NCBI GenBank assembly: GCA_000442125.1
Contig: KE546967.1
Location: forward strand, 930,001-994,000
Source of the DNA: Opeltia flavorubescens
Taxonomy: Eukaryota; Ascomycota; Lecanoromycetes; Teloschistales; Teloschistaceae
DNA length: 64,000 nucleotides
Direction: 5' to 3'
In this document: piece after piece, positions 1 through 64,000 of the stretch
How the letters are laid out: each line of letters starts with the position of its first letter
Position numbering within the stretch: position 1 is the first letter of the stretch
The notes under the pieces: model-generated
What the model was told of the DNA's origin: nothing
The model's input: the letters and a program-made list of their open reading frames with translations, nothing else
Databases searched by the model: none
Translations under genes and position numbers: made by a program

Positions 1-900
1 ATAGTAATAAAAACTATAAAACGCTAAAATTAAATTTTTTATAAAAAAATAAAAATAAATAATATAAAAAAATAATAATATACTAATTACTATAAAATAT
101 TTTATATTATATATTTTAATATCTATTTATATATTTAAACTATATATAAATAAACCAGCCGAATATATTTTCTACTATATATTAATATCGGAGTTTTTTT
201 ATAATTCTATTAATTTTATTGATTAAAAATAAAGCTAATATATAGAATAATTAGCGTACTATTTGAAATAATTATTAATAGTTTTTATTTAAGGCTAATA
301 CTCCGCTATAATAAAACTCAACTGAGAACTAATAAAATTATAGCTATTAATAATATAATAATAATCGGAATTTTTATAAAAGCCGTTAATTTAATAAATA
401 GCGAGTTTATTTTTAATAGGAAGCTTTTAATAAATAGGTTTTAAATAATAAAATAAAATAGTATTAAAAATATAAAAACGGCTTTTATTAATTAATAGAT
501 TTTATTAGAATTAAATATATAATCGATAAAAAATTTAATAAAACTTTATATACTATTATAAAAAACTCTAACTAGTATAATAATATAATAAAATTTTATT
601 TTATTATAATAAAAAATATAATATTTAAATGTAAACCTATAAAAATATATTAATATAATAAATATAATAAATATATCAAAGTTTTTAAATTAAATAATAT
701 TTTATACTGTTATTTTCGCGCTAGTAATAATAGAAAACGATTTTTAATTATAGCTACTATAATTAAACTAAATATTATATTAAATATTTTAAAAATATTA
801 GTATAAACTTATTTAAAATAAATTAAACTGTTTAAAAGTATATTAAAAATTATAAAATTTAAAATTATTAAATTACTATTATTATAGATACTTTAATTAA
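1..900 (+). mobile_element. Ty3/Gypsy family 1 fragment, plus orientation
   Basis: This stretch is collinear with about 18900-19800 of the plus-strand Gypsy-1 element at 17170-24341; shared landmarks include the block at 150-200 matching 19065-19115. It is an internal piece 5' of the reverse transcriptase, so probably gag or the gag-pol junction. It enters from beyond the left edge of the window and stops near 900 at a Helitron-like remnant. Its mirror copy lies at about 1277-2345, forming a large inverted repeat. It is a broken, RIP-damaged fossil; the family is clear from the alignment, the exact right edge is uncertain by about 20 bp. Confidence 0.75.
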
Positions 901-1276
901 TTTCTTTAAATCTAAAAAATATCCTTTATTAATTTTTCGACTTGAAATAAATATAAAATTTTATTAATAAATATTAAATAAAAATAGATCTATTTTAAGT
1001 TTAACGCGTTTTTATATTTTAATTATTAAAATAGCTAGTTTTTTTATAATTTAATAACTCTACTAGTTTTATCTATAATTATATATATAATATTTTAATT
1101 GAAACCGTTTAATAAATATATTCTAATAATAAAAATATTTTTAAAATTAGACGAGGATTAATAGCGTTATAATATATAGAAGTTCTAGGCGTATTAAATT
1201 GGCTAGGATCTGGTTTCTAGCCCTATTAACTGCTAGCTGCTAGCAATAAAATTCTATAGGAATAATAGTCCAGGAT
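901..1276 (+). mobile_element. Non-autonomous Helitron remnant (N3)
   Basis: This segment aligns along its length with the two short Helitrons at 32185-32564 and 34255-34635: the block around 940-1010, the 'GCGTTATAATATATAGAAG' tract near 1163 and the 'TTCTAGGCGTATTAAA' tract near 1181 are shared. Unlike those two copies its ends are blurred, and the flanks are Gypsy-1 pieces in opposite orientation rather than a clean empty site. It may therefore be truncated at one or both ends, or be carried inside a rearrangement. It codes for nothing visible. Family membership is supported by the sequence; the boundaries are approximate. Confidence 0.6.
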
Positions 1277-2345
1277 TTATTTTTTATATTTAATTATAAA
1301 CGAATATTTATAATTATATATAAATATTTCTTAAAAATAAAACCTATTATTAATATATTTTTTATAATCAAGCAAATTAATTATAATATCTATAACGCTA
1401 ATAATTTTATAATTTTTTGTTTAATAATTTTTAATATTTTTTTAAATAATTTATTTAATTTTAAATAAATCTATATTAATACTAATAGATTATTTTGTTT
1501 AATAGTTTGTTTAATTATAATAACTATAGCTAAAAGTAGTTTTTTATTATAATTAAAGCGTAGATATTAATATAAAATATTATTTAATTTAAAAATTATA
1601 TTATATTTATTTTATTAATAAATTTTTATTAATTTAAATATTATATATTTTATTATAATACAATAATACCCTTTTGAATTATTATACTAGTTAGAGTTTT
1701 TAATAATAATAAATAAAATTTTATTAAATTTTTTATTTATTATATATTTAGTTTTAATAAAATCCGTTAATTAATAAAATTATTTTTATAATTTTAATAT
1801 TATTTCGTTTTATTATTTAAAATTTATTTATTTAAAGTTTTTTATTAGAAAAAAGCTTACTAATTATTTAATTAACGGCTTTTTTATAGATTCTAGTTAT
1901 TATAATACTATTAATAGCTATATTTTTACTAATTTCCGGCTTGATTTTATTATAATTAAATAATCGCTCTAAATAGAAATTATTAATAATTATTTTATAT
2001 ATTAGGTTCGCTTTTAATAAATAAAGGTTATAGATTTATAAAAAAATTAAAGTATTAATATATAATAGAAAAAAGATTTTACTAGTTTTTTTATATATAA
2101 ATTTAATATATAAATAGATATTGAAATATATAAAAGAGGTTATTTTATAGTAATTAATATATTATTATTTTTTATATTATTTATCTTTATTTGTCTATAA
2201 AAGGTTTAATTTTAATATTTTAAAATTTTTATTACTATTATAGATATCGAATTCGTAGTTTTTTTTTTCGAAAAAATTTATAAAAGGCTTTAATAGTATT
2301 TCCAAAATGGTATTAAAGTAAGTAGCAAAATATTTGTAACCGTCT
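1277..2345 (-). mobile_element. Ty3/Gypsy family 1 fragment, minus orientation
   Basis: This piece is collinear with about 58550-59610 of the Gypsy-1 element at 54093-61305 and with about 7440-8500 of the outer copy. It is therefore antisense, and is the mirror image of the piece at 1-900. It corresponds to the 5' internal region upstream of the reverse transcriptase. It ends abruptly near 2345 against the truncated 5' end of a Copia-1 copy. Because the same Gypsy segment is present again at 7440-8500 within the adjacent element, it belongs to a separate, third copy. Broken fossil with RIP damage. Confidence 0.75.
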
Positions 2346-2349
2346 GGCC

Positions 2350-3007
2350 ATTCTAATATAATAGTAAAAATAGAAAGTAGAAAAAAAGATAAAAAGTTTA
2401 ATCACCCGAATTTTATAGGGGTAATTACTAGAAGAGCCCGGAAGGAATTATTAATAAAGTAACTATAATATTTATAAATATAGAAGTCGTTTTAATATAA
2501 CCGGCTAATAATTTTAATATTAAAAAGGTATAAAACTTTTAATTAAATATTTAAAGGAATTTTCCGAAGTTTTTAATATTTTAAAAAGGTTAGCTTATTT
2601 CTAGCGGAGCTAGATCTTTAAAATATAGTTAATAGTAGAAGATTTAATTTAGTAAAATTATTTATAAGATTTTTTATTTTTAAATAAAAATCCGGAAGCA
2701 AGAAATCTAGAATTTAAAGATTAAAAGCTAGAGTTATTATCAATAAAAAAAACTTTGATTATAGGTTTAGGATAAAGAATATATAGAAAAGTCGGTAAGT
2801 TTAATATATATTATAAAGAGCTATATAGTTATAAATAATATATATAACTAAAAAGCCTACTCTAGATTTATAATTTATTGAAATTATATATATAAAAAGC
2901 TTGCTAATTATTTTAAAAGATAAAAGCTCTAGCTATATATATAGTTTTCGTCTAAAGTAATTAGAGGTTATATAACGTTAAAGTTAATCTATACACGTAT
3001 TTTAATA
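2350..3007 (-). mobile_element. Ty1/Copia family 1, 5' end fragment
   Basis: Read on the minus strand, this starts with an LTR (2876-3007) and continues with sequence matching 9502 to about 10020 of the Copia-1 element at 9369; the clearest shared block is at 2401-2530, matching the reverse complement of about 9830-9960. Only the LTR and about 525 bp of leader or gag sequence are left, and the left edge at about 2350 is a truncation against a Gypsy-1 fragment. The right edge abuts the first bases of a Gypsy-1 LTR. No target-site duplication is recognisable. Broken fossil. Confidence 0.8.
2876..3007 (-). repeat. Copia-1 5' LTR
   Basis: 132 bp that align end to end, in reverse complement, with the LTRs at 9369-9501 and 16567-16699. 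It begins TATTGAAAT and ends ATTTTAATA on the plus strand, as does the LTR at 35114-35245. It is heavily RIP-converted compared with the 9369 copy. Confidence 0.85.
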
Positions 3008-3560
3008 TAGCCGTAAGAGATACCGGTAAGAAATAAAGCTATTAGCTTCTAATAATAGGCTTTTCCTCGTTAATAAACGGCTTTTTAGTTTATTTCTATT
3101 ATTAAAAGTTAGTATTAGTATTATTAATAGTTTTATTATAGTTGGAAACCGATTTTAAATTAAAACGGCGCTTATATTTTTTTATTAATATTTTAATATT
3201 ATTGAAATAGTATTTAAATATTTATTAGTTATTTTTAGATTTATAACTAACCTAATAAATAAAATATTAAATAAACTAGTTTTTATTTTTATAAATATAG
3301 CGTTTATAGAAGATTTATTCGATTTTAAATTTTTTATTATTATTAATAATGCCTAGGGGTATAGATATACAGTAGCGCTAGTAAGGATTTTTATTAGGGT
3401 TAATAGTAGGCTTTAAATATACTATAAATATTATATTATAAATTTTTATAGTAGATAATAATTTTAAATAGTAGATTAATAATCTAATATATTTAGTAAT
3501 TTTAAAANGGCTTATTAACTATTATTTAATATTTTTAGAAATAAGTTTTAATATATTATA

Positions 3561-3757
3561 CTCGTATTCACCAGGTTTTGCACCAGTTCCGGGTTTGCAC
3601 CAATCTAATAGCTTGGCGCCAAGTCCTTTTGACGCTAGCCTTATCAAGCAAAGCTCATGACCTCTATTGGCACGCTAGCCGAAAGGGCCTAATGCTTGGC
3701 GCCAAGCTGTTAGACTGGTGCAAACCCGGAACTGGTGCAAAACCTGGTAAATGCGAG
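3561..3757. mobile_element. Young palindromic MITE with TA duplication (Tc1/mariner-type)
   Basis: A 197-bp G+C-richer island in the AT desert. Arms 3561-3623 and 3695-3757 are 63-bp inverted repeats with only four transition differences; each starts CTCG and each inner end carries the palindrome CTTGGCGCCAAG. TA flanks both sides (3559-3560 and 3758-3759), and the empty site, with a single TA, can be read in the related Gypsy-1 at about 54850. The 71-bp centre has no coding capacity; the 60-codon open frame across it is chance. TA duplication and long TIRs suggest mobilisation by a Tc1/mariner-superfamily transposase, which is inference. CpA and TpG are intact, so it arrived after RIP of its host element or was too short to be targeted. 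Confidence 0.92.
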
Positions 3758-6700
3758 TAGCCTCGATATAAATATATTTTTATAAATTTACTCACTTTAA
3801 AATAGACTGGGTAATAGTATATATTATAATATTTTTTTATTTTTATTATAATAAAGGTAATAACGTCTTTAGTATTAATATATATAAACCGGTATTTTTT
3901 TATAGCTACTAGTACTATAGTTTTTCATTTTATAGATATATTTATAGGTTTAACGGATTTTAAAATAGTTAGATTATTATAACGAATTATACGTATTATC
4001 GCTAGAAAAGTAGCTAGTTTTTTAATAAGCGCTTCGGCAAGGACTTTAGAACCCGGTACTTCTTTTAGTTAGATAGCTTACTTAAAGTTTAGTAAATATA
4101 AAAAATTTAGTATTTTATAAATTTTAAATTCGAAAAATACTTAATTTAATATATTAAATATAGAGCTATAATTAATAGAATTATTAAAAACCGCTAATAT
4201 TCAAAAAAAAAATAATAGGCTATAGTTTAACATCGTTTAATATAATAATATAATAGTATAAAGCGATTTTAATAGTTTAATTAGATTATTCTAATATATT
4301 ATTAATTTATAGGTAATAAATAGTTAAATATTATAGAATTATTTTTAAAATTTTAAATATTTAGTATTATAACTATCTAATAAACTTTTTATCGCGATTT
4401 AAAATTTCTATTTATAATATAATATATTTTAACTTAGCTTTATTAATCTATTTTATAGTTATAAAACCTATTATTTACTACTTTAAATAGTATTTTTAAA
4501 TATATAAGTTATTATTTTAATAAATTTATTTATTATTAATATATAATAATTATACCCTTTTTTTAATTTTAGTAGAATAAGAATAAAATCGATAATAAAT
4601 ATATAAAATAGTTTTACCGGGTTAAATACTCGCTAAAGTGTTTTATATAACCCGTAGCGAGGTATCTAATTAATTTAATATTATAGGTAGTAGTAGATAA
4701 ATTTATATAATTTTATTAATATATTATATATATAAAAGCCTTTTATTAGATATTTCTATATATAATTATAGTTAGAATAGCTTATTTTATTATATACTAC
4801 CTATAATTTTTTTTATATCTATAGGTATTATTAAATATAGGCCTTATTTATTGGTATAAAAATAGAGCAGCCTATTAATAATATAATATAGTAATTTAGT
4901 AGTATTCTTATCTAGTTTTATATTAATTTTTATAAATTTTTTGATTTTAATTTAACGGCCTTTTTTAATATATTTATTAATTAATTATTAGCGGAATTTA
5001 GCTAATATTTCTACTAGATTTATTAAAAAGTATTATATTCTAAAATTATCGATATCTAGTAATTTATCTATTTTTAGATAGTATCTACAGTTAATAAGTT
5101 TTTATAGTATATTTAAAATAGTATTTATAACTTTCAACTTATAGCGGATATTAAATTTAAAATATTAAAAATATTTAAAATTTATATTAAATAAAAGTTA
5201 AGCTTTTTAATTAATATTATATTTAGGCTAGTCTAGTATAAAATACTAAGTATAGTAGAATAGTCTATATAAATAATAGTAATATCTTTAGCTATTTTAG
5301 TTATATAATAAAGTTTTTTTATTATTTAAACGTTATCTATAACCTTTAATTCTATAATTTAAAAATATATTTTAGCGTTTAATAAATAGCGGCTAAGAAA
5401 TAGAATCGATTATTTAGATTTTTATTTAGGCTTTTTATTTATCTTATATATAACTTTATTTAAATTATAATAAAAATAGGGTATAAAATTAAATTTTTTA
5501 CTAGCGTCTAGATTTATATATAGTACTAAGCTTTTATAAAAATAAATTAGAATTAATAATAATAAAAAAAACTTTTATAAATAATAAAATATATTAAGTT
5601 TTTTAAATATAGATACTACTAGTAAATTCTATATAGTAGTTTTTTTATAAGTATTATTTTTAATAATAATATCGCGGTTTATATAAGTTTTACGCTTTTA
5701 AAATAATTTAATAATAGTTATATAACTATTAATATATTTTTAAAGGTAGTTTATTAAATTAAAATATTTTTTTAATTATTAAAGCGTATATAAAAATAAA
5801 AGCTTTAAAATTATTTTTAATTTATTTTTTATTTTAGTAAGTTTAAAGGCGTTAATTTTTTAGTCTAATAGATATATTAAAGTATAATTAATAAACGATT
5901 TTATAAATAATAAATAAAGGTTTATATTATCGAATATATTAAAAATTTAATTAAGATATTTTATATATTTTTTAATTAAAAAGGAAAAAATTATAATATT
6001 ATCGATATAGGCTTTATAGAATAAGTAAAATAAATACAAAATTTAATTTATTATTTATTATATATAAGCTAGTAAGTTATAGTAATCGATTATTAATACT
6101 TTAAATATAATTTTCTTTCAATATAAAACTATTATTAGGCGGTAATAGTACTATTAATTAATTTATTATTAATAGAAAAAGTTTATAATATCTATTATAA
6201 AAAAGATTTTAGTATAATAAATTTATATTAGGATTTTCGTTTATAATAAAACTAGATAGTTATTTAATATTATAGTTTTATTAAATACCCGAATATTAAT
6301 AATAATTTAATTTTTAAAACTTTAATCGGTATTTTTTTAAATTATAAAGTAAGAAAATAAAAAGAGGGTAGCTATAGTAGTCTATTTTATCCGATTATAT
6401 TTATAAAGTTTATTAAAGGTTTTATTAATAATCTTTTTATTATAAATATTAATAGAATATATATAAGTTTATTTAAGCTTATAGATATACTTTTAGTTTT
6501 TTATTAACGGAATATTTATATATTTTAATTCTAGTATATTAATTACGTTACTAGTATTTTATTATAGGCGTGGGTAGTATTTAATTAAAATAGCTAGAAC
6601 CGCTCGTTTAACTTATATTTCGAAGATTATTACTTTTATAAAATATACTATTTCCGTTTAATAGTTAGGATTAATAAATAGTAAAACGGTAGTATTTAAA

Positions 6701-9368
6701 GCTGTAATAGTTATTATAACGACTATTATATAGTATTTTAAATTTTTTAAAAATTATCCGGACTTTCGTTTTAGCGCTATAATAATTAGTTTATATATTT
6801 TTAAACTAATTTCATTGTATTTATTTACTTGATAATTCTAAATAATATCTAGTTAAGTTTTTATAATTAATTAAATAGAAAATAATAAATTATTCTAAAT
6901 ATAAATTTATTTAAATATATAATCTATAATATATATAGTTTATAAAAGTATTTAATATTTTTAATTCGTATATAAAGTTACGATTTTATAGAAAATTTAA
7001 TAGGTTTAATATAAACTTATAATTTTAATAGTTTAACTAGCGTATAATAGTATTATAGAAAATTAAATATTATAGATAATAGTACTTATTCTAATATTTC
7101 TTTTATTAATAGCGATTAGTACTATTATATTATTCAAGGAGCTAATAGTTATTATATTAATAGATAAATATATATTAATATCTTTAAGCTTTATAATATC
7201 AATATTTATAAATAAATTAGCGTTTAAATTTTCTATTAGATAAAACTCGCGCGTAATAATTATAAATTTTATAGTTTTTTTATTAAGTATAAAGATTTTA
7301 ATAATTGTAAATTTAATTATATTATATTATCTTTAATTAATATTTTTAATAGTTATAAAAGCTAGTATTTTTGAAATTATAGTATATAGTAGTTATTTTA
7401 ATAGAAATTTTCGGTTAATTAAATTTATAGTATAGTAAATATTTTAATAAAAGCTATAATTCTTTATATTAAATTATAAATAAATATCCGCGGTAATATA
7501 ACGGTATTTTTAAAAAATAAAACCTACTATTAATATATCTTTTATAATCGAATAGATTTAGCAGCTATTTAATAATTTGTAGCTCAATAATTTCTAGTAT
7601 ATTTTTAGATGATTTAGTTAATTCTAAATAAATTTATATTAATATTACTAGAATATTTAGTTTAATAATTGATTTAATTGTACTAGTTATAGTTAGAAAT
7701 AATTTTCTATTATAATTAAAGTATAGATAATAATATAAAATATTATTTAATTTAAGAGTTTTATTATATTTATTATTTTAATATATTTTTATTAATTCAA
7801 TTTAAATATTATACGCTTTATTATAATAAAACAATATTTTATTATATTATTATACTAGTTAGAATCTTTAATAATAATATATAAAGTTTTATTTAACTTT
7901 TCGTTTATTATATATTTAACTTTAGTAAAATCCATTAATTAATAGAATTTATTCTTATAATTTTAATTTATTCTATTCTATTATTAGGAACCTGGTTATT
8001 AAAAGCTTCTTATTAGAAGTAGGCTTATTTATTACTCGGTTAGCGGCTTTTATATAGATTTTAGCTATTATAACGCTATTAATAGCTGTAATTTTATTAA
8101 TTTCTAGCTTAATTTTATTACAGCAGAGTATTAATTTTAAATAAAAACTAGAAACGATTATTTTTAGTAATACGCTAATTATTTTATATATTAGGCCTGT
8201 TTTTAATTAACGGAGCTTACGGAGCTATAAAGAAATTCTAGTATTAATATATAGTAAGGAGTATATTTAACTAGTTTTTTTACGCGTAATTCGGATATAT
8301 AAATTGATATTTAGGTATATAAAAAGGGTTATTTTATAGTAACTAGTATACCGCTATTCCTTTATATTATTTATTTTTATTCTTTTTTAAAGGGTTTAAT
8401 TTTAGTACTTTACTATTTTTATTATTATTATAAATATCGAATTAATTATTTTTTTTATATTATAAAAATTTATAAAAAGCTTTAATAATAATTATTATAG
8501 TTTTATTTTAAATTAATATTTATAGCTACCTAGACGATAAAATATTTAATATTAATTATTATTTAAATATTTTTAATAAGCGCTATTTTTATACTTTTTA
8601 CCTTAATAATAATATTATTAAAATATTTTAAAAGGTTTTTTTAAGCCTATATATTATAAAGGGTATAATATATCTATTTTAACTGCGCTAGTATAGTAGA
8701 TAATAGCTCGCTGAAGCGGTCTTTAAAAAATATATACTATAGTTTAATACCTTTATTTAATTATATAAATCTATAAATAAGCTCGTTAATAATAATAATA
8801 TATTATACAACTATTTCGTCTTATAAATAAAAATCTAAATTAGAGTATATTAATAATACGTTTATTATTTTATATTTAATTTTTAGCTATTAAATAAAAG
8901 CGTATATATTATAATAAATATTATATAATTTTAGGGACTTTATAGACTATTTATCGCTATTCTATTAGAATAAACTAATATTGCAAGCCTTGTATTATAA
9001 TTTAGTAACCGCTAGTATAATTATTAAGTTTAATAATATAATAACTAGTTAATTTTAAAAGTTTTATATAAAAAATTACTCGTCGGAATAGATTAGATTA
9101 GACCGGATTTTAATTTAAATAAATCTAATTTAAATCTAACCTATTTTTAATAAATTAAATCGAGTTTTTTAATTTTCGAATCAGGTTAAGTACGGGTTTA
9201 ACCCGAAAATCTAGTACTAGTAGAAATATACTAAAAATAGTAGTAAATTTACCAAAAATAAATTTTATTTAATTTTAAAAAAGATTATTATAATTATTAC
9301 TATAATTTTCTCTTGTATAAAATATTTTTTAGCTAATATTAATCTAGTAATTATTATTAATCGCTAGA

Positions 9369-9501
9369 TATCAAAATACGTGTGCAGATCAATCCTGACG
9401 TCACGTGACCCCTAGCCACCTCAGACGAAAACCGTGTATATAGCTAGGGCTTTCGCCTAGTAGAATAATCAAGTAAGCTTTCTATACACGTGATTTCAAC
9501 A
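9369..9501 (+). repeat. Copia-1 5' LTR
   Basis: 133 bp, aligned without gaps to 16567-16699; about 20 differences, nearly all transitions. The ends are inverted relatives (TATCAAAAT... and ...GATTTCAACA). This is the least RIP-converted LTR of its family in the window and keeps CpA/TpG at several places. Confidence 0.92.
9396..9441 (+). promoter_or_regulatory. LTR promoter-like cluster: CRE, E-box-like palindrome, TATA
   Basis: Inside the 5' LTR the octamer TGACGTCA (9396-9403), a perfect cAMP-response/bZIP-type site, overlaps the palindrome TCACGTGA (9401-9408). A TATA-like GTATATAG follows at about 9434-9441. The spacing is reasonable for an LTR promoter with transcription starting in the right part of the LTR. 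Function is inferred from motif identity only. The matching positions of the other LTR copies are RIP-converted. Confidence 0.45.
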
Positions 9502-9516
9502 GGTTATAAGCCTGGA
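9502..9516 (+). other. Primer-binding site, half initiator tRNA-Met type
   Basis: GGTTATAAGCCTGG starts directly after the LTR. It resembles the complement of the anticodon stem-loop half of initiator tRNA-Met, the priming mode known from Drosophila copia (GGTTATGGGCCCAG). The second Copia family in the window has GGTTATAAGCCCGG in the same place (minus strand, 45799-45812). Confidence 0.7.
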
Positions 9517-12500
9517 ATAGGCTCCTTATTTGTATATTTATAGCACGCGTGGCTTCTTATAGTACACGCCGAACTTACTAGTTTCCTTTATAAGTTCTTT
9601 AGCTAAAACACCCTTCTTTAATTAAAAACTCTGGCTACTAACCTCTAAATTCCAGGCACCTAGCCTCCGGATTTTCAGGGGTAAAGAATCTTATAGGCAA
9701 TTTCGCTAAATTAAATCTTCTACTATTAACTATATTTCAGGGATTCAGCTCTGCTAGAAATAAACTAATTAATTTGGAATATTAAAGGCTTCGGAAAATT
9801 CCTTTAGGTACTTAATTAAAGGCCTTATACTCCTTTAATATTAAAATTATTAGCCGGTTATATTAAAATAACTTCTATATCTATAGGTATTATAATTACT
9901 CTGTTAATACCTCCTTCCGGGCCCTTCTAGTAATTACCCCTATAAAATTCGGGTGGTTAAGTCTTTTATCTTTTTTTCTACCTTTTATTTTTATTATTAT
10001 ATTAGAATTTAGACTTTTTAACTATTAATTAATTTTTCTATTATCTATTTTACTATAAATTTATTTTTATAATATTTAGAAATTAATTAAGTCTAGCTGT
10101 TCTAGGGGCCAGGTTATTTTTTAAAAAGGCTGAAGCTGTTAAATAGGAAGTTTATAAGTTAAAGAATTATAAACGAGTATAAAATATAAAATACCGTTAA
10201 TAAACTATTTTTCCTTTTTAATTAATTCGTTTTTATAATTAATTACTTATATCTTTAATTTTTTAAGATAGAATAGCTAGTTTAAATACCCTTTACTACT
10301 TTTATTTAAAGGGATTTTTAAATAATTTTTATTAAAATCAACTCTAAGACTTTAGATATCTCTCGAAGGATATTAGGTACTTAATTTTATTTTCCGACCT
10401 TTTATATTTATCCGAATTTAATCTAGAAGTTAGCGAAGATTTAATTTATAATTTATAAGTTAGTTAATTTAAAGCTCTTTTCTTTAAAAAAAATCTTTTT
10501 AGTCTAATAGCCGTCTTTATTATAGATTAAAGATACCCTTTATACCGCTAAAGCCCGCCTTTTAAACTAAATTATTATAGTAACGACGATTTTTACAATG
10601 TTATACCTATTAGTATACCTATAAATATACCTATAGATATACCTATAGGCACTTTTTAGGCTTTAGAGTATCTTTCTAGGCACGAAAATCTAGTCTAAAG
10701 TTCTGAAAGGTTAATATAACTATTAAATTTTCTAGTTTATTTAACTACTATAGATAGTAATATAGCTACTAACGATCTTTTACTAGTAACTAGCCTAAAT
10801 ACTTAATCTGGATACCTTTAGATAAGAATTTCTATATTTAAAGGTAGTAATATATATTATTTATAGTTCTATCGAATTAATAAATTCTTTAGTTTTAACG
10901 GCTTTAATAATTATTTATACGGCTCTCTTCCTTAAAATACCCTAGATAATATAAAAACCTGAATAGAAATAGCCTGCTGGGTTATTTAGGTAATTTATAG
11001 TAATAATTTAGTCTATTTTATTATTAAAAATATACTAATAACGAATATTTTAGTAATAATATAAGCCTTTAAAAAGAATTTTACTTTTAAAAATAGTAGA
11101 CCCTTTATTATTTTTTATAACTAATACCACTAGATTTACTATAATATTTTTTCTAATATTAAAGCTTTTATTTAAAAATTTTAGCGTATTATTAATAAAT
11201 TTAGTATAATAAATATTTCTTTTTTCGCGGTTTATATTATTAATAACTTTCTCGTTATATTTAAACCCTTTTTTAAATATTTTTATATAGTTTTTATTTA
11301 AACTTATTAAATAATACCTTTTAATAATTTTTTTAATAAATTAATAGTTATTATTAATAAGATAATTAAAAAAGTTATTATTTTCTAAAAAAACTAATAG
11401 TTTATTACTAACGGCCTAGTATTATTATCTATAAACTTTCTCTTAAATAAAGTTATAGGCGATAAATAGTAAATCGTTATTAAAGTCGATTACTATATTA
11501 TTTATAATAAGGATAGTTATATATTAGCTATTTATTATTAAATCTACCCGGAATTCTAAAAAACCTAAATTAAAAAGTAAAAGGTAAAAGCTAATTTTAA
11601 GGATAGAGATAGGGATAATAATCGCGTTAATAAAAATCGGCGTGATAGTAAAGGTAAAAGAAAGGAAAAAAATAAAAGCGATAAATTTAAAAATAAGGAT
11701 AAGAATATTAAAAAAAAAGAAGATAATAGTTAAAATACTACCTAGCTATATTTAGGAAATTAGGTAATATATATAATATTATTTTTATTAAATATTCTTT
11801 TTTTTTTAAAAATCGTTTTAAATTCTAGTTTTTAAATAATTATTATAATTAGTATACTACTTTTTAGTAGAACCTTTTTATAGACTTCCGCTTTATTAAT
11901 AACCTTTTTTTTAATAGTATTAATAGACTCGGCCCTAAATCTTTTAATATTAGAACTATTAAATTCCCTTATATAATAGGGGGTAAGGTATCTATTCTTA
12001 TATTTACTAATATATAATATATACTAAAAATTATAGTTAATTTTATTTTTATAAAATAATTAATAAAAAAAAGGGTATAGTTTAAAATAAAGTTTAATAA
12101 AATAAACTTCTAGATTATTTTTAAAAATAAAATTACTATTTTTTTATATAAAAACGTTTTTATCTTTTAATAATATAAAAAAGCTATTATTAATATAGGA
12201 TAATATATTATAACTATAGCTTTAATTTACTTTAATATTCTAGATTTTTAATATCGAAGAATAGGCTATTTTAGAAAGTAAAATATTAAAAAGCTAGTAA
12301 ATAGAATAATTATAGGTATTAACCTCTTTAAAAAAATAAAGGAAAAATATTATAAAGTATATATACTAGGTAAATAATACGTTAAACTATACTAAAGTTT
12401 AATAAAATTTAAAGATTATATTATAAACCTAATTTACTTAGATATTATAGATTTTATTAATAAATATAAACTACTTACTATTTATAATAGTAGCCTATAT

Positions 12501-15500
12501 ATTTTTATATTTATAAATAACTATATTTAATTTATTAAAATTTATTATATAAAGATTAAAAATACTTTTAAAGTTTTTTTTAAATTTATTAAATTTAAAA
12601 AGAAATATAAATATAAAAATTTCTTAATTAGAAAATTTTATAGCGATAATAGCGGGAAATATAATAATTATTTTTTCTAGACGGAATTCCGGGATATAGG
12701 TATTTAGTAGGAATTAATTATACTTTATAATTTGTAAAGAAACGGCGCTTTAGAATATCTAAACCTGGCTTTTTTAAATGAAGCCTATCTATTATTTTTT
12801 AATAGCGGTATCCTTTATAAATATTAGCTTTTTTTTATTAATATTATAATATTTTTAAAATTCCGATTTTTATTATTAAAGTTAGGTATAACGTTTTATA
12901 AAAAGCTTTAAAGAGTTAAACTAAACCTTTTAGATATTTATATACTAGGGTATAACGCCTTTATATATAGAGATTTTAAAATAAGGATTAAAAAATTCGA
13001 TTTACGAGTTATTAAGTATAAGTTTTTAGGCTATATTAGCTTTTATATCTATAGACTATTTAGTTTTAATAGAAAGATTATTAGATTTATAAATGTAATT
13101 TTTTATAAAAAGTATTTTTATAACGATTTGAATGATTATTTAAAAGAGTTATTTTTTTTAAAATATTTTAATTTTAGAAGATTATAGAATATTATAATTA
13201 AAGTTCTATTTAGAATTACCCCTATATTTTAATTTATAAATTAATCCTATATAAAAGAATTTTTAGATTCGGAGACGGATTTAGAAATTTATTAGTTTTT
13301 TAGTTTTTTTTTTAGTCCTTTAAATTTTTAAATAAATTATTAAATTTATTAATTAAATAGCCTATTAAACTCTCGCGTTTATTTCTAATACTCCGGTAAA
13401 TTTTAAACTTATAATATTAATAAACTCTCGGTTATATTATATTAATATCTAGAGTTATAAATTAATTATATCCTTTTACCGGACCCTATTACTTTTTTAT
13501 TCGCGTTACTTACCTACGTTTTTAACTATAATAGAGATCTTTAGAACTATAGAGAAGCTATAACTTTTAATTTCTAGAACGAATAGATAGCCGCTATATA
13601 AACGGAAATCGACTTACTAAAAGAAAATAGGATATAGATTTTATAATCCCTTTTTAAAGACCGGAATATACTATTTATTAAAAAATAGGTATATAAAATT
13701 AAAAAGAATATTTATAGTAATATTCTTCGTTTTAAAATTTAATAAATTATTTAAGGATTCGAATAATAATAAAGCGTTAATTATAATAAAACTTTCGTCT
13801 TAATAGTTAAATTTATAAGCTATAAAGCTATTTTTATAATTATTATAATAATAGATTAGGATTTTAAATAAATAGATATTATTACTATTTTTTTATACGG
13901 CGTTATTAAAGAAAAAATTTATATTATATAGCCTATAAACTTTAAGGAAAATTCCTTTAAACTCGTTTATAAATTTAATAAAACCTTTTATAATTTTAAA
14001 TAATCCCTTTAGATATAGTACGTCTATCTCGTTAATTTTTTTTAAACCCTCGGCTTTAGCCCGCTACTAGCTAACTATAATATCTTTATAAATAAACGAA
14101 TAATTATTAGAGTTTATATAAACGATATTTTTATAATAAACTTTAATACCCTTAAAATTAATAAAGTTAAATAATAATTATTATAAATTTTTTAAATAAT
14201 AGATATAAGCTCTCTAAATTTCTATTTAAATATAAAAGTTACCTGTAATAGACTAAATCAAACCTTTTAATTTAGCTAGGCTAGTTATATTAAATAGGTT
14301 TTTAAAGACTATAAATTTTAAAATTATAAGCCCGTTACTATACTTATAGAAACTATTTATTACTTAGAACCTATTTTCCCTAATTATAACTATCTATCCG
14401 AACTTTATAAATAATATTAATCTATAATTAGATCCTTTATATATATTATATTTAGAATCTACCCCGATATTATTTATACTATTTTAGTTATTAATTGTTA
14501 TAGCTCGAATTTATTAAAATATTATTAAGGTATTATTAAACGAATCTTTTAGTATTTTAAAGGGACTTTTTACTAGGTTTTTATTTATAAAAGCGATTTA
14601 TAAGCTCTTATAAATTATATAGATTCTAACTAAACGGGTAATTAATCTACGCGGTAGTTAACTTCCGGGTACGTTTTTAATATAAAGAGTGGAGTTTTTA
14701 ATTAGTTTTTAAAACGTTAAACTATAATAGTTTTATTTATCTATAAAGTTGAAATAATCGGATAAACCTAGGTTATTAAAGAAATTATATAGCTCTAGAA
14801 CTTTTTAAATTAAATAATACTAGAATAAAAAACTTTTAAGTTTAAAACTATTATTATTTATAGTTATAATTAAAGCGTAATTATTCTAACTAAAAACCCC
14901 TAGTTTTATAGGCGTTATAAGTATATAAATATTTAAGTTAAATAGTTTAAAGAAAAAGTTAATAATAAAATAATCGACTTTTATTTTCTATCTATTAATA
15001 AAATAATTATAGATAGTTTTATAAAATTTCTAGACTAAATACGTTTTAAGGCTTTCCGGATAGTACTAGGTTTAGAGGAAAGTTTTAAAACGGTACTTAA
15101 TTCTATCTAATATATTTTAGGATATTTATAAATATAATTCTAAAGGAATATAAAATATCTAGAATATAAAGAAATTTCTATTTAAAACTCCTATTAGATT
15201 TTAGGTAAAAAGCCTATTAGAAATTTAGTTTATAAACTTTTTATTTTCTTTAAAAATCCTTTAAAAATCTACTAATAGGACTATTTAGAATAAATTATTA
15301 AAGTGAAGTTAAATAATATTATTAGAGGCTTTTATGNGGAAATATACCTATATTTATATAGCCGGGGTATAAGCTAGAGGTTTTTATAAAATTTCTATCC
15401 TTTAATCTATCTTTACTATTATAATTAATTATAGTCGCTAAAAAACGCTTAGAATTTTACGCGTATAATTAGACCTTTTAAGTTGGAAGCCGTTATAAAA

Positions 15501-16566
15501 TATATTTTATAATATAAATCTATCGGGTAACTAATCGCGTTAACTATAATATAGTATATAATAAAACCTATTTATCTATTTTTTATTATTATAAATTCCC
15601 GGGGTTTTTTTTTAAAATATTATTATTTATAATTTCGAATTAAAAAATAGCGAGGTCTACCCGCTATATTTTAAAACGGACTCTTTTATAACTACCCGGA
15701 GCTTTAATATATTAGAATTAATTTAGCCCGTTATAATTCTTTTTAATTCCTAGTAATATTATTTAATAAATAGCTAGTAGAGGTTATATTAATAGCGATA
15801 TCTATTTAAATAGGGTATACCTAATCTTTTAAAGTATATAACTATAAATTATAATATCTAGTTAGATCTTATAGGCTAATAAAGCTCTAGAATACTATAC
15901 CTGAATATATATTTAAAGATATAAATACCTCTAGAATACCTATTAAGTCTACTAGATAATATACGTCTAGACCGTTTACTATATATAAATATACTATTAG
16001 GTTTTATTCGCTACTATTAAAATAATAGATAAAAAATATTACTCCCTTTATATATCCTTTAAATATATTTTTATCTAAGACTTATAAATCTAGATTTATA
16101 GTAAAATTTTATTTTTAAAATATATAGGAAAATATATAAATAATACTTTTTTTAAGAATTTTATATAAAGTGCGTTTTATATAATAAAGGATTTAATTAA
16201 AATTAAAATACTATTTATTAACCTTTTTATACTACTAACGTATTTTTAAATTTTCTATAACATTATAGCACTAATACTACTAATATTATAGGGGGTCGAT
16301 TACCTAGAGTTTTTAGTACCTTTATAGAGGCCTACCGTTAAAAGGTCGCCTGGACTATCGCCTAAATTATATCTCTAGTTTTTCTATTTTTCTTCACTCG
16401 GTTTTTTCGTTTGGTATAGTATTTAGGCTAGATATAATTTTAATAAGAGCTACCCTTATATACCCGTAATAGGAGCTTATATTATATATTTATTTTTATT
16501 TATCTAATATATTTATTATATAGTTTTTTATTTTTATTATATCGTTAGTATTTTTTTAAATAGGAG

Positions 16567-16699
16567 TATTAAAATGCGTGTATAGATTAATTCTAACGTT
16601 ATATAACTCCCAGCTACCTTAGACGAAAACCGTGTATATAGCTAGAGCTTTCGCCTGGTAGAACAATTAAGCAAGCTTTCTATACACGTGATTTCAATA
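16567..16699 (+). repeat. Copia-1 3' LTR
   Basis: 133 bp partner of 9369-9501, preceded by the purine-rich tract AAATAGGAG, a plausible polypurine tract, and followed by the target duplication CTAGA. Confidence 0.92.
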
Positions 16700-17169
16700 C
16701 TAGATTTTCAATAAAACTACTAAATACTAGTTATTTATAGTAGATTTATAACTATTTTTAGCTTATTTTTACTAGTAGTAGGTTTTCGGGTTAAATTCAA
16801 CCGAACCCGCTAAAAATCTAATCTATATAGGTTTTTAAAAATCGTTAAAAACCTAATCTAACCCGATCTATTCGCGGATTAGATCGGGTTGAATATAGGT
16901 TTCCCTAATTTATTCCGATAAGTATAAAAAATTCTAGTAGCTAAATTAAACGGGCGTTTATAAATAGTTATTTATTTTAAAAATCCTTATTATTATTATA
17001 GTAGATTACTATTATTTATAGGTCTATTTTACTATTATTATTTTAGTAGGAGTTTTATTATATCTAGCGGTAGTATAATATTTTCTTTTAATTTTATTAA
17101 ATAGAATAAGCTGGATTTAATATTAAAAATATAGTTTTATTATTTAAATATATTAATCAATTCGGTAAT

Positions 17170-17374
17170 TATTGCGGCTATATTGTATAGGCAGAAGGCT
17201 AATAAGGCAAGTAGGGCTAAATAGCTATTATAGCTCGTAGGAGGCCTTTTAAATATATTTACCTAGTTAGGTTTAGCGCCTTTTAGCGCCTATATTTATT
17301 TTATTATAAATTCTATAAATAGATAATTCTTTACCTTTAATATAATACTATTACCTTATACTTTTTATATAATA
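17170..17374 (+). repeat. Gypsy-1 5' LTR
   Basis: 205 bp, starting TATTGCGGC and ending TATATAATA. It aligns with 24139-24341 and, in reverse complement, with 25009-25213, 54093-54311 and 61087-61305. The GGAGGCC block and the paired TTTAGCGCC/TTAGCGCC words are conserved in all copies. Confidence 0.9.
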
Positions 17375-20300
17375 AATAGTAGTTATTAAAGGCAATTTAT
17401 ATAAAATATAGTATTATTAACTTCCGTATATATATACTATTAATTATTATATAGTACTAGATTCTCTAGATAAGTTTAGCGCTCCTTTATTTATTAAACT
17501 ATTACTTCCGTATTAATACTCGGTTAATAGAGTTAATTAAAATATATTCTAGCTTCTAGTTTTTTTAATAAAATTCTAGGTATTTTCTATAATAATTTAA
17601 AAGACTTAACCGATTTTATTATTATACTAGCTTTTATTATAACTACCTTTTATATTAAAAAGTTCTAAAAATATATTAAGCGATTTTTAAAATAAAATTA
17701 GGCCTTTATAGTAATCCTTAAAGTTTATATTAACTATATTTATAAAAAAAAATCTAGACTTATATTGTTTTTTAATATAGGAATCTTCTAATAGCCGGGT
17801 GATTTAAACTAATATAATTTCTATTATTATTTATTCTATAAACTAGAATAAATTTTTATAAATTTTTATTAAAATAATAAACGATTTCCGTAATAACGCT
17901 ATTATAATTTTTAAAAATAAAAGTTTTTAAATTTATATTTAAGAGCTAGCTACGAATTTTACCTAGAATAGTTTAGGTTTTTACCTTTATTTTTTAGGCT
18001 CGCTAGAAAACTTATAACGGCTTGATAAATTTATAAATATTACTAAATTTATTAATATATTTAAATAGCGGAACTATATTTTTTCTAATATTAAATCTAG
18101 CCTACTCTATTTAATAAAGTCGGAAGGCAGCGTTGTACTACCGCTAAATATAATAGAAATCCTATTATAATAATAATAGGGTGGATCTATAAATAATAAT
18201 AACTTATTATAATAATAGTAAATTCTTTTAAATAGATAGCTACTTATAGATACCCGTCTAGTTTAGCTACTAGGATTTTTTATATAGAACTTTTAGAATT
18301 AATTAATTATTATACTAGTAAATCCGGTAATTATATTAGTAATTACTAAATTATAATAAAAGGCTTGTAATATTAATCTATTTTAATTAGATAATAATAA
18401 ATAGCTTATAAAGTCTATAAAATTATATAATATCTATTATAATATATACGCTTTTATATAATATATAAAAATTAAATATAAAANNATANATATATTATTA
18501 ATATATTATAATCTAGATTTTTATTTATAAAGTGAAGTAGTTATATAATTTATTATTATAATTAATAAGTTTATTTATAAATCGCTACAATTAAATAAAG
18601 ATATTAAACTATAATATATATTTTTTAAAAACTATTTCGGCGAGCTATTATCTACTATATTAGTATAGCTAGAATAGATATATTATACTATTAATAATAT
18701 ATAGATTTAAAAGGATTTTTTAAAATATTTTAATAATATTATTATTAAAGTAAAAAATATAAAAATAGTACCTATTAAAAATATTTAAATAATAATTAGT
18801 ATTAAATATCTTTATACCCGGCTATAAATATTAATTTTAAATAAAACTATAATAATTACTATTAAAACCTTCTATAAGTTCTTTTAAAATAAAAAGAATA
18901 ATTAGTTTAATATTTATAATAATAATAAAAACTGTAAAATACTAAAACTAAACCCTCTATAAAAGAATAAAGGTAAATAATATAAAGGAGTAGTAGTATA
19001 CTAACCGCTATAAAATAACCCCTTCTATATATCTAGATATCTATTTATATACCCGAGCTATATATAAAAAAACCAACCGAATATATTTCCTACTATATAT
19101 TAATACTAGAATCTCCCTACGACTTTATAAGCTCTACTAATTAAAAACGAGCCTAGTATATAGAATAATTAATATACAATTTAGAATAATCGTTAGTAGT
19201 TTCCGTTTAAAGTTATAGCTCCGCTATAATAAAATTAAGCCGGAAATTAATAAAGCTATAGCTATAACTAGCGTAATAATAGCCGGAATTTATATAAAAG
19301 CCGCTAATTAAATAATTAGCGAGCCTATTTTTAATAGGAATTTCTAGCNAGTAGATTCTAAAATAGAATAATATTAAAATTATAAAAATAGCTTTTATTA
19401 ATTAACGGACTTTATTAGAACCGAATATATAGTAGATAAAAAATTTAATAAAACTCTATATATAGCTATTAAAGATTTTAACTAGTATAGTAATATTATA
19501 AAATTCTATTTTATTATAATAAAATATATAGAATTTAAATTAGTTAAAATATACTAATATAATAAATATAATAAAATTTTTAAATTAAATAACGTTTTAT
19601 ATTAGTATTTATACTCCGGTTATAATAAAAAATTACTTCTAGTTATAACTACTACGGTTAAGTTAACTATTAAGCTAAACGTTCTACTAGTATTAGCGTT
19701 AATTTATTTAAAACTAGTTAAACTATCTAAAAATACACTAGAAATTATTAAGCTAAAGGTTATTAAATAGCTATTATTATAGAAACCCTAATTAAATCGT
19801 TTAACTATAAAGGATACGCTAATAATAGGTTTTATTTTTTAAAAATACCGTTATATAATTATAGATATTCGCTTATAATTAAACGCTGAAAATTATAGGT
19901 TTTATAAAAATATAGGCTATATAATAAATTTTATTAACCGAAAATCTCTACTAGAATAGCTATTATATATTATAATTTAAAAAATATTTATTTTTATAAA
20001 TATTAAAAATATTAATAAAAGGCGATATAATATTATTAAATTTATTATTATTAAAATCTTTATATTTAATAAAAAAGTTATAAAGTTTATTATTATTATA
20101 CGCGAGTTTTATTTTATAGATATTCTAAATACTAATATATTTATTAATATCGATATTATAAAGTTTAAAGATATTAATATATATTTATTTACGAATATAA
20201 TAACTATTAGTTCTTATAATAATATAGTAGTACTAATTACTATTAATATTAAAAGTACTAGAATAAATATTACTATCTATAGTATTTAATATATTATAGT

Positions 20301-23300
20301 AGCGCTATATATTAGTATAACTATTAAAATCGCTGGTTTAAATTAAAAATCTTTAAACCTTTTATAAAACCGTAATTTTATTTATAAATTAAAAATTTTA
20401 GATACTTTTACTAATTTTATATATATTATAGATTATATATTTAAATAAATTTATATTTAAAATAATTTATTATTTTTTATTTACTTAGCTATAGAAATTT
20501 AACTAGATATTATTTATAAATATAAAGCTAATAAATACTATTAAATTAATATTAAAAACTATAAACTAGCTATTAAAACGCTAAAGTAAAAATTTAGATA
20601 GTTTTTAAAAAATTTTAAGTATTATATAGTAACCGCTATAATAGCTATTATAACCTTAAATACCGCTATTATACTATTTATTAATCCTAATTATCGGATA
20701 GAAATAGTATATTCTATAGAAGTAATAATCTTTAAAATATAGGCTAAATAAACTATTTTAACTACTTTAATTAAATATCATCTATATTTATAATAAGATA
20801 CCGGTAACGTAATTAATATACTAGAGTTAAAATATATAAATATTCTATTAATAGAAACTTAAAAATAGATTTATAAACTCGAGTAAATTAATATATACCC
20901 TATTAATATTTATAATAAAAAGATTATTAATAAAGCCTTTAATAAGCTCTATAAATAAAATTAGATAAAATAAACTATTATAGCTACTCTATTCTCGTTT
21001 CTTTATTTTATAGTTATAAAAATTCTAATTAGAGCTTTAAAAACCGTATTATTATTAATATTCAGGTATTTAATAAAATTATAGTATTAAATACCTACCT
21101 AATTCTATTATAAATAGAAATTCTAACATAAATTTATAACGTTAAAGTTCTTTCTATAATAAATTTTATAAGCTTTTTCTACTAATAATAGATTAACTAA
21201 TAGTATCGCTACCGCTTAATAATAATTTTATATTAGGGGTAAAAAACGTTTAAAATACTAGTAATAGGTTATTATAATTTATTAATCTATATATAACGAA
21301 TAATAAATAGGATTTTATACCTATTTCGCTTTTTTTATAAAGCCTATATTAATAATATTATAATATTTTCCTTTTTAATAAAAAAATATACGGAATATTT
21401 TAATTAGATCTTTAGTACGTTTAATATTATAATTTTCTATTTATTATTTATAAAGTTATTTATTAGCTATATATTTATATATTTATTAAGCTAGAAAATT
21501 AATACTTTTAAATTTATTATTATATAAAATATATTAAAAGTAATTTTAAAGCTTTTATTTTTATAAATACTTTAATAATTTAAAAAATGTTTTAATTTAA
21601 TAAGCTATTTTTATTAATATATTAATAATTATATAGTTATTATTAAACTATTTTAAAAGCGTATAATATATATAAACCGCGATACTATTATTAAAGATAA
21701 TATTTATAAAAAAAGCTACTACCTAAAATTTATTAATAATATTTATATTTAAAGAGCTTAACGTATTTTATTATTTATAAAAGTTTTTTTTATTACTATT
21801 AATTTTAATCTATTTTAATAAAAGTTTAATATTATATATAAATCTAAATACTAATAAAAAATTCGATTTTATAACTTATATTTATTATAATTTAAATAAA
21901 GCTATCTATAAAATAAATAAAGAATTTAAATAGAAATTTAAATAATCAATTCTATTTTTTAACCGCTTACTATTTAACGCTAAAATAGACTATTAATTTC
22001 TAAAACTAGAGATTATAAATATTATTTAAATAGTTAAAAAGATCCGCTATATAATTAAAATAGTTAAATATATTACTATTATCTATATAGACTAATCTAT
22101 TATAATTAATATCTCGCGCTAGACTAGCCTAAATATAGTATTTATAGAAAAGTTTAATCTCTATTTAATATAAGCTTTTAAATATTTTTTATAATTTAAA
22201 TTTAATATCTATTATAAATTTAAGGTTATAAATATAGTTTTAAATATATTATTAAAGCTCGCTAGTTATATATACCGCTTAAAAATAAATAAATTACTGG
22301 ATATAGATACTTTTATAATACGTTACTTTCTAATAAACCTAGTAAAAATTTTTAATTCAATTCCGCTAATAATTAATTAATAGGTATATAAAAAAAAGCC
22401 GCTAGATTAAAATTAAAGAATCTATTAAAGCTAATATAAGACTAGATAATAATACTATTAAACTACTATAATATATTATTAATACGCTATTTTATTTTAA
22501 TAATAATAAGCAAGACCTATATTTAATAATATCTATAAATTTAAAAAATAAGGTATTTTAGCTAGTATATAATAAATTAGACTATTTTAGCTATATATAT
22601 ACGCACGAATATCTAATAAAAGGCCTCTATATATATAATATATTTATAAAGCTATATAAATTTATTCGCTACTATCTATAATACTAAATTAATTTAATAC
22701 TTTATTACCGCTTATATAAAGCCCTATAACTAGTATTTAACTTAATAAAACTATTTTATATATTTATTATCAATTTTATTCTTATTTTACTAAAATCGTA
22801 TAAAAAATATAATTATTATATATTAATAATAGATAAATTTATTAAGGCAGTTATTTATATATTTAAAAAGATTATTTAAAGCGGTAAATAGTAGACTAAA
22901 TAACTATTAGATAGACTAGTAAAACTAAATTAAAGCGTATTATAAATAGTAATTTTAGATTATAATAAAAAGTTTATAGGTTAGCTATAATATTAGATAT
23001 TTAAAATATTAAAAGTAGATTTATAGTATTCTACTATCTAGTATCTATAAATTAATAATATATTAAAATAGTTTAATTAAACCGTTATACTTATTATATA
23101 TTATTATATTATTATATTAGATAACTTTAAATTATAGTCTATTATTTTTTTATAAATATTAATAGCTTTTAATAATTTTATAAATTATAGTTTTATACTT
23201 AAAATACCTAATTAAATATTATTCGAATTTAAAACTCGCGAAATATTAGATTTTCTATATCTACTAGACTTTAAATAAATTATCTAACTAAAAGATATAA

Positions 23301-24138
23301 TAAGCTTTAAAGCTCCCGCTAACGCTTTTATTAAGGAACCGGCTATCTTTCTAGCTATAATATAAATAGCTCGTCGCTATAACCCGACTACTTTAGAAGC
23401 TAGCGAGCCCGTAAACGCACCTATAGTATAGAATATTATAATATTAGTAACTATAGAAGAATACTAGCTTATATAAATTAATATTAAAGATACTATTATT
23501 TTTATTATAATAAAAATAAAAAAATACTATAATATATATTATTAATTAGTTTATTTTAGTATTAGCGATTTTATAAAAATATATTTATATTAAAACTATA
23601 ATATATAAAAATTTACTTTTAAAAAGATTAAATAATAGCTAGTAGGCCCTTTTAAAATTATTAAATATATTAAACTATTAATCTATTATTTAAAGCTATT
23701 ATTTATTATAAAAATTTATAATATAATATTAATAGTATATTTAAAGTCTATTATTAATTCTAGTAATAATCTCTACTAGCGCTACTATATATTTATACCT
23801 CTAGTTATTATTAATAATAATAAAAAATTTAAAATCGAATAAATTCTTTATAAGCGCTATATCTATAAAAGTAGAGGTTTTTCTATTTAATACCTTATTT
23901 ATTAGGTTAATTATAGATTTAAAAATAATTAGTAGATATTTAAATACTATTTAAATAATATTAAAGTACTAATATAAAAATATAAACGCTATTTTAACCC
24001 GAAATTAGCTTTAAACTATAATAAGGCCGCTAATAATATNGATATTAATATTAAGTAGTAGAAATAAGTTAAAAAGCCGTTTATCGGTAAGAAAAAGCCT
24101 ATTATTAGAGGCTAATAGCTTTATTTATTACCGGTATC

Positions 24139-24341
24139 TATTATAGCTATACCGTATAAGTAGAAAGCTAATAAGGTAAATAGGGCTAAATAGCTACCGT
24201 AGCTCGTAGGAGGCCTTTTAAGTATATTTATCTAGTTAGGTTTAGCGCTTCTTAGCGCCTATATATTTAGTTACAGATTCTATAGATAGATAATTTCTTA
24301 CCCTTAATTTAATATTATCACTTTATACCTCCTGTATAATA
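24139..24341 (+). repeat. Gypsy-1 3' LTR
   Basis: 203 bp partner of 17170-17374, ending TGTATAATA just before the target duplication GTAAT. Confidence 0.9.
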
Positions 24342-25008
24342 GTAATATTTGTAAATTTATTAAACTATTATAAATTTTTTAGCGAGTTTAAAAGATAAAA
24401 ATAAAAGTTTAAACTATTTTAAATAAAATTTATAGCTAGTTTTTAAATATAAATTTAAAAGATTTTATCTTTAAAAATTATAGTAGCGTTATTATAAAAA
24501 TCCCTTATTACTTTAATAAAGATATATAGGTATTTATTATAATTTATAGAATAAATAGTAATAGAAGCTATACTAACTTAAATTACTCGACTATTAGAGG
24601 ATTTTTATATTAAAGAATAATATAAATCTAAATTTCTTTTATAAATATAATTAATATAAATTTTAAAAATTATTATAAAAGCTTAATTTTATTTTAAGAA
24701 CCGTTTAAGATACTTTTAAAACGTTTTTATATAAAAGGTAGTTATAATAAAAGCTAGTATAATAGTAAAGTCGATTAGATTCTTTAAATAATAATAGAAA
24801 ATATTTAGAATTTCGCTAAAAAGATTAGAAGCTAGAATATGTTTTAGTTAATTTTATTAATTAAATATTAGTGCGGAAATAGTAGTTTAATAAATAAAGA
24901 AGCGCTAAATTTACCCGAAAAAACTAATATTATATAATAATTAATAATATATATATATAGAAGTTAATAGTATATATTGTATACAGGTTACTACTAATTA
25001 TTATTATA

Positions 25009-25213
25009 TATTATAAAGTAGATATAGAGTAATAGTATTATATTAAAAATAAGGAACTATTTATTTATAAAATCTATAACTAAATAAATATAGGCGCTAA
25101 AAGGCGCTAAACTTAACTAGATAAACTTGTTCAAAAGGCCTTCTTCGGGCTATAGTAGCTATTTAGTCCTACCTACTCTATTAATCTTCTGCCTATATAG
25201 TATAGCCGTAATA
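25009..25213 (-). repeat. Gypsy-1 5' LTR of the outer copy
   Basis: About 205 bp, reverse complement of the Gypsy-1 LTR. It belongs to the element 3008-25213, whose other LTR is almost wholly missing. It is the short LTR form without the extra terminal 14 bp found at 54093 and 61087. Confidence 0.88.
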
Positions 25214-28200
25214 TAACGCTTTAATATTTAATAAATTAATATTATAACAGCTCTATAAATATATTTATATTAATATTTCTAGTAATAAAAAAATGAATTA
25301 TATATTTAACTAATTTATCTACCAATATAAAAATTAAATTATAGATCCTTTTTATATAAAAGTCGCTTATAAATAATAAATTAGTAATAAAATCTATTAT
25401 TATAGTTTAAAATAGCATTATATTTATTAATAAAATAAATTTTCGTTAATTATAAAGCCTATTATATTAAATTTATAACTTTTAATAATAAAAATATATT
25501 TTATTATAATTTTTTATTTTTTTAATTATATTTAATTAATAATATTTTCTATAAATTAAATTTTTTATTTATTTCCTTATAAAATAACCTATTTTAAAAT
25601 TATTATAATTTATATAAAGAATTGTTTTTTATTACTAGATTATTTAATATATAAACTATTAGATTTTTTTAAAATAATTTATCCTCTTTAATTTTTTATT
25701 TTAAAAGTTTTTTTTAATTAGTAGTAAATTTTTAGTACTATTTTTCTTTTATAATAAAAGCGTCTTTTAATAAAAATTTAAAAAACGACTTTATTATAAA
25801 TAATTATATATCTAAAAAAAAAATTTCTAATTTTTCTAATTTATTAAATTAAAAATTAGAAGTTTATAGAATTTAAAAATCTTTAAATTTTTTTAAATTC
25901 TTTTTTATTTTTATAAATAATAAAAGTATTTATAAAATTTATACTCTTCATTTTTACTACTAAAACTATTATTAATTTAATAATTATAGGTATTTTATTT
26001 TTTTTATTAATTTAAGCTAATAGTTTTTATTATAAAGTTTATTTTATAAAATAAATAAAGAATTATTGTTTTTTATTTATTATTATTAAATTTTATAATA
26101 TTAAACCTTTTTAATATTTTATATAGAAATAAAATATAACTAGTTTTTTTATTTATTATACCTATTTTATAATAAACTCTTTTATAATTATAAAATATCT
26201 AAAATTATTATAATATACAATTAATACATTACTTTTTTTACTTTTTATAGATAATACTATTAGTTTTGAAAAACTTTTATTATATTATAAAGCTTTTTAT
26301 TATATATATTTTAAAGGAATTATATATTTTTAGATTTATAATTAAAAAATATTATTAAATATTAATATAAGTTTTTTTTTAAAATTTTAATTAAAAATCT
26401 TCTCTATTCTATATTTTAATATATCTATTTTTATACAAATTTTAGTATTTATACTATAATATTATTAAATAGAGCTTACAATCTTTTTTTTTTCTAGTTT
26501 TTTAAAAACTTTTTATATTTTTATAAACTAAATAAATTTATATTTAATCTACCTTTCTTTATATTTAATATTAAATCGATTAGAAGAAGAGTTATTAATT
26601 AAAAACCTTATATAAATCGCTAGTAAAACTTTATAAATTTTAAAAATATTAGGATATTTTTTATATTTTCTAGTACTAGTTAATTTTTTATAATTTTAAT
26701 TTTTAAAAACTTTATATAAATTTTATATTAATTAATTATAAAATTTAAAAATATAATTTTAATATAATTAATAGTATAATTTAATGGCTTTATATATAAA
26801 TAATATTTTAATATCGCTTTAATTATTATATAAATATATTTCTAATATTTTTTTTTATTTTAAAGATAGATTAATTAATTATTTAAATAAATTATATAAA
26901 ATATCCTTAAATAAATTTATAATATTTTTTTAATATATGATTAAATTTTAATAAAAGTATTTATAAAACTAAATAGTATAATTTCATATTTAAACTATTT
27001 ATAATAAATTTAAAATATTATTTTTTATTTATTTTTTTATTGAATTTTAATATATTAATAGATATTATAAATGCTAATTCTTATAGGTTTTTTTATATAT
27101 ATGAATCTATTTAAAATTTTTAATAATAAAATTAAAAGATATTTATTTTTAATAATAGCTTTATCAGAACTTTTATAATCTATATATTATTATAAACTAC
27201 TATTTACCTTTTTAATAAATAGTATTAATATTTTAGCTAAATTATTTAAATATTTTTTCTAGCTTTTAGTTTATATACTAATTAAATAATTTTAAATTAT
27301 TACTAATTAATTTAATAATATATTATAAATTTAATCTATTTTTAGCTATTTATTTAGCTTTAAATTTATATAATATTCTATTAAATTATATATATTTAAA
27401 TTTTTAAAAAATTCTTTTAAAAAGAATTCTACTAAATTTAATAAAATTAGTTTAATTTTAAAATTTTTAACCTATTTTATATTATATTTTATTATTTCTA
27501 GAATAATTATTTCCATTTCTAAATTAAATATAAAGTAATAAGAATATATAAGTTAAATACTACTTTTTCTATTTATTATTAGTATTACTAATTTAATAAA
27601 CTCTTTTATAATATAAATATCGATTTAGTTTAACACTGTTTTATAAATAATAGGAGTATTTTTATAAATCTATTTTTAGTTTTATTAATAAATATTAAAA
27701 TCTATTTCTATTAGCTGGAAATAGCCTAAACTTATATTATATTTATATATATCTATTATATAATAATTATTTTTTTAACATTTTTTTCCTTTATTATTAT
27801 CTATCAAATATATATTTAGTAGATAAAATTTATAAAATATAATCTAATAGTTATTTACCGCTATAATTTATTCTAGAACTATTTAATCTTTTAAAAAAAA
27901 ATTTTTAACAAATATTGATAAAAAAAATTTTTTTTTATATTAAAATTAAGTAAATAATAAACTATTTAAAGTTTTATTAAGATATTAATATATAAAGAAA
28001 CTATTATTATAAATAAATACCGTTTATTTATAAATAATCCTAGTTTAATAATAATATATATTAGAATTTATTATTTTTTATATTTCTTTTCCTTTATTAT
28101 ATTTTTTTTTATTTTTTTATAAATTTAAATTATATAGAATTATTTATTTTTCACTTATTTATTTTATAAATCTAATATTTTATTTTAAATACTATTTTTT

Positions 28201-29447
28201 TATATTTTTTTTTAATATTTAATTAAGTTTTTATTACTATTTTTACCGCGATTTAAACCTTTTTTTTTATAAATTTCTTTTTTAATTATTTTATTTAAAG
28301 AATTAAATATTTTTATTAAATATTTTATACTTTAATTTAGATATAATATCTATTTTTTTTAAATATTACTTTAATATAGTATATTATATTAAAAAGAATT
28401 AATAAATTTTTCATTTTTTAGAATTTTATAGTATTTTATTATTAATTTATTTATTTTTTTTAAATTTATAAATAAAAAATTTTTATAAATTTATTTATTA
28501 AATAATCTAAATCCTTATATTATTATTATAGATACTAGTTAAATATAGATATTAATTATAATTCTGGTTATTTTATAGATTTTAATTAGGCTTTTATTTT
28601 TATATTCCGGATTATTAAATTATTAAATATATTTTTAAAATATTTAACGAAATTATTTTTAATAAATAAATTATTTTTAATATTTAATAGTTTAGCATAA
28701 ATATATTGTTAAGTTTTAGATTTATTATTAAATCTAAAAACCATTTAATAAGTTTTATTTTAATAAAATAATCTTTTTATAAAATATCGATATATTTTTT
28801 ATAATTAGTAAACTATTTTATTAAATCCTTATATTAGAAATACAGCTATTTATTAAATATTTTCGGTTTATTAATTTTCTTTCTAATATTTAAAAAAGAC
28901 TAGTAGTAATTATTATTATATTATTTTTAATAGTTTACGCTAGTTTTTAATTTAGCGATATATAAATAAATTTTTAATTATTTATTTTCTAATTTTAATT
29001 TTTATATACGAAACTAAGATTATAATATTTATATTCCAATTTTTCTTTTAATAAAATCGACTCGCTAGCGGCTTTATTTATTTAATTATTTATTATTTTA
29101 AAATTTTTTTATTAAATAAAAATTTATTTATTAAATTCTTTTTATTATTTCCGCCTAAATTTTAAAACGGATTTTATTTATTATCGCTAAACTTTATAAT
29201 TTAGCCTTTTTAAATTTCTTTTACTATTTTATTAGACAACTCCTTATAATTAAAAAGTAATTAGAATTATAAAATCGCTAGACGAGTAACTTATAAACCT
29301 TAGGTTAATAAAGCTGCGTAAAAAATATAGAAGATATTTATCTAAATAAATGTAGAATTAATTACTAATAAACTAGCAGCCTAAAACCCGCAGGGTTTTT
29401 ACTAAATATAGGCGCTACCCGTATTAGATATAGCCCCACCTTCTATA
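25214..29447 (-). mobile_element. Ty3/Gypsy family 2 element, 3' truncated
   Basis: On the minus strand this contains Gypsy traces unlike family 1 in sequence: an integrase segment near 25280-25400 (FILVDKLVKYIIHF), and about 1.6 kb upstream of it a reverse-transcriptase stretch near 26930-27200 that follows the order and spacing of the Gypsy motif series around LNN..LL and FEYLVMPFGLTNA. A possible 5' LTR is at 29230-29447. The 3' end is missing: the Gypsy-1 at 3008-25213 adjoins it at 25213 and the rest is not found on the far side. It is much more converted than Gypsy-1 and therefore probably older. Broken fossil; assignment to Gypsy is firm, the family boundary less so. Confidence 0.72.
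29230..29447 (-). repeat. Possible Gypsy-2 5' LTR
   Basis: A G+C-richer 218-bp stretch that, read on the minus strand, starts TATAGAAGGTGGGG and ends GTTGTCTAATA, directly upstream of the Gypsy-2 gag/pol region. Position, size and TA...TA ends (TG...CA after RIP) fit an LTR. There is no second copy in the window to prove it. Confidence 0.35.
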
Positions 29448-31302
29448 AATTTTATACCCGCTAGGCCTCCGGCTTTATACTACTATTTTTCTATCCTTAT
29501 TAAAAACTTAGGCTAATATTTAAATTTAGATTAAAGCGCTATTCTATTTTAATTATTAGTTTAAAACTATTAATTCTCTAATAATTTATTAAAATGATAA
29601 AGATATTTAATATAGATAGAAAAAAATATAAAATTGTAAAAATACTATTTTAAGGTTTTTAACCGGCGGAGTTGAAGTAATATTAAATATCTATAATTAT
29701 AATAATATTACTATATATTAAAAGCAACTAGTAATTTAAAATAAGGTAAATTTAGTTCTATTATTTTATAATACTAGATTTTTATAGCTTTTAATTAATT
29801 AAAATAATAAAAAAATAATAAAATTAGAGATCGGATATAAAGATAATAGTAATTAATACTCGAAAATAATATAGTATCTATTATAGCCTAGTATTTTTTA
29901 ATAATTTATACTTTTTGAAATTTTAGAATTTTATAATAATAAATTTTTTTAAATTATCCAACTACTAAATTTTACCTAAATCTAAGCGGCTTAACTAGCG
30001 TATTAGTAGTTTTATCTAATTAACATTCAATAAAAATTTCTTATTTAGTATTTTAATATAGTTATTATATAGAAATTTTATAAAATTAATATTTTATTTT
30101 AAATCTCCGTTATAGCCTATAATAAAAGATAATAATAATTATTCTCCGGTTTTAATTCTTATATAGCGCTAATTTAAAGCGCTAGGATAATATTTATAAA
30201 TAATATTTATTTTTAAAAGCTAGCTACTAATTAAAAGAAATCTAGATAAAGAAAATTTCTAAAAATTATCCTATTTTTTATATTTCGTTAAAGAAATTAT
30301 TCTAAACTTTTTAATAAAAAAATTTATCCTATTACTACTTTATTAAAATTGAACTATATAATATTCTACTAATATTACCTTATTTACTAAAATTAGTAAG
30401 ATTTAAAAGAATATAAAATATAATTTTGAATTGTAGAAATAAAATATAATTAATATTATAACGAAGTAATATCTCGTTTTTTTCTATATATAAATAAAGT
30501 ATGGAGTATACTATTTATATATTCTAGCGGATATTTCTATTTTAATAGAAACTATTATTAATAATAAATTAAATCCAATTACTATAAAATTTTGCAAAAA
30601 AGAATATTTTTTTATAATAATCAAAGGCTACCGAGTTTTATATATAAGTTTTATAATATAAATATATTAACAGGCTATTTATAATCAATTTATTGGATAA
30701 TACTAAATTTATTATTTATACGGATTTTATTCTAGTTAAAAAAATTCTATATTTATTATATCTATAATTCCGTATATTTATTTAATATTTTTAAGGTTTT
30801 TAGATACTTTTATATTTATATTCTATAAAAAGATATTATTTATCTTAAATAAACTATTAATTATATTATAATACATCTAGTTAGCTTTAATAATTTTAAT
30901 AAAATTCTTCTATTTAATATTATATATCCCTTTATACCTCGAAAAAACGGGATTGAATTAAATATAAATTATTTTTTAACGCTGTTAGTATTTTATTTAT
31001 ATACCTTTAAGCGCTATAAATAGAATATTTTTTATAACTTATACTATTATAGTAATTACTATTAAATAAAAAGTCTTATAAAATAATATATATTAACGAG
31101 TAAGAAATTTCTAGTATTTTAGACGAATTATCTAAATAAATAGCTATATATAAACGTTACAAAAATAAGCTTATTAATAAATAAATTATTAAAAAGCTAC
31201 TATTACTTTTAAATATATATAAATTATTTAATATTTTCAATAAAGGGCTATAAGCTTTTAAAACTGCTCTAGCTTTTATATAAATATAAAAAACTAACCT
31301 TT
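29448..31302. other. Unclassified RIP-degraded sequence
   Basis: About 1.85 kb between the Gypsy-2 remnant and the Copia-2 LTR. It has no counterpart elsewhere in the window. Translation in all frames gives no domain I can name with confidence, and no terminal repeat pair was found. A small inverted pair TAGCGCT/AGCGCTA lies at 30164-30184. It may be the landing site of Copia-2 in an older transposon. Confidence 0.5.
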
Positions 31303-31498
31303 TATCGAAAACACATAAGCAGTATACCGCTAAATATACTAAAATTGGTATTTTTATAAAACTTTAATAGAGCTTTATTTATTTAATTAAGTTAGATTGG
31401 TAAAGAAATATTTCCAGCTATTAGATCCTCTATATATAAGATAGGTAGAGCTTATTAGCTAATTAATTAAGCAGTATTCTATATATATAATTTTAATA
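31303..31498 (+). repeat. Copia-2 5' LTR
   Basis: 196 bp from TATCGAAA to AATTTTAATA, matching in reverse complement the 195-bp LTRs at 38944-39138 and 45813-46007. The next bases, GGTTCTATACCCGG, occupy the primer-binding position and differ from the GGTTATAAGCCCGG of the 38944 element. Confidence 0.85.
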
Positions 31499-32184
31499 GG
31501 TTCTATACCCGGATTTTATAACTATTTATATATATTTATTATATCGTTTAACTTATTATTTCTATTTTTATATAAAGACCTTCTAGTATTACTAATATAT
31601 ACTATATTTAAATACCTATTAAAACCATTTATAGAGCCTATAACCAGGCGAGTATTATATAAAACTTTTAAATAAAATAAAAGGAAAAGGTAATAAATGA
31701 AATTTATAGCTATTATATATTATATACTATATTTTATAGATTCTATATACTAATATAATCTAGATTTATTAGCTAAATTAATCTATAAGTTTATCTTTTA
31801 GATTTTATCTATTAAATAACTAATATACGAAATTTTAAATAGAACGCTAATTTATTATATAATTATAATTTATAATATTTTAAAAAATAGTATAAATAAA
31901 AATAATATAATATTATTATTAGTTAATTAAATATATTATAGCGTTTTTAAATTATTTTTCTTGATTATTTTTAAAAGAATTCAGATACTTAGAAAAATAT
32001 AAGAATATATACTAGTATTATTAGCATTTTTAAATATTAAAAAATAAAATAGCGCTATTATAATATTAAATTTTATTTTTAAAAAAAGGCCTGATTAATA
32101 ATTTTATAGTTATTATACTCTATTAATAATTATTAATAGTAGTTAAAAAATTTAAAATATATCTATTAATTATAAAAACTATTA

Positions 32185-32564
32185 TTATATATATATATTA
32201 GAAAACGTCTTTTAATAGCTTCTCGACTTGAAATAAATATAAATTTTATCGATTAGTATCGAATAAAGATAAATATATTTTAAGTTTTACGCGTTTTCGT
32301 ATTTTAACTATTGAATTAACTGATTTTTTTATAATTGAATAGCTTTATTAGTTTTATATATAGTAGTATATATAGTAATTAAATTTAAAATATTTAATAA
32401 GCGTATTTTAATAATATAAAGACTTTTAAAATTAAACGAGAATTAGTAGCGTTATAATATATAGAAGTTCTAGGTATATTAAACTGGCTGGGAACTGGCT
32501 TCTAGTTCTACTAGCTATTAGCTATTAGTAGTAAAGTTCTATTAGAACGGTGGCCTAATCCTTG
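32185..32564 (+). mobile_element. Non-autonomous Helitron N1
   Basis: A 380-bp insertion in Copia-2 gag. Its 5' end, TTATATATATATATATTAGAAAACG without the run-length difference, matches the start of the autonomous Helitron at 36254, and its 3' end is ...GGTGGCCTAATCCTTG. The empty site can be read in the Copia-2 element near 45120 (reverse complement): the insertion lies exactly between A and T and no target base is duplicated, the hallmark of Helitrons. A small hairpin GTTCT-ATT-AGAAC (32537-32549) stands 15 bp from the 3' end. No coding capacity. It would depend on the Rep/helicase of the 36254-type element for movement. Confidence 0.82.
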
Positions 32565-32781
32565 TATAATATATTATTAAATATAAAGCCCCTATATATT
32601 TATTATCTATTTTTCTAATTTTTATATTATTAGCTATATTAGTTATAATAAATCTTTCAAAATAATATTAAGCTTTATTTTTTAAGGAATTTTATTATTT
32701 ATATAAAAGAAATAAATAATTTAAATAATTTATATAAAATATATTTCTAAAAGTTTATCTTTTAATTTTTGTATATAATAT

Positions 32782-33372
32782 TTAAAAGAGCCCGAAATTT
32801 TTTTAAAAAAATTTTTAAAAAATTGAAATTAATAATAATTATATTTAATATATTTAATATCGTCATTGATATTTTTAAAGGTTAAAACTTTAAAAATTAT
32901 AAAATTCGAAATACTACTAAATATAATAAGAAAATAATTAACAATTTTCAAATAATTTTTAAAAAAATTTATTTTTTAAAAATTTATTTTTTAATTTTTT
33001 TAGCCCTATTATATTTTTCAGCCCTACTAGGCTTTTCAGCCCTACTAGCTATTTCAGCCCTATAAGCTTTTTTAGTAAGCGTATAATGAAAATCGACAGC
33101 GCAAATCTTCTATAGCTAGTAGCGCCACCAATTTTTATCCAAATTTCAGAATTTTTACGCCGTTAGAATGCGCTCGTTGAGCGCTTAAAACTGAGCCACT
33201 TTATATATTACTGTATATAAAACTAAAAGAGTTATACTAACTACAAAATCTGGCTGGATTTTGGGGTTTCTCGTTTATTAAACGCAGCTTGTTACTAATA
33301 AATAAGCGGGTAGAAATTAATTTCTTTATTAGCTGGACCTTTTATTTACTAAATCTATTATAAAAAGAATAG
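32782..33372. mobile_element. Unclassified 0.6-kb insertion in Copia-2 gag
   Basis: Copia-2 gag aligns up to about 32780 and resumes at about 33373, so roughly 590 bp is inserted. The inserted DNA is less RIP-converted than its surroundings and contains four 18-bp tandem repeats (33002-33073) and a G+C-richer core with CpA/TpG intact (33080-33300). AATA flanks both sides, a possible short target duplication. No terminal inverted repeat, LTR-like ends or reading frame was found. It could be a SINE-like or solo-LTR-like insertion, but neither is demonstrated. Confidence 0.6.
33002..33073 (+). repeat. 18-bp tandem repeat, four units
   Basis: Units of the type AGCCCTACTAGGCTTTTC at 33002-33019, 33020-33037, 33038-33055 and 33056-33073. 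The second and third keep AGCCCTACTAG intact, the outer two vary in the middle. It lies inside the unclassified insertion 32782-33372 and occurs nowhere else in the window. Confidence 0.9.
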
Positions 33373-34254
33373 ATTAATAAAAACTTTTTTTAAACTATTA
33401 AAAAGCTTTAAACTATTTATAAATATTATTAAATTATTAATATTATTTATAATAACTTTAATAAATAAAATAATTAAATTTTTAACTATTAATTATTCAT
33501 TTAATTACTCTCTATATTAGTTTAACTAATAGGATTCAATTTTAATAATTTATTGAGTCTATTAATACCAGTATATTTTTTCGATTTAATATCTAATACT
33601 TTATTTAGTAGCTCTTTTACTTTTTTTTCGCTTTTTTCTTTTTTAATTTCTATATCTAGTCGTTTATAAATATTGAGCTATAATTATTTAGATCTATTAA
33701 CTTTATAAAGCTATAGTAAATTTACTAGTATTATATCTATTAATAAAAATACTATTAAATTAAAAGGTTTAAATTTTATAATTTTATCGATTCTAATTTT
33801 AAATATATTTAATAATTAAAAGCTATAAAATTATTATATTAAAAAATTTCTACTAATTAATAAATTAAATAATATTTTTAAAAAAGTTTTTAAAGAATAT
33901 ATATCTACTTTTTTATAATAACGCCGAAATAGAAAAATATTAAAAATTATAAAAGTTATTTATAGATTAAATATTTCTATTTTTATTAAATATATAAATA
34001 TACTATTATAAATAGTTACTAAATTTAAAGCTAGTTTTAAATTATAAAAAACTATTAATTTAAAATAAATCTAGATTATTTTTAATAATTTTTGTTATTT
34101 ATAATTTAAAAATATTAAAAAATATATAAAAAAACTCTATTATTTAAATAATAGATTTATAATTATAAATCTCGCTTTTTTTAAATTAAAATTTATTAAT
34201 TATTTTTTTTAGGCTTTAAACTTACTTTTAAAACTTATTATATTATTTTTATTA

Positions 34255-34635
34255 TTATATATATATTAGAAAACGTTTTTTATTAGCTTTCCGACTTAAA
34301 ATAAATATAATTTCTATTAATTAATATTAAATAAAAATAGATTTCTTTTAGATTTAACGCGTTTTTATATTTTAATTACTAAAATAGCTTTCTCTTTTTT
34401 TATAATTAAATAATTCTATTAGTTATATATATAATAGTATATATAATAGTTTAGGTCAAAGTATTTAATAAGCGTATTCTAATAATATAAGAATTCTTAA
34501 TATTAGATAAAAATTAGTAGCGTTATAGTATATAAAAGTTCTAGGCGTATTAAACTAGCTAGGAACTGGCTTCCAGCTTTATTAGCTACTAGCTGCCAGT
34601 TGTAAAATCCAACTAGAACGGTGGCTTAATACTCG
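34255..34635 (+). mobile_element. Non-autonomous Helitron N2
   Basis: A 381-bp sister of N1, inserted in the same Copia-2 gag 1.7 kb downstream. It starts TTATATATATATTAGAAAACG less its last base and ends GTGGCTTAATACTCG. The uninterrupted site in Copia-2 (near 44000, reverse complement) shows insertion between A and T with no duplication. Its last 22 bp align without gaps to the last 22 bp of the autonomous Helitron at 51541, with only one difference that is not a transition. No coding capacity. Confidence 0.84.
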
Positions 34636-35113
34636 TTATTAGTATTATTATATTTAAAACCAGTATATAAAATACTATTTTAAATAAAATAATCTATATA
34701 ATTAAAAAAAGAAACGCTTTTAATAAATTATTATTTTTATTAGTTGAGAAACGTTTAATAAATTAATATACTATTTATTAAAAACCAGATTATCTAGCTA
34801 AAAATTATTTTATAATCTATTTTAAGCTTCGTTTTAAATAGTATAAAAATAGTTAAAATAGCTATAAAAATAGTTATAAAGGTTATAATAGCTATAGTAG
34901 TTATAATAATTATAAAAATAATTATAAAAATTATAAAAATAAGACGGAGAATAATAAAAAACGCTATTATAATAATATTAATAATTTATACTCTAAATCT
35001 AAAAAAGGTAAATAAAAAGACGATAAAAAAAGTATTAGTTTTTTAATAATAACTACTCTATTAACTATAAATTTAAATTTACTAATAACTAGATTTTTTA
35101 TAATATTTACTTA

Positions 35114-35245
35114 TATTAAAATCACGTATATAAAAAGCTTACTTGATTATTCTAAAATATAAAAGCTCTAGTTATATATACGGTTTTCGTTCGAAGTAGC
35201 TAGAGTTATATAACGTTAGGATTGATTTATATATATATTTTAATA
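35114..35245 (-). repeat. Copia-1 3' LTR
   Basis: 132 bp aligned with 2876-3007 and, reversed, with 16567-16699. The sequence following on the plus strand matches the reverse of 16100-16566, which fixes this as the 3' LTR of a minus-strand element. Confidence 0.88.
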
Positions 35246-38200
35246 TTTCTATTTAGAAAAATACTAACGATATAATAAAAATAAAAAACTATATAATAAA
35301 TATATTAAGTAAATAAAAATAAATATATAATATAAGGTTTTTATATATTCTATAAAAGTAGTTTTTATTAGTATTAAATTCAGCCTAAATACTATACTAA
35401 ATAAAAAAACCGAGTAAAAAAAATCGAAAAAACTAGAGGTATAATTTAGGCGATAGTTCAAACGATTTCTAGACGGTAAACCCCTATAAAGGTATTAAAA
35501 ACTCTAGGCGATCAACTCTTTATAGCGCTAGTAGTATTAGTATTATAGCGCTATAAAAAGCTTAAAAGTACGCTAATAATATAAAAAGATCGGTAAATAA
35601 TATTTTAATTTTAACTAAATCCTTTACTATATAAAATATATTTTACGTAAAATTTTTAAAAAAAATATTATTTTTATATTTTTATATATATTTTAAAAAT
35701 AAAATTTTACTTTAAATCTAGATTTATAAATTTTATATATAAATATATTTAAAGAATATATAAAAGAAGTAATATTTTTTATTTATTATTTTAATAATAG
35801 TAAATTAAATTTTATAGTATATTTATATATAATAAACAGTCTAAATATATATTATTCGATAAATTTGATAGATATTCTTAAAACATTTATACCTTTAAAT
35901 ATATATTTAAATATAATATTTCAGGATATTCCTAGTTTATAGAATTTAATTAGATATTATAGTTTATAATTATATATTTTAAAAAATTAAATATATTTTA
36001 GTTAAATAGATATTATTATTAGTATAACTTTTATTAGCTATTTATAAAATAATATTACTAGAAATTAAAAAAAATTATAATAAGCCGAGTTAATTTCAAT
36101 ATATTAAAGCTCCGGGTAGTTATAAAAGAATCTATTTTAAAATATAATAAATAGGCCTCGCTATTCTTTAATTTAAAGCTATAAATAATAATATTTAAAA
36201 AAAAAACCACCGGGAGTTTATAATAATAAAAAATAGATAAATAAACTTTATTATTATATATATATTGGAAAACGTCCTTTATCGGCTTCCCGACCCGAAA
36301 TAAATATAAATCTTATCGGTTAGTATTAAACGTTTATAAATTCTATTCCGGTTAATATAATTTAAGGGGTTTTAACTATTAAAATTATTAAATTTTATAT
36401 AATTTCGAGTTAATACTATTCGCGAATATATAGTTAAAAAATAACTAATCTAGATTAAAAAGTAAATCGAGCGTATTCGAATATATTTTTTAATTTTAAA
36501 ATCCGATATTATTAATATTATTAGTATCGCTATAAAGTTTTTTTAACGATTTTTTTATTTTATTTATTTTTTATACCTTTTTTTATAAATTATATTTAGA
36601 AAATTTTTTATTGCGAGTATTTTATTCTAAATCTATTTAAATCTATTTATTTTCTTTTTATCGCGTATCTATAATATATCTTTTATTATAGTACTATTAC
36701 TATTTAAATATCTTTTTATTCTTTTTTAAAAAACTTTTTTTTTATTAATTCTATTATTTTTAAACCCTTTAATTATATAAATAATATTAATATTATACTA
36801 TAACCGATATAAATATTTTAAATATTATTTTAATTTTAAAATTTTTTTAACAGTTTTAAAATTAAATAAATATTATACTATATATAATATTTATCGAGAT
36901 AAGGTAGCTTCGATTCCTATTTCTATTAATAGTAACTAACTTACTAGTTAAAACGGTCGCTTTTAGAAATTTTTAATATAAATATTTAATCGAATTAAAG
37001 TAAATTATTATTTTTAAAATAGCCCTATTTTTTTAACTTTTATTACTCTCGCTTTTATAATATATAGGTACTATATTAATAGATTCGACTCTATAGATAA
37101 CTATAGATAATTCCGTTACCGCGTCTTTAGGCTAAATACTTAATATATTATATATCTTTTTTACCTAAAAATATTAATTAAAATCTAAAAATTGTAGTTT
37201 CTATTTTACCGCGAAAATTATACTAGGTATATTAAAAATAGTTTTTAATAAAAATAGCTAGAAGTTATAATTTATAATCTTCCTTTTCCTTTATAAATAA
37301 AAATTTTAATTTTAATTCTAATTTTAAATCTATTATTAATAATAACTTTAATTCGGACTTTAAAATTAACTCTTTTTAAAATAGTATCTTTAAAAGCTTT
37401 ATTCTATTTAAAATAAATCCTAATATATTTTTATATAAAATATTAATATTTCCTAATTTTTTTAATTACCTTTAATTTATCGTTTTAAAATTTAATTTAA
37501 ATTTTATAAAAAAAAAGAAATTATTTTAGGAAAAATCTAGTTAGCCGGATCTATTATATTATTTAATCGGGCTTTATTATAGCTAATAGAACTATAAAGG
37601 AAATAGATTACTATTTATACCGCTTAAATATAAATTAGGATTATCTAAAATAACTCTTTATTATATTAATTCTCATAATATATTAAATTATACTGGGGTA
37701 TAAATATATTTTATTTACTCCTATTATTACGCGAAATACTAGGTCGAAAAACGCGTTTTAAATATATTAACTTCCGCTATAAAATATAAGCTTTATTATA
37801 AAAAAAGCTAGCTAATTAAATTAATAGATTTTTTTTTAAAAATACTCTAATTTTTAAAAAAAAATTTTATTAAATAAATACCTTATAATAGAAAGTTTTA
37901 AAAAATTATTTAGCGTTATAATAATACTTTTATATTTATTTTAATTAAATATTAAAGCGATTATTATTATATTTTTAACCGCGGACCGTAGGCTTTTATT
38001 ATATATAACGAAATATATTATATTTAAAAATCTTTTAAACCTATTAATAAGGAATCCCTTTTATTTATATAATATTTCTTTCTAGATTTTAATAAAGCTA
38101 TTAATACCTATATTAAAAATAATTATAGAATATATTTTAATAATTATCTAAATTAAGGGATTCTATAGGATTTAAACTATATATTTTAGAAAATTAACCC

Positions 38201-38943
38201 TTATATTAACTACTACCGGACGGCTCGGAAAATCCTTTTTTAAAAAAAAAAATTCGAATTTAAAACTATTTTTACTACTAATTAATATATAAATATAGCT
38301 AATTATTAAAAAAAAGGGTTAATAAATATCGCGAGAACTAACTAGTTTAAATTATAATAAAATTTAGATATTAATCTCTAATAAGTAATTTAAAAGTTAT
38401 TTTTATAATATTTATTTATTTTAAAAAAAAAGTTAAAATTTTAAAAAATATGATTTTTAAAAAATTAATTCAGATTATTCTATTTATATACTATTATATT
38501 ATATTCTTCTTTTTATAAAAAATAAATAAAAATTTAATTAAAATCGTTTTATTAATAAATAAAATAGTAAATAATATATTTATTAGCGTAATTATTATCC
38601 GTTTCGTTTATATTAGCGTGATATAGAATTTAACCCGATTTTTTATAGTATAAAGCTTTTCTAGTAGTATATTTATAATATATAAATAGTTTATAATTAA
38701 AATACGTTTAATTTTATTTATTAGAATTAGAATAAAATTCGAGCTGAATTATATTAAAAAATCTAAAATTATTTAGTAGCGGATAATTTAGATTTTATAA
38801 GTAACCGCCCGGGTTTTAGATATTAAATAATTTTACCTTTTTTATATATATATAGGAACTATTTTATATATATAGTAATAATAGATTCGTATGCTATTAT
38901 ATAGTATTATAACCGATTTTTCCTATTTTTAATAATAACTATT

Positions 38944-39138
38944 TGTTGAAATTATATATATAAAATACTACTTAATTGACTAACCTGGGCTCTACCCACT
39001 CTATATACAGATGAATCTGGTGGCTGGGGATACTCCTACACCAGTCTAACCTAATTGGGTAAGTAAGGCTCTGTTAAGGCTCTACGGAAGTACCCGTCTT
39101 AGTATATTTAGCGGTATACTACTTGTATACTTTCGATA
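38944..39138 (-). repeat. Copia-2 3' LTR
   Basis: 195 bp, starting TGTTGAAATTATATAT and ending ACTTTCGATA on the plus strand. About 24 differences from 45813-46007, all transitions. Confidence 0.93.
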
Positions 39139-39530
39139 CTTCTATATAAGTATTATATTGCTAACGCCTCAGTAAAAAAAAAGAAGATATATATATAGTT
39201 CAGTTAATCGAAAAGAAAATAGAGGAAACTAGATAAAAAGGGATAGGAGTATAGAGCTTCTATAGGCTTATTAGCCCGCTATTCTAGTAATTCTAGTACG
39301 CTCTTTAGCGCTAAATAATTCAGTGTAGAATAGCTGGTATAGAGCTCCTATAGTATTAAACCCCCCTATAGTAGCAGCGTGCTTCTATACGGTATTGGTG
39401 CTGATTTGCTGTGCGTAGAATATATATATTCGTTTTACCTATTACGGATCTATTTTACCGACTTTAATANGAATTAATTACTGAGTATATTTTACTAACT
39501 TCCCTCTATTAAAAGGGGATTTTATATCGT
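39139..39530 (-). other. Copia-2 3' untranslated region
   Basis: About 390 bp between the 3' LTR and the minisatellite. It is comparatively G+C-rich and holds no reading frame. The short A run at about 39175-39182 near the LTR is polypyrimidine on the element's own strand. One N at 39470. Confidence 0.5.
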
Positions 39531-39644
39531 GTGCTTTTAGTAATATAATGTGCTTTTAGCAATGCAATATACTTTTAGTAATACAATATACTTTTGGCAA
39601 TATAATATACTTTTAATAATATAATATACTTTTAGTAATACAAT
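39531..39644 (+). repeat. 19-bp minisatellite, six units, in Copia-2 3' region
   Basis: Six head-to-tail units of RTRCTTTTAGTAATAYAAT at 39531, 39550, 39569, 39588, 39607 and 39626. The first two read GTGC at the start, the other four ATAC. The array lies between the RNase H end and the 3' LTR of the Copia-2 element. Confidence 0.93.
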
Positions 39645-42600
39645 ATATTTATAGCAGTTAATATACCCTTTTTGCACTTTCGTATATATTTTAAAAATAA
39701 AATTTTACTACGAGTTTAGATTCGCGAATTCCAGATAAAAATAGGCCTATAGGATATATAGGAATAAAGCCTTCTATTGCTTTATAACGATTTTGTGTAT
39801 TAGTAGCTAGGTAAATAGCGGCGAGCTTATAGCGGTGGCTATAGACGGTATATACCTAATTTAATAATAAGGGTTTATAGCTATAAAGTGCCTAAATACC
39901 CTATATAAATATAGCGTTAATTAGATAAAAATTGGTAATACTATTAATAAAAATGTTTGTAGTATTATAGTGGATTACGTTTGTAGATTACGTCTAGAGG
40001 TATACTAAAACTGTATATCGCGCGCCTATAGCGGATAATCTCTAGTACTTAATAGTAAAAATAAGTTTATTTTACGGCCTAGTAGATTATTAAGGCTCTT
40101 ATAATCTAAAACGGAAAGTTGTAGCGAGTTCCGATAATAATAGTAAAAAGAGGCGAGTTAAGGGTTTACTTTATAGCGTATATATAATTATTTAGGTTTT
40201 ATCTTTAGCGGTATTAGCGGTATATAGCCTTTTAATTATTAAAGATCTAATATATTATAAAAATATTTAAAAGCTGGCCTGTTAAAGGTTTTAGTAAGCC
40301 TATTAATAACTTATTTATTTATAAATATAAAAGTTAGGTTTATTATTCTTTCGTCTAGTTATTCGCGTAAGAACTTAATTTTAATATTTATATATTTAGT
40401 ACGCCTATAAAACTAAAGATTTTTAGCTAGAGTAATAGCCCCCTAGTTATCGCTATAGAGTACTATTATTACTAGCTTCGAATTTAAGTTATTTATACTA
40501 TTAATAGATAATTAGCTAAATAGGTTTTATAGTTAGATTATTTTTTTAATCGCCTAGGTTTAACCTTCGTATTTAGCTTTATAGGTAGAAAATATTATTA
40601 TATTCTATCGTTTAAATAACTAGCTAATAGTTCTACTACTAATATAGAAAATATAGCTAGATATAGAACGCCTTATATTATAATTACTAGCCTAGTCCGA
40701 ATCCGTCCAGCCTTTAAGCTATTCTAGGCCCCTAGTATATACTAGAATTAAATTTTTAGTAGTTTATAGGTACTAAAAAATCCACTAGATAATAATAAAA
40801 TAAAATTTCGTTAGATTCGATATAAAGCGGCTAACTACTAATACCGTATAAGCGATATTAGGCCGAGTTCCTAGTATAGTATATATTAGTAAGCTTATTA
40901 TACTTTAGTATTAGCGCTTTAGCTTTACTAGGTATTTATATTATAGGTTAATAAAAGGAATTAAATAGTAGTTAGTTATTATTAGTATATAGACCGGTTT
41001 ATATTATACTATTCTATAGTCGTTTAAAACTTATTTAATATAGATTATTTAGCTAAAATAAAAAACGCCGACTTTACGGTTTCTAATAACTTTTATACCT
41101 AAATAATAGTTAATAAAGTCTAAATTTAATATCTAAAAAGTATTATTAAGCTGTTTTTTAATAGTATTAACTTCTAAATAGTATTTATAGATAAAAATAT
41201 CGTCTATATATATACTAATAATAATGCGCCCGTTATAAAATATATTATAGTCGGATAATAAAGGTTAAAAATTAATTACTTTAAAAAAACGAGCGAGGTA
41301 TTTATATTAAGCTCGAGGGCTTTATTTAAGCTTATATAAAGTTTTATTTAGTTTATAAACGAGGCTAGGGTTATTAAAACTATAGGGGTATTCTATATAT
41401 ATAATTTCTTTAATCTTACTATATAGGAAAGCTGTTTTTATATTTATCTAGTTAATTTTAAGACCTAGGGCAGCTATTATAATAAAGATTACTTTATAGC
41501 TTATTAGTTTTATTATTAAAGTAAAAATTTTATTATAATTAATACCGGACTATTATAAAAAATTATAGATTATTTATTATACTTTAAACTTTATAATATC
41601 GTTATACGTATCCTATTTAATTTTAAAGACCTAGCAGTTAGAAAAAATAGATTGTATAAAAGATAGTAATTATTTAGTATATATTATCTATATATTATTA
41701 TATTTTAAGGACTCTAGTTTTTCTTCTATTATCTATTTCTAATATTTAACGTACAGCCCAGCTATAGCTTTATTATATATTTTAGGCTTTAGAGGGTCGC
41801 TTTTAGGGCCTATTTTATTAAATAAGGTAGATAGGAATATAATTAGATTAAGTAATTTAAAAGGTAATTAAAGGAGGTATAGTTATAAATAGCTTTTAAG
41901 GGTATTAGCTAGAATATTAATAGAGTAGCTTTAAACTAGATCTATTATCTTTACTACGAGCCGTTTACTGCGGCGTGCCTATATTATTAATAATAACGAA
42001 AGGGAGGATTCTAATAACGAGTCCGATATAGACTATAATAACGTTAATAGTAAGGATGTTAATTAGTTATATACCGCGGATTTTTAATCCGTATATAATA
42101 CTTATCTAGAAAACAACCCCCTAGTATTTATATACGGGGGCCGCTCCTAAAGCTATTATTATTTAGGAGCTAGCTCGGGTTATTCTAGTTTATCGTTATT
42201 ATCTTTAATATTATTTATATTCGGGTTATTAAATTTATTAAACTTTACTAAAGAATAATAAATAATTTTACTATCGGGCCTTATTAAATTATATATACTA
42301 TCCGAGGAATAATTAATATAGATATAATATTTAGTATAGGGGTTAAATTTACGAAGGTGATATATATAAAAAAGGTATATAATCGAACCTAAAATATAAA
42401 GTTTAGATAAATTCGGTAGGATTCTATATATTTTTTAATATAGTATTATACTATTAAATTTATTATTTAATAACCGAAAATAGAAAAAGGTAGTAGCTTT
42501 AATAAAAAAGGGCTAGTATTTTAAGTTTATATTATTAATAATAAGTATTAAATAAGCTTTACGTATAATTATTTACCTAAAATATTTAGCAGCTCCGTTC

Positions 42601-45600
42601 TACTATAAATTTTTAAAGATAATATACTCCTAATATATACCGCGTTCCACGAAGTTAATAGTAAAGAATCTATTTTTATACTCGCTACCGCTATTATTTT
42701 AGAAACGCTTAATTTTATAAAAGCCTATTTTATATAGGGCCCGAAATTTATTCTAATAAGTATAAGTAGTTTTAGTATTCTTTATTCTATTATAGAATAT
42801 ACTATAAATTTAGGTCGTATTATCTAGGAAGGTTAGTATATAGGTAGTACTATTATAAGTTATAGAAAGCTGATAGGGGGACGCCTAAATAGGACCTATA
42901 GTATTTAAATAAACCAGCTCTATTAATAGTTTACTAGGTTTAATTAATAAAATATAAAGATAATTATATTATTTACTAATAGTATAGGATTTATATATAT
43001 AGTTATCTGGAATCCTTTTTAAATTAATACCGGTTAATTAGCCGGTAAGCTTTTAAAGATTTTAATTGCCGATATAACCTAAACGGGTATACTAGATTTT
43101 TTCGACCTTTTTACTAATAGCTGTTAAGGATATATCTATAGCTTTTAATAACGCCGATAAAAGTATTTTAGCCAGGTATAATAGATAATATCTACTACGC
43201 CTACTAGTAGTTAATATAGTTTTAGGGATTTTAAAATTAAAATAAAAGCCTTTTTCTAGTAGTTTAAATTTAATACCCTTCTTTTAGAATTAATCCGTCG
43301 ATAGAAAATTAGCTATTAATTTTAGCGTATACTAAATATTTAAAATTATTACTAGCTTTAGTTTTTTATTAACTATATACTAGAGCTTTAGTATATCTAT
43401 ATATATTAGGCTATTTTTAGCGTTAAAGTATTCTATTATTTATATCCGTTTTAATAGATAAAGGTCTTTTAATAGGTATTTTTAGAAGGTAATATATTAT
43501 AAGTAAGTACTATTAAGTATCCAGTTATTAGCTAGATCTAAATTAGCAGCTAATAGTATAGCTATTATTAAAAATCCGATAGGGGTTTTTTTATTGTTTT
43601 CCTACTTATTCTTTTTAGATTTAGAGCGCGAGTTATTATTATTATTATAACGGCGCTTTTTATTATTGTTCTTTTTATTTTTATTATCTTTATTACTATT
43701 TTTATTATTATTACGACCGTTATAGCCGCTACGACTTCTATAATTACTTCTATAGCTATTTTTATAGCTACTTTAGCCTCTTTTATACTATTTTAGACGG
43801 AGTTCAGGATAGCTTTTAAAGTAATTTTTAGCTAGATAGCCTGGTTTTTTATAGATAGTATATCAATCCGCTAGGCGTTTCTCGCTATTTATAGCTACTA
43901 TCGCTATTAAATTAGTAAAGGTATCGATTTATTAAAAATATTTTTCTCTTTTAATTATACGGACTGTTTCGTCTAAAGTAATACTTTATATACCGGCTTT
44001 AGGTATAATAATATTAGTAATAGTAAAAGTAGTATAAAAAATTAAAAAATTAGGCCTAAAGCCTAAAAGGAATTTATTAATAAGTATTAATTTAGAAAAG
44101 GCGAGATCTATAGCTATAAGTTTATTATTTAGGCGGTAAAATTCCGCTATATATTTTTTAATATTCTTAAATTATAAATAATAAAAATTATTAAAATAGG
44201 CCTAAATTTATTTTAGATTAGCGGTTTTTTATAGTTTAAAACCAGTTTTAAACTTAGTAATTATTTATAATAGAATATTTATATATTTTATAAGAGTATA
44301 GATACTTAATTTATAGGTTGCTTTAATAGTTTTATATATCTTTTTATTCCGGTATTATTATAGAGGAGTAGGTATATAGTAGTTAGGAACTTCTTTAAAA
44401 ACACTATCTAGTTTATTAATTAGTAGGAATTTTTTAACGCGATAGTTTTATAGCTCCTAGTTATTAGAGGTATTTAATATTGGAATAGATAAAATTAAAA
44501 GGCTTAAACTTTCTAGTTTAATAGTATCTTTATCGATAGATATAATACTAGTAAGTTTACTTTAGCCTCGCGAGTTTAATGGATATAAATAGCTAAAAGT
44601 CTATAAACGACTAGGTATAGGAGTCGGTAAGGAAAAAGATAAAGGCGAAGAAGAAGTAAAAGGGCTACTAGAAGGTATATTAACCGCTAGACCGAAGAGG
44701 TATAATAGTAATAAAAATATAGATAGATTGTTAGTATCGGTTTTAATTTTAATTAGCTGTACTAATATAGAAGGTAATCGATTAGGTAGTTAATAGTTAG
44801 AGTCCTAATTATTAGGCTTATTAGAATTACGCCTAGTAATATTTAGGAGCTATTAGTATTTATTAACGGTTTAAAGCTATTTAATAGTTCGATAAAAGTT
44901 TTTATTAACGCGTTATATACGAAAATTTAGAGGTAGGCCTTTAAAAAAACGTCCTTTAATAAAGTCTTTATATTATTTATTTATTTTATATAAATAAGAA
45001 GGGATTTTAAATAGTAAAGGTTTATGTTGCTCTAATATATTTATTATAGCTAATATAGCTAATAATATAAAGGCTAGAAAAATAGATAATAGGTATATAG
45101 GGGCTCTCTATCCAATAATATAATATATAATAGTTTTAGTAGTTAGTAGGTATATTCTAAATTCTTTATCTACTACGAATCGTAATAATAGAATATAATA
45201 GCTAGGAAAACTATTAACCAGCCTTTTTTTTATAAGTAAAATCTAGTATTATAATAGCGCTAGTTCGTTTATTTATATCTAAAATTGCTAGTAATACTAG
45301 TATATATCTATACGTCTATCTAGGTATCCGGATTTTTTCTAGAATAGTAAGGAAAATAGTTTAAAGGCGCCGTAGCGCGTTTAATTAATTAATAATAGTA
45401 TTATATTATTTTAATTTATATCGTTTTCTAGAGAATTATAAAATATAACTGTATAGTAGATTAGCGTTCCACCCGAAGTTTAGTATAATAATTATTTAAT
45501 AAATAAGGTATAAAGAGTAAATATATAGGTTAATTTAGCCGATAGATCTGGATTATATTAGTATATAAGGTCTAAAAACTATAGTATATAATATATAACA

Positions 45601-45798
45601 GCTATAAGCTGAGTTTATTCCCCTTTTCTTTTATTCTGCTTAGGAATTCTATATATTATTCATCTGGTTATAGGCTCTATAAGGAGTTCTAGTAGGCATC
45701 TAAACGTAGTGCGTATTAGTAATATTAGGAGGTATTTATATAAGGATAGGAGCGATAAATTAAACGATATAATAGATATAAATAAGCAGCTATAAGCT

Positions 45799-45812
45799 CC
45801 GGGCTTATAACC
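45799..45812 (-). other. Primer-binding site of Copia-2
   Basis: Minus-strand GGTTATAAGCCCGG directly inside the 5' LTR, nearly identical to that of Copia-1 (9502). It fits the anticodon-loop half of initiator tRNA-Met, as in Drosophila copia. Confidence 0.72.
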
Positions 45813-46007
45813 TATTAAAATTATATATATAGAATACTGCTTGATTAACTAATCTAGGCTCTACCTACTCTATATATAGATGAATCTAGTAGCTAGGGAT
45901 ACTCCCACACTAGTCTAACCTAATTAGGTAAGTAAAGCTCTGCTAAGGCTCTACGGGAGTACCCGTCTTGGTATACTTGGCGGTATACTGCTTGTATACT
46001 TTCGATA
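45813..46007 (-). repeat. Copia-2 5' LTR
   Basis: 195 bp partner of 38944-39138, adjoining the primer-binding site on its left and the target duplication CTATT on its right. Confidence 0.93.
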
Positions 46008-49000
46008 CTATTAATCTAAAATAGCTTAAAATTATTAAACCGCTAGAACCGAATTAATAAATTATTAATTATTTAAATACTATTATAAAGGTTTTTAATA
46101 TCTAGAAGAAAATATTATTAAAAAAAATTAAAACCGATATTTTTAAAAAGTTTTTAAAACGGGTATAAATAATTAAATATTAAAAATAAAAGTTTTTTTA
46201 TATATATTTATTAATCTTTATTAATTATTAAAATATATTTTAGAATATAAATATAATCGATTTAATAATTACTATTAAATTACTACTATCCGAATCAAAT
46301 TTAGATAGTTTTTTAACTAGAATTATATAGAAATCTATAATATATAGGTTATATAGTAAAATTTATTTTAATACTTTTTATATTATTAAATCCTTTAATA
46401 ATAGTTTAAAGCGATATTTAAAAGGGTTTTTTAAATTATTTTAAAAAAAAAACTATTTTTTTTAATAATAGTTACTCTAGTTACTAGCGACTTAATAATA
46501 GTTATATCTAGATAAAAAAAAATCTTTTTATTTTTAATAATCGGTAGATTATACTATATAATCTATATTTTAATAGTTAATATAATTATTATATTAATAT
46601 CCAAATTTATTCCGGTTTTAAAATAATTCGATATATTTATAAATATATTTATAAAGGTTATAATTATAAAACTATTATAGTAATAAAAAAAAATATTAAA
46701 GATAATAAAATAACGCGGTATTTAAATAATAGGATTATTAATTTATTATAAATATATTAAAATTTTTTTAAATATCGAAACTATTAGAAATAATTACTAG
46801 TTTAAAAACTTTATTTTTACTTTAAAAAAATATATTAGGTTATATTTCTAAATAAAATTCCGGATAATATACTTATTCGACGAGCGGAAAATATAATCTA
46901 AACCTTAATAGAGTAATTTAAATATAATATTTTAAAATAAAAATAGCCGTAATATTCTATATTAGGACTTTTTAGAATATTATATATAAAAGAAAGATTA
47001 TTAAAAATCTTAGGAAAAAAATATTTTAATTAGTTATATATATTATTATAATCCTATTATAAAAAAATAGTATTATCTTTTACGGTTATTTTTAAAAATT
47101 TTTAGTACGGAATCGTTGATTTATTTTCGAATATATAAAAAAATAATATATAATATCTTTTGAATAATATATTTTACCTACGGTCTAATATCTAATAATT
47201 CTAAATATGAATATTATTTTAAAAAATTATTTATATTTATAGAAGGGAAATAGCTATAGAGCTTCTTTATTATAATATAAATTTATAATATATTAAATTA
47301 TTTATAATAGCTTTAAAAATAATTTCGGGAATTAATTTATAATAATCTAAAATTTTAATTTAATATAAAATATTTTAAAGCTTCTAAAAACTTTAAATAT
47401 TTTAAATAAAATTATAGGCTATATTAAATATAATACCTTTTTATTTATTAAAATAAAACTTTAAAATAATTCCGGTTATAATTTTATAAGTATAATTAAG
47501 GCCTAATTATTCAAAATCTTTTAATAAGAGCGGAATTAAATTATAATACTAATAATTAATAGTAGCTATTTAAAAAAAACCGGTTAAAATTAAATGATAA
47601 ATAATAAATAATATATAATTATATTATTTTAAAGCTTATAGATAAAAATTAATTCTTTTTTTTTAAAGGCCGGCCGGTATAAATAAAACCTTTTTATATT
47701 AAACCCTATATTATTATTTTCGTATCTATAGTAAAGTTATTATTTATATTATATTCTTTAATATCGCTATACTACTACTTTTTAATAGCTAAATATTATA
47801 TTTTTATTTTAAAATTCCTATCGATATTCTAGATAATTCTTTATATTTCGTTGACTAAAGTTTAAAACTTAGTAGTTTATTTTAAAAAATAATAATAATT
47901 ATTTAAAATAAGGTTCCTATATAATATAAATATTATTTTATAACAGTCGACTATATATTACGCGATATATATAATAAAAACATTCCTTTCGAAGGAAAGC
48001 GGATAATTTTTAATAGCGATTTTATATAGATTCTTTCGGTTATACCTACTAGTTCTAGAGGTACTATTATTAAAATAAATATTTAATAATGTTCTATTTA
48101 CTATTATTTTAAATAGTTATATTTAATTTAAAATATACGGGTTTAATATAATATTATTAATATTCGATTTATATAATAGTTAAAAAGAATATTTTATAAC
48201 TAGAATTTATATAATATAATTCGGCTGTTAAATAAAATTAATTAAATAATAAATTTTTAAATTTTTTAAAAATATATTTTCCTAATTTAAAAGCTTTATA
48301 ATTTATAATATAATCTAAATTTCTTTTAAAACCGCGCGATTTTAATAATATATAATATAATAATCGATTTTTTAAATTAAAAACTACTATAAAACTTAAA
48401 TAGGGAAATGAAAATATATAATTTTTAACTTCTATAATTAAAATAAACGCTAGTCTAAAATCGAAAAGATACTATTAAATTAGCTAAATACTTTTAAATT
48501 TAAAAGTTTAGCGCTTTTAAAATTAAAGTTAAAGATTAGCGTTTTAATAATATTAATTTATATTATTTATTTTAAAAATAATATAATAAATAGGATTTAT
48601 TTATAAATAATATATTTTAATTGTAATATTATTAAAGGTCGAATTATTAATAGTATCTTTTATAGTTAAAAACGCTTAATTTACTATATTTTATTAATAA
48701 TCTCGAAAAGTAAATTAATAGGTATTATCGTAAAAAAAAAATCATTTCTAATTTAGTTTATATTCGCTATAACTATTAATAAATTATAAGAGTAAATATT
48801 ATATCGTATCGGTTTAGATTTTCGGATATTTATTTTTTTATATAAGTATCTCTATATAGCTTTATCTTAAATTACGGATATTATAGGTATATTAATAATT
48901 TTACTATAAAATTAAAAAGATTTATAAAGAATTTAGTATAATTAAAAATATTAATAAAACGGCTAATATAGATTTTATTATTTTATTTTATATTATATTA

Positions 49001-49029
49001 AAGGTATCGTTATAAAAAAAACGACTATT

Positions 49030-51517
49030 ATAATTTAAAAAAAAAAAAAAAAAACTATTAAAATAGTATTAAATTTATATAAACTATTAAAGTAGTTTTA
49101 AATCTAATATTAATATTTATTATTTAAAGTAGTATTGAAATTAATTTTCTACTATAATAGAATTTCTAATCTAAAACTACTAAAGTAGTTATATTCTATT
49201 TTAAAAAAAAAGAATTTTATAAATAACTATTAAATCCGCTATATTATAAACTATTAAAAAAAATTTTTAACTTAATATCTACCTTTATAATAATTCTAGC
49301 CGATTTTAACCTTTTATTATACTCGAAGTATAATTACTGTAGATATTATTTAATATTTAAATACTCGACTATAAACTACTTCCGAAGTTCAATCTATTTC
49401 TAGATTTATTTTAAATTCGCCTATTTTTCTTTAATACTATATTCTAATAATTTTAATTTTTTTATAAAAGTTATAATATCTATTAATCCGATTAGCTATA
49501 AATAAATATAAAGCTATATAGAATTATTTTAAATATCGCGGCCTATATAAATATTACCGCTATATTAAATATTACTATTTTCTATTTTTTAATATTTTAT
49601 TCGTCGTTTTATATCTGAATCTAGTCTTTATAAAAAATATTTCTATTTTAATACTAACGTGCTTATTAAAGCCGCTTTTGTATTTATTAAAGCCGTTTTT
49701 TTTTATTTTAATTTTTATATTTTTTCTACGGCTTTTGAAGCCTTTTACTACTTATATTTTATATAATATTTTCTAATTAAGAGCGCTTTTATAAATTTTA
49801 AATTTTTTATTATATTATAAGCTTTATTTTTATAAACGTCTAGAATCGGTTAGTAGCTATAATAAAATAAGTTAAAATAGAATTTTTACTAACAAAATAG
49901 TTTAATTTCGCCCCCTAATAGTAATAATTAGTGTAAACGCTATTAATATCGCTTTATACTATTATATAATTTAAAAACGGCCTATTACCCTTACTATATA
50001 AAATATAAAAAACTTTAGCGATATTACCTGTAATTTATAATAAAATCGTTTTTTAATTAATTAGTTTTTTACTACCGACGGTTATAATTAAATAATTTTA
50101 GGGATTTCGTAATATAAGTTTTTATTTAATATAATTAAAGTTTAGAATCGTTTAATAATAATTAATATAAGATTTTCTTTTTAAACCGTCTAATAATTAA
50201 TATATTATCTAGTATATTAATTAGATATAATAGACCCTTTTAAATTTTAAAACGCCCGGATTATAAGCTAAATTATAAATCGCCGGTAATTATAATAAAG
50301 TCGTAAAATCTAGGGGTTTTTATAATAACTCCTACTACTGTTAATAGCTATTTTATTTTATTTTTTATATAGTTATAACGTACTTTTATATTTAAAATTT
50401 TTAGATTATTGATTTTAAGCGCGTTTAAATTATTACTACCTAAATTATTATTTTTATTATTTAAAGGTATAGGAATTATAATAAAGCGCTATATAACGAT
50501 AATTTTATATTATAAATTATTATTTATAATAAATTCCGGATTTAAATTTAAAAATTCGACTACTTAAAAAACTATAACGCTAATTATTTCTAATTTAGTT
50601 TTTATTTTTTATATAGCCGTATTAACTAATTTAATTAACGCTTAAATTATCTATAATTTACTATTTATAAATATATAATATATTTTTAAAAATTATTAAA
50701 ATCGTTTTAATCGATTTATATCTTTAAATTAAAAATTAAATTAAGGTAAAAATCTAATTAATTTTAATATATAATATTTATACTAATTTAGTTTTCGGGT
50801 TAGTAATTATAGGTTTTATATCGGCGGTTCTAAAAATAAGATAAGAAATCGTAGTATTTATAATAGTAAGAGTTGTAACTACCGTAATTATTATTAGAGA
50901 AGTTATTAAAAAAGAAGTAGTAATAAGTAGTAAACTCGCTGTAATAGGTAAATTAGTAGATAATTCTAAGTTTAATTATCCTAAGTTTAAAGACGATATA
51001 GGTTAATTTATATTAAGTTAAGTTTATAAAATATTATTTACGATTTAATTAGTAATAAATAATTATAAAAAAAGTATTAAATTTATAAAAGAATTTATAA
51101 TTAATTAAAAAAGAAAAAAGAAAGAAAAAGAGTTTATTATATAGATTTTAGTTTATATTATCTCGGAGTTAATTTAAACGCGCGGGACTAGTTATTTAGC
51201 GCTATATAAACTTTTAATAAATATTAGATTAGCATTTAATTAAAATCGATTAGTTATTTAAAAAATAGCTAGTATTATTCTATAGTATTTCGTAATGACT
51301 ATAACGATTATTATATTTTTTTTAAAATTAGTTTTAATATTAACGACGAATTATACAATCTATTACTATAATATATATTTATATATTAAAAATACGGGAA
51401 TATTATTATTTTATTAAAGTATAACTTTAGATATTTTAGTATCTATCGAATTAAATTTACTAAAACTTCGATAACTTTTAATTCGTTTATTACTTTAGTA
51501 AATTTAATATTATTTAA
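49030..51517. other. Helitron 3' region without recognised gene
   Basis: About 2.5 kb between the helicase end and the terminal hairpin. It opens with an 18-base A run (49037-49054) followed by four copies of the self-complementary word ACTAYTAAARTAGT (49054, 49083, 49119 in degenerate form, 49176). A second repeated word, TATTAAAGCCG, occurs twice near 49660-49690. No domain could be recognised in any frame. Helitrons often carry captured or accessory sequence in this position, which is only a possibility here. Confidence 0.5.
49054..49189 (+). repeat. Dispersed palindromic words in Helitron 3' region
   Basis: ACTATTAAAATAGT (49054), ACTATTAAAGTAGT (49083), TTATTTAAAGTAGT (49119) and ACTACTAAAGTAGT (49176) are near-perfect inverted words spaced 29-57 bp apart, just downstream of an A run. 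Confidence 0.6.
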
Positions 51518-51541
51518 ATCGGAACGATAGCCCGATACTAG
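51518..51541 (+). other. Helitron 3' terminus: hairpin plus CTAG
   Basis: ATCGG (51518-51522) and CCGAT (51532-51536) can pair around a 9-base loop, and ACTAG follows, ending the element at 51541 just before the T of the target. CTRR ends preceded by a short hairpin are diagnostic of Helitrons and act as the transposition terminator. The stem is short, perhaps reduced by RIP. Confidence 0.75.
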
Positions 51542-52236
51542 TATACTATATTATAATTAATATAATTAGTTACCTAATAGGTTTATATTATAGAATATAC
51601 TTTATAACGGCTTCCGGCCTAAAAAATCCAATTATACGCGTAAAATTCTAGGCGCTTTTTAATACCTAATTATAGTCGACTATAATAGTAAAAATAGATT
51701 AAAAAGTAAAAATTTTATAAAAATCTCTAGTTTATACCCTAGCTATATATATATAAATATACTTTTCTATAAAAACCTTCAGCGGTATTATTTAACTTTA
51801 CTTTAATAATTTACTTTAAATAATTTTATTAGTAGACTTAAAAGATTTTTAAAAGAAATAAAAATTTTTTAGATTGAATTTCTAATAGGCTCTTTACTTA
51901 AAATCTAATGAAAGTTTTAAATAAAGATTTTTTTATATTCTAAATATTTTATATTCCTCTAGAGTTATATTTATAAGTATTCTAATATATATTAAATAAA
52001 ATTAAATACCGTTTTAGAGCTTTTTTTTAAATTTAATATTATCTAGAAAGTTTTGAAAGGGTATTTAATCTAGAGGTTTTATAAACCTATTTATAATTAT
52101 CTTATTAATAGATAGAAAATAAAGGTTAATTATTTTATTATCGATTTTCCTTATAGGCCCATCGATAATTTAAGATACCTTCTTAAGATAGTATCGAATA
52201 TAGCTAAAGAGAGTGTTTAGGTATTAATCGAGGAAA

Positions 52237-52256
52237 TACTAGGGAATTCCCTAGTA
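52237..52256. repeat. Perfect 20-bp palindrome
   Basis: TACTAGGGAATTCCCTAGTA, self-complementary over its full length, near the left end of the TIR element. Confidence 0.95.
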
Positions 52257-52954
52257 AATACTCGATAGATACTTTCTCGATACCGTATTAGGTGTCAGGT
52301 ATTAAATATTAAAATTTTTATTTATCAAAAAGGTTTAAAATAAGATTTTTATTTTTAATATAACTAAAAAGCCGCTAGTCTTATAGCTTATATAATCAGT
52401 ATAAATATACTAAAAATAGCTGCTCTACAAGCCTATATTATAAGAGAAAATATATTTAGTTTGAAACCCTCTCTAGAAGGTGCTAGGTATCAGGTGTTAG
52501 GTTTCAGGTATTTTTTAGAAGTTAAGTACCAGGATTCAAGTGCTTAAAAATGCTTAAAAATAAATTTCTTAAAAATTTCTAAGTTAAATAGGCATTACGT
52601 TATATAAATAAGCTAAGATTGTTTAATGTTATATTATTAGCGTATAGTTTAGAATAAATAGCTTATATAATCCCGACTTAAAATTATATATCTATTATAG
52701 CTAGCCTACCTAGAAAACAGCTTTAAAAAGTTTTTACACGAGTTCAAATCAGATAATTTTCTTATAAAAAACGAATTTAAATCGATCTATCGATAGATCT
52801 ATATAAAATAGTATTACGTTATAAAATCTACTATATATTACTATTCTTTTCCTATTTTTAGTACCTAACACCTAACACCTGAAAAGGTTTAACACGAAAA
52901 GTGGGTTTTAAGCCCCTACTAAATAGGTGTCGAGAAGGTATCAAACGGTGCCAG

Positions 52955-52972
52955 CACCTACTATAGTAGGTG
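52955..52972. repeat. Perfect 18-bp palindrome
   Basis: CACCTACTATAGTAGGTG, self-complementary, near the right end of the TIR element. Confidence 0.95.
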
Positions 52973-54092
52973 TTGACACTTTCTCTAGTCCTTCTCTAGC
53001 GAGTGTCTCAAATCATCGATATAGCCATAAAGTTTTTTTTAAACTATTTAACTTAAATATTTATATACTTCTAATACCTATAAAATTAGAGGTTTTTAAT
53101 TAGGATAATAACGCTTTAATTATTATTATAGATAATAATAGCTTTAAATTTAAAGGTTTCCTATTTTAATAATATTTTGTTTAAAAAGTTTTAAAGCTAT
53201 ATAATTTTTTTAATAATTTAGGTTTATCTAATTATTTTAGGTTTATAAATAAATAAAAATATTATAGTTTAATATTTTAAAGACTAATTAAAGGCTCTAC
53301 TCCTTATATTAAAAATATACCCGGAGGTTAACTATTATATAGATTAATTACCCGCCTAGTTAAGATTTATATAACCTATAAAGGCTTATAAATTACTTTT
53401 ATAAGTAAGAATTTAGGAAAAAGTTCTTTTAAAATACCGGAAAATTCGTTTAATAGTATTTTAATAATATTTTAATAAATTTAAACTATAGCGATTAATA
53501 ATTAAAATAATATAGGCGATATCGGGGCGAATTTTAAGTATAGCGTATATAAAATATCTAATAAAAGATTAATATTATTTATAAAAATTAGATAAATAAT
53601 TATACTCTAGAGGAGTAGGTTTTAAATAATAAGTGGTTTTTATAAATATAGCGATAGGCTTATAATTCTAGAATTTATAATTTTAAAATATCTATTTAAT
53701 ATATCTAATCTAGCTAAATTATAAAGTTCGATTTAATTTATTATAAGTAACTTTTATATTTAAATCAAAATTTAAAGAGCTTATATCTATTATTTAAAAA
53801 ATTTATAATAAATATTATATAATTTTATTAATTTTAAAGGTACTAAAGTCTATTATAAAAATATTATTTATATAAACTTTAATAATTATACGTTTATTTA
53901 TAAAAATACTTTAGTTAGCTAATAATAGGCTAAAGCCGAGGGTTTAAATAAACTAGCGAGATAAGTATACTATATTTAAGGGGATTATTTAAAATTATAA
54001 AAAGTTTTATTAAATCTATAGATAAGTTTAAAAAAACTTTTTTCAAAATTTATAAATTATATAATATAAATTTTTTTCTTAATAATATTATA

Positions 54093-54311
54093 TGTTGTAC
54101 AGTATTTGTTATACAGTAAGTATAGGGTGATAGTATTGTATTAAAGGTAAGGAACTATTTACCTGTAGAATCTGTAACTAAATGAATATGGGCGCTAAGA
54201 GGCGCTAAACTTAACTAGGTAAATATGCTTAAAAGGCCTCCTTCGGGCTACGGTAGCTATTTAGCCCTACCTGCTCTATCCGCCTTCTACCTATGCGGTG
54301 TGGCCGCAATA
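54093..54311 (-). repeat. Gypsy-1 3' LTR, long form
   Basis: 219 bp, plus strand TGTTGTACAG...GGCCGCAATA. It has an extra 14 bp at this end compared with the LTRs at 17170, 24139 and 25009: the word GTACAGTA is followed 14 bases on by ATACAGTA, a short tandem duplication. Confidence 0.92.
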
Positions 54312-57300
54312 GATGCCGGTAACGAATAAAGCTATTAGCCCCTAATAGTAGGCTTTTCCTCGCCGATAAACGGCTTTTTAGTTTGTTCCTACTACTTAAT
54401 ATTAGTATTAGTATTATTAGCGGCTTTATTATAGTTTAGGGTCGATTTTAGGCTAAAGCGGCGCTTATACTTTTCTATTAGTATTTTAATATTATTTAAG
54501 CGGTATTCGGGTATCTACTAGTCGTCTTTAAATTTATAATTAATCTAATAAATAAGGTATTAAATAGAAAAATCTCTACTTTTATAGATACGGCGCTTAT
54601 AGAGGATTCGTTCGATTTTAAACTTTTTATTACTATTAATAACGACTGGGGGTATAGGTATATAATAGCGCTAGTAGGGATTATTACTAGGGTTAGTAGT
54701 AGGTTCTAGATTTACTACTAATATTATATTATAAATTTTTATAATAGGTAATAGTTTTAAATAGTAGGCTAATAGTTTAATATATTTAATAATTTTAAAA
54801 GGGTTTATTAGCTATTATTTAATCTTTTTAAAGGTAAGCCCCGGTATATTATAGCTTTAATATAAATATATTTTTATAAAATTACTAACCTTAAAATAAA
54901 CTAGTTAATAGTATATATTATAATATTTTTTTATTTTTATTATAATAAAAGTAATAATATCTTTAATATTAATATATATAAGCCGGTACTCTTTTACGGT
55001 TATTAGTACTATAATATTCCGTACTATAGGTATATTTATAAGCTTATTAGCTTTTAAAGTAGTCGGGTTATAGCGATAAACTATCTATATTATAGCTAGA
55101 AAGGCAGCTGGTTCTTTAACGGGAGCGTTAGCGGGAGCTTTAGAGCCTAGCGTATCTTCTAGCTGGATAATTTATTTAGGGTCTAGTAGGTATAGAAAGT
55201 CTAGTATTTCACGAGTTTTAAATTCGAATAATATTTAATTTAGTATTTTAAACGTAGAGTTATAATTTATAGAGTTATTAAAAACTATTAATATTTATAA
55301 AAAAATAGTAGGCTATAGCCTAAAATCGTCTAGTATAATAATATAATAGTATATAGTAATTTTAGTAGTTTAATTAAACTATTTTAATATATTATTAGTT
55401 TATAAATACTAGATAGTAGAATATTATAGATCTATTTTTAATACTTTAAATATCTAGCGCTATAATTAACTAACGAACTTTTTATTATAATTCGAAATTA
55501 CTATTTATAATACACCTTAATTTAGTTTTACTAGTCTATTTAATAATTATTTAGCCTATTATTTACTACTCTAAATAGTCTTTTTAAATATATAGGTAAC
55601 TATTTTAGTAAATTTATCTATTATTAATATATAATAATCGTACTCCTTATATAATTTTAATAAAGTAAGGATAAAATCGATAATAAGTATATAAAACGGT
55701 TTTACTAGGTTAAATACTAGCTATAAAGCTTTATACGGGCGGTAACGAGGTATTTAGTTAATTTAGTATTATAAATAATAGCGGATAAATTTATATAGCT
55801 TTATTAATATATTATATATATAAAAGCCTTCTATTAGACGTTTATATATATATATATAGCTAAAATAGTCTATTTTATTATATACTAGCTAGAATACTTT
55901 TTTTTCTATATCTATAGGTATTACTAAATATAAGCTTCGTTTATTATTATTGAAATAGAACAGCCCGTTAATAATATAATATAGTAATTTAACGGTATTA
56001 TTATCTAGTTTTATATTAACTTTAATAGATTTTTTAACCTTAATCTAATAGCCTTTTTTAGCGTACCTATTAATTAATTATTAGCGGAATTTAGCTAATA
56101 TTTCTACTAGGTTTATTAGAAAGTAATATACTATAAAGGCCTCTATATCTAGCGATTTATCTATTTTTAGGCGGTATTTACGGCTAGCGAGCTTCGATAG
56201 TATATTTAAAATTGTATTTATAACTTTAAACTTATAACAGATATTAAGTTTAAAGTATTAAAAGTATTTAAAAGCTTATATTAAATAGAAGTTAAGTTTT
56301 TCTATAAATATTATATTTAGGCTAGTCTAGCGTAAAATATTAACTATAGTAGAATAATCTATATAAATAATAGTAATATATTTAGCTACTTTAATTATAT
56401 AACGGATTTTTTTAATTATTTAAACGATATCTATAACCTTTAATTCCGTAGGCTAATAGTATATTTTAGTATCTAATAGTAAGCGGCTAAAGAATAGAAT
56501 CGATCGCTTAAATTTCTATTTAGGTTTTTCGCCTATTTTATAAATAGCTTCGTCTATATTATAATAAATATAAATTATAAAACCGAATTTTTTATTAATA
56601 TCTAGGTTTATATATAATATTAAACTTTTATTAAAGTAGACTAGGATCGATAATAATAAAAAAAGTTTCTATAGATAGTAGAACGCGTTAAACTTTTTAG
56701 ATATAGGTACTATTAGTAAATTTTAAGTAGTAGTTTTTTTATAAGCGTTGCTTTTAACGGTAATATCGCGGTTTATATAAGTTTTACATTTCTAAAATAG
56801 TTTTATAATAGCTATATAATTACTAATATACTATTAAAAGTAGCCTATTAAATCTAAATATTTTTCTAGTTATTAAAGTATATATAGAAATAAAAGCTTT
56901 AAAATTACTTCTAGCTTATTTTTCGCTATAATAAATTTAAAAATATTAATTTTCTAGCCTAATAAATATATAGACGTATAGCTAATAAACGATTTTATAG
57001 ATAATAAATATAGATTTATAGTATCGAGCGTATTAAAGATCTAGTTAAAATATTTTATATATTCTTTTATTAAAGAGGAAAAAACTATAATATTATCGAT
57101 ATAGATTTTATAAAAGAAGTGAAATAGGTATAAAATCCTATTTATTATTTATTATATATAAGCTAGTAAATTATAATAACCTATTACTAGTACTTTAAAT
57201 ATTTTTTACCCCCGATATAATATTATTATTAAATAATAGCGATATTATTAGTTAATCTATTATTAATAAAAGAAGTTTATAAAGTTTATTATAGAAAGAA

Positions 57301-60300
57301 TTTTAACGCTACGAATTTACGTTAGAATTTCCGTTTATAATAAAACTAAATAAGTATCTAGTATAATAATTTTATTAAATACCCGAATATTAATAATAAT
57401 ACAGCCTTTAAAACCTTAATCGATATCTTTTTATATTATAAAATAAAAGAACGAAAATAGGATAACTATAGTAGTCTATTTTATTTAATTTTATTTATAA
57501 AGTTTATTAAAGGCCTTATTAATAACCTTTTTATTATAGATATTAATAGAGTATATATAAGCTTATTTAAATTTATAGATCTACTTCTAATTTTCTATTA
57601 ATAGAATATCTATATACTTTAACTCCAGTATATTAATTATATTACTAGTATTTTACTATAAGCGCGGGTAGCGCTTAATTAAAGTAATTAAAGCAGCTTA
57701 TTCCGTTTTTATTCTAAAAATTATTACTTTTATAGAATATACTACTTCCGTCCGATAGTTAGAATTAATAAGTAGTATAATAACGGTATTTAAAACTATA
57801 ATAGCTATTATAACGGNTATTATATAGCGCTTAAAGTTTTTTAAAAACTATTTAAATTTTTATTTTAACGTTTTAATAGCTAGTTTATAGTTTTTTAAAC
57901 TAATTTAATAATATTTATTAGCTTTATATTTTTAAATAATATTTAGTTAAATTTTTATAACTAATTAAATAAAATATAGCGAATTATTTCGAATATAAAC
58001 TTATTTAAGTATATAATCTACAATATATATATAGCTAGCGAAGGTATCCAGGGTTCTATATATAAAGTTACGATCCTGCGGAAAGTTTAGTGGGTTTTAG
58101 TATAAATCTGCGACTTTAACGGCTTTACTAATGTATAGCGGTACTATTATATATTAAATACTATAGACGATTGCGTTTATTTTAGTACTTTTAGTACTAA
58201 TAGCGATTAATACTACTATATTATTATAGGAGCTAATAGTTATTATATTAGTAGATAAATATATATTAATATCTTTAAATTTTATAATATCGATATTAAT
58301 AAATATATTAGCGCTTAGATCGTTTATTAAATAAAGCTCGCGTATAATAATAGTAAACTTTATAGCTTTTTTATTAGGTATAAAAATTTCGATAATAGTA
58401 AATTTAGTAGTATTATATCGCCTTTTACTAATATCTTTAATATTTATTAGAACTAGTATCTTCTAAATTATAGTATACGGTAGCTATTCTAATAGAAATT
58501 TTCGGTTAATTAGACTTATTATATAGTTTATATTCTAATAAAAGCTATAATTTTCAATATTTAATTATAAGCGAATATTTATAATTATATAATAGTATCT
58601 TTAAAAAATAAAGCCTATTATTAATATATCCTTTACAGTCGAATAAATTAACTAGAATATTTATAACGGTAGCTGCTTAATAATTTTTAGTTTAATAATC
58701 TCTAGCGTATTTTTAAATAACTTAACTAATTTTAAATAAATTTACGCTAGTACTAGTAAAACGTTTAGCTTAATAGTTAGCTTAACTATAATAGTTATAA
58801 CTAGGAATAATTTTTTACTATAACTAAAGCGTAGATACCGATATAAAATATTATTTAATTTAAAAATTTTATCGTATTTATTATATTAATATATTTTAAC
58901 TAGTTTAAATTCCGTATATTTTATTATAGTAAAGTAGAATTCTACTATATTATTATATTAATTAGAATCTTTAATAGTAGTATATAAAGCTTTATTAAAT
59001 TCTTTATCTATTATATATTCGACTCTAATAAAGTCCGTTAATTAGTAGAAGCCGTTTTTATAACTCTAATACTATTCTATTTTATCGCCTGGAATCTACT
59101 CGCTAGAAGCTTCCTATTAGAAATAAGCTTATAATTATTTAGCTAGCGGCTTCCGTATAGATTCCGGCTATTATTATACTATTAATAGCTATAGTTTTAC
59201 TAGTTTCTAACTTAATTCTATTATAGCGGAGTATTAATTTTAGGCGGAAATTACTAACGAGTATTTTAGGTAGTACGCTAATTATTCTATATACTCGGCT
59301 TACTTTTAATTAGCGGAGCTTATAGAGTTATAAAGAGATTCCAGTATTAATATATAATAGGAAATATATTTAGTTAATTTTTTTATATATAGTTCGGGTA
59401 CGTAAATAAATATCTAGATATATAAAAAAAATTATTTTATAACGGCTAGTATACTACTACTCCTTTATATTATTTATCTTTATTTTTTTAAAAAAGGTTT
59501 AGCTTTAATATTTTACGGTTTTTATTACTACTATAAATATTAAACTAATTATTTTTTTTATTTTAAAAAAATTTATAAAAGGCTTTAATAGTAATTATTA
59601 TAGTTTTATTTAGAATTAATATTCGTAACTAAATATTAAAATATTTAATATTAACTATTATTTAAATATTTTTAATAGGTACTATTTTTATATTTTTTAC
59701 TTTAACGATAATATTATTAAAGTATTTTAAAAGGTCTTTTTAAGCCCGTATATTATTAATAGTATAATATATTTATTCTAGTTATACTAGCGTAATAAAC
59801 GATAACTCGCCGAAATAATCTTTAAAAAATATATACTATAGTTTAATATCTTTATTTAATCGCAGCGATTTATAAGTAGGCTTACTAATTATAATAGTAA
59901 ATTATATAATAGCTTCGCCTTATAAATAAGAATTTAGATTATAGCGTATTAATAATATATTTATTATTTTATATTTAATTTTTATACGCTATATAAAAGC
60001 GTATATATTATAATAAATATTATACGACTTTATAAACTCTATAAGCGGTTTATTATTATTTAATTAGAATAAATTAATATTACAAGCCTTTTATTATAAT
60101 TTAGTAATCGCTAGTATAATAATTAGGTTTACTAGTATAATAATTATTTAATTCTAGAAGTTCTATATAAAAAATTCTAGTAACTAAACTAGACGGGCGT
60201 TTATAAGTAGTTACCTATTTAAAAAAGCTTATTACTATTATAATAAATTACTATTACTTATAAATCCACTCTATTATTATTATAATAGAATTTTTACTAT

Positions 60301-61086
60301 ATTTAATAATAGTATAATACTCCTTTTTAATTTTATTAAATAAAGTAGGCTAGATTCGGTATTAGAGATATAATTTCGCTATTTAAATATATTAATAAAT
60401 TTAATAATATTTATAAGTTTATCGAGCTATTATAAATCTTTTAATAAATTTAAAAAATAAAGATAAAGGTTTAAACTATTTTAAATAAAATTTATAACTA
60501 GCTTTTAAATATAGATTTAAAAGCCTTCGTTTTTAAAGATTATAGTAGCGTTATTATAGAAATCGTTTATTACTTTAGTAAAAATCTATAGATACTTACT
60601 TTAATCCGTAGGGTAAGTAGTAATAGAAGTTATATTAGCTTTTATTATACTAGTTTAAATTACCCGACTATTAGAAAATTCCTATATTAAGAAACGGTAT
60701 AAGCTTAGACTTTTTTTATAAATATAATTAATATAGGCTTTAAGGATTATTATAAAGGCCCGATCCTATTTTAAAAACCGTTTAATATATTTTTAAAATT
60801 TTTTAATATAGAAGGTAGTCGTAACGAGAGTTAATATAATAGCGAGGTCGGTTAAATTCTTTAAATTATTATAAAAAGTATTTAGAACTTTATTAAAAGG
60901 ACTAGAAATTAGGGTATATTTTAGTTAACTCTATTAACCGAGTATTAGTACGAAAGCGGTAGTTTAGTAAATAAAAAAGTATTAGGTTTATCCGGAGAAT
61001 CTAGTACTATATAATAGTTAATAGTCTATATATACGGAAGTTAATAGTATTATATTTTATACGGGTTGCTTTTAATTATTATTATT

Positions 61087-61305
61087 TATTATATAGTATT
61101 TATTGTATAGTAAGTATAGGGTAATAGTATTATATTAAAGGTAAGGAACTATTTATCTATAGAATCTATAACTAAATGAATATAGGCGCCAAGAGGCGCT
61201 AAACCCAACTAGGTAAATATGCTTAGAAGGCCTCCTTCGGGCCACGGTGGCCATTCAGCCCTACCTGCCCTATCCGCCTTCTGCTTATGCGGTGTGGCCG
61301 CAATA
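61087..61305 (-). repeat. Gypsy-1 5' LTR, long form
   Basis: 219 bp partner of 54093-54311 with the same 14-bp terminal extension. The right 110 bp keep many CpA and TpG sites. Confidence 0.92.
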
Positions 61306-64000
61306 TTATATAAAAAAGTAATAATAATATTTATTTTATTAAAAGTCTACTCTATTATTATAACAATTATAAAAATTACTTTATAATTTATAGACTTAAT
61401 TATTAAAGCGAAAGTTCTATTATAACCGATATTTTATTATTATTCGAATTTTTAAATAATTTACCGAGTTTTAAAATAAAAAAATAATATTATAAATATT
61501 TTTTTTAATTTTATATATTTATTTTTTAATAAATAATATATTCCGGCTTTTAAAAAGGGATTATAAAGTTTATATTCTATTTTCTTTTAGTAAGTCGATT
61601 TTTATTTATATAACGGCTATTTATTTATTCTAGAGATTAGAGGTTATAGTTTCCTTATAATTCTAAGGATTTTTATTATAATTAAAAGCGTAGGTAGATA
61701 ATATAAATAATAAAGTAATAAGGTTTAATAAAAAGGTACAGTTAATTTATAGCTCTAAGTATTAGTATAATATAGCTAAAAGTTTATTAATATTATAGGC
61801 TTAAAATTTACCGAAGTATTAGAAATAAATATAAAAATTTAATAAACTATTTAATTAATAAACTTAATAGATTATTTAAGAATTTTAAAAATTAAAAAAA
61901 GAATTAAGAAGCTAATAAATTTTAAAATCTATTTCTAAATTTAAAAGTTTTTTTATATAGAATTAGTTTATAGGTTAAAGTATAAAGGTTATTTTAAATA
62001 AAATCTTAATTATAATACTTTATAACTCTTTAATATTAAAATATTTTAAAAAAGGTAACTTCTTTAAATAATAATTTAGATTATTATAAAGGTATTTTTT
62101 ATAGAAAATTCTATTTATAAATTTAATAATTTTTTTATTAAAGCTAAATATTCTATAAATATAAGAGCTAGTATAATTTAAAAACTTATACTTAATAACG
62201 CGTAAATAAAATTTTTAGATTTTTATTTTAAAACTTTTATATATAAAAGCGTTATATTTTAAGATATAAATATTTAAAAGATTTAATTTAACTTTTTAAA
62301 GTTTTTTATAAAATATTATACCTAATTTTAATAATAAAAACCGGAATTTTAAGAATATTATAATCTTAATAAATAAAAAGCTAAGAATTATAAAAAATAC
62401 TGTTATTAAAAAATAATAGACGGGTTTTATCTAAAAAAACTAGATTTAGGCGTTTTAAAATACTAATACTTTATAAATTATAAAGTATAATTAACTCCTA
62501 CTAAATACTTATATCCCGAAATTCCGTTAAAAAAAAATAATTATTATATTCCCCGCTATTATTATTATAGAATCTTTTAATTAAAAAGTTTTTATATTTA
62601 TATTTCTTTCTAAATTTAATAAATTTAGAGAAAACTTTAAAAGTATTTTTAATTTTTATATAATAAACTTTAATAAATTAAATCTAATTATCTATAAATA
62701 TAAAAATATATATACTACTATTATAAGCGGTAAATAGTTGATATTTATTAATAAAACCTATAATATTTAAGTAAATTAAATCTATAATATAATCTTTAAA
62801 TTTTATTAAATTTTAATATAGCTTAATATATAATTTATTTAATATATATATTATATAGTATTCCTTTTTTATTTTTTTAAAAAGATTAATATTTATAATT
62901 ATTTTATTTACTAGTTTTTTAATATTTTATTCTCTAAAATAATTTATTCTTTATTATTAAAAATTTAAGATATTAAAGTAAATTAAAGCTATAGTTATAA
63001 TATATTATTCTATATTAATAATAGCTTTTGTTTATTATTAAAAAATAAAAACGTTCCTATATAGAAAGGTAATAACTTTATTTTTAAGGGTAATCTAAAA
63101 GTTTATTTTATTAAACTCTATTTTAAACTATACTCCCTTTTATATTAGTTATTTTATAAAAATAAGGTTTACTATAGTCCCTAATATATATTCTATATTA
63201 ATAAACGTAAAAATAGATATTTTACTTTTTATTATATAAAGGAATTTAATAGTTTTAATATTAAAAGATTTAAAGACGAATCTATTAATATTATTAAAAA
63301 AAAAGCCGTTAATAAAATAGAAATTTATAAAAAAGTCCTATTAAAAAATAGTATACTAATTATAATAACTATTTAAAAACTAGAATTTAAAGTAGTTTTT
63401 AAAAAGAAAAAAAAATATTTAATAAGAATAATATTATATATATTACCTAATTTCCTAAATATAGCTAGATAGTATTTATATTATTATCTTTTTTTTTAAT
63501 ATCCTTATCTTTATTTTTAGATTTATCGCTATTATTTTTTTTTTATTTTTTTTTACTATTACGCCGATTTTTATTAATATAATTATTATTTTTATTCCTT
63601 AAATTAGATTTTATATTTTACTTTTTTATTTAAATTTTCTAAAGTTTTAGGTAGGTCTAATAGTAAATTTCTTTTATATATTTATATTTACCGTAGGTAG
63701 TATAACAATCGATTTTAATAATAGTTTATTATTTATCGCCGGTAATTTTACTTAAAAGAATATTAATAAATAATAATATTAAACCGCTAATAGTAGACTA
63801 TTAATTTCCTTAAAAAGTAATAGCTTCTTTAATTATTTTATCGATTATAACTATTAATTTTTTAAAAAAATTATTAAAAAATATTATTTAATAAGTTTAA
63901 ATAAAAGCTATATAGAAATATTTAAAAAAGGGCCTAAATCCAGTGAGAAAATCGTTAATAATATAAATTATAGAGAAAAAAACAGCTATAATACTAAATT
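61306..64000 (-). mobile_element. Copia-1 integrase-to-gag piece running off the window
   Basis: This is the continuation of the split Copia-1 element that starts at 35114. It is collinear with the reverse complement of about 13900 back to 11220: integrase core near 62490-62640, the Lys/Arg-rich gag tail near 63430-63610. It is more converted than the copy at 9369. The element's 5' LTR is outside the window. Confidence 0.87.

Follow-up and report, generated by a model that had tools for sequence, protein, structure and literature searches.

A mutated Helitron split by a Copia retrotransposon, with two short probable passengers, in Opeltia flavorubescens

Positions 36254–51541 of a 64,000-nucleotide stretch of Opeltia flavorubescens DNA (the window) raise the question of what kind of element is present, and whether two short copies nearby, N1 and N2, are its partners. 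The preliminary description took the locus as a single Helitron of autonomous type, with N1 and N2 as members of one family with it. The reading that we favour with high confidence is that of a Helitron, about 8.2 kb long and degraded by RIP, accompanied by N1 and N2 as non-autonomous passengers, each of about 380 bp.

Insertion sites and the nested Copia

The ends of the large element, N1 and N2 were set from paralogous empty sites in Copia copies of the window. Only collinear matches of at least about 71% were used; matches of 58–63%, of which there are hundreds, are the background of such AT-rich DNA. N3 was left out of the end definition because its ends are degraded. The elements are the following.

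32185–32564, plus strand: N1, non-autonomous, ends CCTTG (empty site rc(45100–45145))
34255–34635, plus strand: N2, non-autonomous, ends ACTCG (empty site at about rc(44020))
36254–38943, plus strand: Helitron 5′ portion with the initial stretch of the Rep domain (empty site, Helitron_like_N, Helraiser match)
38939–38943, no strand: CTATT target duplication, left copy (identical to 46008–46012)
38944–46007, minus strand: Copia LTR retrotransposon nested in the Rep domain (LTR pair, RVT_2 1.3e-30)
46008–46012, no strand: CTATT target duplication, right copy (identical to 38939–38943)
46013–51541, plus strand: Helitron 3′ portion with the remaining Rep, the helicase and the 3′ end (Helraiser matches)

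The large element starts at 36254 and ends at 51541, and its empty site is rc(15530–15580), inside a Copia copy with RVT_2 at 2.8e-26. The N1 and N2 empty sites are both in a Copia copy with RVT_2 at 1.3e-30, with which the right flank of N2 is identical at 281 of 397 columns (71%). These sites bear out the ends first given for the large element and the starts of N1 and N2; the length of 380 bp given for both copies is that of N1, and N2 has 381 bp.

The junction of the large element is ATTA/TATA (the slash marks the insertion point), as is that of N1, and each is free by 1 nt. The N2 junction is CTA/TTA and is free by 3 nt, so that a 3-bp TTA duplication is possible. Insertion between A and T, as proposed, is compatible with all three junctions (AT steps make up 0.16 of the window). 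No target duplication is common to the three elements; the earlier statement that nothing is duplicated holds for the large element and N1, and N2 alone could hold 3 bp.

The locus is not the single element it had been taken for. It is a Helitron split by a later Copia of 7,064 bp, whose LTRs (38944–39138 and 45813–46007) are identical at 172 of 195 positions and differ by 23 transitions, with no transversions and no gaps. A minus strand scan found no Pfam domains in this Copia besides RVT_2. Once the Copia is set apart the Helitron size is corrected to 8,219 bp (36254–38943 plus 46013–51541).

Coding content and decay of the large element

Features of the Helitron that lie beyond the Copia are as follows.

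46193–46219, plus strand: former HUH motif of Rep, now FFYIYLLIF (aligned to Helraiser LPHAHILLI)
46629–46664, plus strand: Y2-like stretch RYIYKYIYKGYN, in a frame different from that of the HUH place (translation)
47649–48155, plus strand: PIF1-type helicase domain (PF05970 4.5e-26; 2.2e-26 in a second search)

The large element encodes a Helitron RepHel. A Helitron_like_N domain is found at 38593–38784 (8.4e-6; 26.5 bits, below the cut-off of 28.9), and positions 38554–38937 match residues 404–527 of the Helitron transposase Helraiser, a bat Helitron1 with TC/CTRR ends (E = 9.8e-9; the next PDB entries have E of 2 or more). The Rep match ends at residue 527 and restarts at residue 535 beyond the Copia, where positions 46028–46279 match residues 535–619 as a weak second Rep piece (E = 0.025). 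Positions 47655–48152 match residues 1058–1223 (E = 2.1e-18), and for the helicase no PDB entry other than Helraiser comes within E 0.01. Helraiser is the only credible solved relative of the Rep and helicase pieces. The stretch RYIYKYIYKGYN may be the counterpart of the Y2 of Rep.

Rep (HUH/Y2) and a PIF1-type helicase, which together define the Helitron superfamily, are both represented here, through the Helraiser matches and PIF1. The Helitron identity that had been proposed from a Rep and a helicase is supported by the homology of both to Helraiser, the A/T sites and the lack of a common duplication. An AP endonuclease domain, the mark of Helentrons, was not found; the six-frame Pfam scan of 46500–51499 gave PIF1 only, in a test limited by degradation.

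The large element carries a RIP-like load and is heavily mutated and dead. The HUH place and the helicase are in different reading frames, and the dinucleotides CA and TG are at 0.03–0.24 of expectation. RIP is probably the cause of the stops. Among the 23 differences of the nested Copia LTRs, 17 are of C-to-T type at CA, which is the RIP signature. Between N1 and N2, 9 of 58 transitions are at CA, 35 at CT and 11 at CG, and there are 15 transversions. Transitions in the older pairs are mostly not at CA, thus not every change is attributable to CA-type RIP.

Shared ends and terminal motifs

The ends compared are these.

36254–36343, plus strand: 5′ terminal block common to the large element, N1 and N2 (alignment)
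51518–51541, plus strand: Helitron 3′ end, ATCGG-N9-CCGAT-ACTAG (empty site, alignment, motif scan)

The shared 5′ start that had been noticed is present and spans about 90 bp in the large element, N1 and N2. The block of the large element is identical to N1 at 71 of 92 columns and to N2 at 67 of 90; after TTA(TA)n the figures are 50/60 and 44/60, and elsewhere on both strands of the whole window, N1, N2 and N3 excepted, no position exceeds 38/60.

The 3′ ends are less alike. The last 22 bp, described as shared, agree at 14 positions between the large element and either N1 or N2 and at 19 between N1 and N2, and 15–16 of the last 24 bases are common to the large element and N1 or N2. Other positions score as high: nine more of about 128,000 reach at least 14 with the 22 bp of the large element (two of them 15), and 6 and 16 others reach the same level with the 3′ ends of N1 and N2, respectively. 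The 3′ likeness carries weight only because the empty sites had already set where it should be. The motif AACGRTRGCYYRATNCTNG, allowing two mismatches, matches these three ends only (0.09 expected), and was derived from them, so their three matches are by construction. The core motif first given for the 3′ end does not apply to N1, which ends ATCCTTG and not ATACTMG.

The N1 interior is not common to the large element. Its alignment score is 257 with N2 and 51 and 38 with the two Helitron portions, and four other pieces of the window score 44–56. Over their full alignment N1 and N2 are identical at 305 of 383 columns. A family rule of at least 80% identity over the last 30 bp, as given in excerpts of PMC4289320, does not join the three elements as the preliminary description had done; the last 30 bp of the large element are identical to N1 at 19 positions and to N2 at 18, and N1 and N2 agree at 23. 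These figures, with the interior scores, make it a serious possibility, somewhat short of even, that N1 and N2 form a Helitron family apart, one that has an autonomous partner of its own and whose ends are only distantly like those of the large element. However, the 5′ 90 bp are clearly common to all three, and many of the last-30-bp differences from the large element are transitions (6/11 and 9/12), the kind that RIP makes. A separate family would be compatible with the reading of N1 and N2 as passengers.

Helitron1 elements were characterized by a 5′ TC, a 3′ CTRR, A/T insertion and a palindrome of 16–20 nt about 10–12 nt from the 3′ end. All three elements start with TT (TTA) rather than TC, which would fit a C-to-T change with RIP as the possible cause. 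At the 3′ end CTRR is present in the large element (CTAG) and absent in N1 (CTTG) and N2 (CTCG); the departure noticed earlier is real in both, and CTTG has already been reported for HELPO2 (PMC4289320, in excerpt).

The 3′ palindrome is 19 nt in length with 5 pairs and is 5 nt from the terminus. The proposed 3′ hairpin shared by the three elements is seen as a palindrome but folds no better than shuffles (40 nt: z = -1.25, -0.92 and -0.17; longer stretches: -0.45, -1.11 and -1.67). In both N1 and N2 another structure has the lowest energy, and 47 of 500 shuffles attain the two compensatory pairs that the hairpin has. A common hairpin is thus weakly supported.

Helitron2 elements have asymmetric terminal inverted repeats of 8–15 bp and a hairpin at the 5′ end. 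Most surveyed fungal Helitrons group with Helitron2, according to excerpts of PMC5148889, and the predicted fold of the 5′ end of the large element contains a TCGG-CTTC-CCGA hairpin (whole fold z = -0.19, no better than shuffles). Nevertheless it is doubtful that the large element is of this group, like FoHeli, rather than a canonical Helitron1, a question of subgroup that is compatible with the Helitron reading. The folds predicted for the 5′ ends of N1 and N2 lack such a hairpin, and the best inverted matches of one end to the other score 14.3, 14.7 and 10.8, where a null of 300 random pairs has its median at 12.5 and its 95% point at 17.2. The best exact inverted matches are 6, 8 and 5 bp, also within the null; degradation limits both the end-repeat and the hairpin tests. 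The A/T site and CTAG end fit Helitron1.

It is unlikely that N1 and N2 represent a fungal Helitron lineage in which the 3′ end is CTYG, with the palindrome all but adjoining it, and which a transposase from a CTAG-ended element moved in trans; if so, the third CTRR base would be free in that lineage, as would the spacing of the 3′ palindrome. Scarcely credible is the notion, already set aside in the preliminary description, that N1 and N2 have no relation to the Helitron and are either solo LTRs or the two LTRs of a single small retrotransposon: they have the same orientation and similar lengths and are 1.7 kb apart amid LTR elements, but their junctions lack a 5-bp duplication (4–6 bp are expected of solo LTRs), their 5′ block is common to the RepHel element, and their empty sites are distinct. 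The two sites are about 1.1 kb from each other in a single Copia copy, with which the sequence between N1 and N2 is collinear save one further insertion, so N1 and N2 cannot flank one element.

Proposed history and comparison with known Helitrons

Under the preferred reading, a degraded Helitron with two passengers, RepHel would have acted in rolling-circle steps by homology to Helraiser. Its HUH Rep domain would nick DNA at the 5′ end, the helicase would unwind one strand up to the 3′-end signal, and the strand would be joined to an AT target, with no duplication left by repair. The ends of N1 and N2 may be similar enough for this transposase, or a sister transposase of its lineage, to have moved the two copies.

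The TT starts, the CTTG and CTCG ends, the weak palindrome, the weak second Rep piece, the Helitron_like_N score below its cut-off, the frame breaks, the many transitions away from CA in the older pairs and the 3-bp option at N2 count against the preferred reading.

In wider searches with mutated queries of low power, viral contigs gave no matches to the N-interior pattern or to the 5′ and 3′ end patterns, and none of 19 stretches fitting the helicase pattern was confirmed; likewise none of 106 stretches in genome contigs was confirmed for the helicase. The N-type 3′ pattern, a mutated query of equally low power, hit two bacterial loci in genome contigs, which were taken as chance.

The element is of an ordinary kind, and the understanding of Helitrons is unchanged. 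The locus does illustrate how paralogous empty sites reveal Helitron ends and non-autonomous partners even in heavily mutated repeat DNA of a fungus; scanning for TC...CTRR would overlook the 5′ end of all three copies and the 3′ end of two.

Rep and helicase homology are in the same order as in Helraiser (PDB 7lcc). Unlike Helraiser, which is a working transposase, the frame is broken here.

By description the large element is also likened to the Helitrons of the ascomycete Mycosphaerella graminicola, which have a helicase and, in two of three families, a hairpin, CTRR and a 5′ TA in place of TC (PMC4522978, in excerpt). FoHeli of Fusarium oxysporum comprises RepHel elements of about 5–11 kb with non-autonomous members; their terminal inverted repeats are asymmetric, and TCAG...ATTTT is an example of their ends (excerpts of PMC5148889). 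The large element is alike as a fungal RepHel with non-autonomous members, whereas no inverted repeats were found at its ends.

HELPO1 and HELPO2 of Pleurotus ostreatus, as described in excerpts of PMC4289320, display AT insertion, RepHel and non-autonomous copies (HELPO1.3); HELPO2 ends CTTG, and an LTR/Gypsy element breaks the RepHel open reading frame of a HELPO1.2 copy. In contrast, HELPO copies are transcriptionally active and occur in a mushroom, while the element here is heavily mutated and broken by a Copia, its weak palindrome is nearer the end, and N2 ends CTCG. The likeness to HELPO extends to AT insertion, RepHel, non-autonomous copies, the CTTG end (in N1) and a RepHel broken by an LTR element.

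Insertion sites and relatedness of the three elements

The features concerned are as follows:

32185–32564, + strand, N1, short non-autonomous partner, 380 bp
34255–34635, + strand, N2, short non-autonomous partner, 381 bp
36254–51541, + strand, large element, a degraded Helitron with the nested Copia inside it
38554–38937, + strand, Rep piece 1, Helraiser residues 404–527 (E 9.8e-9)
38944–46007, − strand, nested Copia between the two Rep pieces, LTRs of 195 bp, reverse transcriptase match
46028–46279, + strand, Rep piece 2, Helraiser residues 535–619 (E 0.025)
47655–48152, + strand, helicase piece, Helraiser residues 1058–1223 (E 2.1e-18)

The element ends given in the preliminary description are correct and are set by empty sites in Copia copies, which were located by comparing the window with itself; the junctions were then read base by base. 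A Copia copy at ~11.2–16.7 kb on the opposite strand is collinear with 35074–36253 plus 51542–52141 and lacks 36254–51541. The empty site in this uninterrupted copy is TTTTATTA/TATACTATA, and the flanks of the large element end in CTTTATTA on the left and begin with TATACTATA on the right. N1 is inserted in another Copia copy, a second one spanning 31303 to ~35000, the uninterrupted counterpart of which runs from 46007 to ~43600 on the opposite strand; the N1 target is ACTATTA/TATATTA. N2 is in the same copy, ~1.1 kb further in by counterpart coordinates, at CTTTTACTA/TTACTAA. RVT_2 matches identify the two target copies as Copia (2.8e-26 for ~11.2–16.7 kb, 1.3e-30 for the N1/N2 counterpart). 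One base is assignable to either side of the junction for the large element and N1, and three bases for N2. The three junctions, read against the empty sites, show no common target duplication. With separate target sites for N1 and N2 and no such duplication, their earlier rejection as solo LTRs holds.

In the 60 bp that follow the TTA(TA)n start of the large element, N1 is identical at 50 positions and N2 at 44, and the assignment of both as passengers holds; elsewhere in the window, N3 excepted, the block reaches at most 38/60. N3, a third copy of this type (~897–1270), shares 43 of the 60 positions of the 5′ block with N1 and 42 of 60 with N2. Its ends are degraded. An LTR-element piece is present there as an inverted duplicate (~1–890 and 1275–2301), and N3 lies close to the middle of this arrangement.

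The last 22 bp of the large element are identical at 14 positions to N1 and at 14 to N2 (N1 versus N2, 19/22). At least 14/22 is also found at nine other window positions, two of which reach 15; the 3′ likeness carries weight because the empty sites had set the position beforehand. When compared with the Helitron, the N1 interior, which the N2 interior resembles, scores no higher than when compared with other pieces of the window; N1 therefore did not arise from the large element by simple deletion. The unity of the proposed single family is less secure than claimed.

Coding content and the nested Copia

The large element was translated piecewise, with stops read through, for comparison with the Helraiser transposase (PDB 7lcc). 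The Rep and helicase matches, together with PIF1, bear out the Helitron class. PIF1 is far above its Pfam cut-off and Helitron_like_N slightly under; a six-frame scan of 46500–51499 shows no Pfam domain besides PIF1. No Pfam domain is recognised in the ~3 kb past the helicase (48300–51500). Rep piece 2 and the helicase are in different frames, therefore a frameshift or intron lies between them.

The preliminary description took 36254–51541 as a single element and did not separate the nested Copia, which has the direct repeat CTATT on each side. Once this is set apart, the Helitron proper is 8,219 bp.

Base composition and mutation

GC is 10–26% across the window (2-kb steps), CA and TG are depleted to 0.03–0.24 of expectation, and no open frame of at least 150 codons between stops lies wholly within the window (standard code). 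The nested Copia LTRs differ at 23 positions, 17 of the C-to-T type at CA and none a transversion, a pattern typical of repeat-induced point mutation (RIP) in filamentous fungi. Older pairs also have more transitions than transversions, 58 against 15 between N1 and N2 and 95 against 8 and 139 against 15 in two Copia stretches, but the transitions in these pairs fall mostly at CT and CG or CC, with few CA sites left.

Other insertions are present. One of ~0.88 kb (~52152–53032), in a second Copia copy, has inverted-repeat-like ends, TATAGGCCCATCGAT.../...ATCGATATAGCCATA, and is perhaps younger because by eye it is richer in CA/TG than its surroundings. Another of ~0.6 kb (~32779–33373), in the Copia copy hosting N1 and N2, is partly CA/TG-richer by eye and has an 18-bp tandem repeat at 32996–33072. 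Three related LTR-element copies are at 17163–24341, 54056–61305 and 3006–9077, the first two with direct repeats of ~210–257 bp at both ends; six frames of the copy at 54056 display only one weak RT_RNaseH match, on the minus strand and below cut-off.

Terminal structure and known Helitrons

Last 24 bp of each element
Large element: ATCGG-N9-CCGAT-ACTAG
N1: ATTAG-N9-CTAAT-CCTTG
N2: ACTAG-N9-TTAAT-ACTCG

We know of no Helitron ending in CTCG. A common 3′ hairpin, as had been proposed, is possible. In the drawn palindrome 14 of 15 cells pair, two pairs are altered on both sides, and shifting the sequences by 1–3 columns lowers pairing to 7–47% of cells. It is less secure than claimed, however, since 47 of 500 shuffles of the three sequences equal this pairing and the folding energy is ordinary (z −0.17 to −1.67, six stretches of the 3′ ends). 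CG transitions are also present elsewhere in the old copies of the window. Inverted repeats between the 5′ and 3′ ends are no better than chance; asymmetric inverted repeats are a trait of Helitron2 elements and likewise of FoHeli, according to PMC3627910 and PMC5148889.

Canonical Helitrons are described, in PMC4067079, with a TC start, a CTRR end, A/T insertion and a palindrome ~11 bp from the end. The large element is alike in insertion site and last four bases, but differs in its TT start, and N1 and N2 differ in their ends. Two of the oddities found here already have precedent in Pleurotus, where, according to PMC4289320, HELPO2 terminates in CTTG and a RepHel ORF is interrupted by an LTR element.
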